Of a stretch of DNA of 64,000 nt, positions 1 through 64,000 are shown piece by piece; within the stretch, counting starts at the first letter, position 1, and each line of letters starts with the position of its first letter. A program made the translations under genes and the position numbers. The notes beneath the pieces were generated by a model. That model was not told the DNA's origin and did not search any database. It was given only the letters and a program-made list of their open reading frames with translations. Source of the stretch: Dactylonectria macrodidyma (taxonomy: Eukaryota > Ascomycota > Sordariomycetes > Hypocreales > Nectriaceae); the NCBI GenBank assembly GCA_020744425.1, contig JAGMUV010000022.1:620001-684000 (forward strand). The letters run 5' to 3'.

Positions 1-3000
1 TCTTCGGGTCGTCTGCGAAGGCTGCGTCTGATGCAACTAGGAATTCGAGGTCCTGATCCGTCTGATCGGCCGGGCCCGGGGCGGCTGCTGATCCGGCTGC
101 TGATCCGGCTATTGGAATTGCGATTTGAATGATCGGTATTTGAGAGCTTTGACCGCTGAATTGGATAGCTAGATATCGGGTTGCGTAGAGGTAGATGATG
201 ACCCTATCTGCGATCCGGTGATGGTCTTCCGTTGGATTGAGTAAGTGTTCTGCTAGCCGGGCTGCGGCCTTAGCTACGTCAGGCCGGCTGATGACTGCGA
301 TGTAGTTGATCGATCCGACTTTCTGCTGGAATAGGATCACCTGGTCCTGCTGGGCTTGATACGGGTTTTTCCGTAGGTCGTTGGTTGGTAGAGGGTTTCC
401 TTTGAAATCGTCGGTTAGCTTGACCTTAAAGCGGGCAGCTGTTTTCTCGATGTATGAGTCCTGACAGAGCCACAGCTTCTTAGCTAGCTTATCCCTTAGA
501 ATTCGGATCCCTAGGAACCAGGAAAGGTCCCCAAGGTCCTGCATCTGATACCGCTGTTTGAGCCTATTGATCAGGGTCTCAGCAGCTAGCTGATCCTTTG
601 TTCGATATAGCAAGACGATATCGTCAACGTAGAAGAAGACGGTCAGCCAGCTGTTGTTGCAGATACAAGGGTCTTCTGCACACTGCTGCAGACCTAGCTG
701 CTGGAAGGTCTGAAGGAGGTCTCGTTGCCACAGTAAGGGTGATCTGCGTAGCCCGTATAGGGCCTTTCGTAGCCGTAGACTCCATCCGTGCCGTTTGAAT
801 CCATCCGGGCAGCGGATGTAGACTTCTTCGTCTAGTGGGCTGTTGGTGAAGGCGTTGATTGCGTCTAGCTGCCTAGCCTCTAGCTGGAATTTAGCTGCTA
901 TAGCCATAAGGACCCGGAAGGACCTTCCTGCTAAGGTTGCTGCATAGGTCTCTTTGTCGTCAAGGGGCTGAAGATCCCCTCGGACACAGAGCCGGGCCTT
1001 GAACTTCGTAAGGAACCCATGCTTATCCGTCTTGTATTTAAAGACCCAGGTCGTCGGGATAGGGGTCTTTTTGGCCTGTTCGGATAGAACAGCCTCAAAG
1101 GTCCCTTGACCCCACAGGTCTCTCATCTGGATCTCGCAGGCCTGCTTGAATTGGCGGCCAAAGGGGTGATTTTCTAGCTCTTTGAAAGTCCTAGGTTCCG
1201 GCGGAAGGTTCCGTCTGTGGAGCTTTTCTTCCCTTCCGTTGAAGAAGCTGCTGAAAAAGCTAGCCTTTCGGATTGGATCGATAGCTGGTTCGTCTGCTGG
1301 GCCGGTTCCTTGGCCCCTGATGCGGTCTGAGGCTCGAGACGCAGCAGGCCACGGTCTTCGCGGTCCTCGTGGGCCCCCTCGTCTAGCCGGCTCTGACGTC
1401 TGTGTCGGCTCCGGGCTAGGTTGCCTGCTAGTTGGGCTGCCGGGCTGTTCCGGCGGCGTAGAAAATGGAGGATCCGGGCTTTCGGATGGCGGTGCCGTTG
1501 TCTGTGGGGTCGGAAGATAGGGATCTTCGTCATCGTCGTCGTCAGAGTCCTTGTCTTCCTGCTCGTTGAGATCTAGATCTTGGAACGCTAGGTCTTCCGG
1601 ATCCGGGCTGCCCGGACTGTCCGGATTAGCTAGATCGGGTGTGGCTTCGGTACGGTCCGTAGCGTCGTCCGGGTCCGTGTCTTCGGGTCCGTCTGACCTA
1701 TCGAGGTCATGTTGATCGGGCTGTTCGTGCTGATCAGGGTCATCGAGGGCTACCTCGATCGTTGACCTGATTTCCTCGTCTTCATCACTATCGCTGTCAA
1801 TGTGGGCTGGAAGCAGGAACCGCACCCTAGGCTGTCGAATTGGCTGAGGGATTGGGTGGTTCTTAGGATCATAGAAGGTTTTCTCGTCGAATGTGACGTC
1901 CCTGACCCTCCGGACCTCTGACCTTTCCGGGATCCAGATCCTGAAGATGTTGTTCGAATCGTATCCAACTAGGTAGCCGATTTCTGCGTGGGCGGCTGTC
2001 TTTAGGTCCCGTTTTTGAGTGCTCTTCAAAGCTTCCGTAGTCATTGGATAGGCCCGGCAGCCGAAGGCCCTAAGGTGCGTTAGATCCGGCTGTCTGGAGA
2101 CGAATCCGGTGTCCTTTCCTTGGTCTTGAAGCCAGGAAATTAGCAGCCCTAAGGGGGTCTTCCAGTCTCGGGCCTGTTGGGGCGATCTGTTATATAGGAA
2201 GACAGCTGTTTTCCAACCCTCGGACCAGAGATCGGGCGGCAGGTTAGACCCTAGTAACATAGACCTGTTCTTAGGAGCTATTACCCCCCCAGATCGTTCG
2301 GCAGGGCCGTTCTGAGCCGGGTTGTGAGGGCTCGAGGGTTCGTCCTCGATCCCTTCGTCAGTCATCCAATTGATCGATCGGATGCCTAGGGCCCTGTCGT
2401 TGTCCCTATGGATCCGGCAGATCCGGAGCCCGTATTGTGTCCGGATGTAGGATACGAAGGCCTGTAGGGCCCCTAGGACTGAATCCTGTGTCTGATCGGA
2501 TAGAAGATAGATGTGGATTAGGCCTGTGTATTCATCTTTGATCAGCAAGGCAGCCTGTTTTCCGTCATAGCTTGTGTGGAAGCTAAAGAGGTCGATGTAG
2601 ACCCTCCAATAGGGTCTCGGAGCTATTGTCTGCGGGCTTCGTCGGGAGACCTGTCTGCTAGCCTTGGCAAGGGAGCAGGCTTCGCAGTCTATTGCGATAG
2701 GTCCCTTGATACGGACCCCTAGGGTCTGATCCGTAAGATGTTCAAGAGCCCGGGCGTTCAAGTGGCCTAGACGTTGGTGCCAGAGGATGGATTCGGCTGT
2801 CTGAGGCGCCCTAGGGTCTTTGGAAGAGGCTGCGGCTGCTGCTAGCAGGCCCGTTGGTCTGCCTTGGTCGGCAGAGGCTGCGGCGGCTGCTGTGGCCGAG
2901 ATCGGTCTGACCTCGTTGAATTCGATGACTTGTTGGCGATGGTACCGTCGGGTATAGAAGATAGTCTCTATCCCTTGGAAGACGGCCCCTGTTTTCGGGT

Positions 3001-4462
3001 TCCAGTTGTATCCGGCTAGGATCATAAGATCTAGCGAGACAACGTTCGTGTGGAAACCCGGGATATAGGCTGCCCGTCTGAGCTGGAAGAGCCCGTCTTC
3101 AAGCCGTAGGTTGACCTGACCGTAGCCTAGGATTTGCAGCTCGGATCCGCCTGCAAAGATAGGCTCGGGGTTCCTAGAGGGCTGATAGGATGAAAAGCGT
3201 AAGAGGTTATTACAGATGTGTGTGTCTGACCCGGAATCAAGGATAAAGGAGTCCCTGAGCGGATAAACCCTCCCTGGAACGGTTATGACGGAAGCCGTAG
3301 ATAGGATCGTTAGAGCCGGCTGCTGTTCCGGTTGCCGACCTAGCTGCTGACCTTGCTGTTGGTCCGGCGGCTGTGTGGTCTGAAGGGAAAGGCCGGCAAA
3401 GGAGCTGCCCTTGATGTAGCCTTCATCCCTGTTGTCTGTAGTGGCCTTTGGGGCCCCTGGCTGGGTATCCCTAGGCTTCTGTCTCTGCAGAGCTCGATCT
3501 ACCCGTTGTTTCGTAGCAGGGTCTTCGAGCTGTTGATTGATCTGGAATTCTATGTCTTGGTTAGGCTTCCATCCGGCCGGGCGGATAGAAGTAACTAGGT
3601 AAGGGCATTTTGAATAGAAATGCTGTTTGCCACAGAGGCAGGGGGTCTTTGGTCCCTCGGATCCGTTAGATCCGGCAGGCTTAGAAGAGCCGGTTTTCTG
3701 GAACGTGGAAAAGGACCCTTTCGGTGCCTTCGTCTCTGTAGCCTGTTTTTCGAACAGCTCGCTGATCTCAATACCGTCCGGGATCTTAGCTTCCCAGTCT
3801 TTCTTGCCCTTTGATGCCTTATATTGGATCTTATTCATCCAGATATCGGCGAAGGTGAGGTCCATCGGTCTGACAGCTTCTAGGAAGTCTAGGGTTGGTC
3901 TGAGACCCTTGGAGTCAGGAAGGCCTAGATTACGGGCTTCCGTAAGGACCTTCTGCCAGCTTGTGACCCAGTCCTTAGTCTTAGTCCGGCCGGGCCCCTT
4001 GAGGGCTGTTCGATATCGGTCAAGGACTTCTCTTTCATGGAACCAGGTAGCTGGCTGGATCCGGGCCCGTAGGAGGGCTAGTTCCTTTGCAACGTCATCT
4101 TCATCGTCGATGACATCTCGATAGTTGCCGACGGTCAGGATGATCCGGTCTTGGATAGCGGATAGGGCCTTTTGGCGTTTTTCGTAGATTCGGACGTTTT
4201 CGAGATACTGTTTCTCAAGGCCATTAAGGTCAATCCTTTGGTCTGGGGTCAGCTCAGACAGCCTAGTCGCATCAGGCTTGATGTCTGCAGCTGTAGGAAA
4301 GACCGGTCGGGCTAGGGACTTCTTGTTTTCCTTAAAAGGGTCAATGAAGTCCCAGACGTCCTTCGTAGTAGCCGATTTCCGGATGCTGGCTATCCAGTGT
4401 TTCCAATCACTAGGCCCGTTGAGCTTGGCCCAGGAAGAGGCTTCCGTATCAGCAACGCCCAT
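1..4462 (-). CDS. Copia-type gag-pol polyprotein, open at the left window edge
   Basis: Encodes the capsid, protease, integrase and reverse transcriptase of a Ty1/Copia retrotransposon. Read on the minus strand from the ATG at 4462, I met no stop down to base 1 (about 1487 codons), so the C-terminus (end of RNase H) lies outside. In order: an N-terminal gag region, a knuckle-like C-x-C-x4-H-x4-C near 3650-3600, the aspartic protease motif LDSGSDTH near 3235-3210, the GAG-pre-integrase motif WHQRLGHLN near 2790, the integrase motif PHNPAQNGPAERSGG near 2325-2280, an acidic low-complexity linker (about 1800-1530), and the RT catalytic motif FYVDDIVLL near 640-615. The order integrase before RT defines Copia rather than Gypsy. 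The uninterrupted frame suggests a young, possibly competent element. The 5' LTR follows directly at higher coordinates. Confidence 0.93.
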   Translation of the reverse strand, partial: MGVADTEASSWAKLNGPSDWKHWIASIRKSATTKDVWDFIDPFKENKKSLARPVFPTAADIKPDATRLSELTPDQRIDLNGLEKQYLENVRIYEKRQKALSAIQDRIILTVGNYRDVIDDEDDVAKELALLRARIQPATWFHEREVLDRYRTALKGPGRTKTKDWVTSWQKVLTEARNLGLPDSKGLRPTLDFLEAVRPMDLTFADIWMNKIQYKASKGKKDWEAKIPDGIEISELFEKQATETKAPKGSFSTFQKTGSSKPAGSNGSEGPKTPCLCGKQHFYSKCPYLVTSIRPAGWKPNQDIEFQINQQLEDPATKQRVDRALQRQKPRDTQPGAPKATTDNRDEGYIKGSSFAGLSLQTTQPPDQQQGQQLGRQPEQQPALTILSTASVITVPGRVYPLRDSFILDSGSDTHICNNLLRFSSYQPSRNPEPIFAGGSELQILGYGQVNLRLEDGLFQLRRAAYIPGFHTNVVSLDLMILAGYNWNPKTGAVFQGIETIFYTRRYHRQQVIEFNEVRPISATAAAAASADQGRPTGLLAAAAASSKDPRAPQTAESILWHQRLGHLNARALEHLTDQTLGVRIKGPIAIDCEACSLAKASRQVSRRSPQTIAPRPYWRVYIDLFSFHTSYDGKQAALLIKDEYTGLIHIYLLSDQTQDSVLGALQAFVSYIRTQYGLRICRIHRDNDRALGIRSINWMTDEGIEDEPSSPHNPAQNGPAERSGGVIAPKNRSMLLGSNLPPDLWSEGWKTAVFLYNRSPQQARDWKTPLGLLISWLQDQGKDTGFVSRQPDLTHLRAFGCRAYPMTTEALKSTQKRDLKTAAHAEIGYLVGYDSNNIFRIWIPERSEVRRVRDVTFDEKTFYDPKNHPIPQPIRQPRVRFLLPAHIDSDSDEDEEIRSTIEVALDDPDQHEQPDQHDLDRSDGPEDTDPDDATDRTEATPDLANPDSPGSPDPEDLAFQDLDLNEQEDKDSDDDDDEDPYLPTPQTTAPPSESPDPPFSTPPEQPGSPTSRQPSPEPTQTSEPARRGGPRGPRRPWPAASRASDRIRGQGTGPADEPAIDPIRKASFFSSFFNGREEKLHRRNLPPEPRTFKELENHPFGRQFKQACEIQMRDLWGQGTFEAVLSEQAKKTPIPTTWVFKYKTDKHGFLTKFKARLCVRGDLQPLDDKETYAATLAGRSFRVLMAIAAKFQLEARQLDAINAFTNSPLDEEVYIRCPDGFKRHGWSLRLRKALYGLRRSPLLWQRDLLQTFQQLGLQQCAEDPCICNNSWLTVFFYVDDIVLLYRTKDQLAAETLINRLKQRYQMQDLGDLSWFLGIRILRDKLAKKLWLCQDSYIEKTAARFKVKLTDDFKGNPLPTNDLRKNPYQAQQDQVILFQQKVGSINYIAVISRPDVAKAAARLAEHLLNPTEDHHRIADRVIIYLYATRYLAIQFSGQSSQIPIIQIAIPIAGSAAGSAAAPGPADQTDQDLEFLVASDAAFADDPK

Positions 4463-4489
4463 CGCGATAGATGACTGCGAGCAACAGCG

Positions 4490-4879
4490 GAAGTTGATAA
4501 CCTAGTTTGGAAGGACTAGCTTGAAGAAGCTAGGTTGCAAGCCTAGGCTAGGAAGGAAGGGAGATAGGTTTGATAAGGGTCTGATGATACAGCTTGATCA
4601 AAGAATATCGTCCGCTTCAGCTATAGGCAAACCGGGCTCATAACTGTTGCATCTGATAGGAAGGGTGCATTGTGATGTAAGTAGAAGCTCTTGATTTCTA
4701 TCTAACTGAGGGCTCGCGGCAGACCTATTTGTAGGTTGCCCTCATAGCTATGATAAGGTTCTCGGTAGACCGGATCCCAAGGGATCCGGGTCTTCGAGAC
4801 CGGCTTGTTAGGAAGCCGGGTCTTTGAGACCGGTTTATTAGAGATCCGAGCCTTTGAGACTTTATCTTCAGTCTCAACA
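4490..4879 (-). repeat. 5' LTR of the Copia element
   Basis: The element begins with TGTTGAGAC on the minus strand at 4879, exactly where the Helitron reading frame is cut, so 4879 is the outer LTR edge. The inner edge is not resolved: no clear CA end or tRNA-complementary primer site was identified between about 4480 and 4505, so the inner coordinate is approximate. The candidate 5-bp target duplicate at this side is TCAAC (minus strand, 4884-4880); its partner would lie beyond the left edge of the window. Confidence 0.75.
4788..4860 (-). repeat. 30-bp tandem repeat inside the Copia LTR
   Basis: Plus-strand units starting at 4788, 4818 and 4848 share the core GGGTCTTTGAGAC(CGG) with a period of exactly 30 bp (2.4 copies, a few substitutions). 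Position inside the U3/R part of an LTR suggests a promoter or enhancer repeat; that role is inferred. Confidence 0.8.
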
Positions 4880-7800
4880 GTTGATAGATGTGACATGCTT
4901 CCAGTAGTCGCCGCTGAGAATGCCGTCGTCGGTATACCGCCCAACATGAGGGGTCCAATCGTAATTAATGTCAATGTCTCGGCGGCCGAGGATGTCGATG
5001 TCCTCTTCCTCCAGTGGGCGGTCAGGTAGTATGCGGGCGAGTTCATGCCAGTCCTCCTCCGCAATGGGCTCCTCATGGATCTCAAGCTCAAATTCATCCT
5101 CCTCTGCTGTTAATTCGTCTATATCTGGCTCTCCATAATGATCGTCCGCATGGGTATCGTAATGCTGTCTGCAGTGCATGTACGCAGCTATAAAGGAATC
5201 GAACTGCTGCCCGCCCATAACGAGCAACTCTTCTGGAGAGCGATGTGGATGAACCATTATCAATTTAATACGGCAGAAGTCGTTAAACTGGGAAGAGGCC
5301 TCTATAGATTTGTATCGAGGGAAGTAAGACAGGACTCTCTTCTTCGCTTGAGCAGCGAGTCTCCTCCACGTATTGAGATTGTACGATTGCAGGTATTCGA
5401 GATAGGTTATATCCTCATGCTGGTCCTTTCTCTCTAGATATTTCCTGTAGCTGCCGATGGCCTTGTTGACATCTCCGTCCACACGATACGAACGTGCCTG
5501 TTGCTCTAACGGACGGCAGTCTACGGTGATAACCATACGGGTGCCTTCTTGCAGCGGAATGTTAAGCAGCAGATGGGAAATCTCCTGCGCCGAGTAATCT
5601 CTCTCGGCAATCAGCTTGTTCATGAGGCGAGAGGAGAAGGACAACAGGGGCTGAACGTGCGATGTGTGAGGCAAGACCTGGTCTGCAAGCCTGGCGAAAG
5701 ACTCGGTCTTCTTCTCAGATTTACTGCAATACTTCGCAGCGTATGTAATAACCGCCTGTAAGCTGGTGCAAGGAGATATGTCGATATTGGCTAGCCAGCC
5801 CAGGATAATCGCAGGATTGAAGTTATTCATAAGGCTGTCATTCCGGGCTGCCTCAAAGACATAGTACGACCTGCCTTCCTTCCTAATCACTGCGGCCAGC
5901 TCCCGCAAGGCACGAGGGAAGTCAAAACGACACTCCCTCTCTGGATTGGCAACATTAGCCGCCTCGATATCCGCAGCAGCACCTTCCATATCCCTCGCCA
6001 GATCACCGGTTCTCTTCCTTACACGCAAGCAGTACGTGGTATTGCACTTATGGCGCTGGCAACGGTTGACGATTTGTGAGAGCCGTAGGAATGTCATCTC
6101 TATGCTCAGAGGATCCACGCTCAGGGGATTACCCTCACCCTGAGGCATAGTCCTACTCGGCTCAGGGTTAATAGCAGTGACGTAGAATCCCCATGTGCGT
6201 GCAAATACATCACAAGCCGCTTCGTCCTCCATGTCGGCTCCTGGACAATTATCCATCCAGTACAGGCCGTGGTTGTGTGGGCTACCACGGCCTTGCCATT
6301 CGTACCGGTCCCAGTAATCTGTGATGCTGAACTTCTTACTTAGCACAATATCCCGAAAGAGGGTGTATCGGCGGTAGAAGTGGAAAGCAGCAATGTGAGG
6401 GTTCTGCCGCAATAGGCGGCGCAATAGAGCCATCCTCTCCGGCTCGGTGGCGGCTAGCCAGTCATCATACTGGGGCATATGCTGGTAGAGACTCCGCCAG
6501 TGTAAATCTGCTGGGCTAAACGTGATGAATGCACCAGGACAACCAAGGTTATAGGCATAGGCCTCGAGGTCCTGCCTCTTTTTGTTCCAGAATGGACGCG
6601 TACCGCGAATAGAAACCGCATGCCTTGTGATCGAGTTGATCAGCGCCTGCGCCTCGGGGTCCTCACTGTGTTCGAGCGCCTGAATGAGTTGCTCTCGCGT
6701 GAGCGGCTGATGCCTCCCATCATGTTGCTTCACGAAGAATCTGGACCGTGAACGTGCCTGTGACCGCATTAGTGTGTTGAAGGCGACGAAGCGGAAGGTC
6801 GAGTGGCGTGCAAAACGCCCGTCGTGCCAGCGCATCGCGTGCTCGACGTAATCCTTATAATCAATGGAGCGTAATCGAGGTTCAACAAAGTCGGCTCTAC
6901 CGTCAGGAAAGAGGCAGGGAAATGCTAAGGAGAGTAGGGCATGAGAGCGATTGAACTCATTAATAGGTGTGTGTCGTATATTCGGGAGCCGCAGCTCGTG
7001 TTGCGCCTGCGCCTGGAAGCTTGTAGAAAGCCCTGAATCAGCTTCTGATTCTCCGGCGAGAATAGACCGCAGAGCATCGAGCTCCGTATCCTTGGCCAAC
7101 AGGTCTGGCACCGCAGCCTCGTCCTCCAGGTCAGGCTCTGCCTCCTAATCTTCCTCGGGTCCAACATCCGCAGCCTCCACCTGACTCTGGGGGATAGCAT
7201 CTAGGACATTGCCATCTTGGGACAATTGATTTAGCCTCTCTTCGTCGATGACGATGCATCGATAGCCAGGATGATGGCGGCGGAGGTAGTCTAGCTATAT
7301 GACAACCGGCTGGCGGCGGACACGGAACTGGCGGGTGAATTGCCGGCTAAGAATTGCGTGGGACGACGTATTGGCAGGACGCAGTAATACAATGTTCAAC
7401 TCCTGCGGCAGAAGCAGGAGCTGGTTGTACACTAAGCCAACCTCACGGAGAAAGTGAACTACGTGCCCCCGATACTTATACTGCTGCCCTCGCACGAGCA
7501 TAATGTTCACGTGGACGTGAACACGAGCAATCAAAGACTCTTCAGTAGGCGTAAGCTGGGGCAACCGGGCCGGTACAGGGCCAAAGTCGAGCTGATTATC
7601 CGCAGAGAAGAAATACGGCTCGTCAGGGCGGCGATTTTCATCCTTTCGATAGCAACGCGCACAAATGCCATCGCAATCGATCTTCATCTGGAACCAACTC
7701 TCTTGGCATCGACTGCAAAACTGCATTTGGTCATTGTCCAGCTTTGTCCAGAACTCGTGGAGGATTGCCTTGTCGCGACCGGTCAAGGCGCAAGCCTCGA

Positions 7801-8253
7801 GGTCTCCATTCCACACCGGGTCTTGTGCGTGAAATACCGCCGATTCTTCAGGTGGAATCATCACTGGACTCCGATACCGTCGTGGCGGCCTCGACGATCG
7901 ACTTTGCCTTCGAGATTGTCTCGGCCGCCCTCCTGTACCAGGGGCAGGGCCACGGCGACCACGCCTTGGCCGTGTGGAAGGCTGCGGCAAGCGATGGCGA
8001 AGAGGGTTTCCATCCACGGAATTATTATCGCCGTTCTCGTCTTCGTCCCCTGGATCGGAATCACACTCTACCCCTAATTGTTTGAGGTACCTCCGTGGTC
8101 GAGCAGGCGAGAGGAGTAAGTTGAAATAGTCCTCGGCGTCAATATCAGATTCAGAGAACTGTCCCCTGTCATTACTTTCCTTGGTTATCCTATCCCCGTC
8201 TTGAAACCAACTCGGTTGTAGTCGATCTCGACTTCCATCTACGCTCCGTGGTT
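4874..8253 (-). pseudogene. Helitron Rep-helicase, broken (two TAG stops and a Copia insertion)
   Basis: N-terminal and Rep part of a fungal Helitron replicase. One frame runs from about 8253 to 4880, interrupted by TAG at 7297-7295 and TAG at 7147-7145. It contains an acidic leader, two CxxC pairs near 7720-7640, a region matching the Helitron-associated domain usually seen before Rep (LTPTEESLIARVHVHVN, near 7565-7510), the Helitron-like N domain (GAFITFSPADLHW near 6535-6500) and the HUH motif GRGSPHNHGLYW near 6295-6255 with both histidines kept. The frame ends when the Copia LTR starts: the LTR bases TGTTGA supply Cys and a stop. The helicase half must lie beyond the Copia element, outside the window, or be lost. 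Both stops fit CAG/TGG to TAG transitions. Confidence 0.85.
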
Positions 8254-8391
8254 AGCCTAAACAATTTACCAGGACCACAGCACAAGGATACCTTCCCCAG
8301 GACCCTCAGACCCATTAAAGACGCCGAGTTGAGATATTGTGGGAGTCAGTGACACAGTCTCCCCTGCACGGCGTCGTGAACGATGGTCGCG

Positions 8392-9058
8392 CTAGACAGC
8401 GGCCAGCTTGGTCCTCGCCCCGGCCTTGGAAGGATCATCTTGCGAGTCCTTCCTGGCCCTGTAGAACCTAGCAGCCAAGTAAGAGTAATCCAAACCAGTT
8501 GTGCTACTTCGGACAGTAGATGGGTCAGAATGTGAGGCGATTGGATGGGCCGTTGGCTGCACGGGAGGTGAGGGAGCTAGAGCACGGAAACGCCGCGTGC
8601 TTTGTTGGGTTGGTGGAATTGGAGTCCCCAGCACTACGTGCGGCTGGCTAATTGACTCTCCGAATAAACTCCTAGCTGTATGAAGTTGCCGTAGCTTCAG
8701 TGGTGATGTAGGCTGGGTTCCGGATCTCTCATCAGGAGGCGATAGGCCAGCATCTCTGTCGGTTCTTTTCGGAGCAGATCTCTCAGCTGAGGAAGGACAG
8801 ACGGCCAGGTTCCTCAACGTCAGGACCGCACCTTTGGACCTGGCACGCTTGATCAGGTTAGGGAGGCATATAGACTATACCAATGATGTCAGTTACCTCG
8901 GAATTGCGCTGGTCCCGGCATTCCAGGCAGGTTGTAGTTTGATTGGCAGATTTCCTCCTGCTAATGAAGTCACTTGCTGGTTTAATTTGGTTGTAAGACG
9001 GGCAATGGACTCCAAAATCAGATCCAGGGCTCATATTACCCCTAGAATCGGAATCCAT
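8392..9058 (-). pseudogene. Possible upstream exons of the minus-strand Helitron gene
   Basis: Two minus-strand open segments precede the Helitron Rep frame: 9058-8858 and about 8840-8392. The first carries a zinc-finger-like pattern C-x2-Y...C-x2-C (HCPSYNQIKPASDF, then CLECRDQRN). A CPSC ancestor turned into CPSY by one G-to-A change is plausible. They can be joined by an intron with donor GTATAG, a CCTAAC branch and acceptor ATCAAG, after which the frame continues in a Ser/Pro/Arg-rich stretch. I could not splice the end (about 8392) cleanly to the frame starting near 8253. Belonging to the Helitron is inferred from orientation and spacing. Confidence 0.4.
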
Positions 9059-9145
9059 CCTCAGTCATACGGTGCATCGGGATCGATAATAGAAGAAAGG
9101 TTGCTTGGCCAAGCAAACGAAGATCGCCAGGCAAATTTGGTGATA

Positions 9146-9196
9146 GTAAATAAAGAAGTAAATAAAGAAGTAAACAAAGAAGTAAACAAAGAAGTA
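9146..9196. repeat. 12-bp tandem repeat
   Basis: Four consecutive copies of AGTAAAYAAAGA (two with T, two with C at the Y position). Translated on the plus strand it would give an Asn-Lys-Glu-Val repeat, but no supported gene covers it. Confidence 0.85.
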
Positions 9197-9911
9197 GTGA
9201 CAGATGGGCGGATACCCACTTTTTCTAGAGCCGCCAACCAATCCAGCCTTCTTTAGCGACCGGCAATACAAAATTTGGACCAATCAGATTCTGAGAAACT
9301 TATTTATCCCTGTCTGCACCAAACTGGGGAGCAGCCGCCACACCGGCTTGCTAGGAAGGCCTCCCGTTAGGAATAGGAAAAGGAGTGCTCTGTATCAGGA
9401 CGCCTACAGGCAGAGAGGGTCATGTGCTCAGAGAGAATGGCCATGCGTCTACAACTTGCTCTCGTCCGTGCGATCCACTAATAAGGTCACAGCAATTTTA
9501 CCTGTATGCAAGATATGTCTAGCCGGTCCTGAGCACATCATTATGATCAATCACAATCCTTGGCACGGACCTCCAATGTAGAGGCTCGGGCGAAAGCCTA
9601 AAATGCAACACAACCAAAGCTAACTCTCATCACCTGATCCTTAGGCAGGGATCATGGGGGGAGACGTCGCCTCGTCTCCTCAAATACTTCTCACTACGTC
9701 ATCTTAGCACAAGACGTGTTTTCACATTCTACCTCCGATTGTGAACAGTTATAACGTCAAAATGACAACAACACCCGTTCGGTTCGATTTCCTCTGTTAT
9801 CGTGTAGGCGTCAAGTTCGATGAGTCCTACGATATCCCTCTTCGTATCGTCAGGGCAGGAGACCATTCAGACAAGGAGAAAACCGAGAACAAACCGTTGT
9901 AGAATGCGGCG
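9197..9911. other. Intergenic, nothing recognised
   Basis: No convincing coding region, tRNA or transposon end was seen between the Helitron leader and the MYND gene. Short open stretches lack recognisable motifs. Confidence 0.5.
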
Positions 9912-10517
9912 ATGAATACTATTATGGAGCATAGCGGGGCGACATGCCTCCGGCGTGCCAGTCCGGCCTCGTGCGCGTGTGGGTTACCAGCAACGGCCAC
10001 CGAATACCTACCACCGATGCCGTTCCTTGATGCTCCGAAACCTCACGTTGTGGCGATCGTGGACCTGTTCCGCGGGAACCTGAAATGTCGGACGCGGACA
10101 CGCCAGAGCATGCTGCAAGTCATTTCGCGAAACCGCTCGCCAGGTAGCGGCCTTCGTGGCCCGGACCCAGGACTCTTCGCAGAGCTTATGTCGTGTAGAG
10201 TATGCAAGAAAAGGGAGGGGCTGAGGGAATGCGGGGTCTGTCACGTCGCGGGGTATTGTGGGCAAGAGCACCAAGAGGAGGACTGGCCAAACCATAAGGC
10301 AGAGTGTACGCCGTGGCCGACGTCGACATTCGATGCAAGGCCCCCCCTGGACGAGGCGGACGCTGACTCCGACACTAAAGTGACATACAGCGCCGTCTTT
10401 AATGTCGCGGGACCTGGCGAGCCGCCGCGGTTTAGGGAGATTAGTCGAGAGGAGGTCGTGAGACGTTTATTGATGGGAGCAGCTGGAATGGAAGAGCTGG
10501 AAGTCGAGATAAAGTAA
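9912..10517 (+). CDS. MYND-type zinc-finger protein, 201 aa
   Basis: Small protein with one MYND finger at about residues 94-132: CRVCKKREGLRECGVC followed by YCGQEHQEEDW and a closing H-x3-C (HKAEC). This is the complete C-x2-C...C-x2-C...C-x3-H...H-x3-C set that binds two zincs. MYND fingers mediate protein-protein contacts. The rest has no recognised domain: the N-terminus is Cys/Ala/Pro-rich and the C-terminus acidic, with a basic-acidic stretch REISREEVVRRLL. An ATG starts the frame and no intron is needed. It lies between two divergent Helitrons. Small MYND proteins are common in fungi, so it may be a host gene or Helitron cargo; the sequence does not decide. Confidence 0.7.
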   Translation: MNTIMEHSGATCLRRASPASCACGLPATATEYLPPMPFLDAPKPHVVAIVDLFRGNLKCRTRTRQSMLQVISRNRSPGSGLRGPDPGLFAELMSCRVCKKREGLRECGVCHVAGYCGQEHQEEDWPNHKAECTPWPTSTFDARPPLDEADADSDTKVTYSAVFNVAGPGEPPRFREISREEVVRRLLMGAAGMEELEVEIK

Positions 10518-10900
10518 AATGAGTTCAGAAAGCGAGCGCAGGTTCGCACACAGATTGTTTTGAAGAAATTGTGAACTTCCTATAAAGTTTTTAACAAAGT
10601 GGGACCCTTACGCTGACGAGGGCAATGGCAAGTGACCTATCACTTTATCAGCAGGGAGGTTCCCGGCAGGGCCACTCGGTCACATATCATGCCTGCTGCC
10701 GTAGATGCGCGTGACAGATCGGCATAACGGAGTTCCCGGGGGCTATTGTGTGTTAGTAGGCCGCTTGGGAATAGGTGATGAGGAGACTGTGACTGTACTA
10801 TGGCACTCTGGCAAGAAAGAACAAGAGATATTCTGGCAACACTAGAAGACTCCAGCTAACCAAAGGCGCTGCTGGATTGTCATAGATCACGCCGAACGTC
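10518..10900. other. Intergenic upstream of the second Helitron gene
   Basis: Holds the presumed promoter and 5' end of the plus-strand Helitron. I could not identify a 5' TC terminus with confidence and saw no other feature. Confidence 0.4.
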
Positions 10901-13900
10901 ATGGGCAGAAAGCAGAGGATCTACTCACTACGACGGCCGCTGGCCCGACTCCTTCCCAAGACACTGACCACACTACCAATTCAATGTCCTCCTATCGTTA
11001 TAACACCGAGTCTTAATCGGCGCGGCCCCAGACCAGGGGCCGCTTACCACATCCGCAGGAAACATACAAGACCAGTCCCTACCGAGAAAGATGCGCGGGT
11101 CGGCCAACCAGCACGGCCAGCAGCTCCCTCAATCTTTCCGATAGTGGATACTCCAGCCTCTCCGCTATTCCAAGAGCGAAAGAAGTCGTTGTATGAGGTC
11201 CTGAAGGCGATGGATGAACGTTGGGAGCAGAGGGTGAGAGATTCGGCGGGCCATACATGGAGTGAGCCGAGACCGCGCGAGCTCGAGCTGGAGACCGTCT
11301 GTGGCTTCTACAACAAGATGCATGACGAAAACACCATGGAGCTGACACACTGCGTCGTCTGCTATGAGCAGAAGGCATCCGTCGACGTCTCCGACTGGAA
11401 GTGGACGGTGTTCGAGCCGTTGTATCGGCAGGCGGAAACGCGCCTCACGCGTCAGGATCGGGAACATTTCGCATGCAGACAATGCTTCCCCCGTGAAGGG
11501 CCGGACAGGTTCCCTGTCTGCCAAGACTGTAGTCATGCCTTAGAGGCGGCTAAGCTCCCGCGTGCCTGCCAAGTCAACAACCTCGGCCTTGGATGCGTCC
11601 ATAGATATCCGGCGGCACTGCGAGACTTGACTCCAATGGAAGAACGGCTCATTGGCTTGTACATACCTTGTGGTTGGATCACCAAGTTCCAGATCGACAT
11701 CGAGAAGGCTACCAACGGCCGATATCGTAAGCACAAGAAGGGCCACATTACCGTATTCCCCAACGACGTGGAGAACTTGGTGTCGAAAGTGCTCCCGCAC
11801 CCCATGATGAACGAGCTGGAGAGGATCCACGTGTGCTTCGTAGCACCACGGAAGCCGGTGCCTACCGACATTGCCTGGATGATGTCGGTGCGCCCCCAGC
11901 GGCTGAAAGGCGCGCTTACCTGGCTGAAGCGGTATAATCCGTTATTCCGAGATATTTGTATCAGTGAGGAGAACCTCCGGAGTTGGGGGGACTGGTGTTC
12001 CGGTACCGAGGTGCCGCAAGCTATATTCGATAGCATGGTCCCATACGAGCTGAGCGCGGAGGACCAAATCCGGACTGGATACTATGTGTCGGCCGTTGAG
12101 CGTGGTCGTGCAGAGCAGCCTATTCGTACGGTCGAAGAGGTGCTAGCTATGCTGGAAGACCGCGAAGACGATGCTGTGCGACAAGAGAACGAAAGCAACG
12201 CGAGACTAGGCGGCCTGCAGGGGCGCCATCTCCAGAGAGAGGAGCTGGATCTTCGGCATATAGAGGAAGAGCTAATCGAGATGGTTTCAACAGGGATGTT
12301 GGGGCTCGACGAGACGGCGGACCACGGGCCTAAAGAACGGCTTCAGTGGGTCCAGGCCAGTCTGGACCAGACGGATGGCGGCCATCGGGGCAAGAAGCGC
12401 CGGCGGAGCGAGGGTGGAATCGGATACTTTACCGGCACTACGGAACCCTTTATTATCAACCAGCGGGGGGAGGAGTATGTCGATAGCAACGACCCCGATT
12501 TCTTTCCCAAGACCTTCCCCTGCCTCTTCCCATGGGGCCGAGGAGGCCCTAAGTTGGCGGAGGATGCCGGTGTCGGATTCACGGGCGTCTATAGTAGCTG
12601 CGGCCAGGACCGTAACTTCACCCTACGGAGTTGGGCGAGATTGGTGCTCCAGCGACACGGTATGTACCCGCCGAGCTGGGAGATCAGACGGAATTGACCA
12701 GTAGTAGGCGGCCTTTTCGCGACGCACCCGGCCTTTCCCTTCCTCATATACAACATGCTGGTCCGCTCGGAGAACCGGCGGATCAGCTATATTCGCATGC
12801 AGAAGCGGTCCTTCGCTCGGGTGGAGCAGATCCTCCGTGCGCTGACTGCTAGCGAGATCGAGGCCGCGGAGGAAGAATACCGCCAGACTAGGACGACTAC
12901 GAACGAGGACGTCTCCTTCCTGCTTCGAGAGCTCAGCGCCTTCGGGCATGGCCAGCATATGTCGAACGAAGAGAGACTCGGTCACCGTCGCAAGATCAAC
13001 TCCCTCAGCTTACTGCTAGGGATGAAGACAATTTGGTTCACGCTGAATCCAAACGACCTGACCAACGAAGTAAATATGAAGCTGACTGCCTACCGGGCTG
13101 TGAGCGGAGAGCTGGCCAGGCAGCTGGTGGACCAGTTCCGCAAGCACATCGGTCGGGTACAGCATGTAGTGCGAGATCCTGTGAGCTCCGCTAAGTTTTT
13201 TGACCGCGAGATCCGTCTCTTCTTCCAACACTGCGTACGCGTAGGGGGGCTATCGATATTCGGCAAGGTCTCTGGCTATTATGGCTGCGTCGAGACGAAC
13301 GAAAGGGGGGCGGAGCACCTATACGGATTCTTGTGGCTCGACGCCAACGTGGAAATGCCCACTGTCTTAGACGATATGCAAGATGACGGGGCATACGCGG
13401 AGCAGGTGTGTCGATACCTTGATACCCTGGTGAGTGAGGTAAGCGTATTGCCTAGCTAGACGTGGTAGAGAGGGAAGAGCCGCTCACCCAGGCACGGTAG
13501 TGTTGTGACGAACGAGGGGCGAAACGATACCGACGGTAGGACAGCGTCTTCCGTGATATAAGCGACATAGTGAACGATGCTAACAAGCTGGCCGATGTGT
13601 TCGAGAGCGAGGCGAACTGGGTGGCGCATCGTTGCCAGATGCACAGCTGCGGCGCAACATGTGTTAAGTATAGCTTCAAGGAAAAGGACCGGACAAGAAA
13701 GCAGCACCCGTGTCGTTTCTGAGCTCCGTGGGCGCTGCGGGAACAGACTGAATTCACACCGAGCGGCCTGCTGCACGTCAAACGCAATCACAGCCGGATT
13801 AGCCGGTTCAACAAGGCCCTAGCAGTTGCCTTGCGGCACAACCACGACATTCGACTGCTCGTCACAGTCACGTCAAGCCTAGCCATGAGCTATTACGCCA

Positions 13901-16900
13901 CGAATTACGCCACGAAGCTAGACACGCCGTTATGGAAACGGGCGGCGCTTATGAAGACGGTGTGGGAAAGGATGTCGGCGGACGTTGGGGCCGAAGGCCA
14001 AGTAGCGCATAACGACGAAGCCCCGAGGGCCACGCAGGTAAATAATAAGGCCAGGCAATTCCTGGCCCGAACGGCAAACCAGATCTTCACCAGCAGGGAG
14101 CTATCCGCTGTGGAGGTATGCAGCAGGCTCCTCGGTCATCCTAACCACTACTCCAGCGTGGAGAGATGGCAGAGCATTCACCTCAATACGCTATACTGGG
14201 TGGTCTTCAGGAGGTGGCGGGGTCTACAAGACGCAGCCGGACCGGAGGCTCGTCTGCGAGCGGCCCCGGAGACGATCAACATAGCGCAGTCTGGTGTGCA
14301 TCTTCCACTGCTGGAGGCATACGCCGGGCGTGGGGCTCTATTGGAGGACCTCTGCTTCTACGACTATGCCAGCGTGATTCAAGTGCGTCGGGTTGGGAAG
14401 CGGACGAACGTAGACAAGCCGCAGTATTTCCCCTTCGACCAAGACCTTGTCAATGGAGAGGGATGGATCCAAGAGCTCCTGAAGGCAGGGGCGCAGTACG
14501 TCCCGGTGCTCACCGGCCCCCTTAACCACGACCTGGATAAGCTAGACCCAGGATATTACCAACGGTAAGAGAGGTGAAGAGAGAGAGAAGGCTCGTCGGA
14601 GAGCTAACGGCATACAGAACCGCGGTGGTCCTCCTAGCACTCTTTGTACCTTGGCAACGCTTCACGCGCCTGGACGAGCTCTACGGCTACCGCTATGCAT
14701 CTGGCGAGTACCCCTCAGTCAAAGACGTGTGGCAAAAGCTGTCGGAAGCCATACCGGACCGGGTGAAAGGGGTGGTTAACAATATTAAGCTTCTGCACAA
14801 GAGCGCCGAAGATGCTAAGAAAGACGCGGCGTTGTGGGCTAGCCGCAGCGAAGGTGACGAGGAGAAAGAGCACGAGCCGGCGGAGGAAGGAATAGCCCCT
14901 GGCACCTCGTGGCGACCGCAGAACACGGACTTGAGGTACACATTCCATGACGCAGTATATAACCTGCATGGCGATCAAGGGGTTGCCAAAGACTTCCCCG
15001 CACTGGCAAGGCTGCTACAGGCGCTCGAGAGAGCCAGCTTCTCTGACCCCGAACCGGACCCGTGGCGCGCGGACACGCAGTCCGAACATCAAGCGACAGT
15101 AAAAACGATGACGAAGCCCGAGATTGGCATGGTACGGGCGGCCCAGCTGCGGCTCCACAGAGCCAGAGTGCTAGCCATCGAAGGGGATGATGAAGTCGGC
15201 GAAGATAAGAACGGCGACGAGGCTGGTTTCGGTCTCGGCGATGATCAGTATTTGTTCCCACCTATCCCGGCGCCCAACCTAACCCCCGCTCCAGCTCATA
15301 CTTGGGTAGATATAGCACCTGGCAGCAGCTTCCTCCTGGTTGGGAATATGATAGGCAAGCAGCGAACGCTAAACCGCATGCAGAAGATTGCCCTCGGCCT
15401 TATCTGTGAGGCGATGGACAGAGCGGAGAAAGTGTCAGATATAGCTGCTGACGGCAACGAAGGACACACGGTGTGGGAGCAGCCACCTCAACATCTCCAA
15501 TACATAGGCGGCAGCGGCGGCACCGGGAAGTCTTGGCTCATCGGGACTCTGAAAGAGGTATTCGCGGCGAAAGGGTCGTCGAAACGTATTGTCATAACAG
15601 CTACGTCCGGGACGGCGGCGGCAGGGATCGGCGGTAACACCATCCACTCCGCGCTGGGGCTAGCCTTCAAGGATCAAGACGGAGCGGCGATGGAAAGCCT
15701 ACCATCCGCGAACCTGGACAGGAGCCGGCAGCGTTGGAGAAGGCGTGACGTGCTTGTGGTCGACGAGGTAAGCATGTTAGGACTTAAGACGCTCTACGAA
15801 GTAGACCACAAGCTGCGGGCGCTCCGCGGCTTCCCAGACAGGCCGTTCGGCGGGATACCGGTGGTGGTCTTCACGGGCGACTTCCTCCAGTTCGGGCCAG
15901 TACTGCAGAAGGGCCTGCTGAGCCGGGTCGACCCCAGCGACAACGGCAAGGGGCTACGGAACCTCTCGGATCGTGCGACGCAATATCGATGGCAGCAGAT
16001 CCAGGCCAAGACGACATGGGAGCTGTTTACCAACGTAGTGATCCTAGAGGAGCAGAAGAGGGCCGAGGGCGACGAGGAACTGATAGGGCTTTTAGAACGC
16101 ATCCGGACAGGCCGACAGACGGCGGCCGACCTGGACAAGCTCAACTCACGATACATCCCTGACGAGAAGCTCGACTTCACGGGAGGCCGGCGCGCCATTA
16201 TCCCGCTCAACCGACACAGGTGGGACCTCACGCTCTGTGCCGCCCTGGCCTTCGGCGAGGAGCACGGCAGGAAGGTGTCCCTGTTCATGTCCGATCACCA
16301 GTGGAAAACCCGCGTGCCCAGCGAGGAAGAGATGGAGGCCGTAGTGCTGCTCGGAGATGACGCGCAGCTCCCCATCCCAGGCATCTTTCCGTACGTCGAG
16401 GGCATGCCCGTCATCGTCAACCAGAACAAGTACCTGGGGCTGAAAGTAGTCAATGGAGCAGAGTTCACGGCCGCCGGCGTCGTCGCAGACGGAGAGGTAG
16501 AAGAACGGGTGATCCACGACTGGCTGTCCGTCTTCCTCGGGCCGCCAAGCGGGATCCTTCTCCAATCGCAGGATACGGAGGGGCTCGCGTTCCCGCACAT
16601 ACCTCCGCGTACCCTCATGCTAGGGACAGAGACTGTGCAGCTTGACAAAGAAAAGCACGGCAAATACGTCTGTCCGCGACTTGCAGCCAAGCGGGAGTTT
16701 AAGATGGGGCTGACGCGTACGGGGCTGCCATGCACGCCAGGCTTTGCGCTTACTGACTATAAGGCACAAAGCAAGACCCTAGAGAAGGTTCTGCTTGGGC
16801 TCTATGGGAGAAAAGGGACGAAGGGATACCCGAGCATGGAGAAGTGCGGTGTGCTTAGCTTGTACGTGCAATTATCACGGTGCAAGCGGTTACGGGACAT

Positions 16901-17042
16901 ACGGCTTATACAGCCAATTCTAAGGGAGCACTTCGAACAGGCGCGGATGTATCCGGAGCTCATAGAAGGGGTCGATCGATTAAAAGAGCTAGCAAGACAG
17001 ACGGTTGAGCGGTTTGAGGTCAGGCATGGGAAGCAAGGTTAG
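10901..17042 (+). pseudogene. Helitron Rep-helicase, near complete, four exons with one nonsense codon
   Basis: Rolling-circle replicase/helicase of a Helitron. Exons: 10901-12659, 12708-13438, 13540-14564, 14618-17042 (1980 codons, phases agree). Intron 1 (48 nt, GTATGT...TAG) and intron 3 (53 nt, GTAAGA, GCTAAC branch, CATACAG) restore family motifs exactly; intron 2 (GTAAGC at 13439 or GTGAGT at 13430, to TAG at 13539) is likely but less certain. Domains: Helitron-associated N-terminal region (LTPMEERLIGLY, about residues 245-400), Rep N domain (IWFTLNPNDLTNE), Rep motif ERGAEHLYGFLWL, and a Pif1-like helicase with Walker A GGSGTGKS near 15510, Walker B VLVVDEVSM near 15755, TGDFLQFGPV, and C-terminal LTDYKAQSKTLEK and LYVQLSRC motifs. 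Defects: in-frame TGA at 13720-13722 within CRF-stop-APW, and the second HUH histidine is Tyr (TAC at 13322). Confidence 0.88.
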
Positions 17043-17050
17043 GAGGCAAT

Positions 17051-17078
17051 CTCCGTTTCGTTCACAGTAAAAACGGAG
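17051..17078. repeat. Hairpin just after the Helitron gene
   Basis: CTCCGTTT (17051-17058) pairs with AAACGGAG (17071-17078) around a 12-nt loop, starting 9 bp after the helicase stop codon. Helitrons end in a hairpin followed by CTRR; a clear CTRR is not visible right after it, so it may instead be a transcript-end structure. Confidence 0.5.
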
Positions 17079-17085
17079 AGCGGAG

Positions 17086-17541
17086 CCAATCAGAAGCCAT
17101 TTTATTAGCCAATCAGAAGGCAGATAACTTTGCAACCAATCAGAGGCCAGGGACGGGGGTGTGAAGGGTCGGGCGCGAATAAGAACAGGGGAAGGCGCAC
17201 GTCCGCCGGGGGACGTTGGAAGTTGGAAGCTGGGCGTGATGGGCAAGTTGGCGGCTCCCTTGCGCTGAGTAGCCTTTCGGTACGAAGCTTGCAACAAGAG
17301 CCTGTATGGCTGTTTTACTAGTGGGTTGCTGCACGTGTTGAGAAGAGGGCGCGGTTTTAAGTGGTCGGCTCTGGGTGGGTGGATGAAGAGACTTGGCCAA
17401 TAGGGCGCGTGTGTGTGTTACCTTTATTTTGCGTAGCCAATAAGACTAAGACGTACGCAGCAGGCTTTGAGGAGCAGGCACCATTTTGAATGGCACGATT
17501 TGAAGAGCTTAATGCGGAACTAAGAGACCTAGCCAATAGGG
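17086..17541. promoter_or_regulatory. Cluster of six CCAAT boxes
   Basis: CCAAT occurs on the plus strand at 17086, 17109, 17136 (each as CCAATCAG), 17397, 17437 and 17533. Such density is typical of CCAAT-binding-complex promoters. No gene start was identified next to it, so the target is unknown; it may belong to the Helitron 3' region or to a lost gene. Confidence 0.45.
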
Positions 17542-18180
17542 TGAGGGTGAATAATTGAGACAGGGATCAGGGGACTTAGACTAGCAGAGATCACAATACC
17601 AAAGAGGGAAAATTGTCAATTTGAGTAGTTATAAGAAGCTGAAGTTGAGGTAGAAGTTGAGGTAGAAGTTGATGAAGACTTGGATATATTGAACTAGCAA
17701 ATATTTCAATAAAAAATGGGAGAGCAGTTAAGATTACTACTCTGTGTGTGAGAGAGAGAGAGAGAGCAATTGTAAGATAAGCCTGCAAGGTTGGCAGGCA
17801 AAATGTACAGAACAAAGAAGAGACACATCTGAGATTTATGATAGATTAAATGATATCGTATATACAATGCGAAGATTGATACCACTCGGTAAAGATATTG
17901 TATTTCGTTGCTCAGAGAGGATTTGGCATCGCCGATCTCCATCCAACATTTTCAGCCAAGAGCAACTGTCCCTGCCGATGTGGATACTCGCACAATTGAA
18001 TTGATCAATTAACGGTGAACAGATTTGCTTTTTCCATGAGTACAAAGGATTGGCCAAAACGTCAGCACATGGGGAAAGCAAGAAGCATCTTACTCTTTAC
18101 TTTATTTAGGTTCAGCTAAGAATAGGAGGAGGAAAAGGGGAAAGGGGGGATGATTAATGGTGCCCTGCCACCTACGTCAC
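17542..18180. other. Intergenic with simple repeats
   Basis: Contains about three copies of a 12-bp unit GAAGTTGAGGTA (about 17641-17672) and a GA microsatellite (about 17748-17767). No gene recognised. Confidence 0.6.
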
Positions 18181-18219
18181 AGTTAAAATGCATATCCACG
18201 CTCTTAATATTCTTCCTAG

Positions 18220-19700
18220 CCAGTCCCACGACTTATCTGCCCGGCAGCCCCGGGTCGTCTCTTCGCTCAGTTGCTCTAGCCTCTGCTGGACCTGGGGTTC
18301 CCCCTTAGCCCTCCCCTATTGCCGACAGTCTGACATGTACCAACTTGTTAAGCCGACCGGCTTCTTGCTGGAACTCTTCCTTCACTCCCTAATCGGATGC
18401 GTAGTCGTCGTTATCGGGATGCATCATGCTACTAACAATAGACTTGGCCTCTTCGCAGTCTTCGGTCTTGTAGAATTTCAGCCCAAAGCTGGACATGAAT
18501 GTTAGCGAGTCACCTTAATGCTTCTTGATGAACTTGAGTTCGCCGGCGTCAAAATACTAGTCAGCTAGCTGCCCCTCTGGGCGGTCATCGTTAGGGTAGT
18601 CCCGACCGATATCGCTGTCGTCGCTGTCGTCGCTGTCCTCACTGCCGGCCAGGATGGCCCGGAGGATACTACGACCCTCTTCGCGATCCTCTTCCTTGTT
18701 GATGTTGAGACCGTCGCTCGCTAGAAACCTGAATTCACTGCCCCAGTGTTTCTTGAGCCACTGCATTTCCTCGGTCGAAAGTGTTGGAAATCACAAGTGT
18801 GAGGCGACCAAGTCGGTGGCAAGGTGTGGAAGAAGGAGGAACATTCTACAAGAGATCATACCTGTACATAAACAGTGGTTCCCCTACTGTACATTCAGGA
18901 TGAATTAAGCAGCTTGAATCTTCTCATTTCAACAGAAAGTGGGCCTACCTCCGCCGGCTGCAGGTCTTGGCCGGCACGCGATGCCTCCCATTTCTCCCGC
19001 TCACTGTCGGCCCATCGCACGTTCATCCAGTACATTGCCGACGGATCAAAGGGCATAGGGCCAACCCGAGGCCCAACCGGTGGACCGCTGAACCTCACCT
19101 GGAAGAATTTGCCGTGGGGGTCAAAGTAGGCAACGGTCCTACCCTGTTTATCGATGATGGTGCCTTTTGTGTTTTGCACACTAGATCCCGTATGGATATC
19201 GTATTTGTCTAGAATCGGACTTCCAATGACATTACAGATGCCTGTGGGGATGTGAAGGACGTTGCGCAGGGTCATAGGATGCCACGGGATCGCGGACCAG
19301 TCGCCCTCGGACTTCGTTTGACCGGAAGTCCGACCGTGCCAATCCCCACAACCGGCGTTTGAATCCCCCCCATCAAGTGGCCGACCGTGGAGTTGAGAGG
19401 TGTGTAGTCGGCGCCAAACCACGACCGACCCTTGGCGGCACTAAAAATCGATTAGACGTCAACTAAAGCTGCACTTCGACTTCCGCTTGGCCACTACTCC
19501 AACGGGTGCCCAAAACGTCCGGTTCGCGTTCGATGACGATGATGACGTCTGAAGCGGGGTTCGCAGCACCAAATATCCACCAAAGACCCAAATCTCCGTC
19601 AAGTGGCTACCAGGTATTCCAAAAGGGATAAAGGAGATCATAATGAAATGTCGAGAAAAATCAATCCTGTATTTTCTATATATATATATCATATTATAAA
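18220..19700 (-). pseudogene. Decayed gag/protease-like (Copia-related) protein gene
   Basis: Minus-strand remnant of a fungal protein family with a retropepsin-like beta-barrel segment. Recognisable parts: SWFGADYTPLNS and VVGIGTVGLPVK (about 19420-19310), then after a frameshift LRNVLHIPTGICNVIG (about 19265-19215), then EMQWLKKHWGSEFRFL...EEDREEGRSILRAI (about 18770-18650), then a diverged second copy of that module, ELKFIKKH...SSFGLKFYKTEDCEEAKSI (about 18530-18440). Inside the last copy are in-frame TAG and TAA stops. The LHIPT-type motif resembles the Ty1/Copia gag-pre-integrase neighbourhood, but no integrase or RT is present, so this is either a domesticated gag-like gene or a fragment. 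Introns between modules are likely but not resolved. Confidence 0.55.
18610..18645. repeat. Imperfect TCGCTG trinucleotide-type repeat
   Basis: Plus-strand run of TCGCTG units in the decayed gene; on the minus strand it encodes an acidic Ser/Asp (DDSDDSD) tract. Confidence 0.7.
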
Positions 19701-20141
19701 TCCGATATAATGTAATAACTTAAGCAGGAGCAGGCATCTCACAAAATGCAAATGACAAGAGCGCCAACATTATTATAAATTAAAAGCTCACGTAAAACCC
19801 ACGTGATTCTTAACAGAAAAAACCCAGCCAATGAAGACTTCTTTACACTTGATCTCGGGGGGAGGGTGAATTCGAAGTTCATCCACATGTGGCAAATGAG
19901 AGTGGGAGGATTAGGAGCACATGTGCCAAATGAGAATGGGAGGATTAGGACCAATTAGGAGGCGCAGTTGCGCATGGCTTAATCGGGTAATTTTCCGGGG
20001 GGGGGGGCCAAATTTTGGGGGTGAAAATCCCAGAGCTTAAGAAGACCTTTCGTACCGAAAGGCAAAGACCTTCCTAACGGAAGGCACCCTCATTATTCGG
20101 GAAACTTAAGAACTGATGTAAAGTCAGCCTTCGGCTGAATC
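19701..20141. other. AT-rich intergenic with a G run and small hairpins
   Basis: Contains a poly-G run (about 19997-20007) and, at about 20045-20135, three neighbouring palindromes: CCTTTCGTACCGAAAGG, CCTTCCTAACGGAAGG and CAGCCTTCGGCTGA. No gene seen. Confidence 0.6.
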
Positions 20142-21239
20142 ATGACTAATATAGCTTCTTCTTCCTCAGTCTCTATCATTTACCCGACACCCCCGCTGCT
20201 AAATAAGCGTGGGCAGAGAGCGATCGGTGCGGATCTTACCATCACCTACCACTCTGACCTAGCCCAGTGCGAAATCCTCCTAGCTGGCTCACGCTATACG
20301 AATGCAGGGAACTTCAAGGCTAGGACCTTCCTGCCCTTTATCCAGCCTGCGTTCATTCTCGACCTTTATCCGCACCTCCTCAGTCCTAAAGATAACAAGA
20401 TCTCAGGGCTTCCTTTACTACTCTCCATATTCAACCCCGGAGTAAGAACAGCGACCTTAGAGGAGGACTGGGAGGGGAAATGGTTTACTATAGTCGCCCG
20501 ACTTTATCCAAACAAACTTACCTTCTATAGCGTAAGTTTAGATGGATAGGAGACAGAAGAAACTCAATCTGTGCAGGTTGCGCTAGCACTGCCGCGCGAT
20601 AGCGGCCTGACTCCATACGTCTTCTTACATCCTACTCATATAGGTCATTAATGCTTATAATCCTATAGTATTGTCCCTCGACTCCTCAGTAGTAGCGACG
20701 AAGGTGCCCCCTGGCCAAGCTCTTCAGCATATGTATCCCTTGCCAGTCCTCTCGATCTAGACACTTTCCATATTAAGGAGGATGTCTGGCCAGAGCCGCT
20801 AAGCAAGACTTCGGTATTCATAAAGCTGGGTTCTTACTTAGTGCCAGAGAACGACCGCCCTCCTCACAAAGGCGTACACATATGCTACGTCCTCCTCCTC
20901 TTCCCCATAGAGTAACAACCATAGAGTTCCCTACTCGGGTAGATGCGACAAGCTGTAAACCCCTTTCCTATAGGGTTATGGATTGTATGCAGCGGTCGTG
21001 TCTTGGGGGTCCTTAACCGCGATCTTATCCAATGCCCGCAAGTTGTCGATTCCACCGTCCGGATCTTAGTAATTCTCCCTGACGATTGGGAATTCGTTCG
21101 GCAGAGTGCCCTGTCTACACATAATACATCCATGCCCATATCGTCGAATCCTGTCAATGAGTTGCCTACGCCGCCACAACCAGCTGGCCCTGGGGGCGTT
21201 ACGAGCCTTGGGCCAACATGGATGCTATCCCAGGGATAA
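20142..21239 (+). pseudogene. Unrecognised gene, one frame broken by several stop codons
   Basis: A single plus-strand frame of about 366 codons reads as ordinary protein sequence from the ATG at 20142 to 21239 but contains TAG at 20547, TAA/TAA near 20650, TAA and TAG near 20910-20920 and a TAG near 20938. The first 135 codons are intact (LNKRGQRAIGADLTITYHS, LFNPG-like SIFNPGVRTATLEEDW, FTIVARLYPNKLTFYSVSLDG). Later parts read DSGLTPYVFLHPTHIGH and VDSTVRILVILPDDWEFVR. No frameshift is needed, so decay was by point mutation only. I do not recognise the family. It ends where the pogo-type fragment begins, so it may have been interrupted by it or belong to the same mobile unit. Confidence 0.5.
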
Positions 21240-22826
21240 GGATCGCACAGCCAGACACCGGCTTCAGCAACCAACTTATCACATTCGAATGGCTTCATCA
21301 CTTTAATGCGTTCTCTGGCTTGCTTCTATAAAGGCTAGTCAGAACGGCGTAACTCTTACAGAGTGGTTCGGCTGCGATGAATGGCTTCGAGATGCCTCAT
21401 CGCCACATATCACATTGACAGCGCCTCCCGCTATTGGCAACGATGAGGGTAGAATCTACCGACTTCTCGTGATCGACGGCTTCTCCGGCCACCTAGGCTT
21501 CGATGCTATTCAGTATTGCATTCAATTTGATATCATCATTTGCGTGTTGCCGTCACACTCAACACACCTTACGCAGCCGCTTGATGTTGGTGTTTTTCAG
21601 CCGATGAAGAACTCACATCAGAAGGAACTTAGGAAATCTATTCAGGAAGGCAATATAACTTTTTCCCGCGAAGACTTCGCCGCTGCATTCTCAAAGATCT
21701 ACAGAGACGGCTTCAAAAGACATAACATCATGTCAGGGTTCGAAAAAGCCGGTATTTGGCCCACATCTTCGAAGCCCGTGATCGACCGCATCCTCGCCAA
21801 GCACCGCAGAGAGCGAAATGCGATCCACCCGTCTGTTCTTAAGATGTTGCCTTCAGAGACTCGATTTCAGGATGCTCAAGACCAGATAGAGCGGATCTAC
21901 AGGCGGTACCAGGAGGTCATGAGCTCCCCAACCCTTGAAGTATCGCCAACATCCGCGACGTTGTGACTGAGGCGGGCCTGCTGCATCGAGAACGTGAAGC
22001 CGTTGCCTCACACCGGCTTAATTGTATCGAGAAATTCGGGAAAAGAAGGAGGCCCGGCCAGCGCGTACGGCCAAGTGGTGACTTCGTCACAAGTGTTGGA
22101 TTTCCTGAGATTCGGGCTCAACATGAAGCAGCTATGGCAGCAGCAGAGGCCAAGGAACAGCATTCTCAACTGCGGTCAGGCAGATCTATCATTCTTCAGG
22201 AGATAAGGGCTCTCAAGGCTGCTTGGCGGCAGGAAATTCAGTCCCGGGGAGTCAGTTATCTGCCGAGACTAACTTGGAACCAGTGGCTCGAAGAGACCGG
22301 CCACCTCGACCGATACAAAGACCTCGAAGCAAATCGAAAGCATCATAATGACTCCCTTAGCCAGCGGCCAAAGAAGTCACTTTCTGAAGCCCAAGAACAA
22401 GCCCGCCGTGCCGCAAGACCGATTATCGCGATGGATCAGAGTGCCTGGCCTGATGATGATGATAACGTCGAATTCACCCTCACAGGACCACTTCAAGAAG
22501 AGGAAGACGATGAAGATGATGAAGTCGATCTCATAGGATTCAGTGACCTAGGCGGCGAGGAAATTCCTGATCTTATAACGCCTCCAGGGATAACATCATC
22601 GCCGCCCCCTGGTGCCCTGGATCTAGTCGATGACGCCGATGACGATAACATCACAACACCACAACTTCCCGACCCAATGCCAACAGTACGAAGATACGAT
22701 GACATCAAGAAGATACTGAAGGAATTTCGTGACGATCAGGCTACTAGGAAGGTGGAGGCAACACATGGTCAACAGGGTCCTGATCGGCAGCCAGAATCAG
22801 GCCCTAGGAAAAGGCGGCGCAATTGA
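21225..22826 (+). pseudogene. Pogo/Fot-type DDE transposase fragment with two frameshifts
   Basis: C-terminal two thirds of a Tc1/mariner-superfamily (pogo-like, DDE_1) transposase. Visible: IRIAQPDTGFSNQLITFEWLHHF at about 21228-21296, a frameshift near 21305, then TEWFGCDEWLRDA, the catalytic block LLVIDGFSGH (about 21457) and LPSHSTHLTQPLDVGVFQPMK (about 21550-21608), RHNIMSGFEKAGIWP, then a second 1-nt shift at about 21940-21963 into the frame carrying VVTEAGLLHRERE and a long acidic tail (EEEDDEDDEVD) ending RKRRRN at 22826. The N-terminal HTH/CENP-B-like region and the first catalytic Asp are missing or unrecognisable. Overlapping frames at GTTGTGACTG (about 21958-21967) show the second break. 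Confidence 0.8.
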
Positions 22827-23465
22827 GGCCGAAAATGCGATTTCCGCTATTTTCTATCAGTTCGTGTGTTTCTAGCTATTTCGTAGCTTTCCAACGAGCC
22901 TAGGTACAGCTTATTTCCTTTTTAAATGACTCTGTCATAAAGTCTGAAAGATGATGATCCTGAAATTGCTGATTTTACAGCTTGAAGGCAGCCGCTTACG
23001 TTGACACACATTTTCCCGGCTGACACAGGGTTTCCGGACCAACCTCGGGACGAGGTTGGCAGGCGGCTTGCCCCACAATGCCAACGGGTAGTAGAATAAG
23101 GCGGAGTTGGGCTAGGTTTTAGCCACCATCAGAGCGTTTTGAGGTCAAAAATGCCGCTGCCTCCTCCACTTAACGGAGTTCCCCCAATTTCGGGGCAGTT
23201 TTATGGGGTGGGGGAAAGGGGCGGGAGAGAACACGATGGGAGATATTGGAGTGTTTTTTTTTTCCACATAGAAACTAACTAGACTATACTTACGAGATTG
23301 ACATGATAGGAAATCGATAAGCGGCTACAAGCAGGAAAATCCCGGGAGCCGAAGAACTTTGTGTCATCGTGACTCGCCATTGCCATGATCCTCCGATTAA
23401 ATTTCTGTCCGCTGGCAACATTATGGAAACGGAAAGGCAGCTCGCCGCCAAGTCCTGTCCTTCAC
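22827..23465. other. Intergenic, one strong palindrome
   Basis: CCAACCTCG-GGA-CGAGGTTGG at about 23040-23060 forms a perfect 9-bp stem. It could be part of the 3' end of the pogo-type element or of another small transposon. No gene seen. Confidence 0.6.
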
Positions 23466-25490
23466 TCAACTCGTCAAGACCACTGGGGCGGGTATCAGTG
23501 TAAAGGGTAGCCGAAGGATGCCGAATCGGATGGGGCTTCTGTCTTCCCTTTCCACTTTGCGACTGCCCGTACTAATGCGATCAATTAGTTTGGTCAGCTC
23601 GGTCTCGGCTTCCCCAGACTTCCTCGCCCTGTGCTGGTGGCCGGTCTCGAGGTTGCGGAGGTCCATCTCTCGATCCGTGACGACGAGAACGAGGTCCTCC
23701 GGAATTGGCGAACCCTTCGGTGTCGCGTCTGGCCAACTCGTAGCTTGACCTTTGACCTTTGTCTCGAATGCCGGCTTGCCGAATACATACGACCCATAAT
23801 TGGCTAGCTTGATTCCATCGGGAGAGCTCGTCGTGAGTAGCGTAACTGATGCAGTGCAGACGTCGAATATCGATACGTACAGGGTGTCCTCCGATATACT
23901 CGTCATTTCGACATACAATTTCTGCCCTTCTACTACCTCGGGTATCCTTGCCTGGACTAGCGGCTGCCGATTTCCGTTGACGTCGACAAGCCCGAACTCG
24001 ACCTTGAGATGCTTAGCAATTACGTCTTCTCCGAGATCAACCCGGCATGTCAAGAGGTGTTGAGCCCAGGCTAGATTTTCTAATACGTTGGTGCAGTCTC
24101 GGATTTGGGTGAGGGCTTGTTCTCCTGGAATATCCCATTCACGCAGCAGGTGCTCCCCGCCTCCATAATGGCTCTTGAGAGAAAGTCGAGACCCTCGGAT
24201 GGATACGGTTGCCATGACCGGTACCAGTAGATCGGCTTGCCTCCGAGGCCGAACATACTCAGACTTATTCAACTCATCGGCAAGCCCCCCCTCCAAGCGC
24301 CCAGCAGCGTCGAGATTAACCTGGAATGTCGCCGGAGCCGTTTGCACCGGGAATGCTTTCGCTCCAGCCGGCAAGACGGTGTCTGGGCTGAGAATGACGC
24401 GAGATGTCAGCGGTCCGACCTCTTCGACAACCGCCCGCGTAATCTCTGTTGCGTGCGCCACGCGTTCGACCTTGAATGGCTGCACCGAATATATATCGCC
24501 TTTTGAGATGTTGTGGAGTCTCCCACCCGATAGGGTGACATGGTCCCTGTCCGTCGAGAGAGAAAGGATACCGCGGGAGTCGGCATAGTCGAGGCAGAAG
24601 GTGAAGCGCAGGTCATTGGCTTCAACCTGGGGCACTTGCGATGGAAAATCGAGTTTGATGCGATCCCGGACATTGAGCATGACGCTCCGCCAGGAGACAT
24701 TTGGCCGCCAGGGGACTTCTGTCTGCCCGGCCTCGCGCGCCGACCCCGGGATTGCTTCCGTCAGCGCCGCCGCAAGGGCGTTTGTCAAGACGCCTGTCGT
24801 ATGTTCGACCAGGCTGCCGTCACTGGCGTAGCTGCGGATGGTCGTCTCGTATGCGCTTTCGGTCTGCGGGGTTGCGACGATGAAAACAGCGTCGGGGTTC
24901 TTCTCATGATGGAGACCCGTGTCGAATTTGCCATTGTCCATCATCTTGTCAATATGCGCGAGAACCATTCTATAGGCGTCATTGTCGGGAGTTTTGACAA
25001 TTCCATCGCCCCTCGCCATGCGTGCAGAGTGGCAGCAGTCCAAAATGAGGGTCACGTTTGGCGTGATTTTGGTCGTTCGGGCGAGGAGATGGGACAGCTC
25101 TGCGCCGGTAATGCCCCTCCAGTCGCCCACTCGGGTTTCGCCAAAGTCCAGGGGGAGGATATATTGAAGGGGAAGGCGGGTGCTGTCGCCTTGCTTCCCT
25201 TGCCACCGCCTCAGCATGCCGTGGCCGGAATAGTAGATGACCACGGCGTCGCCAGGACAAGTGTCATTGATGAGGGCCTCCCAGGCCTCGAGGATTCCCG
25301 CCCTCGTGGCTGTATACGGCGCCAGGCCATGAGAGAAGCAGCGGGTGCTCACGAAACCGTAGCTTCTCAGGACACTCTCCATAGTATCCAAGTCATTTGC
25401 TTGGCCGCAGAGACTGGGCAGCTGGCTAGCGATGAGGAGAGCACGTTTCTCACCCCCAGTGGGAGGTGACGTGGCAAGATTCTCAGACAT
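23466..25490 (-). CDS. Caspase-domain (C14) cysteine protease, 674 aa
   Basis: Caspase/metacaspase-fold protease with a large unassigned C-terminal region. From the first ATG at 25490: core strand KRALLIASQ, helix DLDTMESVLRSYGF, the catalytic His block VVIYYSGHG (His90), the substrate-loop region LPLQYILPLDF, and the catalytic Cys block TLILDCCHSA (Cys153). This His-Cys dyad with the SGHG and DxCHS motifs is diagnostic of clan CD. The domain ends near residue 290; the next 380 residues are probably beta-rich, with no membrane segment, NB-ARC or repeats, and I do not recognise them. Single exon, no defects. The frame stays open above the ATG to about 25520, so a slightly earlier start is possible. 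It is the first of three neighbouring genes with death-protease character. Cleavage specificity (Arg/Lys or Asp) cannot be read. Confidence 0.88.
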   Translation of the reverse strand: MSENLATSPPTGGEKRALLIASQLPSLCGQANDLDTMESVLRSYGFVSTRCFSHGLAPYTATRAGILEAWEALINDTCPGDAVVIYYSGHGMLRRWQGKQGDSTRLPLQYILPLDFGETRVGDWRGITGAELSHLLARTTKITPNVTLILDCCHSARMARGDGIVKTPDNDAYRMVLAHIDKMMDNGKFDTGLHHEKNPDAVFIVATPQTESAYETTIRSYASDGSLVEHTTGVLTNALAAALTEAIPGSAREAGQTEVPWRPNVSWRSVMLNVRDRIKLDFPSQVPQVEANDLRFTFCLDYADSRGILSLSTDRDHVTLSGGRLHNISKGDIYSVQPFKVERVAHATEITRAVVEEVGPLTSRVILSPDTVLPAGAKAFPVQTAPATFQVNLDAAGRLEGGLADELNKSEYVRPRRQADLLVPVMATVSIRGSRLSLKSHYGGGEHLLREWDIPGEQALTQIRDCTNVLENLAWAQHLLTCRVDLGEDVIAKHLKVEFGLVDVNGNRQPLVQARIPEVVEGQKLYVEMTSISEDTLYVSIFDVCTASVTLLTTSSPDGIKLANYGSYVFGKPAFETKVKGQATSWPDATPKGSPIPEDLVLVVTDREMDLRNLETGHQHRARKSGEAETELTKLIDRISTGSRKVEREDRSPIRFGILRLPFTLIPAPVVLTS

Positions 25491-25520
25491 ATCGATAATG
25501 GGCCAGCCTTCTTCAGTCAA

Positions 25521-25957
25521 GCTTCTCCGGTTAGCCAGGTTTCGACGGGAAACCGCCAGTTGAGACGGTCAAGCCGAAGGCTTGAAGCGTTGGTATTGAA
25601 GTATCGGTCGAAGGAACCTCGACATCGAAGATCTACCCCTCCCCTCCTTGGCCGGGGGGGAGCTTGGAAATTACCTGTATCTTTATTCGATGAGCATATT
25701 CCTATTCCAGGCCTGCCGCATCACATGGCTGTGTGCTTCTCCCCCACCATCTCCCCTCGAAGATACGAAGATGCGATGCCTGACTCGAAGAAGTGGCTTA
25801 CGGAGGGTGTGTTACAACGGGTCACGCATGTCCTCTTTGGCTGCAATCACTAAATCGATTGTCCAGCTCGTCTTTCACACTCAATTTCATCTCATTACCC
25901 CGAAGTGCTACTATTCACCTAAGATAGGTTTCACATGCGTATTGTTCTTCTCGAACC
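25521..25957. other. Spacer between the caspase gene and the middle gene
   Basis: About 440 bp; holds the caspase-gene promoter and the 3' end of the next minus-strand gene. No other feature recognised. Confidence 0.5.
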
Positions 25958-26921
25958 TCATCCACTCGAGTGACTCCATCCAGGCCCTCCGACGTAAGTA
26001 AATCCCTGTCCGTCGCTTCCACCGTAGTGTCCCATGCTCGTGCTCCAACTCTGGGTCCCACCACCGGCACCTGGGTTAGCCATAGCTTGCAGTCTTAAAT
26101 TCCCTAGCGGGATTGGGCTCCCCTCCATGCCAAAACTACCATCGCCATTCACCCACCACCTCCCCGGTCTCACCGGTACTCCCATCGCCTGTAGACTCAA
26201 GGCATCCACGGCGTGTATCTCGCGTCCATTGATGAAAACGTCTGTGCCTGTATTCCCGGAGGCATGTTGATCAAGTTGCCCATTACCGAGGGCCAGCCCC
26301 GCGACCAGAAACCCGGTACATGGCCCGCCGGCTGAGCCATAGGCTCCACTGCGACGATCATACCTGTTTTGGACTCAGAGATGACCGGTTAGTCAGAGTT
26401 GCAGGTCATGGCACTTACCAGTAGTTCCCCGGTATCACAGCTCCTAAAAGCCCTTGGAGGCTGAGCACATCTGCTTGCCCAAGCTCCACGCCATTGACAG
26501 TGATATTGTTTGCGAACGAGGATGCCTGTGGAAATGCTATAGGTCCACCAAATGAGGCGCTCTGGGCAACTTGCCCAAGTGTAGAACGCCACGACGAACG
26601 CCTGGCAGATGTGGCTGTAGGTGCAGGGTGGGGGATGCCACGTTCATGTTGCATATGCGAGTCTGAAAATCTAAGAGAGGTGTCTGGACTGGGTTGTGTG
26701 GCCTCATCGGAGAGACTCCTTGCAGTGCTTGTCGCTACAGGAACCGGGAGCCGTGAGGATTGGAGCGTCAACATGTTCGGACGCGGAGGGAGAGGCGGTG
26801 GGCTTTCGTCAACCCAGGCGGTTACTGACCCTCTCGGGGACATTATCCCAAATTGTAAACTGAATGGGTCTGGGGTCGGTGACATTTCTAGTCGTATTTC
26901 TCGGCATTTTGGAGCTGCCAT
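25958..26921 (-). pseudogene. Protein with a duplicated G-x-(Y/W)-W module, frameshifted
   Basis: Two-exon gene on the minus strand: exon 1 26921-26419, intron 26418-26365 (54 nt, GTAAGT...ACAG), exon 2 26364-25958. Exon 1 encodes a Pro/Ser-rich leader and ends FANNITVNGVELGQADVLSL...GNYW. Exon 2 continues YDRRSGAY, then PCTGFLVAGLALG, VFINGREIHAVDALSL, GRWWVNGDGSFGMEGSP and NLRL. Thus VNG-x3-DxLSL / GNYWYD and ING-x4-DALSL / GRWWVNGDG are two copies of one module. One extra A at 26340/26341 turns SGAYGS into SGA-stop; either a real 1-nt insertion or a sequence error. I recall similar G-x-YW-x-D...GGP...F-x-NG-R modules in uncharacterised bacterial proteins but could not check. Function unknown; the neighbours suggest a sensor or effector partner for the two proteases. 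Confidence 0.62.
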
Positions 26922-27615
26922 TTACCTATGACGGAGGCACTCTTGAGGACAAGGTTCTTTTTATATCGCCTTGTGGTGCAGCATGGTTTGAAAAGGCCAT
27001 GCTTTTGGGCCACAACCCACACCTCGGACGATTCTCCGAATGCTAGGTCCCTTTACCAGCTCCGCTGAAGCACGGACACCGTAGCATCATCGCGGCAATG
27101 GATAGAGGGGTTGGTGACAGCTAAACGTAATATGGCAAAGGTGGCTGAAATTGCTGACCAATGCGGTCATCTTATAGCAGGAGCCAGCAATCCGAGTGCA
27201 TCACATGAATGACATTGGCGGAGGGATCCTGTAGCTACAATGTCTCACAGCTTTCAGGCATGGCATGCGGCTTGAGTACCTGATAGGTTGGTCTAGGCAA
27301 TTAAGGTTACTCTATGTGCGCACACGTCACCCTCACATCAACCTCACATCAGCCTCACACCAAAGGTCCAAGATGCGAGACTACGACTACTCAAAGCTGA
27401 AAACAAGGAAAGTTAGTCAGGTGGCTGAAAGCTCAGTTATCGGCCTGCCACAACTTTCTCAAGCTTGAAACATGTGACTCAATCTGTCCATAATGGGCCT
27501 GACTTTTGTTCGTAGAATACAGAGCAACGTCTCAACTTATTTGTCACTGTATTCTTAAAACAATTCAAGCCTAACCCCGTTTGCTAGAACTGCAACCACT
27601 CAGTTGCTCCTTGGG
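26922..27615. promoter_or_regulatory. Shared divergent promoter region of the module gene and the CHAT gene
   Basis: About 690 bp between the two divergent starts, with no coding signal. At about 27330-27362 there are three near copies of an 11-bp unit CCTCACATCAR. This arrangement would allow co-regulation; inferred from layout only. Confidence 0.5.
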
Positions 27616-30600
27616 ATGAGCAAAACGGTGGTATGTGCTACGACCATGGCATGCCACAACCTGAACACGTCCGATTTGTCCAACGAGGCACCTCAACTTG
27701 CCGAGGGCATATTGGGTCACTTTCCTCATTGTGGAATGACCCACGACAACCTCAAAAATGAGAGAGACATTGCAGAGCACCATCTTCAAGCCGTTGGACG
27801 GATTGACAATTCGGCCAAGGCCGGAGCGCTCCTGCATTTGGGAATCATTTGCCTCCTTCAAGGCGAGGCCCAGGTGGCTTTCGAAAGATTCAGAAATGCA
27901 GCAGCCATATCATACCACGACCCAAGAGCTTACTTCACTGCCCTTTGTTATGGGTTGCAGTGTCTGTTCATGACCTACCGCTGGAGCCTAGATGGCCGAT
28001 TGATACCAGCAGATGAAATGGATCCGTTATACAACCTCGAAAAAGCACTACCCTATTGGGTTGATAAAATCAACGAGGTTAAACGTTGTCTCGGCTCATC
28101 GACCCTGGGACAGCTGGCCTATGTTTTAGAGCAACAACGGTGCATACTTTTCACGAGAGACGTCGTTGACCAACCATCCCTAAGCACACAACAACTACAG
28201 ATGGCCTCTTGGCTGGAACGAAATGTCCAGTTTCTCGGTTCTGGGGAACTTCCTTTCCAGAAGGTCGCACCACTGTTACTCGAGGTAGCCGGGGTTCATT
28301 ACCAGGCCCAAGCGCCTCATGCGATAGAAATCGTTGGCGATGTTTTTCGGAGATGTTCCCAAATCAATGATCTTGTTGGGATGGCACATTGCGAAATGAA
28401 GCTGGGTGACTTTGAATGCTGCTCAACCGCACTGCCCGAGGCATGGGGCAATGTGTTACGTCCAGGGCTTGACAGCACAGTGTCTATCCCACTTGACCAA
28501 TCATTGGGATTCTCCCCCTTACCTGCCCGAATAGATAAGTCAGCCACTCACTACGATACTGCGCGCACTCTTTTTGAGCGAGTTGGATTTCGGCGCGGGA
28601 TGGCCATGGTCAACCTACGGTACGGATATTTAGCAACTCTCCGGGCGCGATATGGTGATGCCGTCGACCACTACCGACGTGCCCTGGAATTTTTCAGTGC
28701 AGCAATCGAGGTGTTCTCGAACACGGGCGATATTATTGCATTTCAGACTGCTCGGGCACATTCGATCTTATGTCGGGTTGGTGTTGGACAACTTCCCGAG
28801 GACAGAGCAACAGCGGAAGAGATTGGGGTTTGGGGTCGGACAAGGGGAAGCATTAGCTATACCATGGGGCTCGGCCTTTTCTTTTCCGCTCAAGCGCGGC
28901 GATGGTTGACCGATGAGGGTGATTACGAGCGGGCCTTGGCAGCTTTCAGACTCGCAGAATCGTTACTGGACTGTCTCGGACTCCAACGAGCTTACACTAC
29001 CAGCGTCCTCGACCACCTCTCAGTCCATGACATGCTTGGAGAACACGACAGGTTTACGATAACTTGTGAACACGTCCTCAAGGCTTGTCGACTGCTGTAC
29101 GAGAGACGTGGCTCGCCACTTGCATCTTGGGCGAAGTCTCGAGCTACGCACGTCCTGCAGCGAGTGATCAACCGAGCCATTCAGCGTGAAAACCCAGACG
29201 AGATAGCTAGTGCAGTGGCCAGGATCCAACTCCTATATCCCAAAAGACCTCAAGAAGCCATACTGAGTAATCTCGTCTCACTCATCAACAAGACTCCTTC
29301 CGGCTCCCCGGCCAACCCGGACGTGGAGGCTATACAAGATATCTCATCAGATACGACAACTCAATCCAGCACGCAAGCAGCTGAGTTTCTCAAACACGTC
29401 TTCCGAGCTCAGCGCTCAGAGCGACACGGAGATATGAACACTGCCCAGGCCGAGTGGAATCTCGCCGAGGTCAAGGCGCACGAGAGCGAGGATTCGCACG
29501 AGAAGGAGCTTTTACTGGCCCGAGTCTCCGCAGGCCGGGAGGAGTACGACAAGGCTGCGACACACCTAAATTCCTACTTTAAATTGCGTCTAGGCGCAGC
29601 GGAAAGTATGCGACAACATGGTCTCAACCTATCAGCGGACCTGCAACAACTCCTCGACGGGCGGCGGAAACAGGTTTATGAGGCTCTGCTGCCGGGTTTC
29701 GTGGGACTGAGTGACTTCAATCGAGCCGAGGAAATCCTTGGTACTCTCAATGATCTATACGGAGGAGATTGGTGGAGAACCGGCGATGCGGTGGCGAATC
29801 TTGCCGCAGCCGCTGCAGCCAAAGAGGGAGTTGGTCAGTTCCCAGCTGCGTCGACATTGTACGGCATGGCTATGCAGAACTTTGAGGATAGACGTGGCCG
29901 TTTGTCCCTTGACGAGTACAAATTGGCCATTGCTAGCAATTCTCTAGTGCAGGGGCTGTATTTTAAGGCAGCGCGAACCGCTGTGAAATGGCACGAAAGT
30001 CTCGCTTCGAGCACGCTCCAATCACAACATCTGGAGGACGCTTTTAGAAACCTGGAGCGGGGGAAGACTCGCAGTCTCCTGGACTTAATGGCGGCTGGAA
30101 CGTTGCTGTATGGCCAGACTGAGCCCTCAGATATTCGCGAATGGGACGAATATAGGAAGACTGGCATTTACGTTGCCAGCAACCGTGCGATGCTCGGCCA
30201 GCAGTACTCGATGAAAGGCCCCGACGAAGCCAGAATTAGCAAATTGGAGAAGGACATATCGGAAGCTGAAAGAAGACTAAGCCGACTTGAGGAAGTGCTT
30301 TTCGCGGACAAATCCCCTGTAGCTCGACGATTTGTGACGACGACCGATGTGACCGACATCCGTACTCTCTGCTCCCAACTCGACGACGACACGGTTGTCT
30401 TGCAATATGCATATCGCAATGACGACCTCATAGCATGGGCAATCACAACAGACGGCATGCTCGAGGTCTCTAGGCAGCCAGTCCGTGAAATAGAACTCGA
30501 ACTGCGCGCGAGAAGGTATCGCGAGATGTGTGAAGCGTCAATACAAGATGCTGCAGATGGAACACAAAGTCTTGAGCATGGCCAATGGCTTGCAGACCGT

Positions 30601-31503
30601 CTCTTGCCGTTTCGCAGAGCACTTGACAAGTTCCACATCATAATCGTCGCATATCGAGCGCTTCATAGTCTACCATTTCATGCTCTACCGTGGAGAGGAG
30701 GTCTACTGTTAGCAACGCACTCCGTGTCATATCTACCCAGCGCAAGCTCAATCTCATATCTTCAATCGGACCGCACTTCGAATACTGGGCTCAAAATTCT
30801 CTCAGTGGGCAATCCTTCGGGTATGATGCATGAGAATATCGTCTCCGGACGCTCCAGGAGTTTGAAAGAGCTTCGGTACTCCGAGTCTGAGTCGCGCTAT
30901 ATCGGCAGCATCAATGCAGAGAGTAGGTCGCTGTGCGGACACGAAGCCACCAAGGAGGCCGTGACGGAGAATATCGAGCAATACGATGTTCTGCATTTCG
31001 CAACCCATGGCATCCTTTGTACCGAAGTCCCGATGATGTCATCCGTTGCCCTCGCGGACGGCAAGGAACTGACTGTTAGCGAACTTATGGGTCGGCGACT
31101 CAGGGCCTCGCTCGTGGTCTTAAGTGCCTGCGATACCGGAGTAGGTCGTCTCACGGACGGCGACGACATCATCGGGTTCTCGCGGGCGTTATTAGCTGTA
31201 GGGGTGAAGAACGTCGTGGTTAGCCTTTGGCCTGTGGACGACCTGGCAACCAGTTTCCTCATGAAGGCTTTCTATGGACATTTGATGAAAGGTGAGACTG
31301 GTGCCGTAGCGCTACGGGAAGCGCAACTGGCCGTCAGAAGATCGACTCAAAAAGACATGGAAATGCATGCCCTGGACATCCAACAGACATGTGGCGGAGA
31401 ACTTTCTGGGAGGTCCATAGCTCCCGAAATCAATCCAGGGGTGGCAAAGGGTTATCATCAACCAAGGTTCTGGGCGCCGTTCATTTTTATTGGGGTCAGA
31501 TGA
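27616..31503 (+). CDS. TPR-like/CHAT-domain protease, 1295 aa
   Basis: Large single-exon gene. Numbering from the first ATG at 27616. Residues about 60-850 form alpha-helical repeats of TPR type (for example HLGIICLLQGEAQVAFERFRNA, YGYLATLRARYGDAVDHYRRAL), then a short predicted coiled coil (ISKLEKDISEAERRLSRLEE, about 873-893), and from about 915 a CHAT domain (caspase HetF-associated with TPRs, separase-like, clan CD). Catalytic residues: His1131 in VLHFATHG and Cys1172 in VLSACDTG, followed by the usual GVKNVVVSLWPVDD and FYGHLMKGE...ALREAQLAVR blocks. Both catalytic residues are present and the frame has no defect, so an active peptidase is likely. No NACHT, NB-ARC or membrane segment was seen. 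It faces away from the module gene and the caspase gene; in fungi and bacteria CHAT proteases are known as activators of gasdermin-type or other death effectors. Confidence 0.9.
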   Translation: MSKTVVCATTMACHNLNTSDLSNEAPQLAEGILGHFPHCGMTHDNLKNERDIAEHHLQAVGRIDNSAKAGALLHLGIICLLQGEAQVAFERFRNAAAISYHDPRAYFTALCYGLQCLFMTYRWSLDGRLIPADEMDPLYNLEKALPYWVDKINEVKRCLGSSTLGQLAYVLEQQRCILFTRDVVDQPSLSTQQLQMASWLERNVQFLGSGELPFQKVAPLLLEVAGVHYQAQAPHAIEIVGDVFRRCSQINDLVGMAHCEMKLGDFECCSTALPEAWGNVLRPGLDSTVSIPLDQSLGFSPLPARIDKSATHYDTARTLFERVGFRRGMAMVNLRYGYLATLRARYGDAVDHYRRALEFFSAAIEVFSNTGDIIAFQTARAHSILCRVGVGQLPEDRATAEEIGVWGRTRGSISYTMGLGLFFSAQARRWLTDEGDYERALAAFRLAESLLDCLGLQRAYTTSVLDHLSVHDMLGEHDRFTITCEHVLKACRLLYERRGSPLASWAKSRATHVLQRVINRAIQRENPDEIASAVARIQLLYPKRPQEAILSNLVSLINKTPSGSPANPDVEAIQDISSDTTTQSSTQAAEFLKHVFRAQRSERHGDMNTAQAEWNLAEVKAHESEDSHEKELLLARVSAGREEYDKAATHLNSYFKLRLGAAESMRQHGLNLSADLQQLLDGRRKQVYEALLPGFVGLSDFNRAEEILGTLNDLYGGDWWRTGDAVANLAAAAAAKEGVGQFPAASTLYGMAMQNFEDRRGRLSLDEYKLAIASNSLVQGLYFKAARTAVKWHESLASSTLQSQHLEDAFRNLERGKTRSLLDLMAAGTLLYGQTEPSDIREWDEYRKTGIYVASNRAMLGQQYSMKGPDEARISKLEKDISEAERRLSRLEEVLFADKSPVARRFVTTTDVTDIRTLCSQLDDDTVVLQYAYRNDDLIAWAITTDGMLEVSRQPVREIELELRARRYREMCEASIQDAADGTQSLEHGQWLADRLLPFRRALDKFHIIIVAYRALHSLPFHALPWRGGLLLATHSVSYLPSASSISYLQSDRTSNTGLKILSVGNPSGMMHENIVSGRSRSLKELRYSESESRYIGSINAESRSLCGHEATKEAVTENIEQYDVLHFATHGILCTEVPMMSSVALADGKELTVSELMGRRLRASLVVLSACDTGVGRLTDGDDIIGFSRALLAVGVKNVVVSLWPVDDLATSFLMKAFYGHLMKGETGAVALREAQLAVRRSTQKDMEMHALDIQQTCGGELSGRSIAPEINPGVAKGYHQPRFWAPFIFIGVR

Positions 31504-31543
31504 GAGCCTACTTCTATACGCAGTATGTATCGTAACTTGTTAT

Positions 31544-31761
31544 TGTTGGATAGCATAGATGACCACGATGATGACCCTGTAACGTGTGTGTGTATTGTGT
31601 AGCTTCTCCTTAAGCTCCCGCCCCTTAAGGTCAGGGAGGTATAGCTATTCCTGGCTTCCTAATACAGTCTAGCCTAGCGAGGGCTCGGCGAGCCCTCCCC
31701 GATTCGGTCCCGAAAGACCACCTAGTCTTACGTGACCACCCTGCGCCTAGGTGTTCCAACA
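31544..31761 (+). repeat. Probable solo LTR
   Basis: Starts TGTTGGATAGC and ends GTGTTCCAACA, so the ends are TGTTGGA/TCCAACA inverted repeats, typical of LTRs, with 218 bp between them. An internal perfect palindrome GAGGGCTC-GGC-GAGCCCTC lies near 31679-31697. Flanks (GTTAT / TGGTC) do not match, so there is no visible target duplication. It lies 40 bp after the CHAT gene. Orientation is arbitrary. Confidence 0.5.
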
Positions 31762-34000
31762 TGGTCCGATTCAACAATATTATTTACAGTCGCCCATCCC
31801 TTTATACTATGTGAGATATATCCGAGTTCTATTACATGTAAATAGACTGAATGACAGCTCATAAGTGGCTTGTCAGCTGAGAACTATCGACTCCTCTGCC
31901 ACGGAACCTACCATCACTGAAAACCCCGGTCTGATCACATGCGATGTTAAGTGGCGTCGCTATTAGGCGTTTGTAAAGAGAGCAAACCTTAACTCCTCTT
32001 AGCATGTAACGGTGGAGTGCTTCTCATTGGGATTCCGGAAGGGGAGGTTGATCAAACCTTATCACAGAATCTAGGCTTGGAACGCTCAATGTGCTGTCTC
32101 AAGCACCATACCCCGGGGATGGCACCGACTTCCCTGCCCAGTTTTGCCTCGCACTTCCAGTATAAAAGGAAGTTGGAGAGGGTACCTACATTGTACTTCA
32201 CGTGACCATGACCTGTGACACCAACGGCTGCAGAGGTCATAGCACGTAGTCACATACTGATGGTCAAACGACCAGAAAGGGTCACCAGAAAAAGAAGGAA
32301 AATAGCCCAGGATGAGACTCGGGCGATTGAGGGGATACGCAGAATGAGATCAAAAAGGACCAAATCGAGAACATGTGTGTAGTTAGGCATGCCAGCTCTA
32401 TGCTGTTTCTAAGGGCCAGCACTATTTAGCAAGTAGTATAAATCTATGCTTTATTTGGGGCTTGGCAAAATGAGAAGCTCAGCAAGGGGAGTATAAGAGC
32501 GAGGTTCCTGTCCTTTCCAGCTTCGTGCGGCTGGAATTATTTCTTCGGGTACATTTAGATCTGAGCAGATAACATATCAAATCCTAAGCTCACCATCACG
32601 CTCAATTAACCTCCTAGACATGTTGTGTTCGAACTTGCTTATGTTGATGGCGATTGTGCACACATGCATGTTAGGCGCACGCTAAACATCGCAATCCTGA
32701 TGGAAGCTTGATGCACTCACTGTTCCGATGGGTAATTGTTGCTATTTTTGGTCCCTGAATCATTGGTCTGGAGCACGGAGGTGAGGTACGCCAGGTATTC
32801 ACATCTTAGAGAGCTAAAGGGGATATTTTTAATGCCTTACGCATTAACTTGCTGTCATAGCTGACAGCCTAGTGGGGCGCAATGGCACCAGCCGCACCTG
32901 TGTGTCAGCCACGTTTGGTGCACATTTGGCATAGTCGTTGATGCTGAAGCACTGACGCTAACCCGGGTTCCCATCATATGGTGAGTCTCCTTGGGTATCC
33001 AAATCATTCGAGTGTACGGGGGAAACACCTGTCTCGTGAAGGAGAGGGCCTCCGCCGAAATGAGGACTTAACGTGGCACTTGCTTGCGACGGAAGACTGA
33101 GGTGCAGATCGCTTTGTCGAATCCAGGAGGAGGGTTCAAGTCCGGGTGGAGAACGCTGCTGCCGGTGTCAGCAGAGGCGTGTGGCGAGATGGTGTCCACC
33201 AAGCAAAAGGAAGACTTTCTGTTAGCTAATGTATGTTATGGTTAACAAATCTCATTTGCTGATGCATTGCACTCCGCCCCAATATAGGATTTAAACTGGG
33301 GGCCGGCTGCAATTTTAATATCCATAAAGTTGTCGCCCGTATTTCAGTACCTAATGATCCCCATTTAAGGTTCCCATATAGCTGTTGTCAAGTTCCCTAT
33401 TGACAAGATTAAGGACTAAGTTTAATCGTATATAATGTGCTAATTATTACACAGCTTTCAATCCTAGCATTCAAGATCAGACTAAATTCCAAGCTATGGA
33501 TTACATAAATATATAAGTACATTGTCACAGCCTGCTCCCCCGGACAGTTGATAAGGCAGCTGGTGCACCTCGTTAATTGCTACAATTGCAATCAATGCCC
33601 AATCTTTTGCCCTGTAGCATAACGATTGGAGGTGTGCCGTAACATATATGCATCATATCCAACAGACTAAAAGGTCATACATTTAATTAAACTAAAAGAA
33701 AGGTCTTCCAGCTGATGGATAAGCTGTTCAGACTGGCAGCCCGGAAGTCCAAACCGCTAGTTAGAGGTTGGTGCCATCCGTCTCCTAAAAAGCAAATTCT
33801 TTAACATAACAGCCCCAGAGGTCCAGTTCGCCCTAAGTATAAGAAACTGACCCATTTCCACTCCTTAGATAGCAAAGGAAAAGCTTTGATCCCTACGATC
33901 TAAATTCATCAGAAATTTTGACAACCTGGATCTCTGTTACTAGATATCGCAAAAAATAGTAGGCATAGAAGCTCACTTACTATATCTAAAGGAGCAGTTA
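31762..34000. other. Long stretch without recognised genes
   Basis: More than 2 kb with only short accidental open stretches. AT-rich in its second half. Could be regulatory or heavily decayed repeat DNA; no motif, tRNA or transposon end could be supported. Confidence 0.5.
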
Positions 34001-34531
34001 TTACTGTGCAGTTGGGCTAACCGGGGGAGGGCTGCCAAATTGCTCTCCTGTAGCAGGACTCTGCGGCTGCGGAATAGAGCCATAGGTTTGGTGGTCTGGC
34101 TCTTCCTGGTGGTAGGCCCCCATTGGATATAAAGCTCTCTGCCGGGTAGGATCAAATTGCTCTCCTGTAACAGGACTCTGCGGCTGCGGAATAGAACTAA
34201 AGGTTTGGCGGTCTGCCTCTCCCTGGTGGTAGGCTCCCATTGGATATGAGAAAGCTCTCTGCCGGGTAGTATTATCCATAGGGCTCATTCCTAACGACCG
34301 ATCTCCTTCAGCAGGGTTTTGGTTTTGGTAAGGTGGTCTAGGTAAACTAGGCTCTGAGCCACCTTCAGCAGAGAAAAAGGTCCCGCACCATCCATCCTTT
34401 CCTCTGAGTAGCTCGGAAAGTCCTAGTGTTAAGATGCAAAGCAAAACTCGTGTGCCGACAGCCCAGTGATGCGCTGTGCAGCCGACGCACATCTCACTGG
34501 CAAAGGTCCTTTTATTGTGGCGTTCAGACAT
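34001..34531 (-). CDS. Small protein with one hydrophobic segment and a C-terminal tandem repeat, 176 aa
   Basis: ATG to stop without interruption. The N-terminus has cysteines (CVGC) followed by a hydrophobic stretch WAVGTRVLLCILTLGLSELL (about residues 24-43), a possible membrane anchor, then KDGWCGTFF. The C-terminal half is two copies of a 39-residue unit: YPMGAYHQ...QT..SIPQPQSP.TGEQF. At DNA level the period is 117 bp (repeat starts near 34036 and 34153). Length-preserving DNA repeats and conserved reading frame argue for a real gene. I do not recognise the family. Repeats rich in Pro, Gln and Tyr behind one membrane segment could be a surface or adhesion-type tail; that is speculation. 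Confidence 0.5.
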   Translation of the reverse strand: MSERHNKRTFASEMCVGCTAHHWAVGTRVLLCILTLGLSELLRGKDGWCGTFFSAEGGSEPSLPRPPYQNQNPAEGDRSLGMSPMDNTTRQRAFSYPMGAYHQGEADRQTFSSIPQPQSPVTGEQFDPTRQRALYPMGAYHQEEPDHQTYGSIPQPQSPATGEQFGSPPPVSPTAQ

Positions 34532-35356
34532 CTCGGGTGTTGAAGGATCCGTATCTTAAGACGACTAGCGAACGGTATAAAGCAGAGGTTTACAACACCG
34601 GAAATCAATGGCCTAAGCTAATGTAACGAATACTGTATCACTATATAGCAGGGACCCTCAGCCACACTATTGAATCATATCACCTGAGCGCTAGTACGTT
34701 TTAAAAAACGTGGCTTTAGTAGTGGTGTAGTGTTGTATTCGACCAAGTTTGAGTTCTATAGCACCTATTTACGTTACATATAAGTTTATAATTATGACAT
34801 TATGATATCACTTGTCACGGGCCGGGGCCCATATCCTCGCGGCTGTGCCGCAAGACATACTAGGCTCGTGTGCGCCAGGGACGAGAAATCGTTCCACAGC
34901 TGAGGGGCACTTAGGAACTTCTTTTTTCATCTTTGATATAAATAGCATCCTGGTCTAGACAGCTGGAATCCAGCTACTAGAGGCCGTTCGCCTCACTAAC
35001 CTCATCAGATAATAATTGTAATGCCATTAGTATGCCATATCTAATAACCTTGACGTGTTATATGGGAATTTCGTCAAGAGCGTAAGAGTAAAGTGATAGT
35101 TGAAATCAATATTATTATATTAACATTCAGATTTGCACTTTTGCTGGGGTTTTATCCTAGTGTAGTAACGTACCTGCTTTCCAACAGGCATACAGACAAC
35201 CTTGCAATGCTAACGATTATCTTGAGTTTGCCAAGGCAGGATTCGGGAGAAAGGAAGGAAATCGAGAGACCGGGCCGGACTTGGCGTAAAAATAGAGGCA
35301 CATCACTGTTGCATAAGTGGCGCAACGCCACTCAAACACCTCATCACCCAGCTCGA
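34532..35356. other. AT-rich intergenic
   Basis: No supported gene. An open frame enters the next feature from about 35093 without an ATG, so that upstream part may be non-coding. Confidence 0.45.
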
Positions 35357-35728
35357 ATGCCGGGCCGCGACGACAACGAGCTGCAGAGGCTAACCGCCGT
35401 CGACGGCCTCTTCTTCGGCGGCTGCATCGACGGACTCAGCAAGATGCCCCTGATAGCGAGGCTCCTGCTGTCCAGACCCCATCCCAACGATGTCCACAGC
35501 CGGCCGTTCGGGCTGCTGCAGCAGAAGACGAGCATAGACCGGTACCTGGTGTACTGCAAGCGCTTCCTCTACTACTGCCTGAACGTGCTCTACCTAGATG
35601 AAGGGGCGCTGGCCAAGGAGCACAGCTTCCGGTTCAAGCGCGGGCAGAGAGCCGGCCTCGAGCAGCTGTGGGCGCGCCTGCAGGACGAAGAGCAGTCGGG
35701 TAAGGCCTTGGAAGTGGGGATCCTGTAG
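35357..35728 (+). pseudogene. Fragment resembling an OrsD/telomere-linked-helicase-type protein
   Basis: From the ATG at 35357, 123 codons read as a compact helical domain: LFFGGCIDGLSKMPLIARLL, then HSRPFGLLQQKTSIDRYLVYCKRFLYYCL and FRFKRGQRAGLEQLWARLQDEE. The pattern (a short disordered lead, then Y-x-x-Y-x-KRFL-x-YCL) resembles the region after the C2H2-like OrsD (former DUF3505) domain in repeated fungal proteins, many subtelomeric. No start exon or helicase part is visible, so it is treated as a fragment. The assignment is from memory of the pattern only. Confidence 0.35.
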
Positions 35729-36197
35729 GAGCTCGCCGGGTCCTAGACGCAGCAGCTAGACGAGACCCCAAGCTATTCTCGGGAAATGAACGAGATTGTC
35801 CAAACGGTCTATGTACTTAGAGGACTTTGGAATTGATGCGGTTGTGTTCATGTTGTCGTGTTTGCGTGGCCAATTGTCGCTGGCTGGAGGCCAAGCTCAA
35901 TGCACAACGAGCGCTGTTTGACAGAGGAGTTTCTGACACTTGAATTCCCTGGGGTGATGTAACCTTCAATGTCGATATCTGCGCCACAGCTCCTGCTTTT
36001 TCGGCCAGCCCAAAGCAGACCAGGCGACCCATTGAAGGTGCAGCCGTCCATCAACGCGATCTCTTCGTGGACCCTCCCACCAGGCGCCACCTTGTACCGC
36101 ATCCAATATGTTGCCGTGGGTGTCTCCGATGAAATCGTTCCCATAACAGGCTTTCGTGGTCCTTCCTTTCTCAGCACCTTGCGGCAAGTCAAAATTC

Positions 36198-36215
36198 CCT
36201 AACCCTAACCCCTAA
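36198..36215. repeat. Telomere-like CCCTAA tract
   Basis: CCCTAACCCTAACCCCTAA, that is two exact and one imperfect copy of the fungal telomere complement CCCTAA, internal in the window and far from either edge. Confidence 0.8.
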
Positions 36216-36407
36216 TCTTTGGTCATCCCGCGCCGCCCGTGGCCTGGGTTGACCGCGACGCCGCCGCCGCCATTGGCTGCGCATCCCAGCTCCACTCGCC
36301 CGCGCCGTGGCCTGGGATGACCGTTTCCTCTAGCCAATCAGGAGCTACATATCCTTACCCCAAACCCTGAATAACCCTCTTGTGAAGCCAGCCGTAAGGA
36401 TCCCCTT

Positions 36408-36482
36408 TTCTCCCTCTTCTCTTTTTCCTCCCTCTCTTTCCTCTTCCTTTTTTTCCCTTTCTTTCCTCCCCCCTCCCCCTCA
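36408..36482 (+). promoter_or_regulatory. Polypyrimidine tract before the OrsD-like frame
   Basis: About 75 bp almost purely C and T directly upstream of the ATG at 36496, preceded by CCAAT boxes (ATTGGC near 36271, GCCAATCAG near 36334). This is the layout of a strong fungal core promoter. Confidence 0.5.
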
Positions 36483-36495
36483 TAAGTAAGCTAAA

Positions 36496-36711
36496 ATGGA
36501 GGCTATAGAAGGCGCCTTGCTGCAGCCGCTAGAAGGAGGGGCTGAGGCCGCCGTAAGTAGCCCAAGCTGGCTTCGCTACGAGGCTCGCTATAATATCCTC
36601 CTCTGCACCTCTCACGGCTATGCCGTTGCCAACCTAGCCAGTCATTTACGCAAGCAGCACGCTGACCTAAGCTGGCCTGCTCGTAAAGCCCTTATTAACT
36701 GCTATAGCTAA
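36496..36711 (+). pseudogene. N-terminus of an OrsD (DUF3505)-like protein, truncated
   Basis: 71 codons: an acidic leader, then YNILLCTSHGYAVANLASHLRKQHADLSWPARKALINCY, which has the C-x-x-H...H-x4-H finger-like pattern and hydrophobic spacing of the OrsD domain seen at the start of repeated fungal proteins. The frame stops at TAG-like position 36709-36711 (TAA) and is soon followed by a CAG microsatellite and the end of a hAT element, so the gene body is missing. It has a convincing promoter, which suggests that truncation came later. Confidence 0.5.
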
Positions 36712-36732
36712 CACAACCTAAGTGGCCCTAGT

Positions 36733-36760
36733 AAGCAGCAGCAGCAGCAGCAGCAGCAGC
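36733..36760. repeat. CAG microsatellite abutting a hAT terminus
   Basis: An uninterrupted run of about nine CAG units (about 36735-36760) ending immediately at the terminal CAGCGCTGCCC of the hAT element. Confidence 0.9.
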
Positions 36761-39700
36761 CAGCGCTGCCCTCAAATCAAACAAATCAAATCCAGAGTCA
36801 TATTTAAAATATTTAATAGCCCGCAAAGCCAGATTTATTATTTAGAATATTTAATCAAATATTTCAAATCCTAATATCTATACTTTCCATACTACTCTCA
36901 ATATCCCAGTATAACCCATCTGTCCTAGGTGCAGTAGCGCCAAGCTTCGCAGCACCATGCCTGATCCAGTTCTTAAGGCACTGCAGCCTCTCTAATTTTT
37001 CCGCACTTATCGAAAGTCCCTGCGATGTTAACGTTAACTTAGCAAGGCTGAAAGACCTCTCACAATCAGTTGCCATCGCCAGGATAGCAGTATATCAAGA
37101 GCCAGCTGGCTAAGCACCGGGAATGGTCCCTGGTGAGCCATCCACTACTCGATTGGATCCTCGGTTTCTTGTGGTTCTAGCCGCAAATAGCGCTCAAGTT
37201 CGCTGCCCATCACCGTTGCTTGAGCTCTCCTGCTTTTCACCCATTGTTTGAACACACTATCCTCATGTGTTTTATGTGGCATGCATGACGATGTCGCAGT
37301 CTCCACAATTGCCTTTTGCTGTTCATCCGTTGCTATCGGCCGGCTGTAACGATACCAGCGGTCAAGGTAGTCGGATAGACCTATCTTAGCGTCTCTCACC
37401 CATACAAGCTGCTCTTCCGTAGCCCAGTTCATCTTAAAGTAACTCATGCCAAGAGCCGGATGCAGAATGATAGATGCGGCGAACAACGGGGACTCTTCTA
37501 GCTTGGTGTAGTACTTATTGAGCTTCTGCCAGGCCGTCGTGATAGAGAGCCTTATATAGTGTTGATGATCTTTTCCTATGTCTTCAATCTTCGATAATCC
37601 GGACGCCTTACTCCGTCCACTATGTCCTCTTCGGTCACGATCTAGAAAGGGGCTCTCCTGTGGCTTTCGCGGCTGTATGTCTATCTCACAGTCCTTGAAT
37701 CGAGTAGGGAGCTGGCGATTTCGGTCTGGTCGCCCTCGAGGCAGTTTTACCTGCGAGTTGGCACTCTTTTCCGCCGTCTCGCCTGGGGCAGTGTGATAGA
37801 ACAGCTTCCAATCCTCTAAATGTTCTAGCAAATATTCTATGCCCGTTATCACCTCCTAAAGGCGTCCATGGCCTCCCTCACTACCCCACCCTTGCGCTCT
37901 CATAGTCTGCAGATAGAATGGCTTAAGGATATGCTTAACTTCCGCCAAAAGCCTCCAGTCATTACCTTTAAGACATCACCTTGGGGTAGCTATCCCTCCA
38001 CATCCGGATATACTAAGAAGGCCCTGATATCTCCCTGCTTAACAAGCGCTTAAGAGACCATAAGGTAAGTGGAATTCTATCTTATATTATTATTCAGGAC
38101 AACCTCTAGCTCCGCTATGGACTCGCCCGCTAGGAGAAAGCCTTATGCTTCATCATTCTTACATGCAATCCTCTTAAAGAGCTCGCATCTCTAAGAGGAC
38201 GATCTGATGAACTTAACAACATTATAAAGCTTTCCCACTGGCCCTTTCTTTCTCTAGTGCTATAGGTCTTCCTTATAGCAGCCAAGAAGGTTAAAAACCT
38301 ACAACTCAGCCTCAAAAGCCTCAAAATCTTCCCCGTAGAAGAACGCATAAGCTACTAAGTTTAAGATATGTCTATAGCAGTGCATGCGTTTAGTACGTAC
38401 GTCCGCCGGTATTATTCTTATATTAAGAATTCTATAGAAATATTAGAGATAGTTATTATTAGAGGATATATTATCCGAGATCACCGTTCTAACTTGGTCC
38501 TCTATTTTCCACTCTTAAACGATTTACGAAAGCGTTATAGCGAGGTTTTCCCCACTATGACACCCGAGCTGGCGTCGAAGTGCCAGTAGGCGCGACTGGT
38601 GGTGGCCCTGGCGGTCAAGGAAGTGAGCTATAACCGCCATTATAGTGTACTAATTATGCAAAGTCCAGAGGTCGAACCTGAGATGAATTTTGGTGAGGGC
38701 ATCCAAAAGCTCCTGCTTGACCTGGTATTTCTTGGACTTATACATATCGTCCAGCAGACGGCTCATCGATTGCCGGCTCCATAGTATCTGGCCTGATAAA
38801 TGAGGGTCGAGCTGCTATACGAGCTGTTCAAAGAATGGATCCATAAAGAAAGAAAAGGGAACGTCAGCGTTGATCAGAAGTCCTAGGCTTAGTTCTTAGA
38901 TAATCTTGACCTTGGCTCGCGGGATGGCGCTGTAGTGTAAGCGTGGTCGCTTGGCCTGATCGGAGTCGTCAGTCGATGGGTCTGTATCGGCGCCTTGGCT
39001 GCTTTCGAAGATCCGGTGTGACCTGCACTTATCAATAATGCTCAAGATGATGATGCTTTATGTGTGACGTACTTGCGGAGGTGGTCAGCTGCCGAACTGG
39101 TAGTAGCAGCGGCGAAGAACTCAGGCTGGCCCTTCGCATCGCATAAACGGCAGGCCTAGTAAGGGTTCGACGGGCTGTTATTAGCATCTAGTTTAATAAG
39201 AAATAAACTATGGCGCTTGATCCAGCTCTTCCGGCCCCTTGACCCCTTTTTAGATAAGGACTCTTCTGGAATATATCGTTTATTCCTCCATACCGCTTGC
39301 AGGAGATCTGCAGCGGTAGGATGGTCTGGCAATGCCATCTGCATCATTAATTCGAGTTAACTTGCCAAGTTCCTCGGCGGTCAGAGAAGAGTAAAGGCAG
39401 AGTGTGGAGAAGGAAGTATAGTATCATTAGGCATACATCAGTCCGTACTAGCACGCATTAAAAGCAGGTAAACAATTCCCTAAAATGCGTACTAAACTTA
39501 TGGGAAATAAGGATAATAAGAAGCGACTTCTAGTTCTGGGCCTCTTAATTATAAAGAAAAGTAGTTCATTAATAGGCATTTTCAGGATGACTCTGCTTGG
39601 TCAGACTAATTGGTATATGAATAACCTAGCAGGCTCTGGGTAGGCTATTATTACGCACTCATCAGCCTGGACCTGCTCGGCTACCTCGCTATATTGCGTA

Positions 39701-39827
39701 TTAAATATATCAAATTGCATTTCAAATCCGGGGTTTTGTATTTGTTTGATTTGAAATAAGATTTCGCTCTATTTGTTTGATTTGTTTGGCAGTTTGTTTG
39801 TTTGGATTTGATTTATGGGCAGCGCTG
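36761..39827 (-). mobile_element. Decayed hAT element, about 3.07 kb, with terminal inverted repeats
   Basis: Left end CAGCGCTGCCCTCAAATCAA and right end (reverse complement) CAGCGCTGCCCATAAATCAA agree at 18 of 20 positions. Internal sub-terminal regions are rich in AAATCAAA/TTTGATTT motifs, as usual for hAT elements. The flanks GCAGCAGC and GTCTTTCA differ, so no 8-bp target duplication is left. The right flank is Mutator-like coding sequence; the left flank is not, so one side was rearranged. Confidence 0.8.
36864..39350 (-). pseudogene. hAT transposase (BED finger, Tol2/Restless-like), heavily mutated
   Basis: One ancestral minus-strand frame can be followed through many stops. From the N-terminus: SNPY-stop-ACRLCDAKG (BED finger cysteines near 39160), HLRKY near 39075, AKRPRLHYSAIPRAKVKII, INADVPFSFFMDPFFEQLV, HLRFDLWTLHN (first catalytic Asp near 38675), EWKIEDQVRTVISDNISSNN (second Asp near 38480), HILNLVAYAFFYGED, RKKGPVGKLYNVVKFIRSS, LLAEVKHILKPFYLQTMRA (near 37950-37890), EYLLEHLEDWKLFY, SITTAWQKLNKYYTKLEESP, and the dimerisation block ATDCERSFSLAKLTLTSQ near 37070. 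Stops replace Trp, Gln and others by single transitions; a 1-nt shift lies near 37090. Clearly dead. Confidence 0.85.
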
Positions 39828-40164
39828 GTCTTTCACACCTCTTCTCTTCCTCGCCTTAGGATCGTCACGCAATTCTGCGGCGACTTGAGCTTCGATCCGA
39901 TCATCTTCCGCCTTACTCCAGTCGAGGTATGCCATCATCTCTTCCTCTGTCCATTCTCTCGCCCCTGACGTAGAAGTCCAAAGTTTCGACATCTGCTTGT
40001 AATCTAGGCACCATTCGTAACTTTGCTTGTCATATCGCAGAGGTAGCCCTTTTGCCTTGCGATAAAGCTGATTTGTTTTACTGCTTCTAAGAGGCTGTGC
40101 TGCATACTATGCGCTCCTTGCGGCGATGTATCTGGCGTAAATAGCTTGAGGTGAGTCAAACCTC

Positions 40165-40172
40165 AGTGGATG
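40165..40172. repeat. Left 8-bp target site duplication (AGTGGATG)
   Basis: AGTGGATG directly precedes the hAT terminus and is repeated exactly at 43080-43087 directly after the other terminus. Eight bp is the hAT-family duplication length. Confidence 0.97.
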
Positions 40173-43079
40173 CAGGCTGGCGATCAATTCAATTCCATCA
40201 ATTTCGCCTTCACGTGGCGTTGCGTTGACAGCTTACTCAGCATTTGGTCCGTGGAGTTGAACCACCGCATCTCCAAATTGAATTGATGGCGTTGAATTGA
40301 AGAGGTTGAACCGTATACGCGCCCAGATCCAATCGCTTACTCCCCAGCGTCTTCGCCATCCTCCTCCGCCTCCCATATAATGCTATTCCTAACCTCTCCT
40401 GACACATCAATTAACGTATCCACAGTGTCGATTAGGCCATTCCGCACCCACGACCTAAGTGTCTGTGTTATCCCTATCGTGCTAGCTTCCAATCGAGTCC
40501 GCTGCGGCGAAACCATTTGCCCAGCAACACTAAACAACCGCTCGCACTCTGCGGACATAGGCGGCACCGACAGCAAGTCGAGAGCCATTCGTGACAGCCG
40601 AGGGTAATCTTTCCGTCTCTCCCACCAATATTGGATAGGATCGGTGACAAAAGGGTCGTTCTTAGCGTCAGGACTCAACAGCCAGTGGTCATATTCATCA
40701 TGGTCTGCATTCAGTGAACTTTCTAAAGAAGAACATCTGCCTGCCAGAGACGAAGTCCTGTGGGCTCGGTGTCTCTCGAGCGCACTCATTGCCTTTAAGC
40801 GCTTGAATGGAGGTTCTTCATCCGATACCGAAAGATTCGGTAGTGATTTGTACTCTTCGTCCCACAGGGTCCTCACGATTCTTTTTGCCTCGTGAAGCCA
40901 CGGCAGCTGTGCTTTGTCGGTCCACGTATTCTCGAAATATCCCCAACGTGAGACTGGATTTAGAATGGCGGAAGCATAGTACGCTGGCGTCTCGTCCAGC
41001 TTCGCATAGTACTCGTTCAACTTATCCCACCCCAGGTTGATGTTTATCTTGAAGTGCTCCGGATCCGGGTAGTTCTCTGCTGCTGCTTTCCACTCCTCTA
41101 GACTGTCCATCAGGAATTCGTAGGTTGAGGCAACATCCCACATATTGCCATATGCCTCAATACGGCCTCCTTTTCGCACTCGGTTCTGAGCGTCGCCTTC
41201 AAGCATCCGGAGTGCCTCCTCAAAGTCAAGGAGCATCTTGTCCATCAACTCAATAACTTTCCAATCTTTCTCGCTAAGAAGACTCTCCTCCCGGAGACAG
41301 AGGGGCATCTCTTCCCTCCTTCTAACCCCGTTGCGACATTCCTTATTGAATTCAAGCGTGACCTTCTCAACTAGGTCTTCGAGAAACGGACGCAGCATGA
41401 GACCGCGCCGCATCATATACAGAGTCGACAACCAGCGAGTCTGGTTATCGCGGACAACGTCGACAGGCTTCCTTGCTCGAATCTTCGGGTTGTCTGAATG
41501 TTGAAAGAATTCTTCTTGTAGCGCACGGAGATGGTATGTCAGCTTATCGGATCGATGGATCCAATGGACCAGGTTGTGGAGCTTTCCGATGGGGCCTTTC
41601 TTTCGCCAGATTTCGTGCTGGGCAGCGCCAAACCCAGACTCCCCATCAATCTCTGATTCAAAAGCCTCGGCCTTGTGTCCAAACAACAGAGCTTTTACCA
41701 CCAAGTTGAGGACGTGGCCGAAGCATCGCACTCTCCGTTTCTTCGGATCGAAACCCAGCACCCCCGCAATCTCCTCCGTTGCTGTATCCATATTGCCAGC
41801 GTTGTCAAGTGTGATGTACCCCACCCTATCGAGTATCTCATAGCTCTCTAAGATCTCGAGGATCTGGGCTGCAATATTCTCCCCTGAATGGCAATTCTTC
41901 AACTCCGGCAGGCCAAGGACCAGCTTCGACGGGACTCCATTTTTATCAATATAAAAACAGACAATCCCATATAGAGCGTGCCGATTCCTTGAGCGCCAAC
42001 CATCGAATGCAATATGGATTTGACCTGGGACGCTCCTCAGGTGGTCAATTATGCGCGTCTTTTGTCGGACATGAAGGTCGACAATTCGCCTTCGAACGGT
42101 ATCGTGGGAGATATGGGCATTCGTCGCTGCAACCGATGGCTTCAGGTATTCGAATATACGTCGAAGCCGGCAATGCTCGGGCTGGCGAAAAGAGACGTTG
42201 GCGTCGACCACCCACTCGAGAAGCAGTCTCTGAAAGTGGTCCCTATCGAAGCGTTGGATGAGAGCGTTCGCGATGGCTTGCTCTTTAGGGTCTGAAGTGT
42301 CGAGATTTAACATCTCCACGATGTTCCTTAAGGGGGTCTTCTCCCTCATCCCCTTCCCAAGAGCGGGCGGCCTCTTCCCGGTCCCGTCGACGAGCTTGTG
42401 TTCTCTGAATAGATGCTTCTCGATATTCTGGGTGCCAACGGCGGAGTAGTCTGACGTTCTAGACTTCGGCTTCTTGAGGCAAGGCTTGCAAACCCATTTC
42501 CTCTCGGTGGGAGAATCGTTACGTTGAATGTCGAAACCATGCTGCCAGACCCAGGACGTCTGCCTGCCAGCACGCTCAGAAATCGTAAAGGCCGGGAACT
42601 TATTCCATGGAAAGATTTTCCATTCATCTGGCAAAGAATCCAAGTTCGTAAACGGTGCGTTGGTTGAGTTGCTGTCCGAAGTTCGCCGGCGCTTCGTAGG
42701 TAGGTTGGTATCCATTTTGACCGCAGGAAAGGGATGCAATGTTTTGTTGAAGGGTTTATTTGCCGCGCGGCGACAGAGAACGCGGCGCACACGCGTTCGC
42801 TAGGCTTAAGTACTGAATACATTGATGTATGTGCAAATAGTTCGAAGTGGAAAGTACCGGTGACAAAGTCCGACGGACGCGATTTTCGGGGCCGCGAATG
42901 CTACCCTGGACCACCACCCTTCTCAACCGTTTCAACCAGTGGTCAACGTTGAAGCCATCGCGATGGAATTGAGGCTGTCAACATCGAGGCGAGATTGAAT
43001 TGATTGAATTGACGCACGGACCTTCCACTTCAATAATATTGAAATGGTAGAGGTGGAGGTGGAATTGATCGCCAGCCTG
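40173..43079 (-). mobile_element. Intact hAT (Restless-type) transposon, 2907 bp
   Basis: Perfect 18-bp terminal inverted repeats CAGGCTGGCGATCAATTC at both ends, perfect 8-bp target duplication AGTGGATG (40165-40172 and 43080-43087), and one uninterrupted transposase frame. Sub-terminal GAATTGAATTGAT-like motifs occur on both sides. It sits in the C-terminal coding part of the decayed Mutator-like gene. Confidence 0.96.
40337..42715 (-). CDS. hAT-family transposase, full length, 792 aa
   Basis: DDE transposase of the intact hAT element. From the ATG at 42715 (the frame is open further to 42790, without an ATG): a nuclear-localisation-like TKRRRTS, a BED-type finger (WVWQHGF, CKPCLKKPKS, NIEKHLFREH), the insertion/RNase-H core with IHIAFDGWRSRNRHALYG (first Asp), VGYITLDNAGNMDTA (second Asp), CFGHVLNLVVKALLFG, WRKKGPIGKLHNLVHWI, NQTRWLSTLYMM, NLGWDKLNEYYAKLDETPAY, and the C-terminal hAT dimerisation domain MSAECERLFSVAGQMVSPQRTRL with the catalytic Glu. 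Length and motif order are those of full-length fungal Restless/Tol2-like transposases. No stop or frameshift, so probably functional. Confidence 0.95.
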   Translation of the reverse strand: MDTNLPTKRRRTSDSNSTNAPFTNLDSLPDEWKIFPWNKFPAFTISERAGRQTSWVWQHGFDIQRNDSPTERKWVCKPCLKKPKSRTSDYSAVGTQNIEKHLFREHKLVDGTGKRPPALGKGMREKTPLRNIVEMLNLDTSDPKEQAIANALIQRFDRDHFQRLLLEWVVDANVSFRQPEHCRLRRIFEYLKPSVAATNAHISHDTVRRRIVDLHVRQKTRIIDHLRSVPGQIHIAFDGWRSRNRHALYGIVCFYIDKNGVPSKLVLGLPELKNCHSGENIAAQILEILESYEILDRVGYITLDNAGNMDTATEEIAGVLGFDPKKRRVRCFGHVLNLVVKALLFGHKAEAFESEIDGESGFGAAQHEIWRKKGPIGKLHNLVHWIHRSDKLTYHLRALQEEFFQHSDNPKIRARKPVDVVRDNQTRWLSTLYMMRRGLMLRPFLEDLVEKVTLEFNKECRNGVRRREEMPLCLREESLLSEKDWKVIELMDKMLLDFEEALRMLEGDAQNRVRKGGRIEAYGNMWDVASTYEFLMDSLEEWKAAAENYPDPEHFKININLGWDKLNEYYAKLDETPAYYASAILNPVSRWGYFENTWTDKAQLPWLHEAKRIVRTLWDEEYKSLPNLSVSDEEPPFKRLKAMSALERHRAHRTSSLAGRCSSLESSLNADHDEYDHWLLSPDAKNDPFVTDPIQYWWERRKDYPRLSRMALDLLSVPPMSAECERLFSVAGQMVSPQRTRLEASTIGITQTLRSWVRNGLIDTVDTLIDVSGEVRNSIIWEAEEDGEDAGE

Positions 43080-43087
43080 AGTGGATG
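43080..43087. repeat. Right 8-bp target site duplication (AGTGGATG)
   Basis: Exact partner of 40165-40172. Confidence 0.97.
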
Positions 43088-45250
43088 AGGTACGAGTTCG
43101 CCCGGGGAAGGTGATACGCGACTAGAGGGTTCAAGCCTCCTCTCTGGCACTTTGCTAGGAGAGGGAGTCATAACTTCGGTGAGAGTTTCGCTAGCCTGAG
43201 CCCTGGCACTTTGCCCCGGCTGGGTTGTAATAACCAGTTCTGTAATAGCCGCTGTGAGGCACTCTGGCGCAGCCTTATGGGCCAGTCCGGTACTCGTGAT
43301 AACATTGAACTGGTCACTCAGAACAATATCAAGTTCATTTGCCCGATCACTTGGTGGGCTAGAACTTGTTGCTATTCGCGCAAGAAGCTCCTCATGTCTT
43401 AAGGGACAGCTCTTCCAGGCTATAGTATGGCCAATTTGATGGCATTTACTATATGTCGGAGGAGCCCTTGTCATTTCAACTTGTTCAAATGAGCTAGGCT
43501 CTCTTCTCGTGCTTTGTTGAGGGATGCGTGATGGCTGCTTCAGGCTGTCAGTGCGTCGTAACGGCTCGAGCAATTGCTGCGGAACCCCATTCCGTCTTAA
43601 ATGCTAATGAGAATGAAAGTGCTCGAGTAGGAGAGCTCCGTTATGTTCTTATAGTGACTTTAATTTATAAAAACAAGGCAACCCAAGCGATGTCGAGAAG
43701 CTTCCGGAATAGATAGGTGAAGGGTGGGGGTCTTTCTTGTGAAGTAGTTTGCGCTGTTCTTCGACTTTCCTGAGGGCCTCATGCGATACCCAGCCACACA
43801 CTGCGCCGTACAGCGAGCCGAAAAGCTCAATTGGAGTCCTGGTTTGCTGTTTTGCTTGATTGGACCTGAGCTCCGAGAGCTGGTTGAGTAAAGCATGCTT
43901 AATAGCTCTCCAGGCCTCGAATAGATCAAGGGTAGACTTCTTCAAATGAGCCTTAAGAAGCGCGTGGATTCCCTCAACTCGTGAGGTAGCCATATTGCCA
44001 AAATGAGTGTGCTGATCAACCCATGCCTTAACTAGTCTTTCTTTATAAGGGTTCAACTAATGGGTCTGAATGTATGCGACTTGCTTGATGTAGTATGGGA
44101 CGTATTTCTTCTCAAAGGTCGAGACGCGTTCTTTGAACACTTGCTCGTTCGGAGAGCTCATGATCGAGTGCTAAAACTGGTAGAATTCTGTCCACTTTTC
44201 TGCTGTAGATGTAATAGAATTTGCTGGCTTGGCGGCAGTGTCTTGGCCTGTCTTGGCGAAGGCGGGTTGGCATCGTTGAAGGACGGCCTTGTTCGCATGC
44301 TAAAGGCAAAGGAGTGAAGTAGCTGAAGGAAAGAGAGACTCGACAGCATTCATGCACGTAATGCAACGATCTGTCAATACGACGGACGGTAGCCTGGCGT
44401 TGCAGGTCTCGTACATTGATCTCAGCCTCTCCAGAGCCTAAGAGTAGTCCTCCTCTGTCTCGCCGCTGAGAAACGCGAAAGCGATGCAGAACGAACGTTA
44501 ACAAGCATTAATACCAATCATATTAAATAATGGCATGCCGTACTTATTAGTCTTGTAGGTGCAGTCTAATAACAGTATGTCTGGATAGCTCTGAAGGTAT
44601 AATAATGAGTCTGGATGAGCAAACAGAATAGCTATAACTCGACCGTCTAGGTCGAATTGAATTCTATTCTAGAAACCTTCTTCGTCGAGCCGGTTAGCAA
44701 GTGCATGAATGCTACTTTGACCAGCACAGATATCTCTTCTTGCGGCGGCAATGCAATTATATACATCCTTTTGGGTCGCAGTAGAGTTAGAGTGCTGCCG
44801 TAAATATATTCTGATATCCCTAGGAGCAATACCGGCACTAGTCAGATTCATTATCATAGTCGCATCCTCGTTATTAAACTTCCGATGCGCTGGATGTGCG
44901 GAAAGGTGTTGACTCGGCGCGTGATTATGTAAGGAAAAGTGCTTGTCCTGACGATGTCGCAGGGTCCAAGTCTCTTTATCGAGCGACTCCTTTGCCAACA
45001 CCGAAAACCGACAGTCTGTTCCTCGGGTAGACGTCTTTCGTTGCCGCTCTATCGCCGCGCTGGGGGGACGGCATGACCGATCGCACGCATATGTCACAGT
45101 TCGCTTGCCGCTTCGCTCCTTCGTTGACTTTCCCGTTGTGAACGCGTATCCTCGTGTCGCTGCCCACGCATTGATCGATTGAAAAGGGCATCGCGTGATT
45201 CGTAATCGCATTCTGGAGGTAGACAATCATGAGGGAATGTTGTAAGTGAT

Positions 45251-46460
45251 GCTGAAGTTGGTGATTGAGTCATGGCACCTCAGCCATGTGGCTTAACTGG
45301 TTAATTTTCGTCGTTGGCTTCTGTCGCAGGTACTGATGGACCATGAGGATCAAATGAGCGCTTAATTTCCTATCTAAAGGAGAGACGAGAGTCGGTCTCT
45401 TATACCTGTGTTCAGTCTGCCGGTTCATAGGCAGCAGGCTGTTGCCTGACGCTAGGTATGGTGTACCGTTCACGCTGACCGTGAAGCTATTCACGATGGT
45501 TGTGATCCTTGCCCTTGACAGCTTCGCTGCCGTGGACTGAGATGCGGAAACGTGTTTCTGGTTTGGCGCTATTATCCCCCACCGTACGCCATACAGACTG
45601 CTTAGTCATTTTCGCGGGATCCCGCGAGTTCTAAAGTCACGGGGCCCTGCGAACCTAGGCGCTCCCGGGTACACCCTAGTCAGAACGGCGTTACACCCAT
45701 GTCCATAGCCAGGGAGCATATCCGTAGGTGCTCTATGAACACCTACCGGCCCCACCGGCCCCACCGGAAGCTCTCTTGGTCATTATAATGCTGTCCATCA
45801 ATGCGTACAAGTGACTAAGCGTGGAGGATGAGGGGTAGGAGGCAGAGAATGGAGGAGTGGAAGAAGTTGTACCTACAACTACAGACACCGCCATCCAGAG
45901 AGCCCTACATATAATGCTGGATGTTACGTTAATTTGGCAGGGTTAATTTCCAGCCCTGATATACCCTTACATGTACGCATTTCCAAAGTAATGGGTTGTA
46001 ACTATTGGTATAGTATATTTAGTGCTTCTTATAATACACTATCTGAGGGAGTGGAAGTCTCAGTGGTCAAACCAGAATCATGATTAATTGAGTGCTTTGC
46101 AACCCTCTAGGTAGTCCTAAAAGACTTTTGCAAATTCTGCCAGGTCGAACTCTGTTAAATTACTATATTTTTACATGACAATAGCGCACCTGAGCGTGAC
46201 GTAATTGTCCCCTCCTTAGAAGCTTCCTACTTATCCGATAGGTGGACAGCATAGGAATCATCGGTTCACTCCTTCAGCCCCTTAAGATAAGTAAGGCAAA
46301 CTTCGACTAACACCGGCCCCACCGGAAATGCGGGGGAAATGTTATTGTGCCATAAGTCTTAGCCCATACAATTATAAATAACCCATGGACCGAGTAACCA
46401 ATCTAACATCACAACAACAATTTACAGGCCCCATAACAAGGTACTCATCGTATCGCCATC
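45251..46460. other. Intergenic with short CCCCACCGG repeats
   Basis: No gene seen. CGGCCCCAC-type 9-bp units occur as CACCGGCCCCACCGG at about 45748-45771 and again singly at about 46312-46328. The last part is the promoter of the dioxygenase gene. Confidence 0.5.
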
Positions 46461-47608
46461 ATGCCACGTGTTGACTTTGAATCGAAGCCCTGGGAGTTGC
46501 CAAATCTCGATCGCGTCTACGTCGTGCGTCCCACTTGGGTTCACTATGGCCATCCGGATCTTGAAGCGGTATAGTGGAAATACAGAGCTTTTAAATTTTC
46601 AATCACTAACTCTTTATGAAGTCTCATGCCTTCCTCATCGATTTCGGCTTTCAAGAGTGTCATCGCACTGCCAACCCTGAGCGTATATTCTATAAAGGAT
46701 ATAACGATCAACCCGTACTCTACGTAGCCGAAAAGACCGACGTACCGCAATTTTTTGGTGGTTCACTGGAAGCAAAAAGTCTGGAAGACTTAGAACGCGC
46801 TGCAAAGCTCCCTGGCGCTGGCAGGATTCGAGATTCTGATTTCCCTGGTGGCGGCAAGGTTGTCACAGTTATTGATCCTGACAATGTGCCAATCAACGTG
46901 GTTTTTGGATATGAAACCGTGGAGCGAGGCGACCCTCCTCAAAGTGTGAACTCATATAATTTTCCGCAGGAATCAGATGACACCAAGCCCAGACGAGGAG
47001 CATTTCAACGAGTCCCTCCTGGGCCGGCGCCAGTATACAAGCTCGGTCATTTTGGTCACAAAGCAAGCAATATTGCAATTCTGAGTGCCTGGTATATGAA
47101 GCATTTCAATCTTAGGAGCGTGGATGTGCAGGGAAACCCCTTTGTCAAAGACGAGGTAAGAAAGCTGATGTCGTAAAAGATCGTTAATAACCGTCATTAG
47201 GACATGGCTGTCTTCTACAACATTGATCTTGGCAATCACTTTAGCGACCACCATTCATTTTTCCACTTTGCCTTTTTCCCAGGACAGAAATTTCCAGGCC
47301 CCCACCATGCTTCCTTTGAGGTACACGACTTTGATATTCAGCAGCAAGGCCACTACCATCTTCTGAGAAACAAGTATACGCAAATGTGGGGATTGGGGAG
47401 ACATCTACTAGGCAGTCAGATCTTCGATTACTGGTATGACCCTCATGGTTTTACAATCGAACATTACAGCGATGGTGATGTCGTCAATGAGGACAACATT
47501 CCAGAGCGTCATACGGTTGAAAGAATGGAGGAGTTTACAATTTGGGGAGGACCGCTCAACCTGAAGGGGGCTTTCGAGGGTGATGCTCGACCGAAGATTG
47601 CTGCATGA
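46461..47608 (+). CDS. VOC-superfamily (extradiol dioxygenase/glyoxalase-like) protein, 349 aa
   Basis: Three exons: 46461-46568, 46622-47155, 47201-47608; introns of 53 nt (GTATAG, CACTAAC branch, AAG end) and 45 nt (GTAAGA...TAG), phases consistent. It has two paired beta-alpha-beta modules of the vicinal oxygen chelate fold. The N-terminal half (HYGHPDLEA...SHAFLIDFGF) is the non-catalytic module. The C-terminal half holds the likely metal ligands: His in LGHFGHKASN, His in PGPHHASFEVHD and Glu in GFTIEHYSDGD, the H-H-E set for Fe(II) in type I extradiol dioxygenases. The motif FDYWYDPHGF is typical of catechol-2,3-dioxygenase-like members. Probably cleaves a catechol-type ring in the cytosol. 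Its neighbours (anion transporter, lyase, ThDP enzyme) fit an aromatic or carboxylic-acid catabolic role. Substrate unknown. Confidence 0.82.
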
Positions 47609-48606
47609 TCGATTATGGAAATATCTCCAAATTGGTAGAAGCCTTACCTTTAGTTGCATAGAAATGAAAGATTTGTAAGATTGGCTGCCTGTGCCTTTTA
47701 GTTACGAATCCGTTAGTTACTGAGCCGGTATTTAGCAGCTCAATACGCCGAACGAGGAAGGTACAGAAGTGGGAGAGGAATCGGATAAGGAATACTAGGC
47801 GTTGATATCATCCAACAAAATAGAGCTGTTAAGGGGTTTATTTGAAGTGGAATGTTTTGGTCGAACATTAGTGAGACTTCTAAGCGCTGATCCGCAGCGG
47901 CCTCGCTGTAGTTCGTTCTGTTGACCGTTTGGGCATCAATTCAACAGAATTGAGTACGGAGGTACATGGCTCAATGTACTGTTGGGCAAAAGCCTTGATC
48001 ATGTGGACCCCCCATTTTGCGTGTTCAGGCGTGCTTTTGGGGTTTTGCAACAGTGACCTCTATAGGCTGCCATAGGCATGGCTGCTGTGGAATGGCTGCT
48101 AAAACCGAGTAGGAATTGAACCTGAACCTGAACCTGCCTGGGCCGTGACACAAAGGAGCTCGGTTTGGGAGGCTAAAGCAGAGGTTTCATAGCGTGTAGG
48201 ACTGTGTATTTAAGTTGTAGCCCCAAGGCCTTCGCTCTTTAAAAAGCATTCAGGCCCCCATGTTGTCTCGCTATAATTTTCAGCCTTAGGAGACTGATGA
48301 TGATGGCGATGGCTCTGAGCATGCTCGACATGGCCTGCACTTTTAGTCAGAAACTTTTCGTAAATTGTTTATATGAAACATCACGCAGGCCTGACACTCA
48401 GTCAAGCGAGGTAAGGTCGATCAGTATGAGAGGAGAAGGCAAATGACTTGAACCATAAATAGCCTAGCACCCTGGTCCTGTGGGGTTGGTTCCCCATGGA
48501 TGGAATAAATCTCATTCATCCATTCATAGAGTTGTCAGAGAGCCATGAGAGCACTCAGCTGAACCTTGTCGGCGCAAAGAGTGATCCCCCTAGTGCCACA
48601 CACAAT
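47609..48606. other. Intergenic between convergent dioxygenase and transporter genes
   Basis: About 1 kb; contains 3' ends of both genes and a short imperfect repeat TGAACCTGAACCTGAACCTG near 48118-48137. No gene seen. Confidence 0.5.
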
Positions 48607-50339
48607 TTACGCAAGGTAGCGGAACTTGGGATGCTTATTTCCCATCTGAGTCACATCAAGTTGCTCGCCATCCTCCACTGGTCCGAACTCTCGGTCTCTC
48701 TTGCGGTTCTCGTGTTGTAGTTTAAAGTGTAAGCCAAGAGACAGAAGGGTAATCATGAATGTCAAGGCACAACCGGTTGCGCAACCCTTGACAAAGTATG
48801 GACTGAAGTTGTCAGCAAGTATACATGAGAGCCAGACAAGTACGTACGCGTTCGTCTTGGGATACAGAGTGCTGCTCAAAAATGAGCTGCACTGACCGAG
48901 AATTGCAATAATCGCAAGGCCAATGCCACGCTTTGTCTCGCCGCCCTGATTATTGAGTAGCCAGGTGATGTTGAGCGTGAGGCAAGGGAAGATACCCATC
49001 ACAGCGAACCAAATTCCAAGATACCGAACATTACTCTTCTCACTCTCTTCGATAGTGGCGAGCAGGAGATAGCCGACTCCTCCCATTGCTGAGCAGCCGG
49101 CGATAACGAACCCTCGGTGACCGAATCTGTCAGAGAAAAAAGCCGCAGCGATACAAAGGCAGAATGCAGCTGCATACGGAGGAGCAGTGAGACCCTGCGC
49201 CTTGATGCTGCTGTATCCGAGGTTCTGGACGATAGTCAGGAGGAAATTTGCGAGACCGGCAAAAGAGTAGTTGCAGCAGAAATGGATAAGGGCATGCACA
49301 TAAGGTTGATAGTCACCCAGGCCCGCTGTGACCTGCTTCCAGTTGAGCCTCGTCTTGGCCGTGGTGTCCCTTGTACCCAGTCGTGCAACCGATGCTTCTT
49401 TCTCCTCATCACTCAAGAACTTGGCTGCCTGGGGAGAGTCGGGGAGGAAAAGATAGACGAATGGTGCGACGATGATGGTTGGCGCACCCTCTGCAATGTA
49501 CATTTAATACGAAAACCCCTTAAGGACTGGAACTGATATAACGAACTTACCGATAAGCAAGATGAGCCTCCATGGCTCGACAGATGCTGTAGCCTGGGAT
49601 ATTCCGTATGCGAGGGAGGCTGCAAAGCAGTTTGCAAGAGGGGACATTCCAATCAAGATAGACACGCGGAGTCCCAGTTCTCGCCGCTGATAGAAGAGTG
49701 ATAAGTAGTATGGAGCGCCGGCGCTAAAGGCGGCTTCGAGAATGCCCAGTACAGCTCGGCAGGCGCATAGCCGGCCATATTCTTGACGGTTCCTGTACAA
49801 GTAGCGACGACTCCCCAGCTCGGAAAGTGTCAGCCTGTGAACCGATTCTCCGAACCAAGGTGGGGCACTCACAGGACGCAGAGGGCAGAAATATATATGT
49901 GCGCTGGCAGCAGCTTCCACAGCAAGGTCGTCCATTCAAAGAGGGTGTAGCAGATGTAGAATGAGTTCAAGACCCATGCCCACTGTCCAGATTCAGTATC
50001 ACCCACATGCGTGTTGGGTCAAAGATGCCTCGTACCTGAGAGTCACTTAGGCCCAAGTCGTCTTGAGCACCTGCTGTTTTGGCGTTGCCGATGTTGCCAC
50101 GATCGAGATAGGACAGGATGTAGAGGACACATACAAGTGGAAGCATATGTCGATCGATCTATGACAAAAATGTGAGCATCTGTTTCCACCGTTGAGGGAG
50201 GAAGGACGGGGCTGACTACCTTCTTCCTAACGTGTGCCTCCATTTTCTTGGAGACCGTGATGGTAGAATCTCCAGGCTTGTCCATTTGACCAGTCTCGGA
50301 GTGTTGGACGGCCGGCTTGATGCCTTCGACGTCTGTCAT
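48607..50339 (-). CDS. Allantoate-permease-type (Dal5/ACS) MFS transporter, possibly frameshifted
   Basis: Anion:cation symporter family, plasma-membrane uptake of organic anions or amides. Exons: 50339-50220, 50158-50036, 49982-49873, 49834 or 49818-49551, 49490-48607. Motifs: YILSYLDRGNIGNAKTAG (TM1 signature), WAWVLNSFYICYTLFEW, CRAVLGILEAAFSAGAPYYLSLFYQRRELGLR (TM5 region), EGAPTIIVAPFVYLFLPDSP, and the C-half loop DRFGHRGF. Exon 4 shows a problem. The acceptor at 49818 gives the conserved LWGVVATCTGTVKN but the frame is then lost near 49770 for lack of one base before LCACRAVLG; the alternative acceptor at 49834 keeps the frame (506 aa) but replaces that conserved helix by an unrelated stretch. 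Either a 1-nt deletion or a sequence error. The product is complete otherwise, about 12 membrane segments. Confidence 0.78.
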
Positions 50340-50959
50340 TGTGCTAGTGTATTGGGTTATGAGGACCTTGAGCGATTCACGAGTCTTAGATGTGTATGTA
50401 GGTAAAAGAATTTGCAAAATATTTTGAGAGGGCCTTTATACTGGTCCTCAAAAGCGAGGGTTGTCATGGGATTGGCACACAGACTCGTGTACAGCAGCAA
50501 CAACAAATTGCAGCATTGCCGAAGCAGAAGCGGAAGCGGAACCAGTCCCTCCCCATATCCTGCCTAAGGGCAAAGCATAAGAGTAAATGAGACATGCCGC
50601 GACATCAAGATTAACACTTGCGGCCACGACGCCGCCTTTCTCCTCAAGCTCAAAACGGGACTTCTCATATTCCGGGGTCTGGCATTAGCTGTGTGAACAC
50701 GAGACAGACGCGAATGCCAGATTTATGACTGCAATACCCATGTCGACTTTTCCGGTGTCGAGGTGCAATTGTTGGCTCATAGTGTAATCATTTCGACTCA
50801 GGTCACAGGATGCCCGGAAATTGCCTCGAGTAGCCCGTGTCATTGTCTGGGGGCATGAATTCCCGAAAATCCCGGTCGGCCGCCGAAGGACCTTGCCCGT
50901 GTCCGGGGGGACCGGATCCGCTAGCTTAACCCTTCTCACAGTACCCCAATAATACTATA
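50340..50959. other. Upstream region of the transporter gene
   Basis: Promoter side of the transporter; short GCGGAA repeats near 50527-50541. No gene seen. Confidence 0.4.
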
Positions 50960-50964
50960 CTAAC

Positions 50965-51191
50965 TGTTGGATCCAATACGGCTAGTTCGATTAGGATGAT
51001 AGGGATCAATGCAGTGGAGCCCAAAGATGATTGTATTGATGTGTGTATGATCTAGGTTGCCTCCGGCCCCCTCTTTTTCTATGAGGGGTTTCTTGGCCAA
51101 TTTCACACCCTATGACTAAGACAGGATATTGATATATCAGAGGTTGTTTCTAGCCGGGCCCTAGTCCGGCACCCGAGGGGTCAATCCAACA
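50965..51191 (+). repeat. Solo LTR, 227 bp, with 5-bp target duplication
   Basis: Begins TGTTGGATCC and ends CAATCCAACA (TGTTGGAT/ATCCAACA inverted ends) and is flanked by CTAAC at 50960-50964 and 51192-51196. This is the signature of a solo LTR left after recombination. Its ends resemble those of the LTR-like element at 31544-31761. Orientation is arbitrary. Confidence 0.78.
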
Positions 51192-51196
51192 CTAAC

Positions 51197-51709
51197 TATA
51201 CAAAGTAAAGTTAGTTTGTCACGATGTGTATTTGGGTAGCAGGGCGTGTATATGGCGTGTGCCTGCTATAGCAATATCCTTCTAGCTATTTTAGCATAAA
51301 GGGTGTACAGGGACTCAGAGCGGGGACTTGACACAATCAAGAACATACACACACCCAATCAGGTGCCACACACGACAAAAGCTCGTGACATTAGTGCCGG
51401 ATGACCTGGTCTGGTAGCCACCATGGGGAAAATCTGGGGTCGGGGATAATTTGCGGGGCATGATAGCTCCAGGATTTTGTGTACATCCAATACCATAGAC
51501 TGGAACGTTGATGTAATTAATTGACTAGAAATTACATGGCCCCCCACGTCGGCGGCCGCTGAGTCATTCACCTCGATTCAATGAGCGTTGGGGACAGGCT
51601 AAGAAGTGCAGACGAAATTGTTGGAGCGCATACAAGATGAGGACAAATTGAAATGGCGGACGAAGAGCTAGCACTTCGAGCCGCTTGTCTCTACAATACA
51701 ATCTCAACT
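51197..51709. other. Intergenic downstream of the lyase gene
   Basis: No gene or repeat could be supported here. Confidence 0.45.
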
Positions 51710-52732
51710 TCATGTCCGAGCGTATTTGTCGGACAAATACCAGTAGTCTTGGAAGCCCACAGCCGAACAGACATCCTCAAACAACATAATGGTGCTCGGC
51801 GACTTTTCCTTATCCTGCAAACCAGAAAGCGAGGCTCTCATCGCTTTGATGCCTGCCGCTAGCATGGTTAGAGGGTAAGCCACACTACAGTAGCCCATGG
51901 CCGCAAGTTCATTGTAGGACAAGGCAGGGGTCTTGCCACCTTCAATGACGTTGATAAATAACGGGATATCAGGGCCGAGATCTTGCCGCGATTGTCTCAT
52001 CTCCTCAACAGACGTGATAGCTTCGATGGCAACAGCATCAACTCCCTCAGCAAAGAATGCTTTTGCCCGTCGAATCGCTTCTTCATATGAGATGATATGG
52101 GCATCCGTTCGGGCCAGTATGAAGATATCAGTGTCCTCATTGCGAGCAGCTACAGCAGCGCGAATTCTTGAGACTGCGTCATCAAAGTTAACGACTTTCT
52201 TATCTTTCGTGTGGCCGCAACCTAAATAATCATGAGTATATGCTAGTACTGGAAGAGAAATCTTATCGGGTAAGTCGAAACTCGTACGCTTCGGGCTAAC
52301 TTGGTCCTCAATCATGATTCCTGCAGCGCCGGCCTTTGCATAGCCCTGAACAGTTCGCCGAACGTTAACCTCATTGCCGTATCCGGTGTCTCCATCCACC
52401 ATTACGGGGACGTCCACCACTCTGCAGACCTCGAGGGTTCGATGCACCATCTCTGAGAAGCCAAGGTATCCGGCATCGGCCAGACCATGTGAGGCACTCA
52501 CGGCGTAGCCACCGAGGAAGACCATGGGAAACCTGGCTTCCTCGACAAGGCGAGCGGTTAAGCCGTCCCAGGCGATTGGGTGCTGAACGATCTTGGTTTG
52601 GTTCATGTGTGCTTCGAGCATGATCCGTCGAAGCTGGGTGGCAGATTCGTTGCGCCGTGCCCCTCGTTCGAGAGGATACGGGCATTGGTCACCATTGTTT
52701 TCGCAATGTTTTTCTGCTTGAAAGGAAGCCAT
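51710..52732 (-). CDS. Isocitrate lyase/PEP mutase superfamily enzyme, 318 aa after splicing
   Basis: Mg2+-dependent carbon-carbon lyase or hydrolase on small alpha-carboxylates. Unspliced the frame is open for 340 codons, but 52287-52222 is a 66-nt intron (GTACGA...TTTAG) whose removal joins SPKR to CGHTKDKK, restoring the active-site loop (K)KCGH-type motif. Other motifs: WDGLTARLVEEARFP, the Mg-binding VDGDTGYG, GIMIEDQVSPKRCGH, FILARTDAH, AFFAEGVDAVAIEA, and the C-terminal PLTML. The CGH loop marks the lyase branch (2-methylisocitrate/2,3-dimethylmalate lyase, oxaloacetate acetylhydrolase), not true PEP mutase, which has a different loop. Start at the ATG at 52732; a Cys-rich 25-residue leader precedes the barrel. 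Its neighbours suggest a carboxylic-acid pathway. Cytosolic or peroxisomal location cannot be told. Confidence 0.85.
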   Translation of the reverse strand: MASFQAEKHCENNGDQCPYPLERGARRNESATQLRRIMLEAHMNQTKIVQHPIAWDGLTARLVEEARFPMVFLGGYAVSASHGLADAGYLGFSEMVHRTLEVCRVVDVPVMVDGDTGYGNEVNVRRTVQGYAKAGAAGIMIEDQVSPKRTSFDLPDKISLPVLAYTHDYLGCGHTKDKKVVNFDDAVSRIRAAVAARNEDTDIFILARTDAHIISYEEAIRRAKAFFAEGVDAVAIEAITSVEEMRQSRQDLGPDIPLFINVIEGGKTPALSYNELAAMGYCSVAYPLTMLAAGIKAMRASLSGLQDKEKSPSTIMLFEDVCSAVGFQDYWYLSDKYART

Positions 52733-53288
52733 GTTAGATTGAAAATCGCCAGGCTGTGTGTGTATCCCAGCTTTGAGTAGAGACCTCGAATGATGGGGTT
52801 GAAGGATAGCACGGGAGACAGGGAAGAAGTCTGGACTTAATGCTCAATGTTTTAATAAAAATTAGAGAGTTCAGCTCAATACGAAATAAGTCTCGGAATT
52901 CTCGAATAAATATTGAGGTTGCATGTCGATGCCTCGTGACGATCTTCGGCCTCGCGACGGTAGTTCGAAAAGGGAAATTCGGAAATTTCGGCACCCGTCG
53001 AACCTTGTTTGTCGGCCTTTTCGGGTATGCCGCCCACCGCGATGATCTATTTCTGTTTTTGGTTTGACATCCCGCACGCATTGCGACAACGCGGACAGAC
53101 AGGTGTCGGACGTAGATTGTCTCGAAGGCCTCGGAAACCAAGTTCTGCCTTGGGCCGTGGGGCTCGCCAATTCTGACATACAGGCAAGCTGGAATATAAG
53201 CTGGCTCTGTCTCAATTCCTAGCCTTGATCCTTGGGCAAGTTCTAGACCAAACCACGTCCGTGCTCGAGCACAGCCCTCCAAGTAACA
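52733..53288. promoter_or_regulatory. Divergent promoter between the lyase and the ThDP enzyme genes
   Basis: About 555 bp between two divergent ATGs (52732 minus, 53289 plus), suggesting shared control. No specific operator was recognised. Confidence 0.45.
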
Positions 53289-55500
53289 ATGCCTACCGCC
53301 ACGGAGACACATATTTCTCTCTCTCTCTACCTATGGAAACGGTACGACGGCCCTCCAGCGCTTCAATCACGCGGCGAGCGGCGCAATGATGACTAATGCT
53401 TTAAAACCACTCCAGGATCCGACAATTGGGTATCGGGAGTATCTTTGGTCTCCCGGGCGATATGAACCTTGAGCTCCTTGACTACATCGACCAGGTGGAT
53501 GGACTGACCTGGGGTAAATATGTCCTCGGGAGGCTGCAAATCTGCCGGAGTGCTAAGCGGGAGGCACAGTGGGGAATGCCAACGAGTTGAATGCTGCATA
53601 TGCTGCTGATGGCTATGCGAGGGTTAAGGGGTGTCCTGGTGTTGGTGAGTTCCCTTGACAGTTTGTGGGAGGGGGCTGATACGACTAACAACTGCGAAAC
53701 CAGTCGTAACAACAATGGGAGTAGGGGAACTGAGCGCATTGAATGGTATCGCCGGCGCGTTTACTGAGCACGTCAAGCTGATCCATAACGTGGGGACCAC
53801 TGCGACACATGTTCAGGCAAAGAGGGTCATGATACACCATAATCTTGGTCCAAATCCGGACCACAAGGTGAGAACTTGACGTAGAGGAACCGAATTCTGC
53901 TAACAATGACTGTAGGTATTTGAGAAGACATCGACTCACGTACGATGCGCTTATGCATGGCTCGAAGACCAAGCCACGGCCGCAGCCGAAGTCGACGTGG
54001 GTTTGCCTCCACGAACTTTAGACCCCCTGGGCTGATATCTATGACAGAGAGTGATCCGGGAATGCTTATTGTGGTCACTTCCGGTCTACATATTTGTTCC
54101 AATGGATTTCGTCCATGTCCCCGTCGCGGCCTCGCTTCTGCGGAGACCGATCCAGGTCAAACCAGCCGTGGACCTCGAGAATGAGGCAGCGGCTCTCTCT
54201 CGAACCATTCATGCCATTACAGCTGCCAAAAGCCCCCTTCTGTTAATCGACTGCCTCACGGATCGACACGGCGCCGCGGAGGAGGCCAGACAACTGACTG
54301 ATCTGCTCGGGTTCCCCATTTTCTCCACGCCCATGGGTAAGACGATAATCGACGAGACTCACCGGAAATACTGTGGCATATACAATGGCGAGGTTTCCTA
54401 CCCCGGAGTCAAGAGGGCGGTCGAAGAGAGTGATTGTATTCTCAACATTGGGCCTCTTCTGGCAGATAGCAACACGGGTGGCCATACCCGAGAGGTCCGC
54501 CCTAACCAAGTGATCCTGCTGGAGCCTAGGAGCTGCACGGTAAGTTGAAAGCTCTCAGCCAGGTCACAACGGGGACTAACTACAACAGATACTTGGAACC
54601 AAGTACGCTGACGTGTATCTAAAACCCTGTGCGTCAATCAACCCCTCTGTTAGTCATCTCACCAGCCTGCTAATTGGTAACAGTCCTTCAGAAGCTCTTA
54701 GCAACACTCAAGAAGTCAGGCTTCCATCAATTGAGTTGCCGGTGCTCCGAAGTCATCCGGAGCCAGCCGACAGTGATTCAAAGGACATTGTTCAGTCCTG
54801 GATTTGGAAACGACTGGGTAAATTTACTCGGCCTGGCGACATCCTAATTGCAGAGTCTGGCACGGCTCAGTTCGGATTCCCGGACGCGACATTCCAAGCA
54901 GGCGTCAAATACGTCACACAGGTGTATTATGGTAGAATTGGATACTCCGTTGGGTGCTGTCTTGGCGCTGCAATTGTGCAAAGGGAGTTGCAAGCTGAGA
55001 GCGGACTCAACAATGGAAGAACTATCCTCGTTGTTGGAGACGGCAGCCTACAGTTGACTGTGCAGGAGGTTGGGACTATGATACGACTGGGATTAAGCCC
55101 CATACTGTATTTCTATTCTGTCCTGATGATTTGTCTATGCCACTGACTTTTAATCAGGATTGTCATTAACAATAAGGGGTATACCATCGAGCGCGCCATC
55201 CATGGCCCATAGGCTGGCTACAACGGCATCTCTGCTTGGCGCCACCAGGCTCTGCTCAACTTCTTCGGTGCTACGTCTCCTGAAGAGTCCAGTCGGGAGG
55301 TTTATACAAAGAAAGAGATGGATGCTGTGCTCTCATTACAGGAGTATCAGTCCCCAAAAGACATACAGCTGCTTGAGGTGCACATGGGTGTCATGGACAT
55401 CCCTTGGCGCTTACGAACCCAAATCGCCATTGTCAACGCGCGAGCTAATGCGAGGGAGGTCGCTTCACAAGGCTTAGCCGATGGTGCCCAGGACACATAA
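53289..55500 (+). pseudogene. Pyruvate-decarboxylase-like ThDP enzyme, eight exons, one in-frame TAG
   Basis: 2-oxo-acid decarboxylase family (pyruvate, phenylpyruvate or indolepyruvate type). Exons: 53289-53341, 53416-53513, 53570-53644, 53704-53867, 53916-53996, 54048-54539, 54589-55106, 55158-55500; all phases join, giving 608 codons including the stop. Family motifs: RIRQLGIGSIFGLPGD, the catalytic-Glu block GNANELNAAYAADGYAR, GVGELSALNGIAGAFTEHV, YNGEVSYPGVKRAVEESD, and the ThDP motif GDGSLQLTVQEVGTMIR followed after an intron by IVINNKGYTIE. TAG at 55210-55212 in IHGP-stop-AGYNGISAW replaces Gln or Glu and would remove the last 96 residues, including part of the cofactor region's surroundings. 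All else is intact, so the break is recent, is read through, or is a sequence error. Length and exon density suit a fungal PDC-like gene. Confidence 0.82.
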
Positions 55501-55888
55501 AAGCCTTATGTAGAATGATTGTCACACATATAGAGCCTTATTACAGAGGCTTGTGTATCCTATACACTTTTGTTATCACCACATGAAAGATTTTTAGCAT
55601 CACAACCACAGTGAAGAGCTGCGATGCGCTGCGTTGAGGCGTCACAAGCGCCACGGCAAGTGCTTGTGGTTGGGCTACGGACATACACATGAACTCCGTT
55701 TCGGCCCCCTGATGACTTCGCAGCTCCTAACGTACCAAGGCTGGCCTCCACTTCTCAGTCTACCCCCTAACCAGCTTGGTGCCACCCCCGCACGAGCGGT
55801 CTCGAGTCCGCAAAGTGTACATAAAAATGGAGACCCCGCTCTCATATGTCCCGAAATTTCCGTTCTCTCATCTGCCTCCTGACTTATC
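55501..55888. other. Intergenic upstream of the regulator gene
   Basis: About 390 bp between the ThDP enzyme and the regulator. No feature recognised. Confidence 0.45.
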
Positions 55889-58363
55889 ATGTCGGTGCCC
55901 CACTCGCTTGACGATGGCGTAGTTGAAGGGGCTAGGCAGAAAACCCGGGCCTCGGCGCTGGCACACGATCCTACAAGGCATGTGTAGCATGCCGGGCTCG
56001 AAAGGTCCGATGCATTGTGGAGAACTGGGCAGCTAGCGCTGGGTGTGTCCAGTGCCAAAAGTAAGAGACGTTTCATGCCTTGTTACCTCCCAGATGCAGC
56101 TAACCCAGAAACCAAGAGACGGTCAACGCTGCGTTTTCGAGGCCAAAAGGAGCACTTATGACACAAGAAGTCGCACAAGGAAGGCACAGGAAAAGCGAGC
56201 TAAGCTGGCCGTGTCCGAAACATCTCCAACTCTGGAGAGTCTAGTTGGTGTCGCCCAAATGCCTTAGATGAGCCGTGTTGATTAGTGTTGTACTAGGAGA
56301 GCCATGAACGATTCAGTGTCCGAAGCTCTGCAGATGCCCTCTTTTTCTTATCGGACGCGGCCGCGAGACATGGCGATGCCGCAAAGTCGCCGAGAAACCC
56401 CACTGATTCGGCCGGACAGCACGACACCTTCTGCCCGCCCCCTTCAGGCTCCCCCAGCAATATAAACACCAGTGGGATGCCTAGGTCGGTGGGCAATGTG
56501 GACTCGCAAGACCCGCTCGAGTCTCCAGTGTCACCGTGGGACAATCAAGACATCCAAAATAAGGTATCGGCTTTCCGCTGTCGTCTCTTTATGGAGAGTA
56601 TTGTGATGCCCCAGGAGGCACTAGCATATGTCTTCTTCTTCTTCAGCAAGCTCTATCCCTTTTTCCCCTTCGTACCTGACACATACTATACCTGCGTTAC
56701 AAGCCCCGACCCTGACGTACGTGAAATACGTTCGCTGTTCGAGGAGGATTTCATCCTCCTTGGATGCCTCATTACGGTTTCCAGTCGATACTACCATCTC
56801 CCTGCACATGTCATTGGTGGATACGAGAGGAGCTGTGAGGTCCACAACAGATGTTGGCACTGGACTAGGTGTCAGGTCTCCAAGGTACTCTTCGAAGGGA
56901 GTAGGCCCCCGTCTCTCCTTTCCGTCATCGAGGCACTCTTAATGCTAGCGGAATAGCTACCCAAGCCCATCCACGCATTCATCGATAATAGCAACATCAG
57001 GGCTCATGTCCAGGGTGGGCGACCGACACCATCGTATCAGTTCGTCAGCGAAGTAATTCTGCAGCCTGCCTTCCGTACAGATCAGGTTTCATGGTGTGTT
57101 GCAGTGAGTGCGATACCCTCGATATCCAACTGCTGACCTACGCCGGTTTAGGTCATATGTGGGGAACGCATTCCTTCTCCTGCGCTCCCTACCCCCTAGC
57201 TGCAGGATATGCCCTATTTGAAGACTTCGAACCGATATCTAGTTACCTTGTTCAGTTGCCTCATCATGTCCCAGTCGCTTGCCCGTCGCCTGGGCCGCCC
57301 AGCCCTTATGGATTTCGACGATGTAGATCTCATACAAGTTTCCCAGGCTTTCTACGAGCGCAATCTCAGGCTCTTGGAATCGGGAAGGAGCTCTATGATC
57401 AGCCCAGACCTCAGCCTTGGGGTTTCTGACCAGTTTCACAATGCTTTTGTTGATCTGATGAAGCTTCTTGCCCGTGCCCAAGAAGTCCTCCACCCACCGA
57501 CGGGAGACGGCATTGTCGACCCCAAAGCCGAGACTCCAGAGACGAGCCCACGTCTTCTAACTCTGATGCAACACTTCGACATCTTGAATCAAAACTGGAA
57601 AACGCAATATGCCGGTTTGTTTGAAGGTAATGGCAGTCCCCTCTCGTGGATTTTGTGTCACCGCCTGAGCTGACATCTCCTAGCTAGCGCTCTCGGTATG
57701 TCTAATTTCTCGAAGCTTACGTTGCGGGTCGACTTCGAGTATCTTCGGTTGTATGAATTTTCAACGACCCTCGGCGCTTATCTCAAGCACGGAGGTGAAA
57801 ATACCATGGAAGCTCTTTCTAGCCGAAGCTTCATTGGTCCGCATGACAATGATTGGGAATTCCCCCCGACGTCGCTCGCGTACTATATAGAGCAAGCGAT
57901 TGATGCAGCTGAGGCACTCCTCCGTTTGATACTGAGCTTTCAGTCACCAACAACTGGGAAAACATTGCGGTACGCTAGTTCAAGGCATTATATGAAGATT
58001 GTTTTCGCTGCTGTTTTTCTCATCCAGGTAACAACACCTATCTTGAGTCGGAATTCTTGATTGTTTTTTAACGATACAAACCAGGCTTTGAGAACAGGTA
58101 TACGTAGTAGGCCATATCAAGAGTTGTTAACAGCGACCTTGAATGACACAGCCATCACTTTGGAAGGTTGTAGCGTAGATGCCGCACATCCGGCATTCCG
58201 TTACTCTATTCTACTTCGAGGGCTGATGAACGACCTTCGACGGCTAAAACCATCTGACACATCGCCCATATTTTCCCTTACCATTGGCCCAAGAGAGTGC
58301 CGCCAGCCCCTTCCCCTTGTACTCAACGAAACGAGTAACAGTAGCGGAATCTCTCTTGGCTAA
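55889..58363 (+). pseudogene. Zn2Cys6 transcription factor, damaged
   Basis: Fungal binuclear-zinc-cluster regulator. The DNA-binding domain reads CVACRARKVRC...GCVQCQKPRDGQRC when the 48-nt intron 56061-56108 (GTAAGA...CCCAG) is removed: C-x2-C-x6-C-x10-C-x2-C-x8-C, near 55982-56132. The ATG at 55889 is in another frame than the zinc cluster (TAG just upstream in the cluster frame), so an N-terminal intron or a 1-nt shift is needed. Later coding blocks: 56330-56956 (ESPVSPWDNQD, FFFFSKLYPFFPFVPDTYY, SVIEALLMLAE), 57209-57673 (SQSLARRLGRPALMDFDDVD, the middle homology region) and 57698-58363 (LTLRVDFEYLRLYEF, RHYMKIVFAAVFLIQ). TAG at 56954-56956 stands where related proteins have Trp (LAE-W-LPKP). 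Located inside the metabolic stretch, it is the natural candidate for its regulator; with these breaks it is probably non-functional. Confidence 0.7.
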
Positions 58364-58956
58364 CCTGGCTCCCTAGGCGAGCAAAGGTAGCATTCCACAC
58401 TGCTCCTCTCGAAGTACAGTTCGCTGATGTTTTCAGAAGCCAGTCACAGGTGGATTTAACTGGTGTCCCCCCGCTCTCGGATAGTGGGATTCCGCAGCGG
58501 CCATCATCTACAGTGTATGACAACATCCGGTCTATCCCAGCAACCAGTCAGTGGCCGGAGGGAAATGACTTCACTGTGGGGTGAGAGGACTCTGTTGCCT
58601 ATTTATATAGTGACACTTTCCTTCAGTCACTTATTGGGGGCAGTACTTTCAATACTTAGTAGCACTATAAGGGAGGGAGTGTCAGAGGTTAACTTCTCTA
58701 CTACGAAGACGTAAGAAGAACTGGATATGCAGAACTGGTTAGTGTGTACAAGCCGGAAAATCCTGAGCGATGAATACACACTTCACTGTGTCGATAGTGC
58801 GTTTGTGTGAAATCAGCTGACCTTCTGTTAAATCGTATTGAGCACTATTTAAGGATATATTAATCCGTCTCCTTTTAATTTGTATTCTAATGTAAGTAGT
58901 GTGACGAGCCGTGTGTGCTCTGACCTCGAATCGCACCTTTCGTAGGATGCTGGCAT
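58364..58956. other. Intergenic between convergent regulator and monooxygenase genes
   Basis: About 590 bp with 3' ends of both genes; nothing else recognised. Confidence 0.5.
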
Positions 58957-61506
58957 TTATTTCGCCTTAGACAGATCGGCGATCACCGACTCGCGCCAAC
59001 TCCATAAGCCTGCCCAAGTAGCTCCGGGGCCGAAGATGAAGTTCCCAATCACAATGGCTAGAGAAGTTTCCACAGCTCGGTTGGTCCTTATGTACCCAAC
59101 CCGTCGCAAATCCCACACGGCATATAGATTATAGCCGAGTATGCTGAGGCCTGCGAGGGCTGTGTCGAATTGAAAGGATACATCCGCATTCGGTAAAGTA
59201 CTTAGAGTCCAGTTACTGTTGAAAGCGTTGGGTAGGGCAAAGCCAAGACTGAAGAAGGGCAGCGTTAGGGAATAGCTGTATGCATGCATCGCTATATGGG
59301 CTGTAGCTTGGATTGCAAAAGCATACTCATACACAGACTTGAGTATAGGGATATCTCGATTCTTGTAACGATCCAATTCCAGCTGAAGACTTTCTTTAGA
59401 CTCGGGTGATTGCGTCTTACGCTGCCACCAAGCCACCACAAAAGACATGGTAGCCGTAATAGCCGAGAAGAGCAAAGGTGGGAATTGCCAGAGACCACCG
59501 TAACCCTCACAGCCATGGCAGGCGGGAAGCGCAAAAATCATAATCGTTGGAAGGATGTAACCAGCAGTCAATGCAGGCACCAGTGCCTTCGCAACTTCTA
59601 GGGGTACGAAGCGGTCTACCGGCGTCGTAAATGAGTTCCAAGAGCTCAAGATAGCATGCGTCGGGGCGACTCCGCTGAGGCCGCAAAGAAGCATGCCGCC
59701 TGTAAAGAGACTAGGAAACGAAACAATAGTGCCATAATTGCTGGGCCGATACCCCTCGATGGTGTAGATGAGTAGAGGGGAGATAAGCTGAGACATGAGG
59801 TACATTAGCTGCACCCTAAGCAGAGAATGTGAGCCAGATGTCGTATGGTAAGAAGCAGACGCGGCCTTGTCAAGCCCCTTATAGATTGCCGTTCTTCCTG
59901 TCCAGGCCCGTTGCAGAAACGAGCCCCAGACACCCATATCGCTTGCTCGGCCGAATATCGCGGAAGTGACTCTAAGCGATAGCAGGAGGAGCACTATCGT
60001 ATAGGCAGTCAAAATGATGCGTTGCCACGCGCCTTGTTTTGAGGTCATGGGTCGTCCAGGAAGCTCGTGATCGAAAGGCATTACCCGCGGGCGCAGGGGC
60101 ACAGGAAGGTGCATCACCTTGGTACCGCTAGTAACAGGACCGGCGAGTTGTTTCAAGAAGTTATCTTTTGGCGCAAGCCTAGAGACCATGTACTGCAAGG
60201 CCAGTCTTGACGCAATGGGATTCTCCAATGCAAAAACAGCTTGCATCTCATGAGCGTTCTTGATGATCTCGGTAGCTCGAACATTCCGGGCATGTTGTAC
60301 TTTTGTGAAAAGAGTAGCAATCTCATGGGACGTCAATTTCTGAAGTCCATCTTTCCGCGAGTTTCTCAAATCGAGCAGGGAATTCATGAAATCCGCGACG
60401 GTTTCAATCGCACCGTTACCCCCCATTGCACTGATAGGATTCGGCTATGACATGTTAGAATTTACCTGACGTCGCAAAAATCAAGTGCGGTTTTACTTAC
60501 TTTGTGCACCGAGTCCCCCATCAGCAGAATGCGGTGGAAGAACCATTTCTGAAACACAAATTCATGCAGCGGAGTCAAAGTCGATGAAATTCTTTTGGAG
60601 TAAATGTCCCCGAATTTGACCTTCTCCGTGATAGGTAAACCCTGGTTCTCCTTGATGAGTTTCGCTTCATCTTCCTTGGTGTATTTGGGAATTTCATCCC
60701 CAAATTTAACTTCCGGTAGTTTGTTGAAGAAGAACCAGTAAACCCGTTTCTCCGGACCCGCCATTACCAAAAACGAGTGTCCTTCTCCAATAACCATGGA
60801 CTGCTCATCGTCTGGGAAGTCGGGCACATCTTTCGAGATGCCGAAAATGCATTGGTAGTGGCAAGATGCATTATCCTCGTCAGCCGTTGGAAAATACCCT
60901 GGTTGGATCTTATCGGCAATGCGGCGCATCTCATGGCGTACTTTGCTGTAAACGCCATCCACTCCAGTGACAATGGTACCGCAGAAAGTCTTGCCGTGGT
61001 CAGTCGTCACTTGGACACCTGACTCCGACATATCAATTTGGGAGACTCGATGTTGTCCAAGTAATCGATCTTTGTGCTTTACATGGTCATAAAGCACTTG
61101 TAGTAGCCATTGTCTATCGAAAAACAGCATTGGATAACCGTGACTAGAAATTTCTTGTCAACAATCGGTGCTGCAATTGAGAAATGAAGATGTCTCACCG
61201 TTTCTCAAGGTGCGTAATTAAATTTTTGTTACGCAACATAGTTTGACCATTGGCGCCTCGGACGATCATGTCGTCAAAGGAGTAACCCATCGCTTTAGCG
61301 CTGATGTCGTCATAGCAACCAAGCTGGTCTAAAATTAGTAGACCATTTGGTAGCATGCCAATGCTGGCGCCAACTTGGGGAGCAAATTCTTTCCGAGCTT
61401 CCAACAAAATGTAGTCGATATCGAACTTTTCCAGCATAAGGGCTAGAGTGAGGCCAGCGACTCCGCCTCCCACAATGATGATTTGAAAGTCCGTGCTAGG
61501 CCGCAT
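58957..61506 (-). CDS. FAD-dependent monooxygenase fused to a multi-pass membrane domain, 812 aa
   Basis: Exons 61506-61199, 61143-60501 and 60444-58957; both introns join conserved motifs (EKR-HGYPMLFFDRQ, GDSVHK-PNPISAMGGNGA). The N-terminal 400 residues are a group A flavoprotein monooxygenase: Rossmann motif IIVGGGVAGLTLALMLEK...LLEAR, GVDGVYSKVR, and the GDSVHK-NP-GGNGAIE FAD-ribityl motif, most like the epoxidases of meroterpenoid and indole-diterpene clusters (PaxM type, about 470 residues). From about residue 455 follow about 350 further residues with roughly eight hydrophobic segments (ILTAYTIVLLLLSLRV, YLMSQLISPLLIYTIEG, FTGGMLLCGLSGVAP, ALTAGYILPTIMIFALPA, LLFSAITATMSFVVAWW and others). 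A membrane cyclase or anchor function is only inferred. The gene is intact and divergent from the dehydrogenase gene. Confidence 0.83.
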
Positions 61507-62940
61507 AGTGAATGTCAATGGTGGTGTTGAAAGTGAGGGTGAGAAAATTTTCCAAGGAGTTGTGTTTCTGAACAATAGAGCAGACTCCTACACTCCGGGG
61601 TTGTCTTCGCTTTTAAACATGAAGCTTTGGGTTTGTGTTGCCTTGCGAGCCATGTAGTTAGTCGGTGACTCGGGCTGGGTAGACATCCGGCAAAACACGG
61701 AGGTTAAAAGTCCCCGCTGAGTAATTGCATGGGAGACTGGGTAATTAGTACGGAATACTACGGTCTAACTTTACGTTTAGCCCCCCCCCAGTTGTGACTG
61801 TTAACGTTCCCATCAGAATAGACTATGATTTCGTTGTAATGATTATGTCGAGCGTAATACTGAGCCAAGGTAATAGTGCTATGTTTCGTTGTAACAATAT
61901 TGATCATAAGAGGCCAAATAGCGAGCCATAATCCAAACGGCACCAATCTTTGTATTCCATGGGCGGACATTGCAGCTTCCGTGCGTATGGCGATCAGGCC
62001 CCTAATTGGAATTGATCTCTGGTGGTACGTGGCTATGCCCTCCGCTTGACTGTTAGTGGGGCACTAGCACCGTAACACTCCTGACACAAAAGTAGCTTTT
62101 AAGTAACTAAGTTGTATTATATTATGAGGGCCGAAGATCACCGTAGAGTATCCGACGGATCACCGCTGAACCGCGCGGCAAAGAACGTCCCTCCTTCAAT
62201 CAAGTCCCCATTTACACCACTTTCTGGATTGGGCTCCGATGTCGCCGTAATTTCAGTGTGGAAATGTTGCATTTATCAACCTAGCCAACAAAAGTGGAAT
62301 GCTCCAGTAGTAAGCAGCTTATATGCTGACTGTCTGCGGTGTAGTGGGTTTGGGGGCTTTGGGCCACCTCTCAGTGTTGGGGCTTGTCTTGAACCCCACT
62401 AATACATCATGAATATGATCATGTCTTATGTCCACAAGCATTTTGAATCCGTGTCTATACGTGCCTGATGCTATTCAGTTTCAGTGGAACTTGTATTATC
62501 ACCCTTATTCCTCAACATCCCAAAACGTATTCAAAATTTAAACCAAGTTAAGGCTCATTACACAGACAACCTTTGTCATATTGAGCTCTTTTAGGTCCTT
62601 AATGACTGACGCGCGTCGCGGGCAAGAGGTGATCCATTTCGTGACGCGGGGACAGCAGCCCTGGCCCTGCACCACGTGTAAAGAATGTAATAAGTGTGGG
62701 TCCCTTTCTTAAGGTCGTGCGAAGCACGGCTGAATATGAATTCCGCAGGTGGTGGGGACTCAGCGGAGGATTGGTAATCGCGTTTCAAACTTTGCGCTAC
62801 GACCCCAAATATCTTGTATGACGTAGCTTCTCTCGGATTCGAAGGGCTCATAATCAACATGTAAGACCCGTGTTGAATTGCCGTGATTTCTTCAAATGTC
62901 GTCACATCACACATCACCTCTGAACACCACCACCAACATC
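61507..62940. promoter_or_regulatory. Divergent upstream region of the monooxygenase and dehydrogenase genes
   Basis: About 1.4 kb between two divergent ATGs. Contains a C9 run near 61782-61790. No coding region or binding site could be supported. Confidence 0.45.
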
Positions 62941-64000
62941 ATGTCTCCTTCAAACTCACCGATCCGTGTTGGATTGATTGGCCTTTCTGCTAGAGGCGGC
63001 TGGGCACCCGTCTCTCATCTCCCGTACCTCCAAAGCTCCTCAAAATATACCATTACAGCTGTATGCAACTCTTCCATCGAAAGCGGCAACAAGGCCATTG
63101 AGCAATACAATCTCCTATTGGGATCAGCCAAGGCCTATGACTCAGTTGAGTCGATGTGCGACTCCGATACCGTCGATCTAGTCGTGTGTGCCGTCGTCGT
63201 TTTCTCTCACTACAAGCTCGTTAAGCCTGCCATTGAACGAGGCAAGGACGTCTACGTCGAGTGGCCTCTCTGCGCGACGACCGAGGAGTCAAGAGAGCTC
63301 GCGCAATTAGCCAAGGAAAAAGGCGTCCGAACCATCATTGGCTTTCAATCTCTCGTTGGCCATGTCCACTCAACATTGCAGGAGGTACTCGACAGTGATA
63401 GAATTGGGCGAGTTCTAGCCTCGCACATCGTGGGCAGCTCTACTACCCCGGAGACAGGCAATCGTCTGGATAAGCGCTATATGTACTTTAAAGAACGGCA
63501 TGCCGAGGGCTCCAAGGGTCAGGTCACACTGACTATCTACGTGGGCCACACCATGGATTTTGTGGCATCGCTGCTAGGCCAGCCTAGAACGGTGTCCGCA
63601 CAGCTGCAGACGACATGGCCATACGTGGATATCCTCGATGGCGGCAAAGTCGTCGAAAGTCATGTCAAGAAAACGGCCGACGACTACGCATCCCTTCATG
63701 GAGTAACCAACAAAGACGTCAAATACACATACGTCCTCCGCGGCGGCGACGCATTCCAAGAAGGCGAGGGCCTCGTGTGGGACATCATCGGCGAGAAAGG
63801 CCAGATCCAAGTAACAGGTGCCACCATCATGTTCAACATTGGCGCAGATAACTACAAGGTCCAGGTTAAAGACTACGCGACTGGAAAGATTGAGACGGTT
63901 CCAATGCATGAGAAGTTACCCCTTCCGTTGCTTGCGCAGAACGTTGGAATGTTGTATGAGAGGTTTGCGGATGGGAGATTTGTTCCTACGTTTGAGGATG
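62941..64000 (+). CDS. Gfo/Idh/MocA-family NAD(P)-dependent oxidoreductase, truncated by the right edge
   Basis: From the ATG at 62941 the frame is open for 353 codons to the window end. N-terminal Rossmann fold IRVGLIGLSARGGWA (G-x-x-G-x-S-x-x-G form), ITAVCNSS at the second strand, VDLVVCAVVVFSHYKLVKPAIERGKDVYVEWPL, then RTIIGFQSL. The catalytic EKP motif of classical members is EWP here, the variant seen in Gal80-like and some dehydrogenase members. The C-terminal alpha/beta half (GHTMDFVASLLGQPRTVSAQL, YVLRGGDAFQEGEGLVWDIIGEKGQIQV) is that of Gal80/galactose- or lactose-dehydrogenase-like proteins. It may oxidise a sugar or inositol derivative, or act as a regulator like Gal80. No defect seen. 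The ending lies outside the window. Confidence 0.85.
   Translation, partial: MSPSNSPIRVGLIGLSARGGWAPVSHLPYLQSSSKYTITAVCNSSIESGNKAIEQYNLLLGSAKAYDSVESMCDSDTVDLVVCAVVVFSHYKLVKPAIERGKDVYVEWPLCATTEESRELAQLAKEKGVRTIIGFQSLVGHVHSTLQEVLDSDRIGRVLASHIVGSSTTPETGNRLDKRYMYFKERHAEGSKGQVTLTIYVGHTMDFVASLLGQPRTVSAQLQTTWPYVDILDGGKVVESHVKKTADDYASLHGVTNKDVKYTYVLRGGDAFQEGEGLVWDIIGEKGQIQVTGATIMFNIGADNYKVQVKDYATGKIETVPMHEKLPLPLLAQNVGMLYERFADGRFVPTFED

Follow-up and report, generated by a model that had tools for sequence, protein, structure and literature searches.

A caspase-like protease gene, a small two-exon gene and a CHAT protease gene lie side by side in Dactylonectria macrodidyma, and their relatives stand in the same order in Truncatella angustata. 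That the trio recurs in a distant fungus points to a conserved unit, with self-destruction or the recognition of foreign cells as its possible purpose. We give about an even chance to a unit of two clan-CD proteases in which the CHAT protein would be the sensor, the caspase-like protein the second protease and the small protein (hereafter the module) their partner and probable substrate. Caspase cascades are regarded as an animal feature. A conserved two-protease unit with a partner of bacterial descent would give fungi a testable equivalent of the initiator and executioner caspases, with a small gene set and known catalytic residues. Protease-controlled fungal death loci join a protease and a gasdermin in the accessible parts of the reports (PMC10197012, PMC12881547).

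The window is the whole stretch of 64 000 nucleotides analysed (contig JAGMUV010000022.1, positions 620 001 to 684 000). It holds the caspase-like gene, the two-exon module gene and the CHAT gene in that order; positions are those of the window.

23466..25490, minus strand: caspase-like protease gene, one exon, 674 aa (open reading frame; first ATG at 25490, stop at 23466)
25958..26363, minus strand: module gene exon 2 (gene model)
26364..26418, minus strand: module gene intron, GT-AG, 55 bp (identical splice in the public model, P0001)
26419..26921, minus strand: module gene exon 1 (gene model; the public model, P0001, starts at 26885)
26922..27615, no strand: intergenic stretch separating the divergently oriented module and CHAT genes (putative promoter)
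27616..31503, plus strand: CHAT protease gene, one exon, 1295 aa (open reading frame)

The original prediction of two proteases with a small module gene between them was confirmed in its coordinates, profile matches and dyads. The module gene is in tandem with the caspase-like gene, 467 bp apart, and is divergent from the CHAT gene, as had also been claimed, with 694 or 730 bp from ATG to ATG depending on the start chosen; the module protein has 302 aa in our model and 290 aa in P0001, which starts 12 codons downstream. The listed CHAT protein of 1285 aa likewise begins ten codons downstream, at 27646. The main parts of the three proteins are as follows.

24597..25448, minus strand: Peptidase C14 domain, residues 15–298, with His90/Cys153 (profile and motifs)
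23469..24590, minus strand: C-terminal region of the caspase-like protein, residues 301–674, mostly beta, without a named family (structure model)
30577..31494, plus strand: CHAT domain with His1131/Cys1172 (profile and motifs)
26778..26798, minus strand: proline-rich motif PPLPPRP near the N-terminus of the module protein (small changes only among seven aligned full-length fungal orthologues)
26081..26504, minus strand: folded core of the module, two diverged copies of ~47 residues with G-x-(Y/W)-W in each, spanning the intron (model and alignment)
25961..26035, minus strand: Gly/aromatic C-terminal tail of the module, without confident structure in the model (most conserved part among the seven fungal orthologues)

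The caspase-like protein is a predicted C14 protease: PF00656 is matched at 59.7–59.8 bits, above the curated cut-off of 21.4, the caspase fold of Peptidase C14 is recovered, and both dyad contexts, SGHG (at 88) and DxCH (DCCH at 151), are present and locate His90 and Cys153. Its fold comparison was dominated by the protease domain and barely probed the C-terminal region. The CHAT protein matches PF12770 at 199.3 bits (cut-off 24), with ATHG at 1129 and SACDTG at 1170 giving His1131 and Cys1172; both clan-CD dyads are thus present in the sequence, intact as predicted. The label 'TPR-CHAT protease' stood in its CHAT half, given this score and dyad, whereas the TPR half is weaker (PF13424 at 21.5 bits, below the cut-off of 30.1).

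The G-x-(Y/W)-W motif claimed for the module protein occurs in each of the two diverged units of its core. When the seven fungal orthologues were aligned, both ends of the protein were found to be conserved and the linker variable. A known family was sought for the module in Pfam, NCBIfam, PADLOC, PDB sequences and PDB folds, all of which remained at noise level, and the modelled core found no match among solved structures. On a quick tree the fungal modules were placed inside bacterial diversity, consistent with a small protein of bacterial ancestry. By a crude rule, 43 of 50 non-fungal entries have a hydrophobic run at the N-terminus, so that most of these copies look exported; the fungal core is without an export signal. 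Phages and plasmids were also considered as carriers of the module and dropped: with a bacterial member as query (P0025), phage records gave no match and plasmids a single one, from Gemmatirosa at 45.5% identity, and a second query (A1) led to no viral contig confirmed as a carrier.

Relatives in other fungi were collected by protein search (for the caspase, the best 120 of 366; for CHAT, 16 entries at E 1e-60; entries are 90% clusters), and nearness was read from locus tags and from contigs of identical size. In T. angustata, which belongs to another subclass (Xylariomycetidae), the CHAT (TruAng_001615), module (TruAng_001616) and caspase (TruAng_001617) genes carry consecutive tags in the order of the window, on a contig of 230 033. 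All three relatives are also on one contig in D. estremocensis (1 568 072) and in Cladobotryum mycophilum (5 027 942, a size of 5 Mb that makes this weak evidence of nearness). This amounts to 3 of the 11 other named fungal module entries; for the other eight (Ilyonectria destructans, F. nematophilum, F. oxysporum, Microdochium, Parachaetomium, Leptodophora, Linnemannia and F. solani) the trio was not seen among the matches listed. In Fusarium phalaenopsidis a caspase gene (LRP88_00310) and a CHAT gene (LRP88_00312) are two tags apart on the same contig; the tag between them is not among the matches listed. The trio is conserved in at least some fungi. Trios or pairs of these families were thus found in other fungi, genome-wide (below) and in some bacteria, so that the co-occurrence on which the original prediction had been made to depend, with any two of the families as neighbours elsewhere, does exist.

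The trio had been described as sitting between transposon debris, and its surroundings were surveyed by a domain scan of ten open reading frames, with these results.

4877–7144: Helitron_like_N
12698–13456: Helitron_like_N
14541–17039: PIF1 helicase
21307–21963: DDE_1
40340–42799: hAT

The description fits the left side, with Helitron_like_N, PIF1 and DDE_1, better than the right, where the transposase is ~9 kb off. These Helitron, DDE_1 and hAT sequences, together with the many matches to CHAT (48) and C14 (14) in the genome, would fit three unrelated genes that became neighbours by chance in an accessory region rich in transposons. We consider this highly improbable, however, given the identical order and consecutive tags in a fungus of another subclass and the frequency with which C14 genes lie near CHAT matches in the D. 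macrodidyma genome.

That frequency was obtained from a profile scan of the genome at E 1e-5, broken copies included, in which two split C14 genes were joined to leave 12 C14 genes. Seven of the 12 (on contigs C44, C1, C21, C15, C43, C2 and C10) lie at most 7 kb from a CHAT match, versus 0.10–0.15 expected (P ~3e-12 under random positions). To control for a common preference of such families for accessory regions, HET-domain matches were treated likewise; of 286 candidates 150 were scored, and 2 of these 150 were near CHAT (Fisher P = 5e-8 versus C14). The remaining five C14 genes, C76 included, have no CHAT match within 20 kb. At the six other caspase–CHAT pairs 1.0–1.5 kb separates the open frames, and no module match was found in the 14–18 kb around each. 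The module is therefore dispensable for the pairing, and caspase–CHAT is the wider pattern, with the module a special addition at this locus. Further fungal effectors could be sought by following recurrent pairs of this kind.

In the same genome a second module gene, at C13:359074 (51% identity across 94 residues), has a CHAT gene ~3 kb away. The product of this CHAT gene, 1325 aa long and scoring 125.5 bits, is ~24% identical to the window's CHAT protein in alignable stretches; the genome thus has module and CHAT near each other at two loci, which have diverged. At the C13 module locus the search showed no caspase match. Between its CHAT and module genes there is a small three-exon gene which we took to resemble those of fungal gasdermin-like proteins; this candidate was rejected, since neither Pfam nor PDB sequences nor PADLOC gave a match to it and the genome has no paralogue of it.

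Scanning genome contigs yielded 56 bacterial module loci. CHAT domains were counted for 47 bacterial genomes: L022, L038 and six Marinifilum loci were left out, and two matches were excluded as doubtful, namely L017 (a 57-aa fragment) and L008 (1.3e-5 to the full-length profile only, at a contig end, with the CHAT part unmatched). The stretch around the module contains a CHAT domain in 4 of the 47 genomes, where genome-wide counts predict 0.34 (P = 3e-4), and none was counted in the other 43. The four loci are L007 (Acidobacteria), L027 (Saprospiraceae), L052 and L060 (Chromatiales). At L027 the module gene directly follows the last part of a CHAT gene that the contig end truncates; at L060 the module and CHAT genes are both broken, and no other CHAT gene was found in that genome. 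With profiles built from the fungal proteins, no caspase relative was detected at any of the 56 loci. A stronger bacterial neighbour than CHAT was sought among 93 immediate neighbours at 50 loci, the 56 less six repeats from Marinifilum, and discarded: these neighbours are diverse, TPR families being commonest and TPR_2 accounting for only 6 of the 93.

Small genes beside proteases often encode inhibitors, and the module could be an inhibitor, chaperone or scaffold that silences CHAT as an antitoxin would, the proteases themselves being the killers. Such a role would suit a core that is conserved and, in the model, well folded. It would also suit the non-fungal copies, most of which look exported, since the L007 CHAT protein starts with a signal-like sequence and both proteins would there share one compartment. 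Yet for most bacterial copies no CHAT was counted nearby, module matches are scarce (3 of 395 genomes in one bacterial class) and the other caspase–CHAT pairs of the D. macrodidyma genome manage without a module; on balance we hold this alternative to be unlikely.

Caspase-like and CHAT proteases are also known in roles other than death. The trio might accordingly couple its two proteases for regulated processing, be it in secretion, in development or under stress, and its three proteins are without a recognised pore former or NLR domain. This we judge distinctly unlikely, since the patchy distribution and repeated protease pairing resemble fungal non-self loci and a CHAT allele is a het gene in Aspergillus fumigatus, according to the accessible part of PMC11138114. 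That gene, hetB, is described there as a pair of idiomorphs, one encoding a CHAT protein of 1327 residues, similar in size to the 1295 residues here; unlike the trio, the accessible text mentions no caspase or module neighbour.

Three further systems were compared with the unit of two proteases and a partner, each from the accessible parts of the sources. Fungal gasdermin clusters include HET-Q1 with the serine protease HET-Q2 and, in Podospora anserina, a gasdermin clustered with a TPR-CHAT protease (PMC10197012, PMC12881547). They share with the trio an ascomycete protease gene beside a small gene in a small cluster, and CHAT as the presumed sensor. The trio differs in having a second, caspase-like protease, a small protein from an unnamed, mainly bacterial family and no recognised gasdermin; the module protein had no match in Pfam or among PDB sequences and folds, tests that distant gasdermins would escape. 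Craspase consists of gRAMP and a TPR-CHAT protease whose natural substrate, Csx30, is a partner protein (PMC9729208, PMC11106740). The likeness is to a CHAT protease, weakly TPR-like here, with a partner protein as its substrate, which the module would be; unlike in Craspase, a CRISPR effector is not among the families recognised here, and the Csx29 model NF041237 is matched at 39.1 bits, far below its cut-off of 300. The bacterial EACC1/EACC2 caspase conflict systems (PMC8195603) also have a caspase-like domain within a small multi-gene unit. They differ by their STAND NTPase domain, for which Pfam gave no match in the three proteins of the trio; likewise no NACHT or NB-ARC family was matched in the caspase-like, module or CHAT protein, in agreement with the prediction that no NLR is seen. 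Nor is the caspase of the EACC1-associated type by NF047832 (34 bits, cut-off 140). In the literature searched, most of it outside subscription journals, no published description of the module or of a fungal caspase–CHAT gene pair was recognised. As far as these searches reach, the trio is undescribed, and the partner family and the second protease are new among fungal protease–partner clusters.

From the gasdermin–CHAT clusters, the CHAT allele of hetB and partner cleavage by Craspase we infer the roles of sensor, protease and substrate; sensing, cleavage, the order of action and death are likewise inferences. The CHAT protein is most likely the sensor; its N-terminal ~980 residues, weakly TPR-like, would respond to a trigger such as damage or a protein that is foreign or non-self, and would activate the protease. 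The caspase-like protein would be the second protease, as amplifier or executioner. The module would be the partner of both and probably their substrate: its proline-rich motif at the front may serve for docking, the variable linker, residues 36–120, may be the natural cut site and the conserved Gly/aromatic tail may act once freed. In defence or in the recognition of non-self, this would probably end in the local death of cells or in walling-off. Recurrence of the trio, CHAT pairing in 7 of 12 C14 genes, the second module copy, the 4 of 47 bacterial genomes, the dyads and the anatomy of the module argue for the two-protease unit. It is weakened by the lack of a recognised death effector, by a module core without a match among solved structures, by a complete trio in 3 of 11 other named fungal entries among the matches listed, by the 43 of 47 bacterial genomes with no CHAT counted near the module and the lack of a caspase match at the 56 bacterial loci with the fungal profiles, by the module-free pairs, by the TPR score below cut-off and by the lack of a clear shared motif. 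For the last point, three parts of the module were aligned locally with each protease, and 15, 19, 53, 83, 114 and 179 of 200 shuffles reached the score. The two lowest counts belong to the N-terminal part, and very short motifs could escape; the lack of a clear motif shared between module and proteases speaks against amyloid-type signalling. Still bolder, and in our view rather unlikely, is a new fungal death or non-self system with CHAT and caspase-like proteases in series and, as their common target, a two-repeat protein of bacterial derivation instead of a gasdermin. If this were true, caspase–CHAT pairs would be a general fungal chassis to which different effectors are attached.

The caspases of the trio and pair loci were also compared on a quick tree whose 39 rows comprise 33 selected entries, the window's caspase and five other caspases of the same genome. 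Both Dactylonectria species have a caspase that groups with F. heterosporum, and those of Truncatella, Cladobotryum and F. phalaenopsidis fall in another clade of six. On this tree the caspase slot at these loci is filled from two branches of one family. Within the D. macrodidyma genome the pairs do not amount to seven independent events, as those on C1, C21 and C44 are closely related, and the copy on C10 is interrupted by stops; the pairing covers two C14 groups that are far apart on the tree.

At the locus of the second module copy of D. macrodidyma (L063, contig C13, near 359074), where another CHAT gene lies about 3 kb away, one further gene was placed between the CHAT gene and the module copy:

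L063 5763-6764, + strand: small three-exon gene

A search for families matching this gene in Pfam, PDB sequences and PADLOC returned none; its product may resemble fungal gasdermin-like proteins. The reading frame of the second module copy itself (near 8011 of L063) ends in a C-terminal CVIL, which is CaaX-like, but a possible intron donor coincides with this end.

Elsewhere in the same genome, a single caspase-like gene on contig C44 (204501-216501; loci L067 and L068) is flanked on either side by CHAT genes, all within 12 kb. On contig C45 (610847-613471), an S8 protease match is found about 1.3 kb from a CHAT match. For the caspase-like protein of the window, the C-terminal half recurs on contig C34 (1440649-1441860; L065) at 88% identity, with two TGA; CHAT and module matches were absent from the 9 kb fetched at this copy. 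The public model of the caspase relative from D. estremocensis (P0066) diverges from the other alignment rows in the stretch that separates the His motif from the Cys motif; a wrong intron in the annotation may be the cause.

Among the module relatives, those of L022 and L038 group with myxococcal modules; they come from MAGs that carry the labels Bordetella parapertussis and Klebsiella pneumoniae, and these bins are perhaps mislabelled. A WW domain (PF00397) is present in the module proteins P0013 (Linnemannia) and P0014; in P0013 it is N-terminal, at the position held by a proline-rich motif in ascomycete modules.

Transposon-type sequence at 4877-17039 of the window comprises a PIF1 helicase ORF and Helitron_like_N proteins, the latter on both strands.
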